A stretch of DNA of 64,000 nt from Mycolicibacterium sp. TY81 (GTDB lineage Bacteria > Actinomycetota > Actinomycetes > Mycobacteriales > Mycobacteriaceae). A program made the translations under genes and the position numbers. Below, piece after piece: positions 1 through 64,000 of this stretch. The notes under the pieces were generated by a model, which was not told the DNA's origin, ran no database searches, and saw only the letters and a list, made by a program, of their open reading frames with translations. The stretch is from contig NZ_AP023362.1 of the NCBI RefSeq assembly GCF_018326285.1, positions 6,076,001 through 6,140,000 on the forward strand, in the 5' to 3' direction. Within the stretch, counting starts at the first letter, position 1, and each line of letters opens with the position of its first letter.

Positions 1-71
1 GCCAGTTCATCCGTCGCCGCTTCCGGCACGGTGGAAACGTTACCGGCGGACGGCATGCCACGTGAGGTCAT
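1..71 (-). CDS. Possible 5' end of a divergent gene, cut by window edge
   Basis: An ATG at 71 on the minus strand opens a frame that stays open to the window edge (23 codons, beginning [12 protein letters not shown]). It lies divergent to the type B L31 gene with two Zur-box-like sites between them, the layout expected of a zinc-regulated divergent promoter. The product cannot be recognised from so few residues, and the frame may be chance. Confidence 0.25.
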
Positions 72-85
72 TGAGGCGCCGCCTA

Positions 86-101
86 TTGGAAACGATTTTC
101 G
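86..101. promoter_or_regulatory. Degenerate Zur-box-like site
   Basis: TGGAAACGATTTTCGA is an imperfect dyad of the same shape as the stronger site at 141-155. It sits between the divergent frame at 71 and the L31 gene. Assignment as a second zinc-repressor site is inference. Confidence 0.35.
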
Positions 102-140
102 ACAAGCCCTTGGGTGTCGGGTATCGTCGGCAGCCATTAA

Positions 141-155
141 TGAAAACAATTTTCA
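141..155. promoter_or_regulatory. Zur-box-like operator of the type B L31 gene
   Basis: TGAAAA-CAA-TTTTCA is a perfect 6-bp inverted repeat around a 3-bp centre, 20 bp upstream of the L31 start codon. Mycobacterial Zur represses alternative (zinc-free) ribosomal protein genes through AT-rich dyads of this kind. The seen part is the dyad and its position; Zur binding is inferred. Confidence 0.65.
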
Positions 156-174
156 CTTAGTTGACGGAGGTTCC

Positions 175-303
175 ATGGAAGCTGGCATTCACCCAGGCCA
201 CCACCACCCGGTCGCCTTCCGGGACGCCACCCCCGGCCGCACGTTCCTGACCCGCTCCACCGCCACCAGCTCGCGAACCGTCCATGAATTTCGTGTTCAA
301 TGA
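175..303 (+). pseudogene. rpmE2: Truncated type B (zinc-independent) 50S ribosomal protein L31
   Basis: The frame starts at ATG 175 after a GGAGG ribosome site and encodes [20 protein letters not shown], followed by the motif [13 protein letters not shown] typical of type B L31, the paralogue used when zinc is scarce. After about 36 residues, near 283, homology stops abruptly and a foreign six-residue tail (HEFRVQ) runs to a stop at 303. The normal protein is about 80-90 residues, so the C-terminal half is lost. The zinc-regulated promoter is intact, so zinc starvation would express a useless fragment. The break lies 130 bp upstream of a porin gene, suggesting a deletion joined two loci. Confidence 0.8.
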
Positions 304-501
304 TGTGGAATTGGCAAGAGCAACATGCGAATTCGCCCATCGGACACATATGGACATCTTGCGACCGTTGCACGGATGGCGTATTAGCGCCACCGGCTAG
401 GTTGGGGAGAGCATGAGGGTGGTTGGTCGGGTGCTGTTGGCGATGGCAGCGGCGGTGACCTTCCCCCGAGACCGTGGAGGCATCAGCTATAAGGAGTAGC
501 G

Positions 502-792
502 ATGTCAGAGAAGCGGAAGAAGTACGACCGGGAGTTCCGTGAGGGAGCGGTCCGGATCGTCGAGGAGACGGGTAAGTCGATCGCGGCGGTGGCTCGGGAT
601 CTGGGGGTGAACGAGGGCACCCTGGGCAACTGGGTGACCCGGGCGCGGGAAGCGCGGGAGGGCCGCGGTGAGATGTCCAAGGACGATGTGGCCGAACTTA
701 AGCGGCTGCGCGCCGAGGTGGCGGAGCTGAGGATGGAGCGTGATGTCCTCAAGCGATCGGTGGTCCTGTGGGTGAAGGAGGCGACGAAGTGA
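502..792 (+). CDS. IS3a transposase OrfA (HTH protein)
   Basis: This 96-residue protein has an N-terminal helix-turn-helix (YDREFREGAVRIVEETG, then IAAVARDLGVNEGTLGNWV) and a leucine-zipper-like C-terminal helix (LKRLRAEVAELRMERDVLK). OrfA of IS3 elements binds the ends and is fused to OrfB by -1 frameshifting to make the active transposase. Its stop at 790-792 overlaps the OrfB frame. It is complete and lies 46 bp inside the left end. Confidence 0.88.
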   Translation: MSEKRKKYDREFREGAVRIVEETGKSIAAVARDLGVNEGTLGNWVTRAREAREGRGEMSKDDVAELKRLRAEVAELRMERDVLKRSVVLWVKEATK

Positions 793-1724
793 GCGTGGCA
801 CGCTTCATCGCCGACCAGAGGACCAAATACCGTGTGCCCCATACGATCACGTGCGCGCTGTTGGGTGTTGGTGTGTCGTGGTTCTACAAGTGGCTCGGCC
901 GCGCCGGCAACCATGATGGGGTGCACACCGACACCGATCGGCGCCGCGTGGCACTCGATGCCGCAGTCGCTGAGGCGTTCACGGCGGCCAAGGGGTTGCA
1001 CGGTTCGCCGCGGCTGGTCGCTGACCTGCGGGATCTGGGCTGGCAGGTATCGGAGAACACGGTGGCCGATTCGATGCGCCGCCAAGGTTTGGTGGCCCGC
1101 AAGATCCGCCGCCGGGGTGGGCTGACCAAGCAGGACAAGACGGCGCCGAAGGTCCCTGACCTGGTTAAACGGGACTTCACTGCGGCCGCGCCGAACTGTA
1201 AATGGGTGGGCGATATGACCGAGATTCCCACCGAGTGCGGGCAGAAGCTGTATCTGGCGACGGTGATCGACCTCTACAGTCGGCGGTTGTTGGGGGCGGC
1301 GATGGGACTGCACCCGGATGCCGAGTTGGCGTGCGCGGCGATCAACATGGCCGTAGTCGCCCGCGGTGGCCGCCAAGCGATCTGGCGCGACGAGGAGTCC
1401 GAACGGGTCATATTTCACACCGATCGCGGCAGCACTTATACCGCGAAGGTGTTCACCACGTTGTGCCGGACCTTGGGTATTCGGCAGTCGATGGGCCGTG
1501 TGGGGTCGTGTTTCGATAACGCCGCCGCGGAAGCGTTCTTCTCTTCATTGGAATGGGAAGTGTTATCCCGCAATAAGTTCCGTGATACCGTTCACGCGCA
1601 GGCTGTGGTGATCGATTGGTGTTACACCTTCTACAATCACCAGCGTCGGCACAGCGCCGCTGACGGGCTATCGCCGGTCAACTACGAGATCAGGGAATCC
1701 AACATCACGCCGGAAGCGGCATAA
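789..1724 (+). CDS. IS3a transposase OrfB (DDE integrase domain)
   Basis: OrfB can start at the GTG at 789, overlapping the OrfA stop, or be made as an OrfAB fusion by -1 frameshifting; the frame is open from 768. It carries the IS3 rve fold with catalytic candidates Asp in VGDMTEI, Asp in FHTDRGS and Glu in AEAFFSSLEWE, then the usual ending YNHQRRHSAADGLSPVNYE. About 311 residues, normal for the family, with no lesion. Its 3' end is 30 bp from the right inverted repeat. Confidence 0.9.
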   Translation: MSVARFIADQRTKYRVPHTITCALLGVGVSWFYKWLGRAGNHDGVHTDTDRRRVALDAAVAEAFTAAKGLHGSPRLVADLRDLGWQVSENTVADSMRRQGLVARKIRRRGGLTKQDKTAPKVPDLVKRDFTAAAPNCKWVGDMTEIPTECGQKLYLATVIDLYSRRLLGAAMGLHPDAELACAAINMAVVARGGRQAIWRDEESERVIFHTDRGSTYTAKVFTTLCRTLGIRQSMGRVGSCFDNAAAEAFFSSLEWEVLSRNKFRDTVHAQAVVIDWCYTFYNHQRRHSAADGLSPVNYEIRESNITPEAA

Positions 1725-2476
1725 GGAACCCTCCACGATCTCGGGGGAACCACAGCGGTGTCGTCGCCGTTCCTGGGCGCGGGGGCAGGGACGTCCCATG
1801 CGGGTCTGGACAATGAGCTGAGCCTGGTCGATGGTCAGGATCGGACGTTGACGGTGCAGCAGTGGGACACGTTCCTCAACGGGGTGTTCCCTCTGGATCG
1901 CAACCGGTTGACGCGTGAGTGGTTCCATTCGGGCCGGGCCAAGTACAACTGCGCTGGTACGGGTTGTGACGGGTTCGCGGGCACGTTGGAGTTGGGTTAT
2001 CAGATTGGTTTCCCATGGTCGCTGGGTGTGGGGATCAATTTCAGTTACACCACACCGAACATCCTGCTCGATGATGTGACGCCGGCGACGTTCTTCCCGG
2101 GCACCATCGGCAGCGGTTCCGGTGGCATCATCACGCCGAACCTATTCCCGGGTGTGTCGATTTCTGCTGACCTGGGCAATGGTCCGGGTATCCAGGAAGT
2201 CGCGACGTTCTCGGTGGACGTGTCCGGCCCGGCCGGTGCTGTTGCCGTCTCGAATGCCCATGGCACGGTCACTGGCGCCGCCGGCGGTGTTCTTCTGCGT
2301 CCCTTCGCCCGGCTGATCGCCAAGACCGGTGATAGCGTCACCACCTACGGCGAACCCTGGAACATGAACTGAATCGCCCCGACTTTCGTGCACACCTGGG
2401 GTTGACCCCTGACGGGGTGGGACTGAACCGCCCCAGGTTTGATGCCGCTGCTGTTTGAGTCCGGAAGGATGACAGC

Positions 2477-2769
2477 ATGCCGAAGAAAATCGATCCTGCC
2501 TTGCGTGAGCGGGCGGTGCGGCTGGTGACCGAGCATCAGCAGGAGTACTCGTCGTCGACCGCCGCTTCGGAAGCGGTGGCCCGTCAGCTTGGGGTGGGTA
2601 AGGAATCGGTGCGGCGCTGGGTGGTGCAGGCCCAGATCGATGATGGTCAACGACCCGGTGTCACCACGGAGGAGAACGAGGAAATCAAGCGGCTGAGGGC
2701 TGAAAACCGAAGGCTACGTGAGGATGTCGCGATTCTGAAAGCGGCGACAACTTTCTTCGCGGGGGAGCT
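2477..2769 (+). CDS. IS3b transposase OrfA, exon 1 (interrupted by a group II intron)
   Basis: The frame starts MPKKIDPALRERAVRLVTEH and shows HTH and coiled-coil parts of an IS3 OrfA (VARQLGVGKESVRRWV, then EEIKRLRAENRRLREDV) up to FFAGE at 2767. At 2770 the sequence changes to GTGCGCC, a group II intron 5' end. Joining 2769 to 8313 gives the expected ending FFAGELDPRNR and a stop at 8331 in frame, a protein of about 103 residues. The open frame running on to 2842 is an intron-encoded artefact. If the intron still splices, OrfA is made. Confidence 0.85.
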
Positions 2770-4886
2770 GTGCGCCACGAGGCGCTGGGTATATCGAGAG
2801 GCGGTGAGAGACCGTCTCCTTCGGGTCGTCGCAGCGGCCTGAGGAAGCATCGGGGCAGCCGATCGCCGGGAACGACGGTGATCGGTGGCAAGCGGTCCCG
2901 AGAAGGCAAGCCGTGCCGGCACTGCCAGACGGTGCGGGCTTGTCGAGCAAGGTCAGAAGGTGCAGCGTAAGCGAACCAGTGTCAGACGCTCCGTAACCGC
3001 GAAGCCGGCTCCAATCTGGTGGATATGGGCCGGTGTGCAGTGCACGAACCCGAGCGGGTGGGGTTTGACTCCGAAGCCGTTTAGTTCCAGCGGTGGGGAG
3101 GCCACGGTGAAGGCCTGCGGCGTAGCCGTGGCGATGCTGCCGGAGTAGAGCTGGGCGCCTCCCTGACCAATCGATGACCTGGTGAACGTGGGAACCACCC
3201 TGCGGGACCGCTCATTTCGTTTCCGGCAGCCAGTCGGGGCGGGTGTGACGACTCGGGTTCGGAGTCAAGGAACCGCATTTCAGGGTGGGGCGGAGGCCTC
3301 GTAGTAGTCGCGGGCGGTGACGTGCCCGTCGTGGAGACCGAGAAAGGCGGTCACAGGGCGAAGGGGGCCAGCAAGACATGCAGTGCGGAAACTGGAAGGT
3401 CAGGAGAGGAAGTTATGTCGCCGGTGAATACCGACGAGCTGGAGTTGGCGCTGATGCTGGCGCGGCAACGGGTACTGAAGATCCAGACCAAGCTGCACCG
3501 TTGGGCACGCGATGATCTTGATCGCCGGTTCGACGATCTGTTCAACCTCGTCGCCGATCCCGCGTTCGTGTTGGTGGCGTGGGATCGGGTCAGCGGGAAT
3601 AAGGGTGCCGCCACGGCCGGGGTGGATCGGCGCACCGCGTCGTCCATCACTGCCGGGCAGGGCATCGAGGTGTTCCTCGATGAACTGCGGTCGCAGTTGA
3701 AGGACCGCAGTTTCCGCCCGTTGCCGGTGCGCGAGCGGATGATCCCCAAGACCGGTGGTGCGTTGCGCCGCTTGGGGATTCCCACCGTGGCCGATCGGGT
3801 GGTCCAGGCATCGTTGAAGTTGGTGTTGGAGCCGATCTTTGAGGCGGATTTCCTGCCGTGTTCCTACGGTTTCCGTCCGAAGCGCCGCGCTCATGATGCG
3901 GTGGCCGAAGTGCGTTATCTCGCAACACGTCCCCCGGTGTTATGACTGGGTTGTTGAGGGAGACATCAAGGCCTGTTTCGATGAGATCGACCACACCGCT
4001 CTGATGGGGGCGGGTGCGTCGACGCGTCGGTGACAACCGTGTCTTGGGGTTGGTGAAGGCGTTCCTCAAGGCGGGCATCCTCACCGAGGACGGCCTGCTG
4101 GCGGACAGCACCGCCGGAACTCCGCAGGGTGGGATTCTTTCGCCGCTGTTGGCCAATGTGGCGTTGTCGGTGCTCGATGAACACATTGCCGGGTTGCCGG
4201 GTGGTCCGGCTACCGGCTCGGTTGAGCGCGCTCGACGACTTCGTCACGGGCAGCCGAACTTTCGGCTGGTCCGCTATGCCGACGACTGGTGTCTGATGGT
4301 GCGGGGCACCAGAGCCCACGCCGAAGCACTACAGGAGGACATCGCCGCCGTGTTGGCGACGATGGGGGTTGCGTCTGGCACCGGACAAGACCCTGATCAC
4401 CCATATCGACGAGGGGCTGGACTTCCTCGGGTGGCGCATCCAGCGTCGCCGCAAGCGGGGCACCAGCTGCAGCTACGTCTATGTTCATCCGTCCACGAAG
4501 GCCGTGTTGGCGGTCAAACGGAAGATCAAGACGCTGCGCCGAACAGTTGAACTCAACCAGCCGCTCGATGACCTGCTGCGCCGCATCAACGCGACGCTGC
4601 AGGGATGGGCGGGCTATTTCCGGGCCGGGGTGTCCTCGGCGACCTTCTCCTACCTCAGTCACTACACGTGGCAGACGGTGTGGCGCTGGCTCCGACGAAA
4701 ACACCGCAAGTCGACCTGGAAAGACCTGCGCCGCCAATATTGCGGCGGCGGCTGGTGGCCAGCCACCGAGGACCGTGTGCTGATCGATCTGGAGAAGATC
4801 GGCACGACCCGCTACCGCTTGTTGCTCGTCGCTGAGGGTGCAAAGGATGGCGTCATTCTCGTTGCCGGTGATGTCGAAGTGATGAA

Positions 4887-4914
4887 GGCCCTGCCCGCGT
4901 GAGCGGGCAGGGCC
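4887..4914. terminator. Strong hairpin at the transposon left end
   Basis: A perfect 12-bp stem (GGCCCTGCCCGC paired with GCGGGCAGGGCC) closes a GTGA loop 54 bp downstream of the ATPase gene's stop, just inside the transposon's left end. It can act as a bidirectional terminator, preventing the transposon's minus-strand transcript and host transcription from running into each other. There is no U-tract, as is common in mycobacteria. Confidence 0.6.
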
Positions 4915-4968
4915 TTGGTCGGATCGGTGACGGCGTCGTCGGGTCGGTGACGTCGCGTGGTTAGTGAT

Positions 4969-5784
4969 TCAGTCGTGGCCGGTTTCGGTGACGGCGATGC
5001 GAGCTGATTTCTCGTCGACGATCGCTGTCTTGGCGGCGAAGGCGGCGGTCAGGGCGTGTAGGGCGAGGTTGTTGACTGCGCGTGGGTATCCGCGTGCGGC
5101 GTTGTGGATCACGGTGATCGCGTCGTCGGAGAACAGCGGGTCGGTGCGGCCGGCGACCTTGGCGTGATGGCCGATGTAGTCGGCGGTATCGGCAGGTGTC
5201 ATCCCGGCCAGGGCATAGCGCACGGCGATGCGTTGATCGAGTGCGGCCAGCACGCCCAGGCGTAGTCGTTGACGCAGGGTGGGTTGTCCGACCAGCAACG
5301 CGGCGAACGGTGACCCGCTGTCCATGTCGTGGTTGGTGAGCATGCGGATGGCTTCCATTTGCGCGTTGTCGAGCAGGTGAGCTTCATCGATGACCACGAC
5401 CGGGGTTCGGCCGCGTTCGGCGTGCTCGGCGGCCAGCGCGTCGGCGGCTTGCGGGGCCAGGGTAGCGGTGTAGAAACTGGGCACCCGCCCCAGTGCTGTG
5501 ACGATGTGGTGCAGCATGCCGCGTACTCCGACTGAGGGGTTGGGTAGGTAGATGATGACGTGGCGCGCCGGATCCAGGGCGGCGGTCGCGGCGCGGATCG
5601 CCACAGTCTTGCCGGCGCCGACTTCTCCGGTGATGACTCCGATAGCGTGCTGATCCACACACCAGGAGATCCGGGCGACGGCTTCGGCGTGGCCGGGGTG
5701 GCGGTGCAGCATCGCCGGGGCCAAACCCCGCCCGAACGGCATCCGGGTGAAGCCGTAATAGGATTGCAGCCGTTCGATACTCAT
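4969..5784 (-). CDS. TniB/ExeA-like transposition AAA ATPase
   Basis: The 271-residue protein has Walker A GEVGAGKT near residue 55, Walker B VVVIDEAHLL near 130, and an AAA sensor region (VGQPTLRQRL). Such ATPases (MuB, TniB, TnsC, IstB relatives) choose targets and activate a DDE transposase. The N-terminus YYGFTRMPFGRGLAP is typical of ExeA-like members. Its ATG overlaps the transposase stop, so the two are translationally coupled. The hairpin at 4887 follows it. It is intact. Confidence 0.88.
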   Translation of the reverse strand: MSIERLQSYYGFTRMPFGRGLAPAMLHRHPGHAEAVARISWCVDQHAIGVITGEVGAGKTVAIRAATAALDPARHVIIYLPNPSVGVRGMLHHIVTALGRVPSFYTATLAPQAADALAAEHAERGRTPVVVIDEAHLLDNAQMEAIRMLTNHDMDSGSPFAALLVGQPTLRQRLRLGVLAALDQRIAVRYALAGMTPADTADYIGHHAKVAGRTDPLFSDDAITVIHNAARGYPRAVNNLALHALTAAFAAKTAIVDEKSARIAVTETGHD

Positions 5785-7226
5785 GCTGATGCCTCGTCCT
5801 GGTCGTCGATGCCGGTGATGCTCGGTAGTTCGCAGGCTTTGGGGGTGTGGGCGCCGAAGAGAGCGTCGTAGCCGATGCGCCGATCGGCGCGGATCTGCTC
5901 ATGATGAATAGCCGCGGTCAACTGCAGATAGTCGATCCCTGTCGCCGGCGGCGCAGCATTCTCGGGAGTTTCGGGCCGGGCCTTGGGATGGACGTGTCGA
6001 GTGATGTTGTGGGGCAGGGCTTTGCCGTAACTGGTGTCGTGGTAGCGCACTTCGACGGTTTCTAGGTCAAACGGGGAGAACACCAACTCCACTTTGCGTC
6101 CCACCAACCCTTGATCGACCTGGAAGGTGTTGCCGTGCAACGACACTGTCGCGGTCTTGGTCACCACCCGGTATTCCGACCACAGAAACGCCTCGGTCAG
6201 ATCAGCTGCGGTCGGCATCGCCGGGGTCCGTCCCAGCCGGGACCATCCCTGCTGCCAGCGATCGGCTGGGGACTGCCCGGTCTCGGTATGAATCCGCTGG
6301 TGGTACTCGGTTTCTACCCACGCGGTCAGCAACCGGTTGAGCTCGATGAGCGCGGTGCGGGCCTCGAGGCCGGCCGCGGCCAGGTCCTCGGCGCTACTGT
6401 CGGTGATTTCGACGAGGAACTGCTCACGCACGGTGCGGAAGAACCGCTCGATCTTGCCCCGTCCTTGGGGCCGGTGCGGGGTGGAATGCACCAGCCGAAT
6501 CCCCAGTTTCGCGCACGCCCGCAGCAGCCAGGTATCCACGAACGCCGAGCCGTTGTCGACATAGACACTGCCCGGGACTCCGCGGCTGGCCAGCGCCGGC
6601 TCGAGTGCAGCGCCGAGCCGCACAGCGTCTTCGGCGAACCCGAACCGATACCCACACAGCAGTCGGGAATGATCGTCGATGAAAGCGAACAGATACGTCT
6701 TGCGCCCGCCGATACGGGGGCCGTGCAGGGCGTCCCCGGTCCAGCGGTCATTGGGGTTTTCGGCTTCGAACCGGCCGAACACCGCCGGCTGTTCATCGAG
6801 GTTCGGGCCGATCAGCTCGCAGCGGCGGAAATGGCGTAGCAGCGTCGATTCCGAGGGCGCCCAACCCGCGCTGATCCGCAGGATCCGCGCGACTTGGGCG
6901 GCGGTGCGGGACGGGTTCTCCCGCTTGAGTGCAGCCGCCAACTCCAGGGTCGCGGCATCGGTACGCGGGGCCACCGACCGGGGCGAGGGAATCAACTCAT
7001 CGAATCCGCCGGCCCGGTAGCGGCGAATCCAACGGTCCAGAGTGTCACGCGAGTAGCGCACCCGGGCCCCGAACGGATCGGTGTGCTCCCGCGCGGCGAT
7101 CTGGCGGACCAGCCGACCCCGAGCCTTGGTCGATAGTCCGGGATCGAGCGCCGGGCAGATCAACTGATACCGGAACAACCCCACTGCCTGGGCACGTTCA
7201 CGTCGCTTGGCCTCTTCGCTTGTCAA
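5781..7226 (-). CDS. Mu-type DDE transposase (TniA-like)
   Basis: The 481-residue protein has N-terminal HTH segments (AARRHTDP-like region, then TLDRWIRRYRAGGFDELIP), an rve catalytic core with Asp in DRWTGDALHG, Asp in VYVDNGSAF and Glu in GRGKIERFF, and a C-terminal Mu-C beta-barrel region (VSLHGNTFQVDQGLVGRKVELVF). The start is a TTG at 7226, chosen because GAGGAG lies 8 bp upstream and no ATG fits. The frame is uninterrupted and ends in an ATGA overlap with the ATPase gene. It cuts and joins the transposon ends. Confidence 0.88.
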   Translation of the reverse strand: MTSEEAKRRERAQAVGLFRYQLICPALDPGLSTKARGRLVRQIAAREHTDPFGARVRYSRDTLDRWIRRYRAGGFDELIPSPRSVAPRTDAATLELAAALKRENPSRTAAQVARILRISAGWAPSESTLLRHFRRCELIGPNLDEQPAVFGRFEAENPNDRWTGDALHGPRIGGRKTYLFAFIDDHSRLLCGYRFGFAEDAVRLGAALEPALASRGVPGSVYVDNGSAFVDTWLLRACAKLGIRLVHSTPHRPQGRGKIERFFRTVREQFLVEITDSSAEDLAAAGLEARTALIELNRLLTAWVETEYHQRIHTETGQSPADRWQQGWSRLGRTPAMPTAADLTEAFLWSEYRVVTKTATVSLHGNTFQVDQGLVGRKVELVFSPFDLETVEVRYHDTSYGKALPHNITRHVHPKARPETPENAAPPATGIDYLQLTAAIHHEQIRADRRIGYDALFGAHTPKACELPSITGIDDQDEASA

Positions 7227-7333
7227 TCCAACATCTCCTCAACAAGTGATGCCGCCCAAACCCGTTGCCGGGCAGCCATCCCCGCGACGATGAACCATTC
7301 CCACCGCGCGCGGCAGAGGCAGCTGGTGTTGCA

Positions 7334-7933
7334 TCACCACGCCACCGACGCCGGTGGCCACCCCCGACAGAGCAGCCGAGCACCGCTACCAGCCACAGCC
7401 ACCGCAGCAGCCGTCACCGCGCCGAGCAGCATCCCCGGCCCGAACCGTGTAGTGATCGCCTCGGTCGCCGTGCTGATCGCGGCCAACACATCCCCGCACC
7501 CTGAGCCGGTCGACTTCGGGATCGACACATCCACCCCCGCAGTGAGCGCGATCGTCACGAACCAGTGCCGCACCGCCTCGGCCCGAGCCGCGATGACCCG
7601 CAGCCACCCCCGCACCGTGCACGCCGGGACACCGAGTTTTGCCGCGATCCCGCGGTGCCCCACACCGGCAGCCTTGGCAGCCAACGCCTCCCAGATCACC
7701 TCCGCGGCATAAGCCCTACGCAGCAACAACGTCACCGGCAACAACACATGAGTCACCGCACACGTACGGCATCGAGACCGCCGCGGCCGCACCGACCCGG
7801 CCGTCCCGACCACCCGACGAGAACGGGCATAGCCCCACCCGGCCAGAACCCCGCCCACACACGACGGACACCGCAACTCCCCAGCGGCCAACCGTGACTC
7901 GACGCGCGCAGAATCGACCTCTACCGTGACCAT
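7334..7933 (-). CDS. Zinc-ribbon/HTH accessory protein of the transposon (DUF6431-like)
   Basis: The protein of about 199 residues starts at ATG 7933 (AAAGG upstream; an upstream GTG at 7948 is possible). It opens with a cysteine knuckle (RCPSC near residue 27, then RCRTC near 55) and has a helix-turn-helix HRGIAAKLGVPACTVRGWLR in the middle, then a hydrophobic alanine-rich tail. It resembles DUF6431-type proteins from memory; no function is established to my knowledge. Being the third gene inside the transposon, before the ATPase-transposase pair, it could bind ends or pick targets, a TniQ-like role. That role is inference. Confidence 0.65.
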   Translation of the reverse strand: MVTVEVDSARVESRLAAGELRCPSCVGGVLAGWGYARSRRVVGTAGSVRPRRSRCRTCAVTHVLLPVTLLLRRAYAAEVIWEALAAKAAGVGHRGIAAKLGVPACTVRGWLRVIAARAEAVRHWFVTIALTAGVDVSIPKSTGSGCGDVLAAISTATEAITTRFGPGMLLGAVTAAAVAVAGSGARLLCRGWPPASVAW

Positions 7934-8213
7934 CAGTGCCTTTCGCACTACGCACGGCGCCGCCGGAGAGATCTGCCAAGAATTCAGCGGTGGCGCCGTG
8001 CACCCATCAGTTCCTCGTCACACTGACGGTGCAGACCACCAAGATCAAACCCACCCCAAAGCCCGTCCCCGCATCGGCAGAATCAACGACGACTCCAAGC
8101 CTCATGGTCGTCACGCCCAGAGACGCTCAACACCGCTACCGCGGTGCGGTCATTCCCTCGCCCTGGCCGACCGACGAGGAGGACACCACAGCAGCCTGAC
8201 CGGGTCTTGTGGA

Positions 8214-8247
8214 GAGCCCGGTGCATTGAAAGGTGCACGCCGGGTTC
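8214..8247 (+). ncRNA. Group II intron domain V
   Basis: A 34-nt hairpin starts GAGCCCGGTGCATTGAAAGG and closes with its complementary arm GCACGCCGGGTTC, the conserved catalytic domain V, followed by a domain VI stem ending at about 8306. It is separated from the 5' ribozyme by the maturase gene and the transposon. The AGC catalytic triad is present near its 5' side. Confidence 0.82.
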
Positions 8248-8327
8248 GGGAAGCGGCCCGGGAAAACGGAACAGCCCCAACGGTTGTCACCGCGTCCCGG
8301 GCCGACTTTCACCGACCCCCGCAACCG

Positions 8328-9307
8328 GTGATCTTCGCGTTCATCGACGATCAACGCGCCGCTGGGCACGCGGTCGAGTCGATCTGCCGAGTCTTGTGTG
8401 AGCAAGGCTGTCAGATCGCCGCGCGCACCTACCGGTCCTGGAAACAACCAGGCCGGACGGTAGCGGCCCGCACCATCACCGACGCCCAGGTCATCGACGC
8501 TGTGCGTGGCCTGGCGTGGACCACCAACGCCGCCGGCAAGCGCGTTCTGGCCCCCCCGAGGGGGCTCTACGGGCGGCGCAAGATGACGGCCCTGATCCGC
8601 CGTGCCGCGCTGCCAGAGGCCTCGGCGGGCTCGGTGCACCGGGCGATGTGCACGTTGGGTCTGCAGGGCATACGGCGGTCAAAGAAGGTGCGCACCACGA
8701 TCCCGGACACCGACGGGCGCCGCGCCCCCGGATCTGCTCAACCGCAACTTCCATGCGAGCGTCCCGAACCGGGTATGGGTCACCGACTTCACTTACGTGC
8801 GGTCCTGGGCGGGCTTTGTCTACGTGGCCTTCATCGTCGACGTGTTCGCTCAGCGGATCGTGGCCTGGCACGCGGCCACCACCAAGACCACCGATCTGGT
8901 GATGGTCCCGTTGCGGATGGCCGTGTGGCAGCGCCGTCACGAAGGTCATCCCACCGCAGCCGGCGAGCTCATCCACCACAGCGACGCCGGAAGCCAATAC
9001 ACGTCGGTCCGTTTCACCGAACACCTTGAACTGGAAGGGATTTCACCTTCCATTGGCAGCGTCGGGGGATGCCTACGACAACGCTCTGATGGAAACGATC
9101 AACGGCTTGTACAAGACCGAATGCATCCGAACCACAGTGTTCCACCCGGGGCCGTTTAGGACCATCGCCGACGTCGAGTACGCGACAGCAGCCTGGGTCG
9201 AGTGGTACAACAACCGAAGGCTGCACTCCAGTCTCGGCATGGTCAGCCCAACCGAGTACGAGCACGCCCACTACAGCGCCCTCGACCGAGAGCGTCAACC
9301 CGTATAG
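8328..9307 (+). pseudogene. IS3b transposase OrfB, two frameshifts
   Basis: OrfB begins at GTG 8328, overlapping the restored OrfA stop, with VIFAFIDDQRAAGHAVESIC. It contains the IS3 DDE core: VWVTDFTYVRSW, HHSDAGSQYTS and ALMETINGLYKTE, ending RRLHSSLGMVSPTEYE. One extra C in the run 8725-8729 and one extra G in 9064-9068 break it into three frames. Removing one base from each run gives a continuous protein of about 326 residues. Unless these are sequencing errors, IS3b cannot move by itself. Confidence 0.88.
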
Positions 9308-9334
9308 CAGCGGCGGAAAACCTGGGGCGGTTCA

Positions 9335-9378
9335 GTGGTGCGGATGGTGGTTTTCGAGGTACGTGTGGTGGGGGTCAT
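9335..9378 (-). pseudogene. istB: istB stub (IS21 ATPase), first 14 codons only
   Basis: The ATG at 9378 overlaps the istA stop (ATGA), the usual istA-istB arrangement, and encodes MTPTTRTSKTTIRT before the IS3b end cuts it off. Identification rests on position and overlap rather than on conserved ATPase motifs, which are lost. Confidence 0.55.
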
Positions 9379-10513
9379 TGCAGGGTCCTTTTCTGGGCGG
9401 CCCGCTCGTAGACGGACAAGTCGATGACAGTGGAATCGGTTGATGCAGTGGTGGATTCGACCATGCAGGTCGTAGCATCGCGGGACTGAACCAGTTGCGC
9501 GGCAGCGGCATTGGCGGCCGGCCCGGGTGGGATGCGTTCCTTGCGGCGGTGCGGACGCCCGGTGTTGGCGGTGGCCATCGCGGCGGTATCCAGAGCGATG
9601 ACGTGCCCGCTGTCACGAACCATCACCCCCAACCCATCGGCGGCCATGCGGTGCCGCGCCACCACGATGCCGGTCGTGGTGGCGATATCGCAGAACTCAC
9701 CACCAACCGGATGGCTGACGCTCACCTGCGCGGCGGCCAGCTCCGGGGGCACCGAGTACCGGTTGCCGCGGTAGGACACCAACGCCTGCCTTGAGGCGGT
9801 TCGGGTTTCTGACACGATCACCGGATACGGCGTCGCCGGCACCGGCGAGAGGGGTTCGGCCTTGGCGACCACGGCCACCGACGACCACCCGTCGGCGGTG
9901 GCCCGGATCCGGGTGTCACCACGAACATTGGCGAAGCGATCCACACTGGCCTGTGCCGCCTCGACGGTCATGTCGTCAGCCAGGGTGCGCCACCACCGTT
10001 GTGCGGCAGTGTGATTGACCTTCTCCACCACACCCTTGCGATTCCCACGCCGTGGTGGACAGATCGCCACCGAGACCCCGTAGTGCTTGGCGACCCCGGC
10101 GAACGAGGCGGTCACCCGGCCTGAGCCTGGATCGCAGACGGTGGCCATCCGGTCGAACCGCCAGATGCGGGTCAGCCCGCCCAGACCCCGCACGATGCGG
10201 TCGATGGCGGCCACCAGATGGGGTTGATCCATCGACGGTGACAGCACCGCGCGCCACTTGCCGGAATGGGCCAGCGAGCCGACCAGCAGGAAGGCTTTCT
10301 TGCCCCACCCCCAGGATGCGGGTGGATCGGGCAATTCCAGCCAGTCCCACTGGGTTTCCTCACCCGGTGGATGAGCGATGATGGTGTTGGGCCGGTCGGT
10401 GGCGGCGCGGCAGGCTTGGCAGTCCGGGCGCAGATTGCGGGTGCGAATGTTGCGGGTCAGGCTCTGATACGACAAACCGAAACCCAGACTCTCGAGTTCG
10501 TCGTACAGGGGTG

Positions 10514-11996
10514 GAGGAATTGTCAATACCTGTGGATCGGCTTGTTTCAGGCGACCTCCGTTCCAGTTGATTCGGTCGGTGCCGAGTCCGCCGACGGGGT
10601 GATGTCGGTGGGTCGCTCGAGCAGTTTGCCTTTGTGGAAGATCGCGCCGGCCCGGACCAGAGCGACCAGGTGCGGTGCGTTGACGGCTCGCCAGCGGGCT
10701 TGCGCGGCGTCGATCAGCTTGTAAGCCATGGCCATTCCGGCGACGCGTGAACCCGGCCCCTTGGTCACCTTGGTCCTCAAACGTACCGTGGCAAACGTTG
10801 ATTCGATCGGGTTGGTAGTGCGCAGATGGACCCAGTGCTCGGCCGGGTACTTATAGAACTCCAGCAGCACATCGGCGTCATCGACGATCTTGGCGACCGC
10901 CTTGGGGTACTTGGCGCCGTAGTCCACCTCGAACGCCTTGATCGCCACCTGCGCGTGGTCGATATCCTCGGCGTTGTAGATCTCCCGCATCGCCGCGATC
11001 GCCCCCGGATGAGCCGACTTTGGCAGGCAGGCAAGAACATTGGCCTGCTTGTGAAACCAGCACCGCTGCTCGCCGGTGGCCGGGAACACCTCACGCACGG
11101 CCTTCCAGAACCCCAGGGCCCCATCGCCGACGGCCAGCACCGGTGCGGTCATCCCGCGACGTCGGCACGACCGCAACAGATCAGCCCACGACTCGGCCGA
11201 CTCCCGGTACCCGTCGGTGAGCGCGACCAGCTCCCTTGCGGCCGTCAGCGCGCACACCGATCATCACCAGCAAACAGAGCTTCTCCTGCTCCAGGCGCAC
11301 CTTGAGATGGATGCCGTCGACCCACAGGTAGACGTAGTCGGTGCCCGACAGATCACGGGCCTCGAAGGCCTTGGCCTCGTCCTGCCACTGCGTGGTGAGT
11401 CGGGTGATCGTCGTGGCCGACAAGCCGGCACCCGAGCCCAGGAACTGCTCCAACGCCGGACCGAAATCACTGGTCGACAAGCCATGCAGATACAGCAACG
11501 GCAACACCTCGGTCATCTGCGGCGACTTGCGCACCCACGCCCGGCAGGATCGCCGAGGAAAACCGTTGCCGCTCACCAGTGTCCGGGTCAACACGTTTGT
11601 CATTGACCCGCGGCGCGGTCACACTCACCGCGCCCGCCGCGGTGAGCACCTCGCGCTCGCGGTGATAGCCATTGCGCACCACCAGCCGGTGCCCGTTCTC
11701 ATCAAGCTCACCGGCATGAGCCTCGATGTAGGCGGCGACCTCAGCCCGCAACGCTGCGGCCAGCATCTGGCGGGCACCGTCGCGGACAATCTCATCGAGC
11801 AACGACCGCGACGAGCCAGCATCCTCGTTGGATGAATCCGCATCGTGAACTACCGTGAGCATGGGCGTACCTTCCCGAACCAGCGCGCCAACGCCGGCTC
11901 TTGATCAGACCTTCGACATTCAGATCATCCTCGGGAAGGTGCGCCCTTTCCTACGCCGCCTCGCCGAGGCTCATCCACAGGTTCTGATCATTGCTC
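10514..11996 (-). mobile_element. IS256-family element, type A copy 1
   Basis: The element starts GAGGAATTGTCAATACC and ends with the inverted partner (reversed GAGCAATGATCAGAACC), 1483 bp. Direct repeats GTACAGGG flank it (10503-10510, 11997-12004), with three extra bases (GTG) before its left end. It is nearly identical in sequence to copies A2, A3 and A4, apart from single-base run-length differences. Confidence 0.88.
10547..11862 (-). pseudogene. IS256-A1 transposase, two frameshifts
   Basis: IS256 transposases are about 400-440-residue DDE enzymes. This copy begins MLTVVHDADSSNEDAGSSRS and contains the mutator-type core (DYVYLWVDGIHLKVRLEQ; VLAVGDGALGFWKAVREVF; HLRTTNPIESTFATVR). Extra C residues in the runs at 11233-11235 and 11540-11542 split it into three frames. 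The intact spacing is seen in copy A3. No other lesions were noticed. Confidence 0.88.
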
Positions 11997-12076
11997 GTAC
12001 AGGGTGCGCGCCCACAAATGCGGGTCCTCGGTCAACCTCGCGGTGACGTAGTCGACGAACGGATCAAACGGATGCG

Positions 12077-13558
12077 GAGGAATTGTCAATACCTGTGGAT
12101 CGGCTTGTTTCAGGCGACCTCCGTTCCAGTTGATTCGGTCGGTGCCGAGTCCGCCGACGGGGTGATGTCGGTGGGTCGCTCGAGCAGTTTGCCTTTGTGG
12201 AAGATCGCGCCGGCCCGGACCAGAGCGACCAGGTGCGGTGCGTTGACGGCTCGCCAGCGGGCTTGCGCGGCGTCGATCAGCTTGTAAGCCATGGCCATTC
12301 CGGCGACGCGTGAACCCGGCCCCTTGGTCACCTTGGTCCTCAAACGTACCGTGGCAAACGTTGATTCGATCGGGTTGGTAGTGCGCAGATGGACCCAGTG
12401 CTCGGCCGGGTACTTATAGAACTCCAGCAGCACATCGGCGTCATCGACGATCTTGGCGACCGCCTTGGGGGTACTTGGCGCCGTAGTCCACCTCGAACGC
12501 CTTGATCGCCACCTGCGCGTGGTCGATATCCTCGGCGTTGTAGATCTCCCGCATCGCCGCGATCGCCCCCGGATGAGCCGACTTTGGCAGGCAGGCAAGA
12601 ACATTGGCCTGCTTGTGAAACCAGCACCGCTGCTCGCCGGTGGCCGGGAACACCTCACGCACGGCCTTCCAGAACCCCAGGGCCCCATCGCCGACGGCCA
12701 GCACCGGTGCGGTCATCCCGCGACGTCGGCACGACCGCAACAGATCAGCCCACGACTCGGCCGACTCCCGGTACCCGTCGGTGAGCGCGACCAGCTCCTT
12801 GCGGCCGTCAGCGCGCACACCGATCATCACCAGCAAACAGAGCTTCTCCTGCTCCAGGCGCACCTTGAGATGGATGCCGTCGACCCACAGGTAGACGTAG
12901 TCGGTGCCCGACAGATCACGGGCCTCGAAGGCCTTGGCCTCGTCCTGCCACTGCGTGGTGAGTCGGGTGATCGTCGTGGCCGACAAGCCGGCACCCGAGC
13001 CCAGGAACTGCTCCAACGCCGGACCGAAATCACTGGTCGACAAGCCATGCAGATACAGCAACGGCAACACCTCGGTCATCTGCGGCGACTTGCGCACCCA
13101 CGCCGGCAGGATCGCCGAGGAAAACCGTTGCCGCTCACCAGTGTCCGGGTCAACACGTTTGTCATTGACCCGCGGCGCGGTCACACTCACCGCGCCCGCC
13201 GCGGTGAGCACCTCGCGCTCGCGGTGATAGCCATTGCGCACCACCAGCCGGTGCCCGTTCTCATCAAGCTCACCGGCATGAGCCTCGATGTAGGCGGCGA
13301 CCTCAGCCCGCAACGCTGCGGCCAGCATCTGGCGGGCACCGTCGCGGACAATCTCATCGAGCAACGACCGCGACGAGCCAGCATCCTCGTTGGATGAATC
13401 CGCATCGTGAACTACCGTGAGCATGGGCGTACCTTCCCGAACCAGCGCGCCAACGCCGGCTCTTGATCAGACCTTCGACATTCAGATCATCCTCGGGAAG
13501 GTGCGCCCTTTCCTACGCCGCCTCGCCGAGGCTCATCCACAGGTTCTGATCATTGCTC
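12077..13558 (-). mobile_element. IS256-family element, type A copy 2
   Basis: It has the same ends as copy A1, 1482 bp, flanked by TCAAACGGAT repeats (12064-12073, 13559-13568) with three bases (GCG) before the left end. It lies only 80 bp from copy A1 in the same orientation, so the pair forms 1.5-kb direct repeats that can recombine and delete the istA middle piece. Confidence 0.88.
12110..13424 (-). pseudogene. IS256-A2 transposase, one frameshift
   Basis: The reading frame is open from MLTVVHDADSSNEDAG at 13424 for 300-odd codons to 12471, where a G run is five long instead of four (12467-12471) and shifts the last quarter out of frame. The rest, including HWVHLRTTNPIESTF, continues in the other frame to 12110. 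Removing one G makes the gene whole. Confidence 0.88.
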
Positions 13559-13815
13559 TCAAACGGATCCGGGCCGGGCCGGGCACGGACCCCGGGCTGG
13601 CCGTCACCGGCCAGGTACTTGCGGACCGTTTTGCGGTCGAAACCGGTGTGGCGGGCGATCGCAGAGATCGACCAACCACGTTTTTGTAGGGCGTGTACTT
13701 CCATGTCGTCCTCCCATGTGAGCATGAGAAAGCGGGCCCCCTTCGACTGGAGCTACTGGCGTCAGACACCAGCAGCATCGAGGGAGGCCCGCCCTTCTCG
13801 GCGGAGCCACACGGG

Positions 13816-13850
13816 TGGGGAATTTCGATGAGCGTCAGTGGGGAATTTCA
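13816..13850. repeat. Direct repeats at the IS21 outer end
   Basis: GTGGGGAATTTC occurs twice, 23 bp apart. IS21 ends carry such repeated transposase-binding sites. The second copy is followed by AGTGAGCG and then by IS3 coding remains. Confidence 0.6.
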
Positions 13851-13860
13851 GTGAGCGCGG

Positions 13861-14199
13861 TCACGGTTCGGGGAAACCCTGGCGGCGTCAGGTCTGGTGC
13901 CGTCGATCGGGGCGGTCGGAGATGCTTTCGACAACGCGTTGGCCGAGACGACCATCGGGCTGTACGAGCACGAAGCCGTCCGCGACGATTCACCGTTCCG
14001 GCGTGGTCCCTGCACCGCCTGGCCGACGTGGAGCTGCTCACCGCCGACTGGGTGCATTGGTACAACACCGACCGGCTCATGCACCGCCTGGGGCCGCATC
14101 CCACCGGTCGAATACGAGGCCATCTACTACGCTACGAACACAGCCCAATCCGCGGCTGCACACCCATAAACCGGTGTTCACGGAACCCGGGGCGGTTCA
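13861..14199 (+). pseudogene. IS3-family OrfB 3' fragment with right end
   Basis: Encodes GLVPSIGAVGDAFDNALAET, then, after two compensating shifts, ADVELLTADWVHWYNTDRL and IPPVEYEAIYY, the C-terminal third of an IS3 OrfB. It ends at an IS3-like terminus CCGGGGCGGTTCA (14187-14199). The 5' part was removed where the IS21 element begins. The lesions look old: one lost C near 14010 and one extra G near 14092. Confidence 0.75.
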
Positions 14200-15455
14200 A
14201 CTGTTCCTTCGGTACGCCTGTAGCGTCGTTTCCATGGCCAGGAGCCTCCGGGATTTTCAGAGCCCTATTCGAGTATGCTGCGCGCAGCAATCCGCTTGAT
14301 CTCGTCCGCAACCAGCTGTGGTTCGGTGAAGACCACCAGGTGCCCAGATTCTTTAGCCAACACAAGCCTGGCGCCGAGCCGTTCGGCGGCGCGGCGGTGG
14401 GCATGAGGAATTGTCAATACCTGTGGATCGGCTTGTTTCAGGCGACCTCCGTTCCAGTTGATTCGGTCGGTGCCGAGTCCGCCGACGGGGTGATGTCGGT
14501 GGGTCGCTCGAGCAGTTTGCCTTTGTGGAAGATCGCGCCGGCCCGGACCAGAGCGACCAGGTGCGGTGCGTTGACGGCTCGCCAGCGGGCTTGCGCGGCG
14601 TCGATCAGCTTGTAAGCCATGGCCATTCCGGCGACGCGTGAACCCGGCCCCTTGGTCACCTTGGTCCTCAAACGTACCGTGGCAAACGTTGATTCGATCG
14701 GGTTGGTAGTGCGCAGATGGACCCAGTGCTCGGCCGGGTACTTATAGAACTCCAGCAGCACATCGGCGTCATCGACGATCTTGGCGACCGCCTTGGGGTA
14801 CTTGGCGCCGTAGTCCACCTCGAACGCCTTGATCGCCACCTGCGCGTGGTCGATATCCTCGGCGTTGTAGATCTCCCGCATCGCCGCGATCGCCCCCGGA
14901 TGAGCCGACTTTGGCAGGCAGGCAAGAACATTGGCCTGCTTGTGAAACCAGCACCGCTGCTCGCCGGTGGCCGGGAACACCTCACGCACGGCCTTCCAGA
15001 ACCCCAGGGCCCCATCGCCGACGGCCAGCACCGGTGCGGTCATCCCGCGACGTCGGCACGACCGCAACAGATCAGCCCACGACTCGGCCGACTCCCGGTA
15101 CCCGTCGGTGAGCGCGACCAGCTCCTTGCGGCCGTCAGCGCGCACACCGATCATCACCAGCAAACAGAGCTTCTCCTGCTCCAGGCGCACCTTGAGATGG
15201 ATGCCGTCGACCCACAGGTAGACGTAGTCGGTGCCCGACAGATCACGGGCCTCGAAGGCCTTGGCCTCGTCCTGCCACTGCGTGGTGAGTCGGGTGATCG
15301 TCGTGGCCGACAAGCCGGCACCCGAGCCCAGGAACTGCTCCAACGCCGGACCGAAATCACTGGTCGACAAGCCATGCAGATACAGCAACGGCAACACCTC
15401 GGTCATCTGCGGCGACTTGCGCACCCACGCCGGCAGGATCGCCGAGGAAAACCGT

Positions 15456-16943
15456 GAGAAATTGTCAATACCTGTGGATCGGGGTGTTTCAGGCGACCTC
15501 CGTTCCGGTGCTCTCGTCACCGTTTGAAGGCGGTGTTGGTGGGGTGATGTCGGTGGGTCGTTCGAGTAGCTTGCCTTTGTGGAAGACCGCGCCGGCGCGG
15601 ACCAGGGCGACCAGGTGCGGGGCGTTGACGGCCCGCCAGCGGGCCTGTGCGGCGTCGATCAGCTTGTAGGCCATGGCAATCCCGGCCGTGCGTGATCCCG
15701 GCCCCTTGGTGACCTTGGTTCGAAGTCGCACCGTGGCGAAAGTGCTTTCGATCGGATTTGTCGTCCTCAAATGGATCCAATGCTCGGCCGGGTACTTGTA
15801 GAACTCCAGCAGGACATCGAGATCGTCGACGATCTTGGCGACCGCCTTGGGATACTTGGCACCGAAGTCGACCTCGAAGGCCTTGACCGCCAGCTGAGCC
15901 TTGTCGATATCCTCGGCGTTGTAGATGTCTTTGAGCGCCGCCAACGCCGACGGGTGTGCCGACTTCGGCAGTGCGGCAAGCACATTGGCCTGCTTGTGGA
16001 ACCAGCAGCGCTGCTCACGGGTGGCCGGGAAGACTTCGCGGACCGCCCTCCAGAACCCAAGGGCACCATCGCCGACGGCCAGCACCGGCGCGGTCATCCC
16101 GCGGCGTTTGCAGTCACGCAGCAGGTCGGCCCACGACTCGGTGGACTCCCGATACCCATCGGTGATCGCGACCAGCTCCTTGCGACCATCAGCACGCACG
16201 CCGATCATCACCAGCAGGCACAGCTTGGTCTGCTCCAGGCGGACCTTGAGGTGGATGCCGTCGACCCACAGGTAGACGTAGTCGGTGCCGGACAGATCCC
16301 GGCGCCCGAACGTGGCGGCTTCGTCCTGCCACTGCGCGGTCAGCCGGGTGATCGTCGACGCCGACAACCCCGCACCCGAGCCGAGGAACTGCTCGAGTGC
16401 CGGCCCGAAGTCGCCGCTGGACAGCCCATGCAGGTACAGCAGCGGCAGCACCTCGCTGATCTGCGGGGACTTGCGTGCCCAGGCGGGCAGGATCGCCGAG
16501 GAGAACCGCTGCCGGACACCGGTATCGGGGTCAACCCGGCGGTCGTTGACCCGCGGTGCCTTCACCTCGACCGCGCCGGCTGCGGTCAGCACCTCACGCG
16601 GTTGGTGGTAGCCGTTGCGGACCACCAACCGATGGCCGTCCTCATCGAGCTGGTCGGCGAACTGCGCTACGTAGGCCGCAACCTCGGCCTGCAGCGCCGC
16701 GGCCAGCATCTGCCGGGCGCCGTCACGAACGATCTCGTCCAACAACGACCGACCAGCACCGCCGGCACTTTCGTTGGCCTCGGCGGCATCGTGAACTACG
16801 GTGAGCATGGGCGTACCTTCCCGAACCAGCGCGCCAACGCCGGCTCATGATCGGACCTTCGGATATTCAGATCATCCTCGGGAAGGTGCGCCCACTTTCA
16901 CGCCCCCACACCGAGGCTCATCCACAGGTTCTGATCATTGCTC
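15456..16943 (-). mobile_element. IS256-family element, type B copy 1, intact
   Basis: The ends are GAGAAATTGTCAATACC and the inverted GAGCAATGATCAGAACC, 1488 bp. A 9-bp target duplication GAAAACCGT flanks it (15447-15455, 16944-16952) inside IS256-A3. It is related to, but clearly diverged from, the A type; a second B copy lies at 37799-39281. Confidence 0.92.
15489..16808 (-). CDS. IS256-B1 transposase, intact
   Basis: The 439-residue mutator-type transposase starts MLTVVHDAAEANESAGGAG. It has the IS256 DDE core: Asp in YLWVDGIHLKVRLEQTK, Asp in VLAVGDGALGFWRAV, and Glu in TTNPIESTFATVRLRTK. The frame is open throughout, the only uninterrupted IS256 transposase in the window, so it may supply activity for the B-type and perhaps A-type copies. 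An A/T-poor leader of 135 bp separates it from the end. Confidence 0.92.
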   Translation of the reverse strand: MLTVVHDAAEANESAGGAGRSLLDEIVRDGARQMLAAALQAEVAAYVAQFADQLDEDGHRLVVRNGYHQPREVLTAAGAVEVKAPRVNDRRVDPDTGVRQRFSSAILPAWARKSPQISEVLPLLYLHGLSSGDFGPALEQFLGSGAGLSASTITRLTAQWQDEAATFGRRDLSGTDYVYLWVDGIHLKVRLEQTKLCLLVMIGVRADGRKELVAITDGYRESTESWADLLRDCKRRGMTAPVLAVGDGALGFWRAVREVFPATREQRCWFHKQANVLAALPKSAHPSALAALKDIYNAEDIDKAQLAVKAFEVDFGAKYPKAVAKIVDDLDVLLEFYKYPAEHWIHLRTTNPIESTFATVRLRTKVTKGPGSRTAGIAMAYKLIDAAQARWRAVNAPHLVALVRAGAVFHKGKLLERPTDITPPTPPSNGDESTGTEVA

Positions 16944-18155
16944 GAAAACCGTTGCCGCTCACCAGTGTCCGGGTCAACACGTTTGTCATTGACCCGCGGC
17001 GCGGTCACACTCACCGCGCCCGCCGCGGTGAGCACCTCGCGCTCGCGGTGATAGCCATTGCGCACCACCAGCCGGTGCCCGTTCTCATCAAGCTCACCGG
17101 CATGAGCCTCGATGTAGGCGGCGACCTCAGCCCGCAACGCTGCGGCCAGCATCTGGCGGGCACCGTCGCGGACAATCTCATCGAGCAACGACCGCGACGA
17201 GCCAGCATCCTCGTTGGATGAATCCGCATCGTGAACTACCGTGAGCATGGGCGTACCTTCCCGAACCAGCGCGCCAACGCCGGCTCTTGATCAGACCTTC
17301 GACATTCAGATCATCCTCGGGAAGGTGCGCCCTTTCCTACGCCGCCTCGCCGAGGCTCATCCACAGGTTCTGATCATTGCTCGTGGGCATCGAGGAACGC
17401 CGTGCGGATGGAGCGGTCCACGAGCCTAGCCTTAGTGCCCGAGATCACGGTTACGGGCATTGCGCCCAGTTCAAGTCGGTGCGCGCGCAGGCTCGAGAGC
17501 CCGGCCAAGAAAAACTGCTCCTCGGCATCGGCAGCCAGCTCAGCGCCTACGGTCAGATCTTCGGTGAGCAGGTCCCGGGCCACATCAGCGGGCATCCCGG
17601 GCGCGACACGGCGCACCGCCCACGCCAGCAAATGCAACCGACGCAGCACACCTGTGGCCCAACGACCCGCCAGCGCCAACGTACGCAGATGTCGCAACGA
17701 CGACCCGCAGCACACGCTCAACTGCTCATCGGAATGGTCGACGAGCACTAGCCCAGCTATATGGGCCTGATTACGCGATGCGGTGGTCAATGCGATCGTC
17801 CCCCCGTAACTATGGCCCACCAGGATGTACGGGCCAGCGTCGAGCAGGGCCAGTAATTCTTCGAGATCACCCGCCAAACGCACCAAAGTGCGGGGTGCTC
17901 GGTCCGGGTCGCTGCGACCGAGATTGGCCCGGTCGTAGACCACCGTCGGGAACTCGTGCGCCACAAGAGGTGCCACCAAACCCCACTCCGAGCGCGAAGC
18001 GCCTAGACCTGATTCGAATACCACGGTAGGCCCAACGCCGCTATCGGTGCCCGCAATCATGTAATGCAGTGCACGACCATCAGCCAGCCGTACCTCAGCG
18101 CTTCTGCCAAGGGAGTGTGCCATTCGCGGCCTCCTTACCAAAAGAAGAATGGTGC

Positions 18156-18420
18156 TCAATGTTTCGACGCAGCCAGGCGGTGTATGAGTCGGTCGGTGTT
18201 GGAGCCAGTGAACACCGAGTTGATGGTGAGCAGCTCAACGTCGCCAGACGGTCCAGTGGGCCGCGCCGGTGAATCGGCGCGGACGGTTTCGTTCTTGTGC
18301 AGCCGGATCGTCGTTTCGGCGAGAGCGTTGTCGTTGGCGTTGCCGACCGATCCGATTGGCGGCACAAGCCCAGACAAGGGATAGGGTTTCCTCGAACCGC
18401 GCCGAGGTGTACTGGCCCTG
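18156..18420 (-). pseudogene. Decayed IS3-family OrfB fragment
   Basis: GQYTSARFEETLSL followed, after a frameshift, by SGLVPPIGSVGNANDNALAE and RLHKNETVRAD are recognisable as the middle of an IS3 OrfB. Substitutions and indels are frequent, so it is an old remnant. It lies between the alpha/beta hydrolase promoter and the MFS gene. Confidence 0.7.
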
Positions 18421-18467
18421 AATTTTTGGTGCGGGCTGCTCGGTCGGTTCGTGTGTATTGGTGGCAG

Positions 18468-19769
18468 TCACCGCCGTGACGGAAGGCGATCAGTCGACGA
18501 CTCGTTGTCTGTGGCCGATGCGACCTGTTCGTCCTGGCCGAGGAGCCCGGTTTGGTGTAATGCGTAGAGTGCTGCGGTACATACGAGCCCTACCGCGGTC
18601 AGCGACATCCACAGCAGGGAAGGTTGGCCGTGCTGCCGGGTGTAACCAAATACCGAGCCGGTCAACAGGTTTCCGGCGAGGATCCCGACCCCGACGATCG
18701 TGTTGTACAACCCGTAGTGCGTGGCTACCAAACGGTTACCCGCCAGCCTGACCACTGTGTCCATCTCAAACGGGAAGGTCGCGATGGTGCCGACAGCCAG
18801 CAGAGCCGCAGCCAGCAACAGGGCAACGGTCGCGGGAATCGATCCGGCCGCGCCGGCCGATGGCAGCAGCGCCAGCGGTACGAAGGCAACCGCGATAACC
18901 AGCATCCCGATCACCAAACTGCGACTTGGTCCGAACCGTGCCGATAGCCAGTCGGTAAGTCGCACCTGTCCGGCGATCGCCACCAGCCCGGACACCACAA
19001 AGATGCCTGTCACCAACGCAGTTTCGGATTTCTTGTCGGCGGTCAGCAGCGACGCCTGGAAAGGCAGCGCGAGGTACACCTGGAAGGTCAGCACGTACGA
19101 GCCGATCATTGCGCCCGAAAACAGCAGGAAGGCCTTGTTGGACATCACCGACCGCCAGTCGGCCAGCACTGGCTGCTTGTCCGGGTTCTGTTCGGCTCGG
19201 CTCGGCGGCAGCGCCGTCAGTTGGATCACTGTCAGGACGGCGAACACCGCGGCGGCGACGGCGCAGGTGATCCGGAAGTCCCAAGCCGTCAATGCCAGAC
19301 CCACGATCGGTCCGAACAGGATACCTGCCTGGTAGAAGACGTTGAAGACGGCGAAGGCTTCCACCCTGCGATTCCCCGAATCCGCCGCCAGGTAGGCGCG
19401 CACCGCGGGGTTGAACAGGGCACCCGCGAAACCTGTTGCAGCTGAGGCAATCAACACCGCAGGTAGCGAGTCTACGAAGGCCAGCATCAGGAATCCGGCT
19501 GTGCGCAGAAAACAGCCGGCAACGATCAGCGGCTTGTATCCGAACCGGTCGGCCAGGGTGCCACCCACCAGGAACATGCCCTGCTGGGAGAAGTTCCGGA
19601 CCCCCAGGACCAGACCCACCGTCCACGCCGCCAAACCCAATGGCCCCGCCAGGTATCCAGCGAGGTAGGGCATCAGCATGTAGAAGCCGACGTTGATGGT
19701 GAATTGATTCACCATCAGGATCTGGCTGGCCCGGTCGAAAGAACGGAACTGACGGAAAGTCCGAATCAT
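18468..19769 (-). CDS. MFS transporter next to cysK2 (Rv0849-like)
   Basis: About 433 residues starting [20 protein letters not shown], with roughly 12 hydrophobic segments and the MFS loop signature [11 protein letters not shown] after helix 2. The start at 19769 is chosen because it overlaps the cysK2-like stop (ATGA); an in-frame ATG at 19814 lies inside the upstream gene. In M. tuberculosis the order lpqS-cysK2-Rv0849 forms a copper-induced RicR operon, and the same order occurs here. The substrate is unknown; metal or sulfur-compound export is plausible. The hydrophilic tail has lost no core helices. Confidence 0.85.
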
Positions 19770-20866
19770 GCCTGCCGGCCGATCGGATCGATCACCCGAG
19801 TCAGTCTGGTCCATCGATCCACCACTCGCGCGGACGGATCATCGATCACATCGGGCTCCTGCGCCGGCGGACGATCGAGCAAATCATGTTTGCGGCAGTA
19901 GTCATCGTCGTAAATGGTGCCGTGGTAGCGCATCGGACCGTCGGGAAACACGGCGGCGACACGCGTACCAGGAGCAGATGTGCGGGCTACCCACCCCGCG
20001 ACCAATGCGACCGCCCCCACACTCCACCCACCGCTGGCATGGTATTTAGCGGCCAAGGTTCGTGCGGCCCAGACGGCCTCATTCGGCGCGACCCAATGGG
20101 CTTCGTCGAACGCGGGATAATCGACGTTACCCGGGTAGATGCTCGACCCGAGGCCACGCATCAGCCGCGTGCTGGCGGGCTGCCCGAATATCGTAGAACC
20201 GATGGTGTCGACCCCCACCAGCCGCAGATTCGGATTGTGTTCCCGCAGCACACGTCCCACGCCCGCCGAGTGCCCACCGGTGCCCACCGAGCACACGAGT
20301 GTGTCAACGGTGCCCAGCTGATCGATCAACTCTTCGGCGACGCCGCGGTAGGCATCGACATTATCGGGGTTCTGGTACTGATCAGGACACCACGAATCCG
20401 GTTCAACGGCAAGGATTTCAGCGACACGATCCTTGCGAGCTTGTTGCCATCCGCCGATCGGGTGCGGTTCGGTCACGATGTCGACCTGCGCGCCGTAGGC
20501 GGTCAGCATCTGAACGATGATCGGCTCCATCCCCGGATCAGTGACCAGGGTTACCGGGTGCCGGTAGATGATCCCAGCCAGCGCCAACCCCAGCCCCAGC
20601 GTTCCACTGGTTGATTCGACGATCATCGCCCCAGGCTTGAGGTCCCCACGGTCCCGGGCCTGCTCCACCATATATAGAGCGGGCCGGTCCTTCATACCGT
20701 TGGGGTTGTGCGCCTCCAGCTTGGCCCAAAATCCGGTGTCAGATGTAGCAAAAGGTTCCGACACCCACAACACCGGGGTGTTACCCACCAACGTGTTGGG
20801 GTCGTGGAACTTCGGTCCCAGGTGAGTGCAACTACGACGAGAAGACAGAGCAATACTGTTGTTCAT
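19766..20866 (-). CDS. cysK2: CysK2-like PLP-dependent S-sulfocysteine/cysteine synthase
   Basis: The 366-residue fold-type II PLP enzyme starts at ATG 20866 ([12 protein letters not shown]). It has LVGNTPVLW, the PLP-lysine region [25 protein letters not shown] and the phosphate-binding loop [11 protein letters not shown]. tuberculosis CysK2 makes S-sulfocysteine from O-phosphoserine and thiosulfate and is part of the copper-responsive lpqS operon. It lies between an lpqS-like gene (107 bp upstream) and an MFS gene (ATGA overlap). The gene is complete. The assignment as CysK2 rather than CysM or CysK rests on context and on the long C-terminal extension. Confidence 0.85.
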
Positions 20867-20972
20867 GAAAAATTCCCTGTGTGAGGGCCGCAACGATACG
20901 GCCGAAAGGTAGTAACGGGCGCTTGAGCCGCACCGGCGATACCACGATCGCTCCAGCAGCCGAACCCGACCC

Positions 20973-21422
20973 TCAGCAGCGAATCACACACAAATCAGTA
21001 AGAAGGACCCGCCCGAAGCGCGGAATCCCCGGGCAGCGGCGTCGCCGAGGCGATCCACGACACTCACGCCCAGACCACAGCGCCCCGAGAGCACCAGCGC
21101 CCAGCATCACACCCACGGTGACCAACACCCGCAACGGACCATCCGTTCGGACACTCAACGCAGGTACGTCAAAAACCGAGCACCACGCCGCATGCAAGGT
21201 ACTGCCTACATGCGGATGCGCCGTCATTGCGGCGACATTGATTGCCGGCGCTCCAGCGATCGTGATCGGTGCCTGATGATGCTGAGGTGCGCGGAGGTGC
21301 TGTCCACGGTCACCGATGCAGTGCGCCAGCGGCAAACTGACAGTAATGCCGACCAGCAGCGCCACCAACCACAGCCGCACCCGACTGCGACAGCATCGGC
21401 GGCCCCAGATCCTCACGGCCAC
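20973..21422 (-). CDS. lpqS: LpqS-like exported protein, first gene of the copper operon
   Basis: About 149 residues: basic N-terminus, a hydrophobic stretch ([19 protein letters not shown]) that can be a signal or lipobox-like segment, His-rich stretches (APQHHQ, MTAHPHV), a second hydrophobic helix near residue 100, and the ending [11 protein letters not shown]. LpqS proteins end in a similar Leu-Cys-x-x-Arg motif. The start is a GTG at 21422 just below the palindrome at 21441. LpqS is a RicR-regulated surface protein of uncertain role in copper resistance. It heads the cysK2-MFS operon. Start choice is moderate. Confidence 0.7.
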
Positions 21423-21440
21423 AAAACTACCATGGCCCCA

Positions 21441-21457
21441 ATACCCCTAGCGGGTAT
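21441..21457. promoter_or_regulatory. RicR/CsoR-type copper box 1
   Basis: ATACCC-CTAGC-GGGTAT is a perfect 6-bp dyad matching the shape TACCC-N-GGGTA of mycobacterial copper-responsive CsoR/RicR operators. It lies 18 bp upstream of the lpqS-like start. Derepression by Cu(I) is inferred from the family. Confidence 0.75.
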
Positions 21458-21574
21458 GTGATCAAATCGTCACGCAATGCCGCGACGCGCCGAGCCGTTT
21501 CGGCCCACCCCCGCAAACCTTCCAGCACAGCGCTTCATGGCCGGCGCTGTCGCGGCGGGCGACACCGGACATGC

Positions 21575-21592
21575 ATACCCCCTACGGGTGTG
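21575..21592. promoter_or_regulatory. RicR/CsoR-type copper box 2
   Basis: ATACCCCCTACGGGTGTG has the same layout with one mismatched arm position. It lies 24 bp upstream of the rightward lpqS-like gene at 21616. Two boxes in one divergent region suggest co-regulation of both transcripts. Confidence 0.65.
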
Positions 21593-21615
21593 CGTGGCGG
21601 TGTTAAGGTAGGGCG

Positions 21616-22044
21616 ATGGCGCTCACAGGTGACCGTGCCTGCGCCCGTGGCAGACTCGCCGCGGGCGCAGTGTGGGTGCTGCTGGCGCTCGCTGTCGCGC
21701 TGATCCCAGCGCTCCAATGCCCCCCGACTCACGATTTCGAGGGCCAGCATGTTCCGCGTGCGTCGCTGATACCCGCAGCGCAGGGGCTATCTACCGAGAT
21801 TGCCGCCGCCCACACCGTCGATGTTCACCAGGAATGTCAACTGCCAGTGGCCGCCTCAGCAATCATGGCTACTGCAGGCGTTGGGCGCGGATGGGGAGTG
21901 CCGGCGGCGCTTGCGGTCGTCCTGTCAATGGCATTGCGGGCAGTGCGGTCGCCGAACACCCGCGGCCCGCCGTCACGCACTGCGATCTGGCTTCTGCATG
22001 GCGGTCGTGAGCGACTGCGGCATTTCTGCGTGATGCGGAACTGA
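21616..22044 (+). CDS. Second LpqS-like exported protein, divergent
   Basis: The 142-residue protein has an N-terminal hydrophobic segment (AVWVLLALAVALIPALQC), an ectodomain with His and Cys (TVDVHQECQLP), a second helix (VPAALAVVLSMAL) and the ending RERLRHFCVMRN. The layout and the terminal Cys-x-x-Arg motif parallel the lpqS-like gene on the other strand, so the two look like paralogues in head-to-head order. AAGGTAGGG precedes the ATG. It is probably copper-induced through box 2 and co-transcribed with the small gene at 22140. Function unproven. Confidence 0.65.
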   Translation: MALTGDRACARGRLAAGAVWVLLALAVALIPALQCPPTHDFEGQHVPRASLIPAAQGLSTEIAAAHTVDVHQECQLPVAASAIMATAGVGRGWGVPAALAVVLSMALRAVRSPNTRGPPSRTAIWLLHGGRERLRHFCVMRN

Positions 22045-22139
22045 CTGACGATACCCACGGCCCTCAATCCCGGGGCCGCTGGTACCGGCAATCATCCATC
22101 ACGGCCACCTCAACGGCGGCCCACACGCAAGGAATCCCT

Positions 22140-22415
22140 ATGACTATCAAGGCTGTTCATCGTTTCGCGGTAGCGATCGCCGCACCAGCGGCCGCCTCCG
22201 CACTAGCCCTCTCCGCTCCGGCAACCACGCAAGCGGCAGGCCATGGTGCGGCACCGCCAGCCACATTCAGTGCTCCAACGCGACCCAGTCCCGGCCACCA
22301 CGACAAGTGCTGGTTAATCCCACCGCACGGCAATTGCGACAGCGGCCACGGCGGTTGGGGCGGCGCGCACGGAGCCTGGGGCGGCGGCCAGGGCGGCCAG
22401 GGAGGCCATCGCTAG
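22140..22415 (+). CDS. Small secreted His/Gly-rich protein, candidate metal-binding peptide
   Basis: The 91-residue frame starts MTIKAVHRFAVAIAAPAAAS with a clear signal peptide ending near ATTQAAG. The mature part has GHHDKCWLIPPHGNCDSGHG, a His/Cys cluster, followed by Gly-Gly-x repeats with His and Trp. It lies 95 bp after the lpqS-like gene, in the same direction. I recognise no named family. Two Cys, several His and the copper-box context suggest extracellular Cu binding; a structural Gly-rich cell-wall peptide is the alternative. Confidence 0.6.
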   Translation: MTIKAVHRFAVAIAAPAAASALALSAPATTQAAGHGAAPPATFSAPTRPSPGHHDKCWLIPPHGNCDSGHGGWGGAHGAWGGGQGGQGGHR

Positions 22416-22466
22416 TGTTGCGTGTCGTTAATTCATTTACGTTTGGTTGGCCGCAAGAATTAGCGG

Positions 22467-23042
22467 ATGTATACGGCCGCAGCATTGCAGTTGCGTGATG
22501 GTGACCGGGCTCGACTGGAGTCGTTGACACGGGCTTCGACGGTGAAGGCAGGACTGGCGACCCGGGCGCGGATCGTGCTGCTGGCCGCCGACGGTATGCC
22601 CAATACCGATATCGCCGACCGGACGGGCACCACGCGGCGCACGGTGCTCGAATGGCGTGGCCGCTACCAGGATTGCGGTATCGAAGGACTCGATGACGAT
22701 CCCCGGCCGGGGCGTGCGGCGGTGATCGACGAGATCGCGGTGTTGTCGGAAACATTGGCGGACAGGGGCAAACCGCCGGCCCATCTGGGGGTCACGCACT
22801 GGTCTGCACGGTTGATGGCCACCCGGTTGGGAATTTCATTCGCCTCCGTGGCTCGCATCTGGCGCAAATGGAACATCCAGCCGCACCGGGTGGAAACCTT
22901 CAAGTTCTCCACCGACCCGGAGTTGGAGGCCAAGTTGCGTGAGGTGGTCGGGCTGTATCTGGACCCGCCCAAAGGAGCGGTGGTGGTCAGCGTCGATGAG
23001 AAATCCCAGATCCAGGCCCTGGACCGATCTCAGCCGATTCTT
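22467..23042 (+). pseudogene. IS630-family transposase, 5' part only
   Basis: The frame begins MYTAAALQLRDGDRARLESL, has the IS630 HTH region (MPNTDIADRTGTTRRTVLEW, GLDDDPRPGR) and the first catalytic Asp in VVVSVDEKSQIQAL, then stops matching at 23042. There a solo IS3a right end begins. The missing part holds the other catalytic residues, so the transposase is dead. A further open stretch to 23420 is out-of-frame read-through. Confidence 0.85.
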
Positions 23043-23067
23043 CCTCCACGATCTCGGGGGAACCACA
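23043..23067 (+). repeat. Solo right end of IS3a
   Basis: The 25 bp starting CCTCCACGATCTC and ending GGGGGAACCACA are identical to the last 25 bp of IS3a (1730-1754). They join an IS630 5' fragment on the left to an IS110 3' fragment on the right. A full IS3a copy must have been here and been deleted from its left side. Confidence 0.85.
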
Positions 23068-23455
23068 CTTCGGCGTCGGGGTCGAGCTGGCCGGTCAGTT
23101 CCTCGTTATCGCTGGGGACAACCCCGAACGGATCCGCAACGAGAAAGCCTTCGCAAAACTCTGTGGCGTGGCCCCACAGCCCGCCAGCAGCGGACGAACC
23201 ACCGGCCGCCATCGCCTCTGCCGCAGCGGCGACCGCCAAGCCAACAGTGCCCTCTACATCGTCACTATCGTGCGACTACGCCATCACGAGCCGACCCGCG
23301 CTTACGTCGAACGACGTACCAACGAAGGACTCGGCAAAAGAGAGATCATCCGGTGCCTCAAGCGCTACATCGCCCGGGAGATCTACGCCAACCTCCCACG
23401 ACCACAAGACAACTCACTGACCCGAACAGCCAACCCGCCGCGGCTTGACAAACAT
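23068..23455 (+). pseudogene. IS110-family transposase, 3' fragment
   Basis: Encodes FGVGVELAGQFLVIAGDNPE and CGVAPQPASSGRTTGRHRLC, then GDRQANSALYIVTIVRLRHH, the C-terminal transposase_20 domain of IS110/IS1111 transposases with its conserved Ser. The RuvC-like N-terminal domain is missing. It is joined at about 23455 to an IS481 fragment without a stop. Confidence 0.82.
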
Positions 23456-23632
23456 AGGAGCAGCGAACGCTACAACCGGACGCTGCAATGCGAATGGTCC
23501 TATCGCCGGGTTTTCGTCTCCAACGCAGACCGCGCCCGAGCCCTTGCACCTTGGGTCGAGTTCTACAACACTCAACGCCGCCACAGCGCACTCGACGGAC
23601 TACCACCCATCAGCCGACCGCGACCAACCTGA
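23456..23632 (+). pseudogene. IS481-family transposase, 3' fragment
   Basis: SERYNRTLQCEWSYRRVF, then WVEFYNTQRRHSALDGLPPI and a stop at 23632, the last 58 residues of an IS481-type DDE transposase, including the catalytic-Glu region. The rest is gone. The 145 bp up to porin copy 2 hold no further gene. Confidence 0.82.
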
Positions 23633-23777
23633 TGGCCGAGTACAGCTAGGGCTTATGCTTGGCGCCGGCAACGAATTCGGGGCGGCGGCGGCAGACCAGG
23701 GTCTCCTGGTCTTGTCGGCGCCGTCGCCGTGTGCAAGGAACTTCATACGGCACATCAAACTCGGAAAGGTGGGGACC

Positions 23778-24434
23778 ATGAGGGTGGTTGGTCGGGTGCT
23801 GTTGGCGATGGCAGCGGCGGTGTCGTCGCCGTTCCTGGGCGCGGGGGCGGGGACGTCCCATGCGGGTCTGGACAATGAGCTGAGCCTGGTCGATGGTCAG
23901 GATCGGACGTTGACGGTGCAGCAGTGGGACACGTTCCTCAACGGGGTGTTCCCTCTGGATCGCAACCGGTTGACGCGTGAGTGGTTCCATTCGGGCCGGG
24001 CCAAGTACAACTGCGCTGGTACGGGTTGTGATGAGTTCGCGGGCACGTTGGAGTTGGGTTATCAGATTGGTTTCCCATGGTCGCTGGGTGTGGGGATCAA
24101 TTTCAGTTACACCACACCGAACATCCTGCTCGATGATGTGACGCCGGCGACGTTCTTCCCGGGCACCATCGGCAGCGGTTCCGGTGGCATCATCACGCCG
24201 AACCTATTCCCGGGTGTGTCGATTTCTGCTGACCTGGGCAATGGTCCGGGTATCCAGGAAGTCGCGACGTTCTCGGTGGACGTGTCCGGCCCGGCCGGTG
24301 CTGTTGCCGTCTCGAATGCCCATGGCACGGTCACTGGCGCCGCCGGCGGTGTTCTTCTGCGTCCCTTCGCCCGGCTGATCGCCAAGACCGGTGATAGCGT
24401 CACCACCTACGGCGAACCCTGGAACATGAACTAG
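23778..24434 (+). CDS. MspA-family porin, copy 2
   Basis: The 218-residue protein starts at ATG 23778 after AAAGGTGGGGACC (longer frames run back into the IS481 scrap). Signal peptide MRVVGRVLLAMAAAVSSPFL...SHA; the mature chain GLDNELSLVDGQDRT aligns with M. smegmatis MspA over its full length, including WDTFLNGVFPLDRNRLTREW and the ending YGEPWNMN. Constriction residues Asp90 and Asp91 are present; MspA Asp93 is Thr and the following loop is longer and Gly/Ser-rich. Cys occurs at 50 and 55, absent from MspA. It forms an octameric outer-membrane channel. Confidence 0.95.
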   Translation: MRVVGRVLLAMAAAVSSPFLGAGAGTSHAGLDNELSLVDGQDRTLTVQQWDTFLNGVFPLDRNRLTREWFHSGRAKYNCAGTGCDEFAGTLELGYQIGFPWSLGVGINFSYTTPNILLDDVTPATFFPGTIGSGSGGIITPNLFPGVSISADLGNGPGIQEVATFSVDVSGPAGAVAVSNAHGTVTGAAGGVLLRPFARLIAKTGDSVTTYGEPWNMN

Positions 24435-24528
24435 ACATGTGCTAGTGACTCTCCTGGACACTGCAGATGAACTGTCGTCCGTCGCAAACTTCATATGACA
24501 CATCATCAATCCGCAGAAGGTGGGGACC

Positions 24529-25176
24529 ATGAGGGTGGTTGGTCGGGTCCTGTTGGCGGCGGCGGCCGTGTCGTCGTTGTTCCTGGGGGCGGGAACATCT
24601 CATGCGGGTCTGGACAATGAGCTGAGCCTGGTCGATGGTCAGGATCGGACGTTGACGGTGCAGCAGTGGGACACGTTCCTCAACGGGGTGTTCCCTCTGG
24701 ATCGCAACCGGTTGACGCGTGAGTGGTTCCATTCGGGCCGGGCCAAGTACAACTGCGCTGGTACGGGTTGTGATGAGTTCGCGGGCACGTTGGAGTTGGG
24801 TTATCAGATTGGTTTCCCATGGTCGCTGGGTGTGGGGATCAATTTCAGTTACACCACACCGAACATCCTGCTCGATAATGTGACGCCGGCGACGTTCTTC
24901 CCGGGCACCATCGGCAGCGGTTCCGGTGGCATCATCACGCCGAACCTATTCCCGGGTGTGTCGATTTCTGCTGACCTGGGCAATGGTCCGGGTATCCAGG
25001 AAGTCGCGACGTTCTCGGTGGACGTGTCCGGCCCGGCCGGTGCTGTTGCCGTCTCGAATGCCCATGGCACGGTTACTGGCGCCGCCGGCGGTGTTCTTCT
25101 GCGTCCCTTCGCCCGGCTGATCGCCAAGACCGGTGATAGCGTCACCACCTACGGCGAACCCTGGAACATGAACTGA
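24529..25176 (+). CDS. MspA-family porin, copy 3 (Asp91 to Asn)
   Basis: The 215-residue tandem duplicate lies 94 bp after copy 2. The signal peptide (MRVVGRVLLAAAAVSSLFL) is three residues shorter. The mature protein is identical to copy 2 except that the second constriction Asp is Asn (GAT to AAT at 24877), leaving one acidic residue per subunit at the pore neck. The start is ATG 24529, after AGAAGGTGGGG, sharing GGTGGGGACCATGAGGGTGG with copy 2. Near-identity at the base level points to recent duplication or gene conversion. It may have altered cation selectivity. Confidence 0.95.
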   Translation: MRVVGRVLLAAAAVSSLFLGAGTSHAGLDNELSLVDGQDRTLTVQQWDTFLNGVFPLDRNRLTREWFHSGRAKYNCAGTGCDEFAGTLELGYQIGFPWSLGVGINFSYTTPNILLDNVTPATFFPGTIGSGSGGIITPNLFPGVSISADLGNGPGIQEVATFSVDVSGPAGAVAVSNAHGTVTGAAGGVLLRPFARLIAKTGDSVTTYGEPWNMN

Positions 25177-25179
25177 GCC

Positions 25180-25455
25180 TGTCTGATCCGCCCCGGCGTG
25201 TCTGGAGAGTTCTTCTTTTGGGAAGGATGGGTCCATGGCTGCAGGGACGTCGAGACGGCGGTATCCGGAGGAGTTGAAGGCGCGGGCGGTGCAGATGGTG
25301 GCCGATCTGCGCAGTGAACCGCCCCGACTTTGTGCGCGCCTTCTTTTGAGGGAAGGTTGTTCGCATTATGGCGAAGAGGTACGACGAGAAGTTCAAGGCC
25401 AAGGTGAATCGCCCCGACTTCACCAGGTCGTCGCGGGTGAGCTCGCCGGCGGGCG
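25180..25455 (+). repeat. Stacked IS3 left-end stubs
   Basis: Three IS3-like termini with CCGCCCCG or TCGCCCCGACTT cores begin near 25184, 25314 and 25406. The first two are each followed by the first codons of a different OrfA (MAAGTSRRRYPEELKARAVQ at 25235; MAKRYDEKFKAKV at 25369) before the next end cuts in. None is complete. This looks like repeated insertion at the same IS end. Confidence 0.65.
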
Positions 25456-26932
25456 TGTCAAATGGTCTGTGTAAGTCCTGTTAACGGAAGGATCGCAGGA
25501 CGTGACAACAGGCAAGAACATGGATGCATCCCTGGTTGAGGCGGCTTCCACGGTGGAGATGGCCGAGGCGCTTCGGGCGTCGGGCGCGGTCGATGATCTG
25601 CTGGCGCAGATCGATACCGGCGAGGTCGCGCTGACCGGTGAAGGCGGGCTGCTGCCCGGGCTGATCAAGCTCGCTCTCGAACGCGGGCTGGCCGCCGAGC
25701 TGACCGATCATCTGGGATACGACAAAGGTGACCCGGCCGGTCGGGTGCTTCCCAATGCTCGCAACGGCACCTCACCCAAGACCGTGCTCACCGAAGCCGG
25801 CCCGGTGCCCCTGGATGTGCCGCGGGATCGCGATGGCTCGTTCACCCCCACACTGGTACCTAAAGGCACCCGTCGTATCGGCGAGCTCGACGACATGATC
25901 ATTTCGCTATATGCAGGCGGAATGACGTTGCGGGACATCCAATTTCATCTTCAATCGACGATCGGGACCGAGGTGTCGCACGAGACGATCTCCAAGATCG
26001 TCGACGAGAGATCTCCGATGAGGTGCTGGCCTGGCAGCGCCGGCCGTTGGAGCCGCTGTATCCGGTGATCTACCTCGACGCGATGATCGTGAAGGTCAAA
26101 GACGGTGGCCACACCCGCAACAAGGCCGCGCACATCGCGGTGGGCGTGGATATGGCCGGGGTCAAGCACGTTCTGGGGATCTGGGTCCAGCCCAATGAAG
26201 GTGCCTCGTTCTGGGCGTCGGTGTGCGCGGACCTGGCCAATCGGGGTGTCAAGGACGTGCTGATCGTGTGCTGCGACGGGCTCACGGGCTTTCCGGAGGC
26301 GATCGCCGCGACCTGGTCGCAGGCCGCGGTGCAGACCTGCGTGGTGCACCTGACTCCGCAACGCGCTGCGGTTCGTGTCCTATGCCGACCGCAAGGCCGT
26401 GGCCGCGGCGCTCAAGCCGATCTACACCGCAGCCGATGCCGACGCTGCCCGCGTCGAGTTGGACGCGTTCGCCGCCTCGGAGCTGGGGAAGAAGAACCCA
26501 ACGGTGACAATGGTTTTCGAACGGGCATGGGAGCAGTTCATCCCGTTTTTGGCGTTCCCGCCCGAGCTGCGCCGGGTGATCTACACGACCAACTCAATCG
26601 AGTCGTTGAATATCAGCTGCGCAAGATCATCAAGCACCGCGGCCAGTTCCCCAACGACGCCGCAGTGGTCAAATTACTGTGGCTGGCGATCTGCAACATC
26701 GAAGACAAACGCGCCGCCGAGCGGGCCAAGGAACGCGGCCAGAAACAGGGCCGCACAGCCCCTGGACGGCTCGTGGAAGGGCAGGTGGTCACCAACTGGA
26801 AGAAGGCACTCGAGCAACTCGCGCTGGTCTACCCAGACCGCATCGAACGTTATCTGTAAGCACCACAACAACTCACATACGAAAACTCACATACGAACAA
26901 TCAGGCAGGCGATTTACACAGAAAACTTGACA
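25456..26932 (+). mobile_element. IS256-family element D
   Basis: The ends are TGTCAAATGGTCTGTGTAA and the inverted partner (reversed TGTCAAGTTTTCTGTGTAA), 1477 bp. It is a different lineage from the A, B and C types. No matching target repeat is seen: CCGGCGGGCG on the left, GGCTCTCGCC on the right. Confidence 0.82.
25502..26859 (+). pseudogene. IS256-D transposase, several lesions
   Basis: It begins at a GTG with TTGKNMDASLVEAAS and has the IS256 core: VIYLDAMIVKVKDGGHTRN, VLIVCCDGLTGFPEAI, IYTTNSIESLN, ending VYPDRIERYL. A 2-bp duplication near 25990 (GAGAGATC), an extra C near 26351 and a lost T near 26611 break it into at least four frames. These are not G/C-run changes, unlike the lesions elsewhere in the window, and suggest older decay. 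Confidence 0.88.
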
Positions 26933-26947
26933 GGCTCTCGCCGGCCC

Positions 26948-27600
26948 CTAATTTTGAGACGCATAGCTGCGACGATTGTGCAGCACGTTAACGCCGGCCA
27001 GAGCTGCACATACCGCTGCGACGGGCAACAACGCATGATCGCCGATGTTGCCACCGACGATCACCCCTACAGCGGCACCGCCGACGAACAGCACTATTGT
27101 CGTGGTCAATACAGCGGCGCGCCACACGTCCACACCGTGCCAGTAGCCACGCGCCACAAGCAGTCCCAGGTCGGTAAGCGTCCCAGTGAAATGGGTCGTT
27201 CGTACCGCCATCTCCGGAAATCCCGACGTCATACCATTTTGTAATCCGCATGCTGCTGCGGCCAGCGGCGCCCTGATTAAAGGGTGTTCGATTCCGGCCG
27301 CAGCAACCAGCAGCACCGCCTCGGCGAGCAGCACCCCCCCGTGCCGAGGGCCGGTGTGGCCACGCTGTGGAGCCAGCACCACACCAGCCCCCATGACGCC
27401 GATAAGGAACCCGATGACGATCACCGCGATCATGCGGCCCGAATACAACAGCGGATTGCTGGCATGCATCCCCACGCTGGTGGTCAACGCGGTGAGGTTG
27501 CCCACCGGAAACAGCCATACCAGCAGCGCCACCGAGTTGACGTAGCCAGCAATAGCAGCGAGTGCACCACTGTAGCCGAGCGCAAGCAGTCGGCTACTGC
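26948..27600 (-). pseudogene. YoaK/DUF1275-family membrane protein, 5' end cut by IS256-A4
   Basis: About 217 residues remain, from SRLLALGYSGALAAIAGYVNS to the stop, with six or so hydrophobic segments and the DUF1275 hallmark FTGTLTDLG near residue 140. Members are small inner-membrane proteins of unknown transport function. The start codon and probably 5-15 residues are replaced by the IS256-A4 end at 27601. The flanks of A4 do not match, so the missing promoter was deleted rather than displaced. A frame running on through the IS end to 27742 is chimeric. Confidence 0.8.
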
Positions 27601-29083
27601 GAGCAATGATCAGAACCTGTGGATGAGCCTCGGCGAGGCGGCGTAGGAAAGGGCGCACCTTCCCGAGGATGATCTGAATGTCGAAGGTCTGATCAAGAGC
27701 CGGCGTTGGCGCGCTGGTTCGGGAAGGTACGCCCATGCTCACGGTAGTTCACGATGCGGATTCATCCAACGAGGATGCTGGCTCGTCGCGGTCGTTGCTC
27801 GATGAGATTGTCCGCGACGGTGCCCGCCAGATGCTGGCCGCAGCGTTGCGGGCTGAGGTCGCCGCCTACATCGAGGCTCATGCCGGTGAGCTTGATGAGA
27901 ACGGGCACCGGCTGGTGGTGCGCAATGGCTATCACCGCGAGCGCGAGGTGCTCACCGCGGCGGGCGCGGTGAGTGTGACCGCGCCGCGGGTCAATGACAA
28001 ACGTGTTGACCCGGACACTGGTGAGCGGCAACGGTTTTCCTCGGCGATCCTGCCGGCGTGGGTGCGCAAGTCGCCGCAGATGACCGAGGTGTTGCCGTTG
28101 CTGTATCTGCATGGCTTGTCGACCAGTGATTTCGGTCCGGCGTTGGAGCAGTTCCTGGGCTCGGGTGCCGGCTTGTCGGCCACGACGATCACCCGACTCA
28201 CCACGCAGTGGCAGGACGAGGCCAAGGCCTTCGAGGCCCGTGATCTGTCGGGCACCGACTACGTCTACCTGTGGGTCGACGGCATCCATCTCAAGGTGCG
28301 CCTGGAGCAGGAGAAGCTCTGTTTGCTGGTGATGATCGGTGTGCGCGCTGACGGCCGCAAGGGAGCTGGTCGCGCTCACCGACGGGTACCGGGAGTCGGC
28401 CGAGTCGTGGGCTGATCTGTTGCGGTCGTGCCGACGTCGCGGGATGACCGCACCGGTGCTGGCCGTCGGCGATGGGGCCCTGGGGTTCTGGAAGGCCGTG
28501 CGTGAGGTGTTCCCGGCCACCGGCGAGCAGCGGTGCTGGTTTCACAAGCAGGCCAATGTTCTTGCCTGCCTGCCAAAGTCGGCTCATCCGGGGGCGATCG
28601 CGGCGATGCGGGAGATCTACAACGCCGAGGATATCGACCACGCGCAGGTGGCGATCAAGGCGTTCGAGGTGGACTACGGCGCCAAGTACCCCAAGGCGGT
28701 CGCCAAGATCGTCGATGACGCCGATGTGCTGCTGGAGTTCTATAAGTACCCGGCCGAGCACTGGGTCCATCTGCGCACTACCAACCCGATCGAATCAACG
28801 TTTGCCACGGTACGTTTGAGGACCAAGGTGACCAAGGGGGCCGGGTTCACGCGTCGCCGGAATGGCCATGGCTTACAAGCTGATCGACGCCGCGCAAGCC
28901 CGCTGGCGAGCCGTCAACGCACCGCACCTGGTCGCTCTGGTCCGGGCCGGCGCGATCTTCCACAAAGGCAAACTGCTCGAGCGACCCACCGACATCACCC
29001 CGTCGGCGGACTCGGCACCGACCGAATCAACTGGAACGGAGGTCGCCTGAAACAAGCCGATCCACAGGTATTGACAATTCCTC
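27601..29083 (+). mobile_element. IS256-family element, type A copy 4, no target repeat
   Basis: It has the same ends as A1-A3 but the opposite orientation. The left flank (CGGCTACTGC, DUF1275 gene) and right flank (GTGTAGAGAG, IS30 gene) differ, so this copy has recombined with another copy or deleted neighbouring DNA. Together with the inverted copies at 10-17 kb it can drive inversion of the segment between them. Confidence 0.88.
27735..29050 (+). pseudogene. IS256-A4 transposase, two frameshifts
   Basis: It is identical in layout to the A3 transposase but has an extra G at 28361-28363 and another at 28836-28840, giving three frames. The start MLTVVHDADSSN is at 27735 and the final part MAYKLIDAAQARWRAVNAP ends at 29050. 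Removing one base from each run restores about 438 codons. Confidence 0.88.
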
Positions 29084-29778
29084 GTGTAGAGAGCTTGGTA
29101 AATCGCTTCGTGGCTGATGCGCATCGACTCATCATCGGGGAAGTCGAGCTTGATCCGGTTGGCGATCTGCTCCGGACTCCAGGCCTGCACCCATGCTCGG
29201 TCTTTGCGGTGCGGTTTGTTGTTACCGGTCCACCGCGGCGGCTGCGGCCCGACCACCACTGATCCGTCGGCCCTGCTGATCCCCCCTGAAAGCCGTTCTT
29301 GGACATAAGCATGCAGTCTCGGGTTGGTGGCCAGCTTGGCTGCCTTGGGGCGCTTGGCTGTGAGCTCGGCCTTCCACTGCGCTACCGATGCACGGTACTC
29401 GGATGTGTATCCGCGAGTGGCAGCATTGCGGCGCAACTCGCGCGAGATCGTGGAGGGATCCCGACCGATCTCCCGGGCAATCTGGCGCACTCCGGCGCCT
29501 TGGGCCCTCAGCAGCGCGATCTCCTCGCGCTCACGGAACGACAAGTAGCGCCCCGACAGTGGTGTGAGATCAAACGGTGGCATCCCGCCAGCGTTGTGGA
29601 ACCACCGCTGCCCGACCGGCTGCGACGCGCCGACGGCGATGGCTGCCGCCGCCGGCAACGAGCCTTTGGCGATTTCGATCCAAAACAGTCGCTCGGTCTC
29701 GCGTTGATGCGGTGGCGCCCCCGGCGACCTCATCGCACGACGAACAGCACGGTCTGCTGCTTGCTGACGACGAACCAT
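29084..29778 (-). pseudogene. IS30-family transposase, 3' end removed by IS256-A4
   Basis: It starts MVRRQQAADRAVRRAMRSPG at 29778, with the IS30 HTH (YLSFREREEIALLRAQG, IAREIGRDPSTISRELRRN) and WSPEQIANRIKLDFPDDE, then is cut at LYT. The whole DDE catalytic domain (about 200 residues) is absent. The left terminus lies near 29814 (CAGAGTGTTGCTTCC). Dead. Confidence 0.85.
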
Positions 29779-29823
29779 CGAACACCCTCTAACTATCAGA
29801 GTGTTGCTTCCACCGGTTGAACC

Positions 29824-30182
29824 TGGTCAGTTCACCTCTTGGGCTTTCACCGATCGGGCCAAGCGGTCCGGGTTGGTCCCGTCGATGGGCTCGATCGGCG
29901 ATTGCTACGACAATGCGATGATCGAATCATTTTGGGGCAGAATGCAAACCGAGTTACTCAATCGCAAGCGCTGGAAGACAAGAATCGAGCTGGCCAATGC
30001 CATTTTCGACTACCTGGAGATTTTCCATAACCGGCAACGCCGCCATTCCGCCCTCGGGATGCGCACTCCGATAGAGTTCGAACTGCTGCATCAATCCGCC
30101 CAACCCGTGGCCTGAAACCAAGTATGGCGACACCACCGAACCCAGGGCACATCAGAGCCTCCGGGAAACCCAGGGCGTTTCA
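29824..30182 (+). pseudogene. IS3-family OrfB 3' fragment with right end
   Basis: Encodes QFTSWAFTDRAKRSGLVPSM, IGDCYDNAMIESFWGRMQTE and RRHSALGMRTPIEFE, stopping at 30115: the last third of an IS3 OrfB with its catalytic Glu region. The IS3-like end AAACCCAGGGCGTTTCA follows at about 30166-30182. Its 5' part was replaced by the IS30 end. Confidence 0.82.
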
Positions 30183-30251
30183 GATAGTACCTGGCGTGCC
30201 AGGTGCGATTCGCCAGATACTTGATCACCGACGTGCACTTGTAGCGGCAAT

Positions 30252-30291
30252 GTTGCTTGGATGGAGCAACTTTCGCTTCACAGAGTGAAGC
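30252..30291. promoter_or_regulatory. Two dyads upstream of the SDR gene
   Basis: GTTGCT-N7-AGCAAC (30252-30270) is followed 4 bp later by GCTTCAC-AGA-GTGAAGC (30275-30291), which ends 13 bp before the SDR start. Tandem dyads so close to a start are typical of repressor operators. The regulator is not identifiable here. Confidence 0.5.
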
Positions 30292-30863
30292 CTGTGCCCC
30301 ACAATGGTGGATGTGACAGAAACCAAGTACGCCCTGGTGACCGGAGGTTCGCGCGGAATCGGAGCGGCGATCGTCGCCCGGTTGGCCGCGGCAGGCTATC
30401 ACGTCGCTTTCACCTACCTAAGCAATGAAACCGCCGCAGGTCAGGTCAAAGACAGGGTGCATGCAGCAGGCGGTAGCGCCAACCCCATGCAAGCTGACCT
30501 GACGAACATTGCTTCGATCGAGAAACTACTTGCGGCAATTCCGAATTCGGATGTGCCACACTTAGATGTAGTGGTCAACAACGCCGCGATCCTGCCACCG
30601 GTGGCCTTAATCGAGGACACCGCTTTCAGCGTATGGTCCGACAACTTGATGATCGCGGCCACCGCCCCGTTTCTGATTATCAAGCACGTGATCCCCTATC
30701 TACGGCCGGGGGCATCGGTCATCAACATCTCCACCATCAACGCCAGCACCCATCCGGTCGAAGGCGTATCCGCTTATGCGGCAGTGGCGTGTTCCCGCTG
30801 GATGAGTCCAGCAAGTTCTAGAGTCCTGTGGCCCGATGTCGGGCGAGAAGGGACGATGAACGT

Positions 30864-31145
30864 ATGGCTGGTCGGAAGCGGCATTCCGCGGAGGACATCG
30901 TGCGCAAACTGCGCCGTGCGGATGAGCTGACCGCGGAGGGCAAGACCGGCGAAGAGGTCGCCGCTGAGCTGGAGGTGTCGGCGGCGACGTTGTACGACTG
31001 GCGCCGCTCCTATGGCGGGATGGACACTGACGCCGCCAAAGAACTCAAAGAGCTGCGCGAGCAGAACGCCCGCCTCAAGCGGTTGCTCGCCGAGGCTGAG
31101 CTGGTCAAAGATGCCCTGCGGGAGGTCGCCAAGGGAAAATTCTGA
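30864..31145 (+). CDS. IS3c transposase OrfA
   Basis: 93 residues starting MAGRKRHSAEDIVRKLRRAD, with an HTH (EEVAAELEVSAATLYDWRR) and a leucine-zipper helix (LKELREQNARLKRLLAEAEL). Near its end the heptamer-like GGGAAAATTC can support the -1 shift into the OrfB frame that IS3 elements use. Complete. A longer frame from 30828 reads into the SDR remainder and is not used. Confidence 0.86.
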   Translation: MAGRKRHSAEDIVRKLRRADELTAEGKTGEEVAAELEVSAATLYDWRRSYGGMDTDAAKELKELREQNARLKRLLAEAELVKDALREVAKGKF

Positions 31146-31174
31146 GCCCAGCTGCCAAGCGCCGCGCCGTCGAC

Positions 31175-32008
31175 ATGCTCACTACCACGTTGGGCATGTC
31201 GGAACGGCTGGCCTGCAAAGCCGTTGGGCTGGCCCGCTCCACCTGCCGCCGCCTGCCTCAAGCCGAGACTCCCGCTGACCCTGATGCCGAGATGCGGGCC
31301 TGGCTGCGCTCCTACGCCACCAAACACCCGTGCCATGGGTTCCGCCGTGCCTGGGCGGCGTTGCGCTACGACGAGCGCCGTGAGGTGAACAAAAAGAAGA
31401 TCCACCGGCTGTGGCGCGAGGAGGGGCTGCAGGTGCGGGTGCACAGTTCGCGCAAGCGGGCTGGGGTGTCATCGATCCCACGGATCGAAGCCGACGCGCC
31501 GAACGTGGTGTGGGCGATCGATTTCCAGTTCGACTCCACCCTCGACGGCAAGGCCATCAAGATCGCCTCCATGGTTGACGAACACACGCGGGTGTCGCTG
31601 CTGAATGTCGTCGAGCGGTCGATCACTGCCGACCGTCTGGTCGACGAGCTCAAGAAGGTGTTCGCCGCGGCCGGCGGCCAGCCGGTGGTGCTGCGGATGG
31701 ACAACGGTCCGGAGTTCATTTCGCAAGCGCTGCAACAGTTCTGCGACGGAAGAACTGGGATGTCCTACATCCCGCCGGGAACGCCGTGGAATAACGGACA
31801 CATCGAATCCTTCAACAACCGACTACGCAAGGAGTGCCTCAACCGCAACCACTGGAACACCGTGCTCGAGGCCCGCGTGGTCATCGGCGACTTCAAGACC
31901 GAACACAACCATCGACACCGCCACTCGGCCCTGGGCTACCGGACCCCTGCCGAGTACGCTGCCGTCTGCAGATGTAGCCACACCCCGGTGGCCTGCAGCA
32001 TCAACTGA
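31175..32008 (+). CDS. IS3c transposase OrfB
   Basis: 277 residues from ATG 31175; as an OrfAB fusion the frame extends back to 31136. Catalytic residues sit in VVWAIDFQFDST, VLRMDNGPEF and GHIESFNNRLRKE, with the ending HRHRHSALGYRTPAEYA. The frame is unbroken and, with OrfA, could make IS3c mobile. It ends 59 bp before the right terminus. Confidence 0.88.
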   Translation: MLTTTLGMSERLACKAVGLARSTCRRLPQAETPADPDAEMRAWLRSYATKHPCHGFRRAWAALRYDERREVNKKKIHRLWREEGLQVRVHSSRKRAGVSSIPRIEADAPNVVWAIDFQFDSTLDGKAIKIASMVDEHTRVSLLNVVERSITADRLVDELKKVFAAAGGQPVVLRMDNGPEFISQALQQFCDGRTGMSYIPPGTPWNNGHIESFNNRLRKECLNRNHWNTVLEARVVIGDFKTEHNHRHRHSALGYRTPAEYAAVCRCSHTPVACSIN

Positions 32009-32077
32009 AACTGGATCACACCAACCCGACTCCAAGAACGGGTGGACTCAGAAACGGGGACTCGCCAGCGCTTTAGA

Positions 32078-33553
32078 GGCTCTTCCGGTTTTAGAGTGCG
32101 TCGATTCGTTGGGTGAGGTTGCCGCAGTGCAGTAGTGAGCGCAGTCGGTAGTGGGTCAGGTTCCGGAAGCCGAGGGCGTTGCGGCGTAGTGCTTCGAGTC
32201 GGCCGTTGATCGCTTCGGTCGGGCCGTTGGAGGCGTGGAGGTCGAAGTAGGCCAGCACGTCGGCGCGGCGGCGCCACAGGGTCCGGCCGAGCGCAGCCAG
32301 CTCCTCTAAGGCGTCAGGGACGCCGCTGCGCAGCGCGTCGATGACCGCGCCCATCATGGCCTCGCCGCGGCGGCGGTCGGGGTGGGCGTAGGCGGCGATC
32401 ATGCGTTGGTAGAAGCTCCAGCACAGTTCGACCGCGAGATGGTTTTCGTCGGCGAACACGGCTTCCAGCTTGGCTTTTCGGCGTGCGCTCAGCAGTGGCA
32501 GCCGGGTCCGCAGGATGCGTCGCACCCCGTAGAGCGGATCCCCGGCACGGCCGCGGTGCCCGCAGGTCTGCTGCTGGATGCGCTGGCGGCACAGATCGAG
32601 CTTGGTGCCGGCCAGGGCCACGACATGGAACGGATCCATCACCGGGGTGGCCTCAGGCACCTGCTCGGTGGCCGCTGTCTTGTAGCCGTTGAACCCGTCC
32701 ATCGCGACGACCTCGATCCGGTCCCGAAACATCTGGCTCTGGGTCGCCAGCCAGCCCGTGAACGCCGCGGTGGAGCGTCCCGGCACCAGGTCAAGCAGCC
32801 GGGCCCGACCGGTCCCGTCCGCGACGGGGGTCAGGTCGACGATCACGGTGACGAACCCGTCGTCGCCGGGGCGGCGGACATGGGCCCAGCGGTGCTCATC
32901 AACGCCGATGACGCGGACCCCGTCCAGGCGGGTGAGGTCGCCGGCGACGATCACCTGGGTGGCATCCAAAGCGATGGTGTTCACGGTGTCCCAGGACAAC
33001 CCAAGTTCGCGGGCGACCGCGGCGACGGTGGCGCGGTCGATCATCAGCCGTCGACAGATGTAGCGGGCGCAGCGTCGGGTGGTCGACCAGCCGCGTCGTG
33101 CGAGACGATCAGTGTTGTGAGCGAACACTTCTCGCTCACAGTCGGTGTTCACGCACCGGTAGCGCGGCACCCGGACATGCAATCGCAGCGGATGTCCAAC
33201 GACCGGCACGTCGGTGACCCGGCGGACCACGGTGTCGCGGTACACACCCGCCGCACCACATCCGGGACAGTCGGTGTTTCCGTCGTCGAGCAACGTACAG
33301 AACACCACCGTGGCCTCACCATCGACGGCCGCGTCGGTGATCGTCACCCCGAGCTCGACGGTCCGCACGATCGTGTCGGCGACAACAGCAGCAGGCAACG
33401 ACGTAGGCTCAGGCACAGGGCTCCCCGGGTGGCAGGTCTGCAATGGTGTAGGAACCTGCATCCTCTGCCAGTCGGGGCCCGTCTCAGCTCACCGACACGA
33501 CCCCCACACCGGAATCACCGCACCCTCAGCTGCACTCCATCTCCGGATGAGCC
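32078..33553 (-). mobile_element. ISL3-family element, intact
   Basis: The ends are GGCTCTTCCGG...TAGAGTGC on the left and, reversed, GGCTCATCCGGAGATGGAGTG on the right, typical ISL3 termini. It is flanked by 8-bp repeats GCTTTAGA (32070-32077, 33554-33561), 1476 bp long. It inserted 10 bp from the right end of IS3c, so both elements share the SDR gene. Confidence 0.92.
32091..33461 (-). CDS. ISL3-family transposase, intact
   Basis: 456 residues, with an N-terminal zinc-ribbon region (TDCPGCGAAG and YRCVNTDCERE), an HTH near residue 150 (TVAAVARELGLSWDTVNTI) and the DDE_Tnp_ISL3 core: VIGVDEHRWAHVRR, VVAMDGFNGYKTA and a late Glu in NGPTEAINGRLEALRR. Its length and motifs are normal for the family. 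It is the only gene of the element. Confidence 0.9.
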   Translation of the reverse strand: MQVPTPLQTCHPGSPVPEPTSLPAAVVADTIVRTVELGVTITDAAVDGEATVVFCTLLDDGNTDCPGCGAAGVYRDTVVRRVTDVPVVGHPLRLHVRVPRYRCVNTDCEREVFAHNTDRLARRGWSTTRRCARYICRRLMIDRATVAAVARELGLSWDTVNTIALDATQVIVAGDLTRLDGVRVIGVDEHRWAHVRRPGDDGFVTVIVDLTPVADGTGRARLLDLVPGRSTAAFTGWLATQSQMFRDRIEVVAMDGFNGYKTAATEQVPEATPVMDPFHVVALAGTKLDLCRQRIQQQTCGHRGRAGDPLYGVRRILRTRLPLLSARRKAKLEAVFADENHLAVELCWSFYQRMIAAYAHPDRRRGEAMMGAVIDALRSGVPDALEELAALGRTLWRRRADVLAYFDLHASNGPTEAINGRLEALRRNALGFRNLTHYRLRSLLHCGNLTQRIDAL

Positions 33554-33863
33554 GCTTTAGAGCAGCTGACCGCGATTGCGGCATTCGAACTTGGACCACG
33601 CGGCGTCACCGTCAACGCTGTCAGGCCCGGAGTCACCGATACCGATATGCAGCGGACAGTCAACGCAGATCCGTCTGCGCTAGCGCAGATTGCCGAGGAC
33701 ACCCCCATGCGCAGAGTGGGACAACCAGAAGACATTGCTGACGTTGTAGCGTTCCTGGCTAGCCCGCAGGCCCGCTGGGTCACCGGACAGACCATCACCG
33801 CATCCGGCGGACTTTAACCTCCTCCTGTAAGGCCAGTTCAAGCAAGCACACAGGAACTCGCTC

Positions 33864-33926
33864 ATGACGTTCCTGAACCCAAGCACCGCATGGTCGCCTC
33901 TCAAAAAAGTCGGTGACACAACATGA
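33864..33926 (+). CDS. 20-codon mini-gene upstream of the GNAT gene
   Basis: The frame ATG...TGA encodes MTFLNPSTAWSPLKKVGDTT, preceded by CAGGAAC at 6-8 bp. Its end overlaps the GTG at 33913 that can start the GNAT gene, so translational coupling is possible. The peptide is rich in Ser/Thr/Pro with a Trp and a Lys pair. It could be a leader peptide for the GNAT gene or a RiPP-like precursor, given the HExxH and MFS genes 1-7 kb away. A chance frame cannot be excluded. Confidence 0.35.
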   Translation: MTFLNPSTAWSPLKKVGDTT

Positions 33927-34941
33927 TTACGAGCGTTATGCTGCAGGCATGGTCCAGCACACGCCGGGGGCCACACCGCAGTTTGACTCCCACACAGCTC
34001 TAGGACATCTCCACGCGACGTGCCTAGACGGTACCGGTATCACGATCCGCAGATGGCGACCGGCTGATGCTCGTCGTGTACGCGATCTTCTCGATACTGA
34101 CACAGACACCTTGTGGATAGAGCAGTTCCATGCCCTCCACGGACCCGACCAGGACGGCCCGGATTGGCGACGCACTCTGGTCGCCGTCGACAGCTATAAC
34201 CGTCTTCTCGGGTGCGCATCGATCGCAGTGAATACTTTGCATAGCAGTCGATTTCCGTGTGCCATCGATGTCCATCCTCGGTTCCGACGCCGTGGCATCG
34301 GCGCGGCCTTGCTGGATGCCATCAAGCAGGCGCGTCCTGACGATCAACCGCTGTCCACGAAAGTGCGGACAGCGAACACTGCGGCAATGGGCTTCTTAAC
34401 GAAGGCGGGCGCCGCGACTTACGCGCGTTGCCTCAATGTCGTGATCGACCCCAACGATCCTGCCGTAATGCGCTGGGCCAGCCGACAACACAAAGCAGGC
34501 AGCCGCTCGATGAATCTGCAGGACAAGGACCCTGAGTCACTCAGTAAAGTCTTTGAGCGGCAATACATGTGGATTCATCAGCGGTGGTCTCCCGTCGGCG
34601 ATCTCGACCTACTCACCGAGGTTGCTGCTGCTGAGATCGATTCGATCGACGCCGATGCCAGTTCCGGTGTCTGGCACGACGGTGAGATTGTTGCCGTCGC
34701 GTTTGCCTTCCCTGTGCCGAACGAACCGGTCCTGGAGATCGTCGCGGAGACCACAACGGAGCATCAGCCGTGGGGTACCGAGTTCCTTGCCGAGGCAGTC
34801 GCCGCCACACTCCGTGTGACCCGGCGTCGCAATTGCCTTCTACGGTTTGACGGTCACATGTCCGATCCTCACTTGCATCCCGTCCTCTCTGCGCTACCTT
34901 GGCTTCGCCGGGACCCTTTAGACCTCGTAGAGATACCGTAA
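33913..34941 (+). CDS. GNAT-family N-acetyltransferase, two-domain
   Basis: 342 residues from GTG 33913, or 330 from ATG 33949; neither has a strong ribosome site. The first GNAT domain (about residues 40-170) has the acetyl-CoA loop DVHPRFRRRGIGAALLDA. The second half (about 190-340) keeps GNAT-like strands (GEIVAVAFAFPVPNEP) but its acetyl-CoA loop is not obvious, as in other tandem GNATs such as MshD. The acceptor is unknown. The gene converges on the MFS gene with a 33-bp gap. Intact, in a stretch where every other host gene is broken. Confidence 0.8.
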   Translation: MTQHDYERYAAGMVQHTPGATPQFDSHTALGHLHATCLDGTGITIRRWRPADARRVRDLLDTDTDTLWIEQFHALHGPDQDGPDWRRTLVAVDSYNRLLGCASIAVNTLHSSRFPCAIDVHPRFRRRGIGAALLDAIKQARPDDQPLSTKVRTANTAAMGFLTKAGAATYARCLNVVIDPNDPAVMRWASRQHKAGSRSMNLQDKDPESLSKVFERQYMWIHQRWSPVGDLDLLTEVAAAEIDSIDADASSGVWHDGEIVAVAFAFPVPNEPVLEIVAETTTEHQPWGTEFLAEAVAATLRVTRRRNCLLRFDGHMSDPHLHPVLSALPWLRRDPLDLVEIP

Positions 34942-36259
34942 GAAAATGTATTGCAGGTCAATCGGATAAGCGGTTCAGGTGAGGTTTGGATTGGGCCGCA
35001 GAATCAGAATCGTTGAGGCAAGGAGCCCAGCCCCGGCAGCTAGCGCCCACGCTGGCTGCTGGTCGGCCTGCAGTAATAGCCCTGCCCACACCCCGAGCAA
35101 GCCGCCGGCGGCCGCGAAAGAGTGTCCCCAACCCATCACCTGGATGAACCGATCACCCCGAAAAAGCTCTTGACGCGCAGTGACCTGCGTGACTTCCACT
35201 CCCGTCAACAAGGACGACGTGAGGGCGACATAGGCCCAGAACAGGACGACTACTACTGGCAGCCCAGCGATGCTGCCTGAACCGGGGTCGCTGCCCCAAG
35301 TGTACACCGCGGCGGATCCCATGAGGACCGCGGTGAGGACGCAGCCGGTGTACAGCACTACCGTGACTCCGAACTGCCTGGTGGCAGCACGGGCCAGGAA
35401 GGGGCCGACCAATGCCCCGACACCCGCGCAGATCGCCGCGACGGCAAAGAAGCCGCCTTTGTTGTCGATAAACGAAGCGCACCACTGTCCGATATAGAGG
35501 GCGCTTAGACCCGCAGCAAGGGGAACTGAAGCCGAGAACAACGGTGAGCCTGGACCTTTCATTCCTAAGAGGGTCCTCAGCGTGATGTTGGTTTCCTCGT
35601 GGTCAGCGTGTTGGGCCGATTCGTTGTCGTTCGCCGCGGAACCGACTCCCACCGATCGTCCCAACCGGAGACTGCGGTAGCGTGCGGCGACGGCCAGCAG
35701 CGAGGCAACAACATTGACAGCCAGTACCGCCAACACTGACCACCCTGCGAGGAGGCTTCCCAACGGTGTGCTCACGAACTGTGACACCGCAGGCAGGGCG
35801 GCATACAAGTAGGTGTTGAACACGGCGGCAGAGCCAGGCGCCTTCCTCTCAATCTCGGCGCCATAGAACTCCTCGGCGAGGTCGATGAACAGCGGTAGAA
35901 AGGACGTCGCGGCGGTGTAGACGCAGAGGATCACAGCCGCCCACCGCTGATCCACCGCGATGATCGCCGCTCCTGCCAGCAGCGTCAGTGCGACATCAGC
36001 GACCTCGCACCGGACAAGAATCTTGCCCGCCTCGAACCTGCGCAGCATCCGGGCCGCAGCGGCGCTGCACATGTCCTGCACATTCTCCAGCGTTGCCATC
36101 AAGGGCAGCCACAGCAGCGGCAGCAGACCTAGCGACACCAGAACCGGTACGGCACCGCCGACCACGGTGGTCCCAAAGTAGGACCACGGGACTTGACCCC
36201 GTGTGTTGGACACGCTGAATCCCGCAAGGTTGGCGGGGGAAGCGAGATGATCCACCACG

Positions 36260-36594
36260 ATGGCAAGGAAAAATTACCCTGACGAGTTCAAACGGGACGC
36301 GGTAGCGCTGTACCGAGACACCGAGGGCGCCACGATCACGCAGATCGCCGACGAACTCGGCATCTCCGGTGTGACGCTCTCAGCGTGGTGCAAAGCCGCC
36401 GGGGTGCCGATCAGGCACCGCAACCCCCACCGCAGCAGCACAGCCGAGCCCCGGCGTTGAGACCCCCAGAGCAGGAGCTGGCCCGGCTACGGGCCGAGAA
36501 CAAGGCGTTACGCGCCACGGAGGCTCGGTTGTCTACCGAGCGTGACATTCTGCGGTCGGCGGCCAAGTATTTCGCCGGGGAGACGAACTGGTGA
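36260..36594 (+). pseudogene. IS3d transposase OrfA, frameshifted
   Basis: It starts MARKNYPDEFKRDAVALYRD with an HTH (ITQIADELGISGVTLSAWCK), then loses frame near 36450-36460. The second half (EQELARLRAENKALRATEAR, ILRSAAKYFAGETNW) continues in another frame to 36594 and overlaps the OrfB start. The lesion may be a lost base in the proline-rich linker. Confidence 0.78.
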
Positions 36595-37490
36595 GCCGCT
36601 TCCAGTTCGTCGCCGACCACCTGCACACCTTCGAGGTGAAGTGGCTGTGCGCAGTCGTCGAGGTTGCGCGTTCATCGTTCTACGCCTGGTTGGCCGCTGC
36701 CGACGGACGCGCCGCCCGCCAGGCCGCTGACAAGGCGCTGGCCGCGCGTATCCGCACCGTGCACGATGAGGACAACACCTACGGGGCGCCGCGGATCACC
36801 GCTGAACTCAACGACGGTGCACCCGACGGTGAGCGGGTCAACCACAAGCGGGTGGCCCGGGTCATGCGCAGTGCCGGGATCGCCGGCTACCGCCGCCGGC
36901 GACGGGTGAAGACCACCACGCCGGATCCGGCCAAACAGAAAGTCCCGGACCTGCTCAACCGGGACTTCACCGCCGCGGCACCCAACGTCAAGTACGTCGG
37001 CGACATCACCTACCTGCCATTGGCAAGCGGTTCGAATCTGTATCTGGCGACCGTGATCGACTGCTTCTCCGGACGGGTGGCGGGGTGGGCGATCGCCGAG
37101 CACATGCGCACCGAACTGGTCGAAGATGCCCTCAAAGCCGCTGCGGCGCTGCGCGGCTCCCTGACCGGTGCAGTGTTCCACACAGATCACGGAAGTCAGT
37201 ACACCTCAAGGGATTTCGCGAACCTCTGCCGTGACTTGGAGGTCACCCAGTCTATGGGTGGCGTCGGGTCAAGTGCCGATAACGCGCTGGCCGAATCGTT
37301 CAACGCCGCCCTCAAACGCGAGATCCTGCAGGACCGCAGCCACTGGCCCGACGCTGCTACCTGCCGCCGCGAAGTGTTCCGCTGGCTGGCTCGCTACAAC
37401 ACCAAACGACGGCACTCCCGGTGCCGCTATTCCAGCCCTGCGACCTACGAAAGGACCCTAACACCGGCTACGCTGCCAGTAGCCGCGTAA
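36591..37490 (+). CDS. IS3d transposase OrfB
   Basis: 299 residues starting MSRFQFVADHLHTFEVKWLC, with HTH_21 (DEDNTYGAPRITAELND), a DDE core with Asp in KYVGDITYLPL, Asp in VFHTDHGSQYTS and Glu in ALAESFNAALKRE, and the ending YNTKRRHSRCRYSSPATYE. Open throughout. Its start overlaps the OrfA stop by ATG/TGA-type coupling (GTGAGC). Confidence 0.88.
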   Translation: MSRFQFVADHLHTFEVKWLCAVVEVARSSFYAWLAAADGRAARQAADKALAARIRTVHDEDNTYGAPRITAELNDGAPDGERVNHKRVARVMRSAGIAGYRRRRRVKTTTPDPAKQKVPDLLNRDFTAAAPNVKYVGDITYLPLASGSNLYLATVIDCFSGRVAGWAIAEHMRTELVEDALKAAAALRGSLTGAVFHTDHGSQYTSRDFANLCRDLEVTQSMGGVGSSADNALAESFNAALKREILQDRSHWPDAATCRREVFRWLARYNTKRRHSRCRYSSPATYERTLTPATLPVAA

Positions 37491-37798
37491 CCACAAATCC
37501 CGTGTCCACTACATGGGGGCAAGGCCCCACAGCAGGCCGACGAGCATCCAGGTTCGAGCTCGCTGAATGACACCCGTGAGTCGCAGCGCCGAAGCACTAC
37601 CGGTGGTCACGCACCAACCTCCCCGGGGCGGGTCACTCCAGCGTTGGAGCTGAAAACTCTTGCAAAGGAGGAAGAGCGACGGCCGATCATGCCGCGCGTG
37701 TGAGCTGTTCTTGTCCTGCGGGGCTCAGATCGAACGGCTGCGCGCGGATGTCGTCGAGCCACCCGACAACCTGGTGCCGCTCGGAGCCAATGTCGGCG

Positions 37799-39281
37799 GA
37801 GCAATGATCAATACCTGTGGATGAGGCCCGGGGAGGCGGCCTGAAAGTGGGCGCACCTTCCCGAGGATGATCATCACGGAATCAGGTATTCGATCAAGAC
37901 CGGCGTTGGCGCGCTGGTTGGGAAGGTACGCCCATGCTCACCGTAGTTCACGATGCCGAGGAGGCCAACGGCGGCGAGGCCGGCCGGTCGTTGTTGGACG
38001 AGATCGTCCGCGACGGAGCCCGGCAGATGTTGGCCGCTGCACTGCAGGCCGAGGTCGCCGCGTACGTCGCCGCATTCGCTGATCAGCTCGACGAGAACGG
38101 TCACCGACTGGTGGTCCGCAACGGCTATCACCAGCCGCGTGAGGTGTTGACCGCGGCCGGTGCCGTGCAGGTGAAGGCGCCGCGGGTCAACGATCGCCGT
38201 GTCGACCCCGATTCTGGTGAGCGGCAGCGGTTTTCCTCGGCGATCCTGCCCGGCCTGGGCACGCAAGTCTCCGCAGATGAGTGAGGTGCTGCCGCTGCTG
38301 TATCTGCACGGCCTATCGACCAGCGACTTCGGGCCCGCACTCGAGCAGTTCCTCGGCTCGGGTGCCGGGTTGTCGGCCACCACGATCACCCGTCTGACCG
38401 CGCAGTGGCAAGACGAAGCCCGTACGTTCGCTGCCCGGGACCTGTCCGGCAGCGACTACGTCTACCTGTGGGTCGACGGCATTCACCTCAAGGTCCGCCT
38501 GGACCAGGAGAAGCTGTGCCTGCTGGTGATGCTCGGCGTGCGCGCTGACGGCCGCAAAGAGCTCGTGGCGATCACCGACGGCTATCGGGAGTCATGCGAG
38601 TCGTGGGCGGATCTGCTGCGCGACTGCAAACGCCGCGGCATGACCGCCCCAGTGCTGGCCGTCGGCGATGGCGCGCTCGGGTTCTGGAAGGCGGTGCGGG
38701 AGGTATTCCCGTCGACCAAGGAGCAGCGCTGCTGGTTCCACAAGCAGGCCAACGTCCTGGCCGGGCTGCCGAAGTCAGCGCATCCGGCCGCGCTGGCGGC
38801 CATCAAGGACATCTACAACGCCGAAGACATCGACAAAGCTCAGGTCGCGGTCAAGGCCTTCGCGGTTGCCTTCGGCGCGAAGTACCCGAAAGTGGTCGCC
38901 AAGATCGTCGACGACCTCGATGTCCTGCTGGAGTTCTACCACTACCCCGCCGAGCACTGGATCCATCTGCGTACCACGAATCCGATCGAAAGTACCTTCG
39001 CCACAGTGCGTTTGAGAACGAAGGTCACCAAGGGTCCGGGATCGCGGGCCGCTGGATTGGCCATGGCCTACAAGCTGATCGACGCCGCGCAGGCCCGCTG
39101 GCGGGCCGTCAACGCCCCACATCTGGTCGCCCTCGTCCGCGCCGGAGCGGTCTTCCACAAAGGCAAACTGCTCGAACGACCCACCGACATCACCCCACCG
39201 ACACCACCGTCAGACGGCGATCAGCACACCGAAACGGAGGTCGCCTGAAACACCCCGATCCACAGGTATTGACAATTGCTC
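37799..39281 (+). mobile_element. IS256-family element, type B copy 2
   Basis: The ends are GAGCAATGATCAATACC and the inverted GAGCAATTGTCAATACC, flanked by a perfect 9-bp repeat ATGTCGGCG (37790-37798, 39282-39290). 1483 bp, opposite in orientation to B1. It splits the HExxH gene near its 3' end. Confidence 0.92.
37934..39248 (+). pseudogene. IS256-B2 transposase, one frameshift
   Basis: It starts MLTVVHDAEEANGGEAGRSL; an extra C in 38249-38251 shifts the frame after about 105 codons, and the remaining 330 codons (RKSPQMSEVLPLLYLHGL to DGDQHTETEVA) are open. It is closely related to the intact B1 protein. Removing one C gives a complete enzyme. Confidence 0.88.
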
Positions 39282-39877
39282 ATGTCGGCGCACTTGGGAT
39301 TGTTCCGAAGCTGGTTCGAAAGATAGGCGGCGCGGAAGCAAATCCGGCGCCACTGATCGAGGTCTTTATCTAGCCGCTCGGCCTCCCACACCGCGGCAGC
39401 GGAAACAGTGAGGTGCGCGTAGACGTAGAACGCATCGAAGGTTCGCACTGTCGACCATTGGCTGACCGAGCCATCTTCCTCGCGTCGCCACGGCACCTGG
39501 ATCGGCTTGTCATCCTCGTCTTGCTCGCCTGAGGTGGCCTCCTCGAGGAGCGTCTTCATTCCTCGCTCCAACCACACTGTCTTGGAATGCAGGGCTTCGT
39601 GGAACAGGGATTCCGCGAGGACTTTGGGCGTCTCGAAGGCCGCCGGCCCGAACAAGACGAGGCCGGGGTACTCCATCCAGGTCTCGCCGACCATGTTGGG
39701 GCGGTCGGTCAAAGCGAACATCTGCAGGTAGCTCAGTGCGTCGCGTGAGAGATCCGGGATGGTCGTCTCGAGGATCTCTATCGCGCGGTCGAGGGTTGCG
39801 CGTTGCTCACTGTTGAGCGTCAACACTCGTTTGGATAGCGTCCCGGGGAGTGGTGGACTTCGGATCTGGCGTGGTTC

Positions 39878-41202
39878 ACGCGTTGTGATCAACGAGTCAT
39901 GGTGAACGCTAGGCGATTTGGTGTTGTTTGGCAAGTGCTGCCGCGGCGTGTTTGGCGGCGATCACGGCGCGTAGTTCGTCCATGGAGACATCGGAGAGGT
40001 AGCGGCGGGTGACCTGCCACTCGTCGTGGGATTCGATGACCACCGCGGTGGCCAGGCGAAGGAACGCCGCCGGATTGGGGAAGATCTCCACGACATCGGC
40101 CCGACGCTTGATCTCTTTATTCAGACGCTCTATCGGATTATTCGACCAGATCTTCTGCCAATGCGCCTTCGGGAACGCAGTGAACGCCAACACGTCGGTC
40201 TTGGCCTCGCCCATCATCGCGGCCACCTTCGGGAACGACGCGGCCAGGGTGTCGGCGACCCGGTCCCACTGCGCGGCGACCTCGTCGGGTTCGGTGTGAG
40301 CGAAGATGGTCTTGACCGCCGCGGTAACCGCCGGGGCGTGTTTGGCCGATACCGCGGTATGCAGGTTCCGCATGAAATGCACCCGGCACCGCTGCCACGA
40401 TGAGTTCGTGAACTGCTGTGCCACAGCGACTTTCAACCCAGCGTGCGCATCGGAGATGACCAGGTGCACCCCCCGATAGGCCGCGCGCCTTAAGCGAGGC
40501 GAGGAACTCGCGCCAGAACTCGAACGACTCGCTGTCACCGACCGCGGTGCCCAGCACCTCACGGGTGCCGTCGATCGACACGCCGGTCGCGACCACCAGG
40601 GCCTGGGAGACCACGTGCGCCCCCCACGCGGACCTTGCAGAAGGTGGCATCGCAGAACACGTAGGGGAAGCTGGTGTGGGTCAGCGAGCGTTCCCGAAAC
40701 GCTGTGATCTCGCGGTCCAGGCCGGCGCAGATCCGCGACACCTCCGACTTGGACACCCCGGTCTGCACGCCCATCGCCGTCACCAGGTCATCGACGCTGC
40801 GGGTGGACACCCCGTGCACGTAGGCCTCCATGATGACCGCGTGCAGCGCCTTGTCGATACGCCGGCGGGGTTCCAGCAGCGACGGGAAGAACGATCCCGC
40901 CCGTAGCTTGGGGATCTGCACCTCGATGTCCCCGGCGGTCGTGGAGACGGTCTTGGGGCGGTGCCCGTTGCGGTGCACCGTGCGGCCGTCGCTGCGTTCG
41001 TAACGGCCCGCGCCGATCGCCGCGGTGGCCTCGGCCTCGATGAGCTGCTGCAACCCGGAACGGATCAACTCGGCGAACACCGCACCCGAGTCAGCGGACT
41101 TCAGTGCATCGAGCTGAGCGAGCAGGGCAGAATGGTCAAGGGTCATCGCGCGGTTTCCTTCGGTGAGTCACTTTGGTACGTAACTCACTGACCACTACGC
41201 GA
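39878..41202 (-). mobile_element. IS256-family element C in the HExxH gene
   Basis: The ends CGCGTTGTGATCAACGAGTC (left) and, reversed, CGCGTAGTGGTCAGTGAGTT (right) are imperfect inverted repeats, about 1.32 kb. This is a third IS256 lineage in the window. No target duplication was resolved. Confidence 0.78.
39909..41146 (-). pseudogene. IS256-C transposase, two frameshifts
   Basis: It starts MTLDHSALLAQLDALKSADS, with RYERSDGRTVHRNGHRPKTV, the catalytic Asp in FPYVFCDATFCKVRVG, Asp in VISDAHAGLKVAV, and Glu in WSNNPIERLNKEIKRR. Runs of six C (40620-40625 and 40469-40474), one more than needed, shift the frame twice. Otherwise about 414 codons, normal for this group. Confidence 0.88.
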
Positions 41203-41649
41203 TGGCCCACCCCAACACCGGCACCGACACGGCCTGAACATCTCCGCCCACCTCAGCCCCGTCCCCGAATTCCCACCACCCCAGGGGACTTAGCCCTCGT
41301 TTGGGGTCGATGCGATTGTTGATGACCCTCACCATGATGGACGCACCGTCGTGTAGCTCAACATCTGTTCCTTCGAGGCGGCGGTCCGCGATCTGCGTAG
41401 GTGGCCGGTACTCGTCGAGCTGCTCGCGGTCAACGTCGGGTACCGCGTCGGCGTGCTCTTGACCGTGCGTGACCTCAGCGGCGTGTTGCAGCAGTGGATG
41501 GATGTTGGCGTCCATGACTTTGTCCTCCGAAAGGCCGGCTTCGGTGAACCACGTCAGCGCCGCCGACCGCAGGTCGGAGGGCGCTCCCCAGCGCCCTGTG
41601 ATGAGCGCTAATTCGCGGTCACGTGTGGTTTCCAGCTGGAAACCAGCAC

Positions 41650-42512
41650 TGAACGCATCTGCCGGTTCTGCACACCCACGATGACCTGATCACCGAACTG
41701 CGGATGCTGACCGCTCATCGGGCGGACCTGGTGGCCGATCGCACCCGCACCATCAACCGACTGCACCAGCAACTCATCGCGGTGTGCCCCGCCCCCCTCG
41801 AGCGAGTCGCCCAACTGACCCAGGACCGTGGATGGGTGGTTCTGCTGTCGCGCTACCAGCGCCCGAAATCCATTCGGCAGAGCGGACTTTCGCGCATCAC
41901 GAAGAACCTGACTGAGGCCGGGGGGTACGCAATGCATCCTCCATCGCCGAAGCCGCCGTCGCCGCTGCGAAGACCCAGACCGTGCGGCTGCCCGGCGAAG
42001 AGGTCGCCGCCGCGCTGGTCGCCGAACTGGCGCAGGGGGTGATCTCCCTCGATGAACGCATCCAATCTACTGACGCTGACATCGAGGGCCGATTTCACCG
42101 ACATCCACTCGCCGAGGTGATTACCAGCATGCCTGGCATCGGCTTCCGACTCGGCGCCGAATTCCTCGCCGCCGTCGGCGACCCGACACTGATCGGCTCG
42201 GCCGACCAACTCGCCGCCTGGGCCGGACTGGCCCCCGTTCCCCGCGATTCGGGGAAACGCACCGGACGGCTGCACACTCCGCAGCGCTACAGCCGACGAC
42301 TGCGTCGGGTGATGTACATGTCCGCCCTGACCGCAATCCGCTGCGACCCGCAATCTCGGGCCTACTACCAGCGCAAACGAGATGAGGGTAAACGGCCCAT
42401 CCAAGCCACGATCTGCCTGGCCAGACGCCGCACAAACGTCCTCTACGCACTCATCCGCGACAACCGCACCTGGCAACCCGATTCACCCCAAATCACCGAA
42501 TCGGCGGCTTGA
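41650..42512 (+). pseudogene. IS110-family transposase, 5'-truncated and frameshifted
   Basis: It reads DDLITELRMLTAHRADLVAD, RTINRLHQQLIAVCP, then, after a two-base gain in the G run 41920-41925, NASSIAEAAVAAAKTQ-like codons and ITSMPGIGFRLGAEFLAAVG, LAAWAGLAPVPRDSGKRTGR, to the stop at 42512. The RuvC-like N-terminal domain is missing. It separates the HExxH gene from the HAD gene, both of which are cut at its borders. Confidence 0.85.
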
Positions 42513-42544
42513 CATCTTCATTGAGAGTCCTTTCCGCATTTCGC

Positions 42545-42911
42545 CGACGCAGGATCACCACCGTACTGACCACAGGTCTGGACCGCGAGACGTTCGACCT
42601 ATTGCTACGCAGCCTCGGGTGGACAGACATTGCGGATTTCACCCTCAGCGGTGACGACGTACCCCCGGGTCGACCCGCACCAGATCTGATTCTGACGGCG
42701 TTCTTGCGCGCCAGCACAGTCGATATCCGTGACGTGCTCACCGTGGGTGACACCACCAACAACCTTATGGCTGCTCACCGCGCTGGTGTCATCAACAGCT
42801 ATAGGATCACCGGTGGCGCACACAGCCGCTTTGCCCTGGAAGCCGCCCCACACAGGGCGATCATCGACTCTATCGACGAGTTGTGCCTCTGCGGGTTGCT
42901 GCGGCTACCCT
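42545..42911 (+). pseudogene. HAD-family phosphatase, N-terminus missing
   Basis: Motif II ITTVLTTGLDRETFDLLL, cap-side DFTLSGDDVPPGRPAPDLIL, and motif IV LTVGDTTNNLMAAHRAGV are typical of HAD hydrolases, closest in pattern to phosphonatase-like members. Motif I (DxD) lies upstream and is replaced by IS110 sequence. The frame has no stop before it runs antisense into the CMAS-like gene; the true end is probably near SIDELC, about 42890. Its end may be rearranged too. Confidence 0.65.
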
Positions 42912-43846
42912 CGCGCCTCATGACTGACGGTATCAGGACTTGGATCGGCGGCGTTCTGAGCGCCTGCGGTCTGGTAGACGATCAGACTCGAGTCGATCGA
43001 CTCGTCGACGAAGTAGTACTGAGCTCCCGTGAGATACCGCATGTATCGGTCGAAGTTCTCCTCATCCGTGGCGGCCACTGCGGCGGCTCGGTTGCGCTCG
43101 AGTCGTTCAGCCCAGATACCGAGGGTCTTGATGTAGTGGTTACGCAGAGACAGTGTTTCGAGCACGGTGAAGCCGGCACGTTCACCGTGCTCGACCATCA
43201 TTGCGGTGGTCGGGATCCGGCCTCCGGGGAAAATCTCGGTGATCATGAACCTGACGAATCGGGCAAGTTCGAAGGTCAGCTTCTTGCCGCGGGCCCGCAG
43301 GTCGTTGGGGTGATAGCCCACGCTGCTTTGGATAGTCATCCGGCCATCGTCAGGGAGCACGGTCCGGCACATCGTGAAGAAGTCGTCGTAGCGCTCGAAC
43401 CCAAAGTGCTCGAACGCCTCGATTGACACGATCCGATCAACCGGTTCGCAGAACTGCTCCCAGCCTTGGAGACGGATGTCGAAGCTGCGCTCGGAATTGA
43501 CGTCGGACAGCAGTTGTGTGCAGTAGGCCTGCTGATTTCTGCTCAATGTCAGACCGATCACGTTGACGTCGTACTTCTCCATGGCGCGCTGCAGGGTCAG
43601 GCCCCAGCCGCAGCCGATATCAAGCAAGGTCATACCTGGCCTGAGGTTAAGCCGTTGCAGATGCTGATCGACGTTGGCGATTTGCGCCTCGGACAGTGTG
43701 CAGTTCGGTCCGGTGAAGAAGCCGCAACTGTACTTGCGGGTGGGGTCCTGGAAGACGCCGAAGAAGTCATCAGAAAGGTCGTAGTGGGCCTGAATGTCTT
43801 CGAAATGCGGTTTCATTGACGCTTCGGCGTGCGGGTGAGCGGGCAT
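42905..43846 (-). CDS. Cyclopropane mycolic acid synthase-like SAM methyltransferase
   Basis: 313 residues from ATG 43846 (AAAGGA upstream; an ATG at 43816 is alternative). It has [23 protein letters not shown] motif [15 protein letters not shown], the substrate/catalytic block [17 protein letters not shown], and the FPGGRIPT loop, all features of the CmaA/MmaA/UmaA family that methylates or cyclopropanates mycolic acid precursors. The final 25 residues ([13 protein letters not shown]...) are unlike the usual short ending and may reflect a scarred 3' end. It is downstream of the P450 fusion on the same strand. Confidence 0.85.
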
Positions 43847-44004
43847 GCGTTGCGCATTCCTTTTCGGTTGTCACGGTTGGGGTGTTTGCCGGAGTTGGTC
43901 GAGGCGCTGGTTGTGTCGTCGCTCCGCTAGGAGCGTCTGGGAGTGTATCCGTCAGACTCGCGCGGCCACGTTGGCGCGGCGAGTCCGACGGGCACACTGT
44001 GGCA

Positions 44005-47000
44005 CTACTTGGAAGACCAGGCATCGATGACGAGTCTGCCGCTGGCGGTGAGCTCTTCGAGCCAGGCGAGGGCTCGCTCTTGGTCGTCGTTACCCGATCG
44101 AGTGCGGTAGACATCGAGCAGGGCTCGCTTGACCCCCGGAACCAATCGAGCCCCGTCCCCGCACACTCGCAACTGCCTCTGTTCTTCCTCGATCATGTGC
44201 CAGACCTCGCGGCCCTCCTTAACGATGCGATCCTGAACGAACGGGCAGTTGTCCTCGGGTGCAGCGAAATACGTGGGCCGTAGATCAACTACGCCGTTCA
44301 ATTGTGCTTCCTCGAGTTCTGCGCGGTGAAGGAAGTCGACATCAGGGTGATCGCAACCGAAGTAGCAGAGCAGCGGTGCGGCGTCTGCGCTGTGGGCCCG
44401 GTCCTGGATCACGCCACGAAACGGTGCCAGTCCGGTGCCAGCGCTGATGACGATTGCCGGTTGATCATTCTCCAGACGGAAGCCATCTGAGCACGGCAGC
44501 ACGCGGCCCAGCACCGTGTCTCCTTGTTGCAGTCGGCTCACGTAGGTGGAGGCAGTTCCGCGATATGTTCCCTCGCCTGACAGGTGAGGGGCATCGACAG
44601 CGGCCACCATCAAGTCGACGTGGCCTGGCTGCGCGGCCGGTGACGACGATACAGAGTACCGCCGCGGAGCCAGTGCCGGCAGCATAGCGAGGAAGGTGTC
44701 GACGCCGAGCTCGACCGACCGATAGCTTTCCAGTAGATCCAGCAGCGACACTCGAGCGGTCGTGATTCTGGCAGCGAACTCGTCGGCATCGTCGACGAGC
44801 TTCTGCAACGCCGTGCGCTCGGGCGGGCATGAGCACCGCGCGATCAATGCCTCGATCTGCTCGATCGTGACCGGGCACTGCAGTTCCACGTATCGACTGA
44901 AGACCTCGCCCAAGGTGATGGGTCGTTCGGTGGGGATGTGACCCGGGACCCGACCATGACGGCGGATGATCACCAGCTCGGTGAGATCGGCACCGAAGCG
45001 ACGTTGCACTCGTGCGATCAGCTCGGCCGGGTTCTGCGGAAGCAGTGCAAGGTGATCGGCGGTGCGATACGTCGTCCCTGCTGGTAGTTCGAGGCGAAGA
45101 AACATCTTCGATCGCCCCAGTGGGTGCGTGGTGTCGACCAATTCATGGGCCGAAACGACCGTCATCGGTTCGAGACCGTGCCTGCTCTGCAGGTCCTGGT
45201 CCAACGACCACACTGCTGACTCGATGGTGAGGCCGGCGTCGTGTTCATCCGGCGGCTCGGCGGTGATGCCGTCACGAGGCAGGATCGTCGCCCACAGGTC
45301 GGTGTTCCAGCGTTCGACTTCTCCGGTGAAGTCCCCGGCGACGTCTGCGGCGCCGCGGTCGATGAGCCGGTGCCCACCGGCGGCTGACAAGCGTGCGTCG
45401 ATCATGGTGGGGACGTGTTGGTAGGTGGCAGCCCAGTTGCGGTCACCGACTCCTAGAACTGCGTATCGCAGTCCGTCGAGGGAGCCAGGGGTCACGAATT
45501 CCAGCCAGGGCAGGAATTCGTCGGCGTCGTCGGTGGGCCTGCCGTTGTAGGACGACGCCACCACCAGTACCACCGAGTCCGGACGCAATTGCCCGACCGC
45601 ATCGTTCAGGGAACCCAGCGTGGCGTTGTAGCCGGCTTGTGTTGCGCGGTCGGTGATATCACGGGCCAGCCGTGCCGATGTGCCCAAATTGGACCCGTGC
45701 AGCACCGTGAGCGTGGTTCCCAGCTCGACTGCGTTGCCTGGCTGCGCCACCACAGTGCTGGCGTGGCGCCCGGTGTCGGCCGGCCGAACGCTGCGATCAG
45801 CGGGTAGGCGGCGGGCCAGCTTCAGCGTCAGGCCGCCCGGTTTGATCGTCAAGGCTTCGGTGATCTTGAGTTGATAGTTGGAGTAGTCGTTGAGGCGGTA
45901 CCGGTGAATGATCATGGCCAGGACAAGGGTTGCTTCGTGGAGTGCGAATTGCCGTCCAATACAGGCGCGTTCACCGTTGCCGAAGGGCTTGTACAGGTGC
46001 ATGGGTCGTTTGCTGACGTTTTCGGTGTTGAAGCGCTCGGGATCGAATGCTTCAACGCTGTCGCCCCATTCAGGTGAACGATGTAGAGGCGGGGTGAGGA
46101 TCGTGACCACGTCGCCGCGTTTGACTGCGTAGCGTCCGCCGATGACAGTATCTTCGAAGGGTTCGACAGCGTAGCCAGGAGCTGTCGGCCACAGCCGAAG
46201 AGTTTCATTGAGGATCTGCTGCACGTAGGTCAACCGTCCGATGTCGGTGTAGGACGGATCGATGTCGTCCGAGGTTCCCCACAAGGTATCGACTTCAGCT
46301 TGGGCGCGGGCCAGCACCGCTGGGTTCTTGGCGAGGTAGTAGAGAGCAAAAGACATTGCACCGCTAGTAGTTTCGTGTCCGGCGACCAGGAAGGTGATGA
46401 CTTGGTTGCGGACGTTCTCCGGGTCCAGGCGTTGCCCGGTGTCTTTGTCAGCAGTGTTGAGCATGCGGCCGAGCAGGTCGTCGGTGTGGTTGTCGCCAGA
46501 TTCGAGGCGCTGGCGCACAACGTCGTCCACCACGTTGTGCATCAAAGCGATGTCGCGCTCGTACTGCTCGCCGCTTGTGCGTTTGAACGCGTTCATGATC
46601 GGCAGGGTCGCCGCCAGACCTTGCGCGTGGTGCAGCGCTCGGCTCATGGCTTCGACAAAGGGATGAGGGGTCTCTCGCTGGAACGATTCCAGGTCGAAAC
46701 CGAAACCGCACAGGCCGATGGTGTCGAAGGTCAACCGCGTCATGTCCTCCGGTACCTCTACTACTGAGGCAGCGGCTGCGTAACGGTCCCACCGATCGAG
46801 GAGCTTTCGCGCGACATCGACCATTGTCGCGTGGTACTGGCTCATAGCCTCGAGCGAGAACGCGGGGAGCAGAATGTTGTGGGCCTTGCGCCAGTTGGGT
46901 TCATCGTTGAAAGCGGTGAACAGGCCGTCGCCGCCGATGTCGCGCAGCTGAACTAGCTCGGTGTAGACGCTCTTACAGAACCTTTCGGTGTCCGAGAGTT

Positions 47001-47199
47001 CGGCCACCAGGTCTCCGTCCGAGACGACGATCGTGTTGGTGTTCGCGATCCTCAGCCGCATGATCGGTCCCAGTTCCTTGGCCTGGGCCATCATCCACTG
47101 CATGGGGTTCTCGCGCGGGACGCTGAAGGTGTGCCCAACCAGCGGTAGTCCTGGTGGCTCGGGGATAGAGCCGAAGAGAGCAACAGGTGAGGTGGTCAA
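44005..47199 (-). CDS. CYP102-type self-sufficient P450-NADPH reductase fusion
   Basis: 1064 residues from a TTG start (AAGGA upstream). P450 part: LVAGHETTSGAMSFALYYLA (I helix), the ExxR in ILNETLRLW, and heme ligand FGNGERACIGRQFA near residue 400. Reductase part: flavodoxin-like LTVLHGSNLGTSARLA (FMN) from about residue 480, FAD-binding RRYSVSSSPAAQ, and NADPH-binding SAGTGLAPFRGVIQDR. Length and order match P450 BM3 (CYP102A1, 1049 residues), a fatty-acid hydroxylase. It follows ADH and sigma genes on the same strand, which suggests oxidation of a long-chain substrate with the product passed to the ADH. Confidence 0.92.
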   Translation of the reverse strand: MTTSPVALFGSIPEPPGLPLVGHTFSVPRENPMQWMMAQAKELGPIMRLRIANTNTIVVSDGDLVAELSDTERFCKSVYTELVQLRDIGGDGLFTAFNDEPNWRKAHNILLPAFSLEAMSQYHATMVDVARKLLDRWDRYAAAASVVEVPEDMTRLTFDTIGLCGFGFDLESFQRETPHPFVEAMSRALHHAQGLAATLPIMNAFKRTSGEQYERDIALMHNVVDDVVRQRLESGDNHTDDLLGRMLNTADKDTGQRLDPENVRNQVITFLVAGHETTSGAMSFALYYLAKNPAVLARAQAEVDTLWGTSDDIDPSYTDIGRLTYVQQILNETLRLWPTAPGYAVEPFEDTVIGGRYAVKRGDVVTILTPPLHRSPEWGDSVEAFDPERFNTENVSKRPMHLYKPFGNGERACIGRQFALHEATLVLAMIIHRYRLNDYSNYQLKITEALTIKPGGLTLKLARRLPADRSVRPADTGRHASTVVAQPGNAVELGTTLTVLHGSNLGTSARLARDITDRATQAGYNATLGSLNDAVGQLRPDSVVLVVASSYNGRPTDDADEFLPWLEFVTPGSLDGLRYAVLGVGDRNWAATYQHVPTMIDARLSAAGGHRLIDRGAADVAGDFTGEVERWNTDLWATILPRDGITAEPPDEHDAGLTIESAVWSLDQDLQSRHGLEPMTVVSAHELVDTTHPLGRSKMFLRLELPAGTTYRTADHLALLPQNPAELIARVQRRFGADLTELVIIRRHGRVPGHIPTERPITLGEVFSRYVELQCPVTIEQIEALIARCSCPPERTALQKLVDDADEFAARITTARVSLLDLLESYRSVELGVDTFLAMLPALAPRRYSVSSSPAAQPGHVDLMVAAVDAPHLSGEGTYRGTASTYVSRLQQGDTVLGRVLPCSDGFRLENDQPAIVISAGTGLAPFRGVIQDRAHSADAAPLLCYFGCDHPDVDFLHRAELEEAQLNGVVDLRPTYFAAPEDNCPFVQDRIVKEGREVWHMIEEEQRQLRVCGDGARLVPGVKRALLDVYRTRSGNDDQERALAWLEELTASGRLVIDAWSSK

Positions 47200-47311
47200 G
47201 ATGGGTTCCTTCCCGTGTCGGGGGGCTCAGGCGTGGCGACGGGTCGATCATGTGAGAGCTATCGCGGGAAGTACCGCGCCAGACGTTCTTTGTGGCCCGC
47301 TGCGGGTCTGA

Positions 47312-48355
47312 TCAGGGTTTGACCAGGATGCGGATCGGGTTGCCTTCGGGTTCCTTGAGCATGTCGATGCCTCGTTGCACGTCGTCCAGCGGCACGATCT
47401 GACTGATCGAGCGAGAAAGGTCGAGGCGTCCGCGTGAGACGAGTGTCGCCAGAGTGCCGATGTCCTCGTTGTGGTAGCCGAGGTGTCCGAGTACCTGTCG
47501 GTGCCCGAAGTTGAAGTCTGACGTCGACCCGAGGGAGGGAGTGTCGGCGCTCATACCGACACCCACGAGTTTGCCTCCCACAGCTACGGCGGCAAGTGCC
47601 TGCTCGAACGTCGTGGTCACCCCCACTGCGTCGAAGCTGACGTTGAGGTTTTCGCCGTCAGTGGCGGCGGCGATCTTGGAGATCAGTTCAGGATCGCGGG
47701 CATCGAAGGCATAGTCGGCACCGAGATCCAGCGCGCGGTCGAGCACAGCCGGTTTGATGTCGACGGCGATGATGGGTGCGGCGCCGACCAGGCGGGCTAG
47801 TTGCACGATGTGTGTACCGACCCCGCCGACACCCCAGACGCCGACGGACTCCCCGACGCGCACGTTGGCGGTCCGTACTACGGCGCCGAATGGTGTTGAC
47901 ACTGCATCGGCGAGGATCGCGGCGTGCTCGAGCGAGACGTTGTCAGGAATTCGTGTGAGCCCGATAGCTTGTGCGACAGTGTATTCGGCCCAGCCGCCGT
48001 CGTAGCCGAAGGCCATGATGCTCGGGCTCAGGCAGTTCGCGGCGTCGCCCCGCGCACACTTCGCGCATGTCCCGCAGGTGCGGCCCGCGGCCACCACCAC
48101 GCGGTCGCCCACCGCCCAGCCCGATACGTCGGGTCCGAGGGCAGCGATGGTGCCCGACGCTTCGTGCCCCTGGGTGATGACGGGGAGTTCGGCGGGGAAC
48201 GTGCCGTCCAGCAGGCTGAGGTCAGAATGGCAGATTCCGCAGAATGCGACCTTCACCAGTACCTCGCCGGGGCCCGCGATGGGGATGGCGACGTCTTCGA
48301 TGACCACTGTGCCGGTGTCGGCGTAGAAGCGCTGCGCGCGCATTGAATCGTTCAT
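47312..48355 (-). CDS. Zinc-dependent alcohol dehydrogenase (MDR superfamily)
   Basis: 347 residues from ATG 48355 (AAGGAC upstream). Catalytic zinc ligands lie in FCGICHSDLSLL and QGHEASG, structural zinc in CGTCAKCARGDAANC, and the NAD-binding loop is VGVWGVGGVGTHIV. It belongs to the NAD(P)-dependent medium-chain group that oxidises primary alcohols or reduces aldehydes, comparable in role to AdhD in the M. tuberculosis mymA operon. It lies between an ECF sigma gene and the P450 fusion, all leftward, consistent with one transcript. Confidence 0.88.
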   Translation of the reverse strand: MNDSMRAQRFYADTGTVVIEDVAIPIAGPGEVLVKVAFCGICHSDLSLLDGTFPAELPVITQGHEASGTIAALGPDVSGWAVGDRVVVAAGRTCGTCAKCARGDAANCLSPSIMAFGYDGGWAEYTVAQAIGLTRIPDNVSLEHAAILADAVSTPFGAVVRTANVRVGESVGVWGVGGVGTHIVQLARLVGAAPIIAVDIKPAVLDRALDLGADYAFDARDPELISKIAAATDGENLNVSFDAVGVTTTFEQALAAVAVGGKLVGVGMSADTPSLGSTSDFNFGHRQVLGHLGYHNEDIGTLATLVSRGRLDLSRSISQIVPLDDVQRGIDMLKEPEGNPIRILVKP

Positions 48356-48425
48356 AACGTGTCCTTGTCGTAGCTGAGTTGATGGACGACAGCGAGTCGT
48401 CGTTGGGTGGACGCGCTCCGGATAC

Positions 48426-49109
48426 TCAGAGTCCGCGCCCATCTGCGTAACGGCCGTCGCCGAGACTGAGCAGGTGTTTGCGGACAGCGACGCGTGCACG
48501 ATGGAGTCGCGACATGACCGTTCCCAGAGGCACTCCCGCGATTCGGGCTATCTCTTTGTAGCGGAAGCCCTCGATGTCTGCGAGGTAGAGAACGAGGCGT
48601 TGCGGTTCTGTGAGTCCTTCTAGTGCGTTCTTGACGTCGTCGTCAGCGACGGTGTCGAGGGCGGCCTGTTCGGCGGACCGGGCCGATGGCCCGTGACGTT
48701 GACCGCGAGTTGATTCCACATCGTTGAGGCCACCGGTGAGCAGTTCCTCGGGCCGACGCGCACGTGCGCGATAGAAGCTGATCCAGGTGTTGGACTGGAT
48801 TCTCAGCAGCCAGGCTTTGATGTTTGTTCCGGGCTGAAACGTGGAGAAGCCGGCGAAAGCCTTGAGCATGGTTTCTTGCACCAGGTCCTCGGCGTCGGCG
48901 TGGTTCCGAGTCAGCCTGCGGGCCGCGCGGAGAAGATCGTTGACCAGCGGCAGGACCGCTTCAGCGAAGCGCGCAGACGCCCCCACAGTGCCGGCGGCCT
49001 CGTCGGCCGTTCTCCGGTGCGGATGATCGCTGACAGCACGGGTCGGGGAAAGAGCCTCTCGGACAACGGACTTCGTTGAGCTCTCGTATGCGTCGCGCGT
49101 CGTTGTCAT
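48426..49109 (-). CDS. ECF-family RNA polymerase sigma factor
   Basis: 227 residues. Region 2 (ADAEDLVQETMLKAFAGFST, KAWLLRIQSNTWISFYR) and region 4 (LTEPQRLVLYLADIEGFRYK, IARIAGVPLGTVMSRLHRAR) are complete and separated by the usual linker. The 40-residue N-terminal extension is unusual. It is similar in type to SigE/SigH-like ECF factors. No anti-sigma gene lies next to it: the neighbours are ADH (71 bp downstream) and, after a 400-bp gap, the monooxygenase. It may drive its own operon. Confidence 0.9.
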   Translation of the reverse strand: MTTTRDAYESSTKSVVREALSPTRAVSDHPHRRTADEAAGTVGASARFAEAVLPLVNDLLRAARRLTRNHADAEDLVQETMLKAFAGFSTFQPGTNIKAWLLRIQSNTWISFYRARARRPEELLTGGLNDVESTRGQRHGPSARSAEQAALDTVADDDVKNALEGLTEPQRLVLYLADIEGFRYKEIARIAGVPLGTVMSRLHRARVAVRKHLLSLGDGRYADGRGL

Positions 49110-49125
49110 TTCAGCTCGCCTTTAC

Positions 49126-49242
49126 ATGTGGAAGGAGCCTTGCAGTAAGCGGTCCGGACGACGGCGGTACTTCGAGTGGCACGATGGCATGACCCCGGTC
49201 GATGACATCGCCCGCCCGCTGCTGTGGCTGTCGACGGTATGA
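49126..49242 (+). CDS. Unassigned short frame in a 0.4-kb gap
   Basis: The gap 49110-49517 between the sigma factor and the monooxygenase has no recognised gene. The best candidate is a 38-codon rightward frame, MWKEPCSKRSGRRRYFEWHD to PLLWLSTV. It has no strong ribosome site and could be a remnant of a longer gene. The rest of the gap shows nothing clear. Confidence 0.2.
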   Translation: MWKEPCSKRSGRRRYFEWHDGMTPVDDIARPLLWLSTV

Positions 49243-49517
49243 CCCGCACACCCAACTGATGCCCGAACCCGTGCGGATTGAAGGCCGACGGGCACCAGAC
49301 GTCGTGCGCCTCGATGGTGTCGATGACCTCGCTGTTCTTCGAAGCAGCTGCAGCCCTCAGGCCGTGGTGCGGCGGGCAGTCGAGGATGCTGGCGGGGCTT
49401 TCCATGTCCTCAGCGACATCCCAAGCGGGCCTCTTACACGTGTCAGCGCGATGCCTGCTCAAGGGGCTTGCTCCCCGCTGCGGGGTCTCGCTGTGGATTT
49501 CATCCCTGGACGAATAC

Positions 49518-51059
49518 TCACGAACGACGTGACCCCCCCGTTTCGCAGTGGCTGGGGTCGGGGCGATGGTTTTCCGCAGTGGACGGGTCCTGTCCGGGCT
49601 GCGCGTGTTCGGTCCGGTGGAACTGCAGCACTCCGTCGTCGATGGCGCGGTGTCGCATCGTGATGACGTCTTCGATGTAGTTCATGCCTTGTCGCCATGG
49701 CGCGCGGGGCCCGCTGCTGGGCATGCGGTCGAGCGCCCGTTTGACGTAGCCGGCCTCGAAGTCGAACAGCGGCCGGCGCGGCATCGTCAGGTCATCGGGG
49801 TGCGGCACGCAGCTGGTGTAGCCGTGGCTGTCCATGAATTCGATGAGCCGACACAGGTACTGACTGACCAGATCGGCCTTCAAGGTCCACGAGGAGTTGG
49901 TGTAGCCCAGCGTGTACACGAAGTTGGGGACGTCGCTGAGCATCATGCCCTTGTAAGCGAAGGCCTCGGCTACGTTCACCCGATTTCCGTTGACGCGGAG
50001 GTCGATGCCGCCGAAGAAGAGTAGGTCCAGTCCTGTTGCGGTGACCACGATGTCGGCTCGCAGTGTTGTGCCCGACGTCAGCCGTATGCCTACGTCGGTG
50101 AAGGTGTCGATGGTGTCGGTCACCACTGACGCCCGTCCGGACTTCAGCGATCGGAACAGGTCGCCGTCTGGGGCCGCGCACAGCCGCTGATCCCACGGCT
50201 GGTAGCTGGGGGTGAAGTGCGCATCGACGTCGGCTGCCGGCAAGTGTTCAGCGACGTTCTTGCGCACCATTGCTCTGATGATGCTCGGGCACCGGCGGCT
50301 CAACTCATACACGGCCCAGGCCGTGGCCACGTTCTTCCATCGCGTGAGCCGATAGGACAACTTTGAACCCACGAGCCGACGCAGGGTGTTTGCGATGACG
50401 TCCTGGGAGGGGACGGACATGATGTAGGTGGGCGAGCGTTGCAGCATCGTCACGTGAGCCGCGGACTTCGCGAGGGCGGGCACCAGCGTCACGGCGGTCG
50501 CGCCGCTGCCGATGACCACGATGTCCCGGCCAGAGTGATCGAGGTCCTCAGGCCACTGCTGCGGATGGACTACCCGACCCTCAAAGGTATCTATGCCCTT
50601 CAGTTCAGGGGTGTAGCCGGCATCGTAGGAGTAGTAGCCCGAGCACATGACCAGGAAAGAGCACTCGAAGAACCGGGTGGTCTCCCCCGCAATCACCTTG
50701 ACCCGCCAGGTCGAGGTGGCTGCGGACCAGTCGGCGGCCACGACCCGGTGCCCGAACCGGATGTGGGCGTCGATGCCGCTCTCGGTTGCCGTGGATCTGA
50801 TGTAGTCCAGAATGGAAGCGCCGTCGGCGATGGACTTGGCGTCGGTCCACGGCCGGAACCGGTAGCCCAGGGTGTGCATATCGGAGTCCGAGCGGATGCC
50901 GGGATACCGGAACAGATCCCACGTACCGCCGATCTGCGGGCGTGATTCCAGAATGGCGAAGCTACGATCCGGATGCGCCGACTTCAGGTGGTGGGCGGTG
51001 CCGATGCCTGACAGGCCGGCACCGACAATCAAGATGTCGAGTCGCTCCGCGGTGCTCAT
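49518..51059 (-). CDS. Flavin-containing (Baeyer-Villiger type) monooxygenase, EthA/MymA-like
   Basis: 513 residues with an FAD loop LIVGAGLSGIGTAHHL, GGTWDLFRYPGIRSDSD, the FMO/BVMO fingerprint FEGRVVHPQQW, an NADPH loop VIGSGATAVTLV and LGYTNSSWTLKADL. This is the pattern of M. tuberculosis EthA and MymA, which oxygenate ketones and thioamides; MymA lies beside an SDR and an ADH, much as here. The start ATG overlaps the SDR stop (ATGA), so the two are coupled. The last 30 residues are low-complexity and uncertain. Confidence 0.9.
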   Translation of the reverse strand: MSTAERLDILIVGAGLSGIGTAHHLKSAHPDRSFAILESRPQIGGTWDLFRYPGIRSDSDMHTLGYRFRPWTDAKSIADGASILDYIRSTATESGIDAHIRFGHRVVAADWSAATSTWRVKVIAGETTRFFECSFLVMCSGYYSYDAGYTPELKGIDTFEGRVVHPQQWPEDLDHSGRDIVVIGSGATAVTLVPALAKSAAHVTMLQRSPTYIMSVPSQDVIANTLRRLVGSKLSYRLTRWKNVATAWAVYELSRRCPSIIRAMVRKNVAEHLPAADVDAHFTPSYQPWDQRLCAAPDGDLFRSLKSGRASVVTDTIDTFTDVGIRLTSGTTLRADIVVTATGLDLLFFGGIDLRVNGNRVNVAEAFAYKGMMLSDVPNFVYTLGYTNSSWTLKADLVSQYLCRLIEFMDSHGYTSCVPHPDDLTMPRRPLFDFEAGYVKRALDRMPSSGPRAPWRQGMNYIEDVITMRHRAIDDGVLQFHRTEHAQPGQDPSTAENHRPDPSHCETGGSRRS

Positions 51060-51925
51060 CGGGCCATCACCGTGCCCAGCCGCTTCGCCGCACGCGAGCT
51101 GAGAGCCGCTTGCACCGCGGCAATGCCGATGGGGTAGCGGGTCGGTGCCAGCCGGACCAGCGCGTCGATGACCTTGGCGTCGATGCCGACGAGGATCCGC
51201 GACTGTCCTCGCTCGACCCCTTCGACGATGATGTCCGCCGCCGCCTCCGGCGTCGTCATTGCAAGCGCATCGAACTCTTCGGCGATGTCATCCGGTGTTC
51301 GTCCCCACCCTTCCGTGTCCTCACGGAGACGGCCGTTGCGGGCGATGTTGGTTTTGACCCCACCGGGGTGGATGGTGACCGCCCGGACGCCCGTGCCGCG
51401 CAACTCGTGACGCAGTGACTCCGTGAATCCACGCACGGCGAACTTCGAGGCGCAGTAGGCGCTCTCGTTGCCGACTCCGATGAGACCGTAGACGCTGGAG
51501 GTGTTGACGATCGCGCCGGCGGACTGACCTAGCAACTGTGGCAGGAAGGCGCGCGTGCCGTTCACAACGCCTCGGTAGTTGATCTCGTGCAGCCAGTCCT
51601 CGTCGTCGCTGACACCGTTGCGGATGCTCGCGCTCAGGGCGACGCCGGCGTTGTTGAAGACCGCTCCGATCGGCGCGGGCGCCCACGATGCCACCTGCGC
51701 GGCGAACTCACCCACCGCCGCGGCGTCGCGTACGTCCACCACGTCGGTCAGGCACGCGCCAGAGAGCATCGACAAGGTCTCCTTGAGGCCGACCTCGTCG
51801 ACGTCGGCGATTGCGACGGGACACCCCGCTGTCGAGAGCCGGTGCGCCAGCGCCCGGCCGATGCCGGAGCCGGCGCCGGTGATGACTACGGTCCTGCCGG
51901 TCAGTGTCGTTCTGCGATTGAACAT
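51056..51925 (-). CDS. SDR-family oxidoreductase coupled to the monooxygenase
   Basis: 289 residues from ATG 51925 (GAGAGGA upstream; the frame runs back to 52177 but through the operators). NAD(P) loop VVITGAGSGIGRALAHRL, NNAGVALSASI, and the active site Ser in VNTSSVYGLIG with Tyr-Lys in SAYCASKFAVRGF. A C-terminal extension (VDALVRLAPTRYPIG-like) resembles Rv3085/SadH-type SDRs. It probably interconverts an alcohol and the ketone used by the monooxygenase. Its promoter faces the SMR genes across two GTAC operators. Confidence 0.9.
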   Translation of the reverse strand: MFNRRTTLTGRTVVITGAGSGIGRALAHRLSTAGCPVAIADVDEVGLKETLSMLSGACLTDVVDVRDAAAVGEFAAQVASWAPAPIGAVFNNAGVALSASIRNGVSDDEDWLHEINYRGVVNGTRAFLPQLLGQSAGAIVNTSSVYGLIGVGNESAYCASKFAVRGFTESLRHELRGTGVRAVTIHPGGVKTNIARNGRLREDTEGWGRTPDDIAEEFDALAMTTPEAAADIIVEGVERGQSRILVGIDAKVIDALVRLAPTRYPIGIAAVQAALSSRAAKRLGTVMAR

Positions 51926-52010
51926 CGGTGTTCCTCTCCAGATGCGGACGCGGGCCGCGGTGACGTGTCGCTTTTCGCTCGTGCGAGGCGCGTGACCCCA
52001 GTCGATCGTC

Positions 52011-52051
52011 GGTACTACGGAGTACCTACCCCATGGGTACTCTAGAGCACC
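52011..52051. promoter_or_regulatory. Twin GTAC-type operators between SDR and SMR genes
   Basis: GGTACT-ACGG-AGTACC (52011-52026) is a perfect dyad. GGTACT-CTAG-AGCACC (52036-52051) has one mismatch and sits inside a longer near-perfect palindrome (52030-52057) with CCCATGGG arms. Their centres are 25 bp apart. The same dyad, with a different spacer, occurs at 58046. Their place between divergent starts (51925 and 52096) suggests a TetR repressor site. Confidence 0.72.
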
Positions 52052-52095
52052 CATGGGCGTCAAGCGACGTTGTTCGGGGACGGAGAGGCTTGTTG

Positions 52096-52521
52096 ATGAA
52101 TGAAGATGGGGTGCGATACCCGGGAAACCCCGGTGCCCGGCGTTTGCGCCGGGCCACGGGGGCGCGGGCGGGGACAACTCCTCTGGGTTTGCTGAGCTGC
52201 GCGATTACCGCCGAGGTGGGGGCGTCGCTGGCTATGCAGGCAGCAGTGGAACACCCCTGGTGGTATCTGGTGGTCGTCCTCGGGTATGGCGTCGGGTTTG
52301 CACTTCTGGTGCGCATTCTGAAGTCGGGCACGGCGGTCGGGGTGGCGTACGGCATTTGGGCAGCCAGCGGCGTCGCCCTGACCGCCCTGTGCGCCGCCCT
52401 GCTGTTCGGCCACACACTCTCCGGCACGTCGGTGGGCGGCATTGCCCTGATCGTCGTGGGGGTCGTTCTGGTCGAGTGGGGCGCGCAGGCTGGTCACCGG
52501 CGGATCGGCCGGGAGCTCTGA
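52096..52521 (+). CDS. SMR-family efflux subunit 1
   Basis: 141 residues from ATG 52096. A 27-residue polar N-terminal extension precedes four helices (LLSCAITAEVGASLAMQAAV, WYLVVVLGYGVGFALLV, AVGVAYGIWAASGVALTALC, GIALIVVGVVLVEWG). The conserved Glu of helix 1 (AITAEV) is present. SMR proteins export cationic hydrophobic compounds by proton exchange. It overlaps the next SMR gene by one base (stop TGA/ATG), as in paired heteromeric SMRs such as EbrAB. Confidence 0.88.
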   Translation: MNEDGVRYPGNPGARRLRRATGARAGTTPLGLLSCAITAEVGASLAMQAAVEHPWWYLVVVLGYGVGFALLVRILKSGTAVGVAYGIWAASGVALTALCAALLFGHTLSGTSVGGIALIVVGVVLVEWGAQAGHRRIGREL

Positions 52522-52838
52522 TGCAGTGGTGGATTCTAGGATTCGCGATCCTCAGCGAGGTGAGCGCGACTCTGTGCCTCAAAATCGCCGTGGACCGCGG
52601 CCGTCCGTCGTGGTACTTGGTCGTGATCCTCGGTTACGTGATCGCCTTTTCCTGCCTGGCCTGGAGCCTGTCGCTCGGCCTGCCGATCGGGATCGCCTAT
52701 GGCGTGTGGGCGGCGTGCGGAGTGGCGCTAACAGCGATCTTCGCACGGCTGTTCCTGCGAGAGCCGCTGACGCGGACCATGGCATGCGGCATCTTGGTGA
52801 TCGTTGTGGGGGTGTGGCTCGTGGAGGCGGGGCACTGA
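52521..52838 (+). CDS. SMR-family efflux subunit 2
   Basis: 105 residues, the standard SMR length: WILGFAILSEVSATLCLKIA with the essential Glu, WYLVVILGYVIAFSCLAWSL, GIAYGVWAACGVALTAIFAR, GILVIVVGVWLVEAGH. Coupled to subunit 1, it probably forms a heterodimer. It ends 20 bp before the convergent tetR gene. It is divergent from the SDR-monooxygenase operon behind shared operators, suggesting export of the same toxic substrate or product. Confidence 0.9.
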   Translation: MQWWILGFAILSEVSATLCLKIAVDRGRPSWYLVVILGYVIAFSCLAWSLSLGLPIGIAYGVWAACGVALTAIFARLFLREPLTRTMACGILVIVVGVWLVEAGH

Positions 52839-52858
52839 CGCATTTAACCGTGTGAGTC

Positions 52859-53479
52859 TCAGGTCGGTTGCGGCGTGTCGACGTCAAGTGACAGCAGTGC
52901 CGCCGTGCTGGCTATCGCCAGATCCACTCCGTCGGCGATCCGGCCGGATGACTGCAGGATGTCGGCGACGAGTTCATTCAGCGCGCCTTGGACCATCATC
53001 GCGTGCAGCCGGGTGGCGGGTTCGATTCCGGCGCGCCGAAACTGCTCGTTGTCGGTCATGGTGGTGATGAGGGAGGCGAAGGCGTCGTTGCTCTGGCGGA
53101 TCACCGGCTCGGCGATCTCTCCCAGGTAGGGGAGTTCGCGAATGGAGCACAGGTGGACTGCCGGCCACCGTTCGACATGAGCGAAATAGACGCGGATCGC
53201 CTTGTCCACCTGCGACTTCCACGACAGTCGCGGGTCTACCGCCGCACGCAGGTCCGCGATCAGACTGGCGTTGACATCCTTCATCAGCGCCAAGAGGGCG
53301 TCGTCTTTGGTCCCGAAGACACGGTAGAAGGTCCGACGAGATGCCTTGGCCAGGCTGACCACGTCGGTAACAGCGGTCTTGCGGTAGCCCTTGACTTCGA
53401 TGGACTGCGCCAGGGCTCGGATTAGGCGCTCGTGCGCGTCGACGGGGACTGAGCCCGGCAGAGGAGTGGAATGACTCAT
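52859..53479 (-). CDS. TetR-family regulator, probable owner of the GTAC operators
   Basis: 206 residues from ATG 53479. The N-terminal HTH reads RLIRALAQSIEVKGYRKTAV, then VVSLAKASRRTFYRVFGTKD. The C-terminal ligand domain is helical with no recognised signature. It lies in the middle of the region, after the acyl-CoA ligase gene and convergent with the SMR pair. Matching operators lie 0.8-1.4 kb to its left side and 4.6 kb to its right. Autoregulation through the P450 promoter is possible if the P450-hydrolase-ligase-tetR genes form one transcript. Confidence 0.85.
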   Translation of the reverse strand: MSHSTPLPGSVPVDAHERLIRALAQSIEVKGYRKTAVTDVVSLAKASRRTFYRVFGTKDDALLALMKDVNASLIADLRAAVDPRLSWKSQVDKAIRVYFAHVERWPAVHLCSIRELPYLGEIAEPVIRQSNDAFASLITTMTDNEQFRRAGIEPATRLHAMMVQGALNELVADILQSSGRIADGVDLAIASTAALLSLDVDTPQPT

Positions 53480-53612
53480 CGCTGCGCGCCTTTTCCCCAC
53501 GACGCCAGCCATGGACGGATTGTAGCGAGTCTGGGCCGCCGCTCGGCGGCGCAGACTCGCCTCAGTGCAATCGTCATCGTGGGCGCGGTGATCAGACCGA
53601 GGGTCGCCGCAG

Positions 53613-55220
53613 CTAGCCCCGCAGGTCCTTGCGCAGTATTTTCCCGGACGCCGACTTCGGTATGGCGTCGATGAACTCCACCCGGCGCACCTTCTTGTAC
53701 GGCGCGACGTTGTCGGCCACGAACGCCATGACCTGTTCTTCGTCGACGGCGGCGCCGGACTGCTTGACGACAAAAGCTTTCGGGATCTCCTCACCGTCAG
53801 CATCGGTGACACCGATGACGGCGGCATCGGCGATGCCGGGATGGGTCAGCAGTAGGGCCTCGAGTTCGGCGGGCGGCACCTGATACCCCTTGTACTTGAT
53901 CAGTTCCTTGAGCCGGTCGACGATGTACACGCAACCAGTGGAGTCCACACACGCCATGTCGCCGGTGTGCAGGAACCCGTCGCCGTCGATGGTCTCGGAA
54001 GTCGCCTTGTCGTTGCCCAGATAGCCGGCCATCACATTGGGGCCGGAGAACCACAATTCGCCGGCCTCGCTACGACCCGACTCCGGAATGCCGATTTCGG
54101 CGCCGGTTTCCGGGTTGATGATCTTGCTGACGGCATTTGGCACAGTCCAGCCCACTGAGCTCAGGGGCGGGGTCACCCCGACGCTTTGCTCACCACCGTC
54201 GAAGGGCATGCAGTGGCTCACCGGGGAGAGTTCACTCATCCCGTAGCCCTGCACAACCCGGCAGCTGATCCGCTTGGCGACGGCATGGCCCAGATCCTCG
54301 TCCAGGGGTGCGGCGCCCGACATGACGACCTTCAGTGACGACAGATCGAACTGGTCGATGACTGGGTGCTTGGCCAACGCGACCGCGACCGGCGGGGCGA
54401 TGTAGCCAACGGTGCACCGGTGGTTCTCGATGTTGGTCAGGAACTTCTGCAGATCGAAGGACGGCATGATGACCAGCCGGGCCCGGGCGCGCAACGCGGC
54501 GTTCAGCAGAACTGTCATCCCGTAGATGTGAAAGAACGGGAGCACGGCGATGATCACGTCATCGGCGGTGATCCCCTGGATGGAACTGAACTGTGCGACG
54601 TTGGCCACGAGGTTGCGATGGGTGAGCATGACGCCCTTGGGATTGCCCGTTGTCCCGGAACTGTAGGGCAGCGCCGCCAGATGTGTCGCGGCGTCGAACG
54701 AGACCATGGGGGAGTCGGCGCCGCAGGCCAGCAGATCATCGACACTTAGATGCTCGGCCGCAGCGGCTTGGCCGGCGCCGTCGAGCACCACTACCTCGCT
54801 GGGGGACAGGCCGGCGTGCGCAGCGCCTTCGGCGGCCTGGGGCAGCAGTGCGCAGACGGTGATGAGCATCGTGGCGTGCGCGTCGGTCAACTGCGTGGCA
54901 ATGTCCTTGGCGGTGAACAGCGCGTTGATGGTGGTGGCCGTCGCCCCGGCGCGCAGGATGCCGTGGAACGCGACTGCGAAGCCCGAGCTGTTGGGGGCAA
55001 GCAGACCCACGACGTCGCCGACACCGATTCCGCGGCCGGCCAGACCCGCGGCGAAGGCATCGATGCGGGTGATCAGACCCCGGTAGGTCAGCTCGGTGCC
55101 CGTCGGGGCGTCCACCAGCGCCACCCGATCGGCATCGGCGTCTGATAATTCGCCGAACAGGTAGTCGTAGACACCGGTGTCGGGAATCTCGACCTCGGGG
55201 TACGGGCTGGTGATTGTCAC
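53613..55220 (-). CDS. Acyl-CoA ligase (ANL superfamily, 4CL/FadD-like)
   Basis: About 535 residues from GTG 55220 (AAGGAG upstream; the frame runs on to 55268). ATP loop LPYSSGTTGNPKGVMLTHRN (motif A1), YGMSELSPVSH, GELWFSGPNVMAGYL, the hinge VDRLKELIKYKGYQVPPAEL and catalytic Lys in SASGKILRKDL. It activates a carboxylic acid to its CoA thioester via an adenylate. The sequence pattern is closer to 4-coumarate-CoA-ligase-like enzymes than to long-chain FadDs. Downstream of a P450 and a hydrolase, it fits the step that commits an oxidised product to beta-oxidation. Confidence 0.9.
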   Translation of the reverse strand: MTITSPYPEVEIPDTGVYDYLFGELSDADADRVALVDAPTGTELTYRGLITRIDAFAAGLAGRGIGVGDVVGLLAPNSSGFAVAFHGILRAGATATTINALFTAKDIATQLTDAHATMLITVCALLPQAAEGAAHAGLSPSEVVVLDGAGQAAAAEHLSVDDLLACGADSPMVSFDAATHLAALPYSSGTTGNPKGVMLTHRNLVANVAQFSSIQGITADDVIIAVLPFFHIYGMTVLLNAALRARARLVIMPSFDLQKFLTNIENHRCTVGYIAPPVAVALAKHPVIDQFDLSSLKVVMSGAAPLDEDLGHAVAKRISCRVVQGYGMSELSPVSHCMPFDGGEQSVGVTPPLSSVGWTVPNAVSKIINPETGAEIGIPESGRSEAGELWFSGPNVMAGYLGNDKATSETIDGDGFLHTGDMACVDSTGCVYIVDRLKELIKYKGYQVPPAELEALLLTHPGIADAAVIGVTDADGEEIPKAFVVKQSGAAVDEEQVMAFVADNVAPYKKVRRVEFIDAIPKSASGKILRKDLRG

Positions 55221-55232
55221 GACGCTCCTTCG

Positions 55233-55690
55233 GTGTCGAGTTGGGCGATGAATTCTCTTGGTGGCCACAACCGGTATGACGTGTCGATCAGCTTCGCCAC
55301 CTCCTCCCGATCAGGGTTCGAGTCACTGCCGTCGCCGTCAGATCCAGGCCCAACCAACAAGGGGACTCGGGTACATCAGGCAGAGGAACTTGCTGTCCTG
55401 GCTCATGCGGCCGCTCGGTCGGATCAAGGGGGAGTGGCCGTGGCGGACCATCTCGCCCGCCGACTGCTTGGAATGTCGCCCTACAGACCAAGCTCTCGGG
55501 GCGTGGAACATCGGCCTGCCGTGCGAGATCTTGTCGAGTGGCCCGGGGAAGCTCCGAGCGATTCGCCGCACGTCCTATCGCGCGGCAGCCGTATCGAGCA
55601 AGCCGCTGCTCGATCGTCCGCCCTATGCCCGAAGCCGCGCCGGTGATGACCGCAGTGTGGCGGCGAGCGGATCAGGCCTCTGATGGTGCA
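55233..55690 (-). pseudogene. Degenerate SDR remnant and unassigned debris
   Basis: On the minus strand HTAVITGAASGIGRTIEQRL (about 55660-55600) is an SDR nucleotide-binding segment, then homology fades. Farther on, PSGRMSQDSKFLCLMYPSPL and, up to the ligase promoter, EEVAKLIDTSYRLWPPREFI in other frames look like pieces of another protein. No continuous gene can be built. The SDR piece lies directly after the alpha/beta hydrolase gene. Confidence 0.45.
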
Positions 55691-55704
55691 TCGCTTCTCC
55701 GTTT

Positions 55705-56658
55705 CTAGATGGTCGAGCTGAAGGTGCCTGGGGCGGCCGCAGCCTGGACATCGCCGCGCACTTGCGGCGGCAGGTCGGTGGTGCCCGCCTGGTCGGCGAC
55801 GGCGTCAACGAGCTGCGGCCAGAACGCAGGAGGGTAGTCGTGGCCCAATCCGGGTACGACCCACAGTCGCGAATGCCCGATGGCCCGGTGGGTGGCCCGG
55901 CCGCCCGATGTGGCGACCATCCGGTCGCGGTCTCCGTGGATCACCAGTGTCGGCGCGATTATGCGAGCGAGTTCGGCAGTGCGGTCGCCGGTGGCCAGTA
56001 TCGCCGCAAGCTGCCGGGAGGCTCCGCCGGGGCTCGGGTCGCGGCGCCAGGCCGCAGCGGCGTGGTCGCGTATCCAGGCTTCGTCCTGCGGGAAGCCAAC
56101 GGAGCCGATGTGAGCGTACGTCGCGACATCGGCGTCGGCGGCCTCGTGGGCCGAGGACGGTGGCGAGGCGAGCATCCTCAACCAGGTCGACCAGGCGGGC
56201 CGTCCGATGCGCGGCGCACCGGTGGTGGAGAACATGGAGGTCAGGCTGGCCACTCGCTGCGGCCACCGGCTGGCAACGACCTGCGCGATCATGCCGCCCA
56301 TCGACGCGCCGAAGACATGGGCCCGTTCAATCGCCAGCGCGTCCAGCAGCCCTACGGTGTCGCGGGCCAGGTGGTGGAGACCATAGGTATCGCTGGGGTA
56401 GCGACCGGTGAGCATGGCCAGCAGCCCGGGGGGCTTCGCGCTCGCGTGAGTCGACCGGCCGCTGTCGCGGTTATCGAAGCGAATCACCCGAAAACCGCGC
56501 CCGGCCAGTGCCTCGCACAGCGGTAACGGCCAGGACAGCAGTTGCTGGCCCAGTCCGGCGACGAGTAGCAGTGGCGTCGCATCGGCGTCACCGATCTGCT
56601 CGAAGCACAACGTGATCCCTTGGCCGACATCGGCGAACTCCTCACGGGGGTCGGTCAT
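55705..56658 (-). CDS. Alpha/beta hydrolase
   Basis: 317 residues from ATG 56658, overlapping the P450 stop (TGATG). Oxyanion region LLLVAGLGQQLLSWPLP, DNRDSGRS, nucleophile elbow GASMGG, acid region LVIHGDRDRMV and catalytic His in VPGLGHDYPP. This is a soluble serine hydrolase of the epoxide-hydrolase/lactonase/C-C hydrolase shape; the exact activity cannot be told. Coupling to the P450 suggests it cleaves the oxygenated product. Confidence 0.88.
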   Translation of the reverse strand: MTDPREEFADVGQGITLCFEQIGDADATPLLLVAGLGQQLLSWPLPLCEALAGRGFRVIRFDNRDSGRSTHASAKPPGLLAMLTGRYPSDTYGLHHLARDTVGLLDALAIERAHVFGASMGGMIAQVVASRWPQRVASLTSMFSTTGAPRIGRPAWSTWLRMLASPPSSAHEAADADVATYAHIGSVGFPQDEAWIRDHAAAAWRRDPSPGGASRQLAAILATGDRTAELARIIAPTLVIHGDRDRMVATSGGRATHRAIGHSRLWVVPGLGHDYPPAFWPQLVDAVADQAGTTDLPPQVRGDVQAAAAPGTFSSTI

Positions 56659-58022
56659 CACGCCACGACCTCGCCGACCGCGGCGTCGACCCTGCCGACG
56701 ACCTGCGGCACAGTGCGGCGATGCCAGACGGCCCGGCCACCGTCGCCCGGGGTCCAGGCCACACCCCGGGAGCGCCACTTCTCGTCCGGGGCTGTCGTGG
56801 GGGACAGCTCATAGTCCTGCAGCAAGGTGCGCAACACGACGTTCATCTCCATGTCGGCGAAGGCGGCACCGATGCACCGGCGGGTGCCACCACCAAACGG
56901 AATCCAGGAGTACATACCGGGTTTGGCGCCAATGAACCGGTCGGGGTGGAACGTCATGGGGTCAGGGAAAACGTTCTCGTCGAGCTGTACCTGGTCGAGC
57001 GCGACCACAATCTGGTAGCCCGGCGGGATCACCCACTGGCCCAGTTGCAGGGGCTCCCCGGCGATCATCCGCGCGACCTCGGTAACAACCGGCCGGGTGC
57101 GCTGGACCTCGAGCACCGTGGCTGCCAACAGCTCGGTTCCACCTCGATCGATCTCCTCGACGAGTCGGTCGAGGAGCGCAGGATGGCGTCGCAGCCGTTC
57201 GACGGCCCAGGCAAGTGTGTTGGCCGTGGTCTCGTGCCCTGCGCCGAGCAGGGTGAAAAGCTCATCGGCGATCTCGGTGTCGGTCATCGCTTCGCCGTCC
57301 TCGTAGGTGCTCTGCACCAGCATGGCCAGGACGTCGTCGCGTTCGGACAGCGTCGGATCGGCGCGCGTGGCCGCGATGAGGTCGAGCACCACTGCGTCAT
57401 ACTCGGCACGCATCGAGCGGAATCGTGCCCAAGCCCCCCATCTGCGGTCGGGGTCGGCGAACGGTGAGGCGGTCAGCTTGGCTCCGAGTTCCACCATCGG
57501 CGGCATGATGCGTCGCAACTGCTCCAGGTGTGCGCCTTCGGCGCCGAGGACGGCGCGCAGGATGATGTTGAGCGTCAAGCGCATGAATGGCTCGGCGGAC
57601 TCCATCTCCTCGCCCATCCGCCACGTCGTGGCCTCGCGGCGGGTCTCCTCGATCATGAGCTGCTCGTGGGCCCTCATCTGTCTGCCGTGGAAGGGCGGTA
57701 CCAGGAGCTTGCGTCGGCGTCGGTGCGCTTCGCCCTCCAGTGCGAACGTCGACCCGGGCCCGAGGACGTTGCCGAGGTTGGGGACCCCGTTACCGGCGAT
57801 CTCAGTACTGGCGGTGAAGAGTTCCTTGGTCAGATCGGCGGTGGTCAACACGACGCAGCGCCCGTAGGGCGCCATCTTCATGGTGAAGGTCGACCCGTGG
57901 CGGCACTGAAGTCCGGTCAGAAGACGTCTGCGGAAATAGATCCAGCCGGCGAGCAAAACCGGGCCGGGGAGCCTGGTCGCCTCCGGTAGGCGGGCCGCCG
58001 AGGGGGTAGTGAGCGAGTTCAT
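56658..58022 (-). CDS. Cytochrome P450
   Basis: 454 residues from ATG 58022 (the frame extends to 58142 through the operator, so the shorter start is chosen). I helix LFTLLGAGHETTANTLAWAV, ExxR in VLEVQRTRPV, heme loop PFGGGTRRCIGAAFA with Cys near residue 400, and a Pro-rich hinge at the N-terminus (ATRLPGPVLLAG). It is a stand-alone mycobacterial class I P450 of the CYP135/138 kind by general look, needing a separate ferredoxin. No ferredoxin gene is next to it. It is first in the operon behind the operator at 58046. Confidence 0.9.
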   Translation of the reverse strand: MNSLTTPSAARLPEATRLPGPVLLAGWIYFRRRLLTGLQCRHGSTFTMKMAPYGRCVVLTTADLTKELFTASTEIAGNGVPNLGNVLGPGSTFALEGEAHRRRRKLLVPPFHGRQMRAHEQLMIEETRREATTWRMGEEMESAEPFMRLTLNIILRAVLGAEGAHLEQLRRIMPPMVELGAKLTASPFADPDRRWGAWARFRSMRAEYDAVVLDLIAATRADPTLSERDDVLAMLVQSTYEDGEAMTDTEIADELFTLLGAGHETTANTLAWAVERLRRHPALLDRLVEEIDRGGTELLAATVLEVQRTRPVVTEVARMIAGEPLQLGQWVIPPGYQIVVALDQVQLDENVFPDPMTFHPDRFIGAKPGMYSWIPFGGGTRRCIGAAFADMEMNVVLRTLLQDYELSPTTAPDEKWRSRGVAWTPGDGGRAVWHRRTVPQVVGRVDAAVGEVVA

Positions 58023-58045
58023 GTCTTCTCTCCCTTTCGACGTCG

Positions 58046-58061
58046 GGTACTTAACAGTACC
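58046..58061. promoter_or_regulatory. GTAC-type operator in front of the P450 gene
   Basis: GGTACT-TAAC-AGTACC is a perfect dyad with the same 6-bp arms and 4-bp gap as at 52011-52026. It lies 24 bp upstream of the P450 start. A further GTAC-rich stretch (CCGTACCGTAC) follows at 58065. It links the P450-hydrolase-ligase genes with the SDR/SMR promoter. Confidence 0.75.
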
Positions 58062-58229
58062 CTCCGTACCGTACAGCGATGTGAGTGCCACCACAATGTT
58101 CGGTGGGTGCAAAGCCGGGGCGAAGAGAATCCTGACCGGCAATCGCCATGGAATCCGGTCGAGGTGGTGGCTGTCGTCCCGCGATTCCTTCGCCTGCGCC
58201 GCCCTAACTCTCGGAGTGAAACGGACCGC

Positions 58230-59012
58230 TTAGGCGCGAAGACGCACTCTGTCGGCAGCGAATTGCGCTGCTTCGGTGGTCATCCCAGCTGTGCGATATG
58301 CGCTGTGGGCGGAGCGTTCAAAGCCGTCTGGCGAGCACACCGGGTCCCCAACCATACAGAGGTCGATGGTCCGGTCGGCATACCGCGAGCCGATGGTAAT
58401 GGGTGGGGCTGTTTGGACGAGCATGTGCACAAAGCCTTGCGTGGGTTTGCCGAACAACACTACGGCGGCGACATGATCGGCGATCTCGGGTGGTAGCGGG
58501 CCCGTAATTCCGGGCGGCAGAGCGTATCCCGGCGGAACGACGTCGGTGGTGGTGTAGGCCGCCACGGCGGCTCCCTGTGAGTACCCGCCGAGCACGATCT
58601 GCGTTTCCGGGCATTGCGCGGCGATCGCCGCAACTCTGGTGCTCGCGTCGGCAACCCCGTCGGCCGCCCGGGGAAAATCGAGGGAGGCAGGATAATTCAC
58701 GGGGTAGAGATCTACGGACTCATCGGGCAGATGGGCGCGCAGTGCGTCGACGAACGCTTGTCCTGTTTGCCCGGGTCCTGGCGCTTCGAAGGTGCCGCGA
58801 GCGAAGACCACCTCGACTCCTGGGCAGGGGTCGGCGGACGCCGCGGGGATGAGTGTCAACGACGACGCGAGGGCCGTCAGGGCTACCGTTAGCAGAAGGG
58901 GTAGGCGGCGTCGTCCGGCGTACGTCAACGTTCCGGCCTTTTTGTCGGCGATGGTGGGATGCGAAGTCGATCGGAATCTACGTTGTCCAGACCTCAGGCG
59001 GGTGTCATGCAT
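58230..59012 (-). CDS. Secreted cutinase-family esterase
   Basis: 260 residues from ATG 59012 (GGAG upstream). A basic N-terminus and hydrophobic core (LPLLLTVALTALASSLTLIP) with cleavage near SADPCPG form a long signal peptide. The mature enzyme has the cutinase box VVFARGTFEAPG, nucleophile GGYSQGAAV, acid/disulfide segment DLCMVGDPVC and a His in RSAHSAY. Mycobacterial Culp/Cfp21 cutinases hydrolyse lipids and polyesters outside the cell. About 0.2 kb on each side separate it from its neighbours, so it is probably its own transcript. It could supply fatty acids to the P450 and ligase pathway. Confidence 0.9.
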   Translation of the reverse strand: MHDTRLRSGQRRFRSTSHPTIADKKAGTLTYAGRRRLPLLLTVALTALASSLTLIPAASADPCPGVEVVFARGTFEAPGPGQTGQAFVDALRAHLPDESVDLYPVNYPASLDFPRAADGVADASTRVAAIAAQCPETQIVLGGYSQGAAVAAYTTTDVVPPGYALPPGITGPLPPEIADHVAAVVLFGKPTQGFVHMLVQTAPPITIGSRYADRTIDLCMVGDPVCSPDGFERSAHSAYRTAGMTTEAAQFAADRVRLRA

Positions 59013-59233
59013 GTTGGTTCTCCAGTGGGAGTTCGAATGTGAGCTGAGGGGATCGCGAGCGCCACGAGACTGCGGTTGGTCGGCGCATGATTCATGGCAT
59101 CACGATCGGATTGGTGGGCTGTGAAGGGTCTTGGCGTCGGCGTCGGCCAACCCCGGAGCGCCAGCTGGTGATCGCGGTTACCGCAACCGAGACAAGGGTC
59201 TGAGCGCCTGCACCTCAAGGGTAAGCAGCGGGC

Positions 59234-60544
59234 TCACTCTCCGCCGTCGTCGACGACGTTCTGCACGTCCTCTGGGGTCAGGAGTTGTCGCGTGGCGGCC
59301 GCGCGAGCTGCTGCCAGGTCAGGATTGTCGGAACTGGCGAAATCGATGGCCAGGGATCCGTTGAAGGTGGTGATGTACGCGCTTTCTGTCATGTGCAGGC
59401 CGGGGATGTCGAGTCCCTGTGGCGACTGCCATTGTTGATAGGATGCTGGGTGAAAATCGATGAGCGAAACGCTCGGCGGGGTAACGAGTTCGGGTATCCG
59501 CCCCCAGTTGGTGCTGCTCAGTGTTTCCCCGGGAGTCAGCACTGCGGGCAGTTCGGGGAACTCGTCATTGGATAGTGCCGCCACTAGTCCCAAGAGCTCG
59601 GCGATCATGCCTCGGTCCAGATCCGCTGCGAGCTTGGTATTGAGTTTGCGGGCCATCTCGTACATTCCGTCCCCAGCGACATCGGCCCCTGTCGCAAACA
59701 CCGGGGCTATCACATTCGTGCCCTCGGTGAGTCCCACCGGCGGGTTCAGACGTGAGCGTAGGTCGACGGTGTACATGTAGGCGATCTCGCGCACGTCGAC
59801 GGAACGTACCTGCGCTTCGGCAAGAATCAACGCAGCCGAGATGACGCCATTGACTGTCGTGTGCTGCGACCGTGCGTTGGAGATGAGTTGTGTTGTCTGC
59901 GCCGGCGGCAGCCGCAGCCGGATGAACTCGGCGGACGCAGCGTCGTTCGCGACGGCGGTGTCGCTGATGTCATTGCAGGGCAATGGAACTGAGCCCGACG
60001 ATGTAGCGTCAGGGTAACCGCGTGCCAGCAGCAGGGCCTCGGCCGACTCAGGGTACGGGTGGGGAGTTAGGGTGGGGGATGGGCGTCCGGCAACGATATC
60101 GGTGTACATCGACCACAGTTGAGTGAGAAGGACCAGAGAATGCTGCCCGTCAGCCACGCTGTGGTGGGTGAAGAAGGCGACAGTAGTATCGCCTTCTCCT
60201 TCGGCGATGTGCACGGCGCACACTTGGTCTTGCTGGCGCATCGTCAAGCCACGCAGAGGCGGTGAGCCGCGCCCCGAGGTGACGGTCACGTAGGTGGGGT
60301 CAGCATCGTCTCTTTCTGCGGTGATAGCGTGCCGCCCGGTGCCCAGTGGGACTATTCGGGTGGCGAGCACTGGATAACACGATCGCAGTTGGGCAAGGGC
60401 GCGCGTCATCGCCGCGACATCGATATGCCCAGTTGCACGAACGCAGTATCCGACGAAGCTGCCAAAGCTGGCGTACACCTCCTCGCTCAGGTCCAGCGGA
60501 CGAATCAGCGATTGGGTCGCTGCTGTCGCGCGGTGATCTGCCAT
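59234..60544 (-). CDS. PapA5-like acyltransferase (condensation-domain superfamily)
   Basis: 436 residues from ATG 60544. The catalytic motif HHSVADG lies near residue 135; a second conserved region (YTVDLRSRLNPPVGLTEGTN) and late STNWGRIPEL match the mycobacterial Pap acyltransferases that esterify acyl chains to diols or sugars. PapA5 of M. tuberculosis puts mycocerosates on phthiocerol. No polyketide synthase gene is in the window, so the acyl donor is unknown. It is divergent from a tetR gene across a long palindrome. Wax-ester/DGAT is a less likely alternative. Confidence 0.85.
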   Translation of the reverse strand: MADHRATAATQSLIRPLDLSEEVYASFGSFVGYCVRATGHIDVAAMTRALAQLRSCYPVLATRIVPLGTGRHAITAERDDADPTYVTVTSGRGSPPLRGLTMRQQDQVCAVHIAEGEGDTTVAFFTHHSVADGQHSLVLLTQLWSMYTDIVAGRPSPTLTPHPYPESAEALLLARGYPDATSSGSVPLPCNDISDTAVANDAASAEFIRLRLPPAQTTQLISNARSQHTTVNGVISAALILAEAQVRSVDVREIAYMYTVDLRSRLNPPVGLTEGTNVIAPVFATGADVAGDGMYEMARKLNTKLAADLDRGMIAELLGLVAALSNDEFPELPAVLTPGETLSSTNWGRIPELVTPPSVSLIDFHPASYQQWQSPQGLDIPGLHMTESAYITTFNGSLAIDFASSDNPDLAAARAAATRQLLTPEDVQNVVDDGGE

Positions 60545-60596
60545 TTTGAAAGTCCCTCTCGATTCATTGCGGATCCAACTTCGACCCACAATATCT

Positions 60597-60625
60597 GGGT
60601 CATGTGACCCGGGGTCACATGACCC
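60597..60625. promoter_or_regulatory. 29-bp palindrome between PapA5-like and TetR genes
   Basis: The arms GGGTCATGTGACC and GGTCACATGACCC are perfect inverted repeats around a 3-bp centre (CGG). It lies 52 bp before the acyltransferase start and 22 bp before the tetR start, overlapping both promoters. It is almost certainly the operator of the divergent TetR protein. Confidence 0.82.
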
Positions 60626-60647
60626 AACTTAGAGGTAGGCTGATCAG

Positions 60648-61316
60648 GTGTCAAAGAGTCTCCGATCACAGCGCGCCCTCGAACGTCGTCAGCAGCTCAT
60701 CAACGCGGCGATAGAGGTGATCGCCGACGTGGGGTTGGAAGCGACGACCACCCGCAAGGTGGCCGAGCAATCCGGCCTCCCGTTAAGTTCGGTGCACCAC
60801 ACGTTCACGGACAAAGACGAATTGATCTGCGCAGTCATAGATTTCGTTGGCGACCAAGTCGAAGCGCTGCGGCGCGATGCGCAACACCCGCAGGCTCGGA
60901 AACATTCGACACCCGAGAACGCGGTGCGCGAGGCGCTGTTTGTCTTCTGGAGCCTCGTCGAAGACGATCCGTCCTTCCAGCTGATGCAATTTGAGCTCAT
61001 GATCTACTGTTTGCGCCACCCTGACTCGCACTGGATGGCGCAACGGCAGTACGACCGCAACTGCGCTCTTGTCGCCAATGCGTTGAGGACAGCGGTCGAG
61101 GGTACGGTCGCCGCGGGCGGTATTGACATCGAGCAGACCGCTCGGCTGATCTTGGCTGCCCTGGACGGTATCGTGCTGCATTTCCTTGTGTATAGAGATC
61201 GCGAACGGGCCAAGATCGCGCTGGAGAGCCTAGCGAGTGCTTGTAGCCCGTACCTCACCGGGGGCCCGGGCTCGTACCGAGGTCCCAGATCGCTCCCAGC
61301 CACGCTGCGATTCTGA
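60648..61316 (+). CDS. TetR-family regulator, divergent from the PapA5-like gene
   Basis: 222 residues from GTG 60648. HTH: RRQQLINAAIEVIADVGLEA, then TRKVAEQSGLPLSSVHHTFT. The C-terminal domain is of the TetR_C_6/BetI-like kind by general look. The divergent gene, the shared palindrome and the close start argue that it represses both itself and the acyltransferase. It has no sequence likeness to the first TetR beyond the HTH. It ends 16 bp before the IS1182 remnant. Confidence 0.88.
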   Translation: MSKSLRSQRALERRQQLINAAIEVIADVGLEATTTRKVAEQSGLPLSSVHHTFTDKDELICAVIDFVGDQVEALRRDAQHPQARKHSTPENAVREALFVFWSLVEDDPSFQLMQFELMIYCLRHPDSHWMAQRQYDRNCALVANALRTAVEGTVAAGGIDIEQTARLILAALDGIVLHFLVYRDRERAKIALESLASACSPYLTGGPGSYRGPRSLPATLRF

Positions 61317-61332
61317 CCCTCGGAAAGGGTGA

Positions 61333-62510
61333 CTATCGCGAATCCTCCGGCGTAGACAGCACCGTGCCCTCGGGAGGCCGGGCTGTGCTGTCGCCCGCGA
61401 CGAGGCGGAGTCGGCTCGTCACCTCGATGGCCGCCGAAGGTTCGAGTGCGTCTTGGCCGGTGATGATGAGTTGCACCATGTACCTCGCACTGAATTCGAG
61501 ATCGTGGCCGGCATCGCGGATCGCGCCACGCAAATCGACTGTGCCGTAAGCAGAATCGCCATACCACTCACGCCCACCACCACTGGTGGTGGTGTCCTCG
61601 GTCAGGAACTGCTCGGCGACCGCGGCATCGGAATTCTCGGTTCCGGCGGCCATGGTCAACGCCTCATCGGTGATGATCCCAGTCTCGGGTTCGGCCACCA
61701 CATGCGCCCGACACCCATCCCGGTGTGCCTCAGGTGACTTACGGGTATGGCGGGCGTCGGGGTCGACCTGGGAGATCACCCCGTCCGGGGCGACCCGACG
61801 GGCCGATACGCCACCGCCCGTCGGTGCCGTCTGAGCCTTCAGCTGGTTCGACATCTTGGCCAACGCCGCCGCCACCATCTCCTCGGCAGCGATCTGCTCG
61901 TCAATCCCGGCCAGTGCCTCCAACAGGGCGTTCGCATCGTTGACCAGCGCCGAGACCAACGCGTCCTTGGCGCCGGGTTCCTCCCAGTCGATCTGAGGCT
62001 TCCCCGCACGGCTGTAGTCATGCCCGGTGCACACCGCCGCGATGGCCTCGCTGCCCCCGGGTACCACCCGCCCGACCCGGCGGATCGCCAAAATCAGCTG
62101 GGTGATGGTGTCCTGGGTGGCCACCGCGTCAGCCAGAATCGTGGAATCCACCGCCCGCCTACGCCGACCAGTCATCACCCCGGTCTGTGTGATCACCGCG
62201 CGTACCGCGTCGTTGATCCGCTGCGGCCGCTCCGATTTCGCCAGTCGTTGCGCCAGTACACCAGCGTCGACGGATCAAAACCCTTGTCGTCCAACGCCAT
62301 CCCGGTAGCGACCTTCCACCGCAGATCACACCGGACCGCCTCAGCGGTCTCGCGATCCGACAGGTCCTGCAACGTCTGCAACACCAGAACCGAGGCCATC
62401 ACCGACGCCGGGATCGACGGCCGTCCCCTACCCGAAGTAAACATGGCTGATCATCGCCTGGACTTGTTCGGCGACGGTGAGCTCGAGGATCCTGGTGGGT
62501 CATTTGGTGG
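61333..62510 (-). pseudogene. IS1182-family transposase fragment
   Basis: Reads RILELTVAEQVQAMISHVYF, then FTSGRGRPSIPASVMASVLV and LSDRETAEAVRCDLRWKVAT; a lost C near 62235 shifts the frame, followed by RRRRAVDSTILADAVATQDT, HRDGCRAHVVAEPETGIITD and VAEQFLTEDTTT, with DSTIL as a catalytic-Asp candidate. Both the start codon and the C-terminal catalytic Glu region are missing or altered. It marks the right border of the IS-free region. Confidence 0.85.
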
Positions 62511-62634
62511 CGCCGGGCAGTATGTTCGCGTTTTTGGTTTGTGCAGGGTGCGGAGCGGCCGGATCGGGAGTTGTTGGACGCGTAGCCTATTATCCCAGCT
62601 CACACCAACCCCACCACGAAGGCACGCCGATTAT

Positions 62635-62874
62635 TCAGCGGCCTCCCAGATGCCGCGATGCTGACACTCCTCTGGCGCGCAGTTGTTGCATCAAACGCAA
62701 TTCTTCCCATTTCTGACAGCAGATCGAACGGTGAATGCCACACGTCTGGCAGTGCTGCGTTCCGATCAGCACACGTCCGGCGCCACCCCGTAGTGGATGC
62801 CCATTTACGCAGTACAGAGGGGGCGGCGGCTCCTCCCAGCCATGCCGCGTTCGACGCAACTCCATCCTCGCCAT
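62635..62874 (-). CDS. Small zinc-finger protein of unknown function
   Basis: 79 residues from ATG 62874 ([20 protein letters not shown]). Paired metal-ligand candidates [11 protein letters not shown] and [15 protein letters not shown] form a compact zinc-ribbon. No family name is recognised; similar small proteins occur next to toxin-antitoxin and phage genes. It is divergent from the mazE-like gene with an 80-bp gap that contains the palindrome. It is likely real because of the clustered Cys/His; function unknown. Confidence 0.55.
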
Positions 62875-62917
62875 GCCCTAAGTTCCGGGATCGCTGGACC
62901 GAAGAGACCAAACAGCC

Positions 62918-62939
62918 CTGTAGATACAGTTGTCTACAG
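62918..62939. promoter_or_regulatory. Palindromic operator of the mazEF-like pair
   Basis: CTGTAGA-N8-TCTACAG is a perfect 7-bp dyad. It lies 14 bp upstream of the antitoxin start and probably overlaps the promoter. Toxin-antitoxin operons usually repress themselves through such sites bound by the antitoxin. Confidence 0.7.
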
Positions 62940-62953
62940 TTTATTCTGGGATC

Positions 62954-63190
62954 ATGTCTACACCTACAACAACGATCCGCGTACCGGTTACCACTCGTGA
63001 TCGCCTCAATGCACAAGCCCGCGACCGCGGCATCTCCGTCGTCGCACTCCTCGACGAATGGTCCCACCGCGCCGAAAGGGACGCCGCCTTCGCCGAGGAA
63101 CGCGCCGCCACCCGCGCAGAAGCCGCCAACCCAGCCGTCATCGAGGAGGACCGCGACTGGGAACAGGCCGACGCCGATGGAATCGACTAA
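62954..63190 (+). CDS. mazE: MazE-type antitoxin
   Basis: 78 residues starting [20 protein letters not shown]. The N-terminal [20 protein letters not shown] pattern is that of ribbon-helix-helix antitoxins; the C-terminal half is acidic ([15 protein letters not shown]), as in toxin-neutralising tails. It overlaps the toxin gene by 14 bp (ATG at 63177), the classical order antitoxin-toxin with translational coupling. It should bind the operator at 62918. Complete. Confidence 0.85.
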
Positions 63191-63536
63191 TCCCCGCCGG
63201 GGCGAACTGTGGCTGGTCGCCTTCGGCGCCGGCCGCCCCGGCGAACCCGCCAAACACCGGCCCGCCGTCATCGTGTCGGCTGACGAACTCCTCACCGGCG
63301 ATCCAGATCCCACCGAACTCGTCGTGGTGATACCGGTGTCGAGTTCGCGCACACCGACAAGCCTCCGGCCACCGATCACCCCCGATGAAGGCGTCGACAC
63401 CAACAGCGTCGCAGTCTGCCGGGCAGTCCGAGGCATCGCCCGAGGACGACTACTGCGCCACCTCGGAACGCTCAACAGACCCACGATGAGCCACATCGAG
63501 AAGTCCGTGGCCCTCATCCTCGGACTCGACCGATGA
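63177..63536 (+). CDS. mazF: MazF/PemK-type endoribonuclease toxin
   Basis: 119 residues starting [20 protein letters not shown]. It has RRGELWLV, the [12 protein letters not shown] strand and loop, [11 protein letters not shown], and [19 protein letters not shown], the CcdB/PemK SH3-like fold. MazF toxins cut mRNA, tRNA or rRNA at short motifs. The conserved Arg and Thr/Ser of the active site appear to be present. A frame running back to 62658 is spurious. The 3' end overlaps the convergent helicase-associated gene. Confidence 0.88.
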
Positions 63537-64000
63537 CCCGGCCGCAAGCCCCGATGAGTTCGCGCCGAGCGCAGGTCCAGTCTCGGCGATGCCCCAGTGC
63601 CATCCTGGTAACGCTTCAAGCTGATCGCGCCGACGAGGGTGCAGCTTTCGGCGGCGCGAAGGCCGACGCATCTGGCGCACCCAGTCGCTCACATTAATGC
63701 CGTCCGGCGAGTGGTAATCAGCGGGTGGGTCGGCGTGGCCGTGCTCGGCCGCGAATGCCGCTAGCGCAGCGAAAGAGTCATCCCACGTTGATGCCTGGCG
63801 GAGATCCCACGACCAGCCTGGCACCGCTTCGAGCTGTTTGCGTCGCTGCGGATCCATTCTGTCCCGGCGCCCGGGACGGCGCAGCGTGACCACCCAACTG
63901 TTGAGCTTGAACAACCTGGGATCCCCTGTGTCACGCGGCGGATAGGCGTGCCCGTGCTCGACCGCGAACGCCGTCAGAGCGGCTAGGTTCTCTTCCCACT
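63450..64000 (-). CDS. Helicase-associated (HA) domain protein, C-terminal part, cut by window edge
   Basis: The frame is open from 64000 to the stop at 63450. Two HA repeats are visible: [20 protein letters not shown] with [14 protein letters not shown], and [20 protein letters not shown] with [14 protein letters not shown], each about 65-70 residues of Trp-rich helices. Such repeats follow DEAD-like helicase domains in large actinobacterial proteins or occur alone. The tail after 63600 is low-complexity, and its last 87 bp overlap mazF antisense, so the true end may be displaced. Confidence 0.8.

What the first reader, a model, noticed from the sequence alone, without database searches (positions are those of the whole stretch)
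2424..9334. Three-level nest: Mu-like transposon in a group II intron in an IS3 orfA
Each boundary can be read from the sequence. IS3 ends are perfect inverted repeats; intron ends GTGCG...AC restore the OrfA ending FFAGELDPRNR; the transposon has 5-bp CCGCT repeats and its removal restores TTRYRYRGA in the maturase. The order of events is therefore fixed: IS3, then intron, then transposon. All lie behind a porin gene that carries its own IS.
Basis: seen in the sequence. Interest (0 to 1): 0.8.

Follow-up and report, generated by a model that had tools for sequence, protein, structure and literature searches.

The report
Three mobile elements nested in one
A mycobacterial jumping gene has been invaded by a self-splicing intron, which has itself been invaded by a transposon; the intron sits in the RNA signal that the jumping gene is predicted to need to make its enzyme, so splicing may act as its on-switch.

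Summary
The nest is real. The same genome carries three copies of the outer IS3 plus intron, and only the window copy holds the transposon; the other two show its empty target with a single CCGCT. Exon-intron pairings (EBS1, EBS2, EBS3) covary over up to 69 related introns and fix both splice sites independently. The intron is 90% identical to one in a Mycolicibacterium frederiksbergense plasmid whose surrounding IS3 is only 69-75% identical, so it moves between different IS3 elements.

The junction lies in the apical loop of the Rfam 'ALIL' pseudoknot, the -1 frameshift stimulator of IS3 elements, found across this place in 6 of 6 intron-free relatives searched (2 above the curated score). 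Unspliced RNA should therefore be unable to make OrfAB transposase. The intron belongs to an actinobacterial family whose clades tend to sit in different transposase families, or inside other introns.

Group II introns in insertion sequences are known (RmInt1; E.c.I4 in IS3 elements), and one paper guesses that they regulate IS3. I found no report of the ALIL-loop homing site. Splicing and frameshifting are inferred, not shown.

The parts
2424..9334 (+). outer IS3-family element, 17-bp perfect terminal inverted repeats 2424-2440 / 9318-9334
2477..2769 (+). orfA, 5' exon (ends ..FFAGE + first two bases of the next codon)
   Evidence: NF033516 and HTH_Tnp_1 hits
2752..2755 (+). putative U_UUC slip motif in the 5' exon
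   Evidence: read from the sequence; motif class Z_ZZN from the abstract and passages of PMC4066793; inferred
2761..2769 (+). 5' half of the ALIL hairpin: stem arm GGGGG 2761-2765, loop half AGCT 2766-2769
2770..8312 (+). group II intron (2225 nt in the copy without transposon), 5' GTGCG, 3' ..CAC
2998..3003 (+). EBS2 CGCGAA, pairs with exon 2756-2761 TTCGCG
   Evidence: covariation
3083..3088 (+). EBS1 AGTTCC, pairs with exon 2764-2769 GGAGCT (one G-U)
   Evidence: covariation
3148..3148 (+). EBS3 G, pairs with first base of the 3' exon (8313 C)
   Evidence: best column of the scan, 56 of 66 introns paired, no shuffle run
3415..4819 (+). intron-encoded reverse transcriptase/maturase, most of it; reading frame broken; the last 21 codons and stop lie beyond the transposon at 8134-8199
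   Evidence: TIGR04416, RVT_1, GIIM; tail compared with L045 and L146
4815..4819 (+). transposon target duplication CCGCT, left
4820..8132 (.). TnsB/Mu-type transposon, 3313 bp
4969..5784 (-). AAA ATPase of the transposon
   Evidence: AAA_22 83 bits
5781..7226 (-). DDE transposase: rve + Mu-transpos_C, HTH
7334..7948 (-). third gene, DUF6431 match just below its cut-off (26.3 of 26.6 bits)
8133..8137 (+). transposon target duplication CCGCT, right
8212..8312 (+). intron domains V-VI
   Evidence: Rfam RF00029; fold z -4.9 for 8205-8312
8313..8320 (+). 3' half of the ALIL hairpin: loop half CGA 8313-8315, stem arm CCCCC 8316-8320
8328..9307 (+). orfB (rve), in the -1 frame to orfA; frame broken in this copy
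8372..8379 (+). downstream partner GGTCGAGT of the ALIL apical loop
   Evidence: 8 of 8 paired

Best explanation
An IS3-family element was entered by a IIB-type group II intron by retrohoming. Three intron RNA segments (EBS2, EBS1, EBS3) pair with DNA that encodes the apical loop and 5' flank of the IS3 ALIL frameshift pseudoknot. In unspliced RNA the two halves of that hairpin are 2.2 kb apart (5.5 kb in the window copy), orfA runs into a stop inside the intron, and OrfAB should not be made; splicing brings the halves together. The intron thus makes transposase production depend on splicing. Later a TnsB/Mu-type transposon inserted into domain IV of one of three copies, near the end of the maturase gene, leaving domains V-VI and the exons in place. 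Shown by sequence: anatomy, boundaries, order of the last step, pairing covariation, ALIL at the empty site. Inferred: retrohoming, splicing, frameshifting, the gating, and help from maturase of another copy.
For: Three copies in the genome, one with the transposon, all three with the intron. Exact natural empty sites in four IS3 relatives. Intron 90.2% versus flanking IS3 74.9% / 69.4% identical to L141; the intron-free L129 IS3 is nearer, 88.2% / 84.2%. EBS1 5.23 of 6 and EBS2 5.42 of 6 versus best shuffles 3.22 (of 100) and 3.59 (of 30); EBS3 56 of 66. ALIL matches in 6 of 6 intron-free relatives, all across the intron site, two above the curated score of 50 (50.8, 50.8) and four below (48.8, 48.2, 43.6, 36.9). 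None at the curated score in the three intron-bearing loci L004, L005, L141. Among 12 distinct IS3 exon pairs, hairpin arms pair 4.25 of 5 versus 1.77 for 48 non-IS3 targets; loop-partner 7.33 of 8 versus 6.68 when swapped, reached in 0 of 500. An IS3 relative in the same genome with a different loop is unoccupied (resident EBS1 fits 4 of 6), while the intron found at that loop elsewhere (L046) fits it 6 of 6.
Against: No RNA data. The maturase is frame-broken in all three copies, so splicing in this strain is unproven unless the breaks are sequencing errors. L055 has 0 of 5 arm pairs; L048 EBS1 fits its own exon only 3 of 6 and L113 4 of 6. The arm statistic is only modestly above exon swaps (mean 3.72; reached in 1 of 2000), because the exons are related. 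Four other IS3 copies in the genome are of a more distant kind; the two of them searched (L019, L020) match only the second part of the ALIL model (26.4 bits). The site also encodes a conserved protein motif, so the ALIL overlap need not be what selected it. The presence of the intron in all three IS3 copies fits either joint transposition or separate homing.
Confidence: 0.75

Rival explanations
1. The intron chose the site only because the codons for the FFAxEL protein motif are conserved; the overlap with the frameshift pseudoknot is a by-product and splicing has no regulatory role.
For: Other clades of the same intron family sit in conserved protein motifs of other transposases; I did not look for recoding signals there.
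Against: The DNA is conserved for both reasons; IBS1 and the 3' exon cover the loop itself, and EBS1 differs in step with loop variants in the few cases at hand (AGTTCC with GGAGCT or GGAACT; TTCTCC with GGAGAG).
Confidence: 0.35
2. The nest is a degraded scrapheap: all three elements are dead and nothing is spliced or moved.
For: Frame breaks in the maturase of all three copies and in orfB of the window copy, no target duplication, neighbouring truncated IS21 and IS256 copies.
Against: Frame breaks lie almost all in G or C runs and differ between copies; IS256 copies in the window differ only by gaps. Copies B and C have target duplications and near identity, so movement was recent.
Confidence: 0.3
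3. The transposon junctions in the window are an assembly error that joins an unrelated transposon to one of three intron copies.
For: The intron arms are repeated three times in the genome and no reads could be checked.
Against: Exact 5-bp duplication of a sequence present once at the target in B and C; the transposon occurs once at 100% (four other copies 73-74%); two relatives show 5-bp duplications, CGACT in L008 and GTCGG in L142.
Confidence: 0.04

Closest known systems
RmInt1 in ISRm2011-2 (Sinorhizobium meliloti; PMC4238363 abstract and section 11, PMC5894124 passages)
   Same: Group II intron homing into a transposase gene; transposase expression needs splicing; proposed to limit spread of the IS.
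   Different: RmInt1 is class D and its target is an IS630-family element. PMC5009743 (passage) lists IS630 among families that use frameshifting; whether RmInt1 sits at such a signal was not checked. Class of the present intron not determined.
E.c.I4 in IS629, IS911, ISEc16, ISEc31 (Escherichia coli; PMC3522654 passages; class A in PMC3552965 passages)
   Same: Group II intron that homes to specific positions in IS3-family transposases and spreads across several IS3 elements.
   Different: A separate class (A). Whether its site is also the frameshift signal was not tested here: I did not find its sequence.
Hypothesis in PMC10045941 (Acinetobacter baumannii AMA_NO; passages)
   Same: From the joint presence of ALIL and group II intron annotations and seven disrupted IS3 transposase genes, the authors suggest that group II introns may have regulated IS3 activity.
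   Different: The passages do not say that an intron sits in the ALIL element or name a site or mechanism.
Bacterial twintrons (PMC4424553 and PMC8919778 passages)
   Same: Mobile element inside a group II intron; related introns in this family sit inside other introns; PMC8919778 mentions a Methanosarcina intron divided by a transposase.
   Different: Here the inner element is a DDE transposon and the outermost an IS3.
ALIL pseudoknot, RF01497 (IS3411 and at least 27 other IS; PMC5009743 passages; mycobacterial IS3, PMC9569102 passages)
   Same: The intron-free relatives match it at the orfA/orfB border.
   Different: In the window element it is split by the intron.
Tn7/Tn5053/Mu-type transposons (comparison recalled, domains tested)
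   Same: DDE transposase with Mu-transpos_C, AAA ATPase, 5-bp target duplication.
   Different: Third gene is a DUF6431-like protein; nearest NCBIfam transposase model is IS481, below its cut-off (180 of 224 bits).

Membership tests
Group II intron | domain V-VI at the 3' end, GUGYG 5' end, AY 3' end | tested here: met
   Rfam RF00029 53.6 bits; GTGCG and ..CAC
Group II intron | EBS-IBS pairing with exons | tested here: met
   EBS1, EBS2, EBS3 covariation
Group II intron | RT/maturase in domain IV | tested here: met
   TIGR04416 335.6 bits in copy B, cut-off 300; only pieces below cut-off in the window copy and copy C
Group II intron | splices in vivo | not testable with these tools
   needs RNA
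IS3 family | orfA with HTH and orfB with DDE of the IS3 model, -1 frame overlap | tested here: met
   NF033516 45 bits for orfA and 127.7 bits for an orfB piece, both below the whole-protein cut-off of 160 as the gene is split and frame-broken; frames read
IS3 family | terminal inverted repeats and short target duplication | tested here: inconclusive
   repeats met; duplication 4 bp in copies B and C, 3 bp in L129 and L141, none in the window copy
ALIL frameshift element | covariance-model match at the orfA/orfB border | tested here: met
   in intron-free relatives: 6 of 6 at E below 0.1, 2 of 6 above the curated score; the window element itself is split and has no match at the curated score
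RmInt1-type class D intron | class D maturase C-terminal signature | not tested
   no class D profile at hand; class left open
E.c.I4 (class A) intron | class A maturase; insertion in IS3 transposase | tested here: inconclusive
   IS3 target met; maturase class and site not compared
Tn7/Mu-type transposon | rve + Mu-transpos_C transposase, AAA ATPase, 5-bp duplication | tested here: met
   the ATPase found no solved relative at E 0.001

The most novel reading that the evidence does not exclude
A clade of actinobacterial IIB introns has evolved to home to the apical loop of the IS3 frameshift pseudoknot, its EBS1 tracking loop variants of different IS3 groups, so that ribosomal frameshifting and hence transposition of the host IS is switched on only by RNA splicing. 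Sister clades do the same to catalytic-motif DNA of other transposases and to other introns.
Probability: 0.5. Interest if true: 0.67.

Novelty: new variant of a known kind. Interest (0 to 1): 0.55.

Why it matters
Introns in insertion sequences are often explained by the abundance of a non-essential target. Here the target is a defined regulatory RNA, the -1 frameshift stimulator, so the intron is placed to control the IS at the level of recoding. It makes a testable link between retrohoming, splicing and programmed frameshifting, and gives a concrete site to the guess in PMC10045941 that group II introns regulate IS3. The family, with its many target switches, is also a natural data set on how group II introns change targets.

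Tried and rejected
Solved-structure comparison of the maturase matched LtrA, GsI-IIC and others about equally and did not give a class. A look for E.c.I4 through plasmid-borne maturases (capped at 5000 records; six regions opened) gave introns near IS66 or IS110 elements or in other contexts, none recognised as E.c.I4 in an IS3, so the comparison of sites stays open. Polarising the few differences between the three copies gave too few informative sites to tell joint transposition from separate homing. A junction pattern sought in 201 genomes of the bacterial family matched only the own genome (1 of 201), so this exact junction is rare.

On print: ten paper searches in an open-access library only. 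Papers holding both ALIL and group II intron terms were opened at the passages: PMC10045941 does link the two as a general hypothesis and is reported under closest known; PMC4465626 and PMC12370729 mention them apart; PMC4993456 discusses ALIL without introns.

Control limits: the 80 loci are the best 80 of 299. Of 81 introns (80 plus own), 69 entered the EBS scans; 12 lacked a usable 5' end or upstream exon. EBS3 is the best column of a scan without shuffles. Target labels for the tree were given by eye from exon sequences and translations; 20 exon pieces were scored by NCBIfam; 18 of 81 rows were left without a label. In one search, 16 rows (12 distinct) were used; L052, L065, L113, L111 and L147 were left out because one end was not located, L141 because it is the same locus as L045; the 3' end of L049 was moved by one base to the blastn position.
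Full report
What is there. At 2424-9334 lies an IS3-family element with perfect 17-bp inverted repeats. Its orfA is interrupted after base 2769 by a group II intron that ends at 8312. The intron is itself interrupted by a 3313-bp transposon at 4820-8132 with 5-bp repeats CCGCT on both sides.

Natural controls in the same genome. DNA searches of the own genome found three full copies of the IS3 left end (plus one 36-base match), three of the intron left part, and one transposon copy at 100% plus four at 73-74%. Copy B (L005, 726,834-730,422) is IS3 plus intron with no insert. Copy C (L004, 5,771,386-5,776,679) is IS3 plus intron with an IS1380-type insertion in orfB. In both, the transposon target is uninterrupted. 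So the transposon is the last arrival. No intron-free copy of this IS3 was found in the genome, and the eight maturase matches all fall in the three copies. B and C have 4-bp target duplications (CCGC, ACTG); the window copy has none.

Natural controls elsewhere. Of 297 genomes of the genus, 131 had some match to the B composite, many of them short pieces. One, G096 (L141; the M. frederiksbergense LB 501T plasmid of L045), holds the whole composite. Several hold the IS3 without the intron; in L129, L134, L135 and L136 the two exons abut at exactly the junction inferred from the window; L137 and L139 are not resolved to the base. Against L141 the intron is 90.2% identical but the IS3 sides only 74.9% and 69.4%; the intron-free IS3 of L129 is nearer, 88.2% and 84.2%. 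The intron therefore moved between IS3 elements that had already diverged.

How the intron finds its site. A scan in the named genome collection kept the best 80 of 299 relatives, by title all Actinobacteria but one. Aligning the 5' parts of 69 introns, one alignment position pairs with exon bases -6 to -1 at 5.23 of 6 on average; the best of 100 shuffles of exons among introns is 3.22. A second position pairs with -14 to -9 at 5.42 of 6 (best of 30 shuffles 3.59), and one column, the best of that scan (no shuffles run), pairs with the first base of the 3' exon in 56 of 66. In the window these are EBS1 3083-3088, EBS2 2998-3003 and EBS3 3148. This supports both splice sites without any reading-frame argument and indicates a IIB-type intron. 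That EBS2 plus EBS3 pairing marks IIB is recalled knowledge.

What the site is. Rfam finds the ALIL pseudoknot, a -1 frameshift stimulator of IS3 elements, in the intron-free L129 but, at the curated score, in none of three intron-bearing loci (L004, L005, L141). A search of six intron-free relatives found it in 6 of 6, always across the intron site: L129 and L135 50.8 bits, L134 48.8, L137 48.2, L136 43.6, L139 36.9; the curated score is 50. The five alignments printed put the junction in the middle of the seven-base apical loop, between AACU and CGA, with stem arms GGGGG and CCCCC. Among 12 distinct IS3 sites that hold introns of this family, the arms pair 4.25 of 5 on average (11 of 12 have 4 or 5; L055 has 0), against 1.77 for 48 non-IS3 targets; swapping 3' exons among the 12 gives 3.72 and reaches the observed value in 1 of 2000. 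The loop finds a downstream partner at 7.33 of 8 against 6.68 when swapped, reached in 0 of 500. These controls are modest because the exons are related; the Rfam matches carry most of the weight. PMC5009743 (passages) describes the ALIL of IS3411 and at least 27 other IS as pairing of a stem-1 apical loop with an internal loop of a second stem-loop 44-104 nt downstream; PMC9569102 (passages) reports ALIL between the two transposase genes in 75 of 113 mycobacteria.

Expected consequence (inferred). A U_UUC motif at 2752-2755 remains in the 5' exon, but the hairpin is cut in two. Unspliced orfA runs into a stop that ends at 2842, and orfB (8328-9307, -1 frame) is separated by 2.2 kb, or 5.5 kb in this copy. 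OrfAB should thus require splicing. PMC4238363 (section 11) makes the same point for RmInt1, where stop codons in the intron make splicing essential for IS mobility and fewer than 1% of exons are reported correctly spliced; the frameshift layer is the addition here. The transposon lies 21 codons before the maturase stop, by comparison with the open tails of L045 and L146, in domain IV, with domains V-VI intact downstream. Such an intron could be spliced with maturase from another copy, if any copy makes one.

Specificity inside IS3. The own genome has a different IS3 relative (L014/L023, one element) with an ALIL match (44.4 bits) whose loop reads AGAG|CGA; it is unoccupied, and the resident EBS1 fits it 4 of 6. 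The intron L046 from a Mycolicibacterium metagenome-assembled genome sits in just such a loop and its EBS1 fits that site 6 of 6. Two of four copies of a more distant IS3 (L019, L020) were searched and match only the second part of the ALIL model, 26.4 bits. Exceptions in the family: L048 (EBS1 3 of 6 with its own exon) and L113 (4 of 6).

The wider family. Twenty exon pieces scored against NCBIfam gave 14 transposases (IS3, ISAzo13, IS630, IS110, ISL3, IS256, IS66, IS481, IS701, IS30, IS1182; 8 of 14 above the whole-protein cut-off although cut pieces were given, the IS630 one weak at 27.9 bits), 3 group II maturases, 1 weak TraD-like ATPase and 2 methyltransferases. Two of the 14 (L085, L090) host an outer intron in whose 5' end the scored intron sits. 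On a tree of 81 maturases (74 different), the target label needs 17 changes against 43.8 when shuffled (0 of 200 as low). Fifteen of 16 IS3 rows lie in one group (95% SH-aLRT; L113 lies elsewhere), and 8 introns that sit within the first bases of another intron form one group (99%); IS110 (3 changes), ISAzo13 (2), maturase (2) and methyltransferase (2) targets are not single groups. Several of these targets look like catalytic motifs (for example YADD of the maturase, EATG.YW of IS110); that is recalled, not tested. Near copies contribute to the clustering.

Other nests. In Streptomyces sp. NBC_01450 (L147) the IS3-sited intron is split by a stretch that includes an annotated IS21 helper gene, and in G281 (L128) a related intron whose exons do not look like IS3 is split by an IS21-type element. 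Insertions into these introns thus recur.

Transposon. The transposase has rve and Mu-transpos_C domains; TnsB is its best solved relative (E 1e-8), although NCBIfam ranks IS481 first, below cut-off. The ATPase has an AAA_22 domain and no solved relative at E 0.001. The gene set recurs at about 73-77% in Rhodococcus, Mycolicibacterium, Mycobacterium and Mycobacteroides plasmids. A script looking for TGTTG..CAACA ends with a 5-bp repeat found one in 2 of 8 relatives (L008, L142) and none in the other six; for L009 the printed flanks show no exact 5-bp repeat.

Quality caveat. The window copy differs from copy B by 5 substitutions and 12 single-base length differences, 11 of them in G or C runs. 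Three IS256 copies or pieces in the window differ from a fourth by gaps only.

Known or new. Introns in IS elements, including IS3 elements (E.c.I4), are known (passages of PMC3522654; PMC5894124). PMC10045941 (passages) guesses, from co-occurrence in one Acinetobacter strain, that group II introns regulate IS3. A homing site in the apical loop of the IS3 frameshift pseudoknot was not found in print in ten searches of an open-access library; the site of E.c.I4 was not compared.

Noticed in passing
1-2372: The mspA-type porin (ORF 1758-2372) appears split by a separate IS3-family element (orfs 502-792 and 768-1724) with near-complementary ends.
   Followed up: partly
9375-10526 and 10501-17361: Right of the nest lie a truncated IS21-type transposase and several IS256-family copies; three copies or pieces in the window differ from the first by single-base gaps only, a 418-bp piece is identical, two more are 82% alike.
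   Followed up: partly
11900-11971, 13462-13533, 16846-16918, 17286-17357, 27626-27697, 37824-37898: The Rfam 'sRNA' Ms_AS-8 hits six times, each at one end of an IS256-type copy or piece; the family may describe an IS256 terminus rather than a stand-alone small RNA.
   Followed up: partly
L004 7214-8914: Copy C of the IS3-intron composite has an IS1380-type insertion in orfB with a 4-bp repeat CTAC.
   Followed up: partly
L077, L079, L080, L083, L084, L085, L090, L099: A clade of related introns sits within the first 20 bases of another group II intron; EBS1 pairs 5-6 of 6 with the conserved 5' end of those introns.
   Followed up: partly
L103, L105, L075, L082: Related introns inserted in the maturase gene of other group II introns, at YADD or next to SYGF/RPG.
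   Followed up: partly
L128 and L147: Related introns split by IS21-type elements, one of them (L147) inside an IS3: independent nests of the same kind.
   Followed up: partly
7334-7948: Third transposon gene with a DUF6431 match just below cut-off; looks like a zinc-finger plus HTH protein; function unknown, possibly target choice or regulation.
   Followed up: no
L076, L096, L102: Three related introns in different genera share a target ending GCTGCTGT that is not obviously coding.
   Followed up: no
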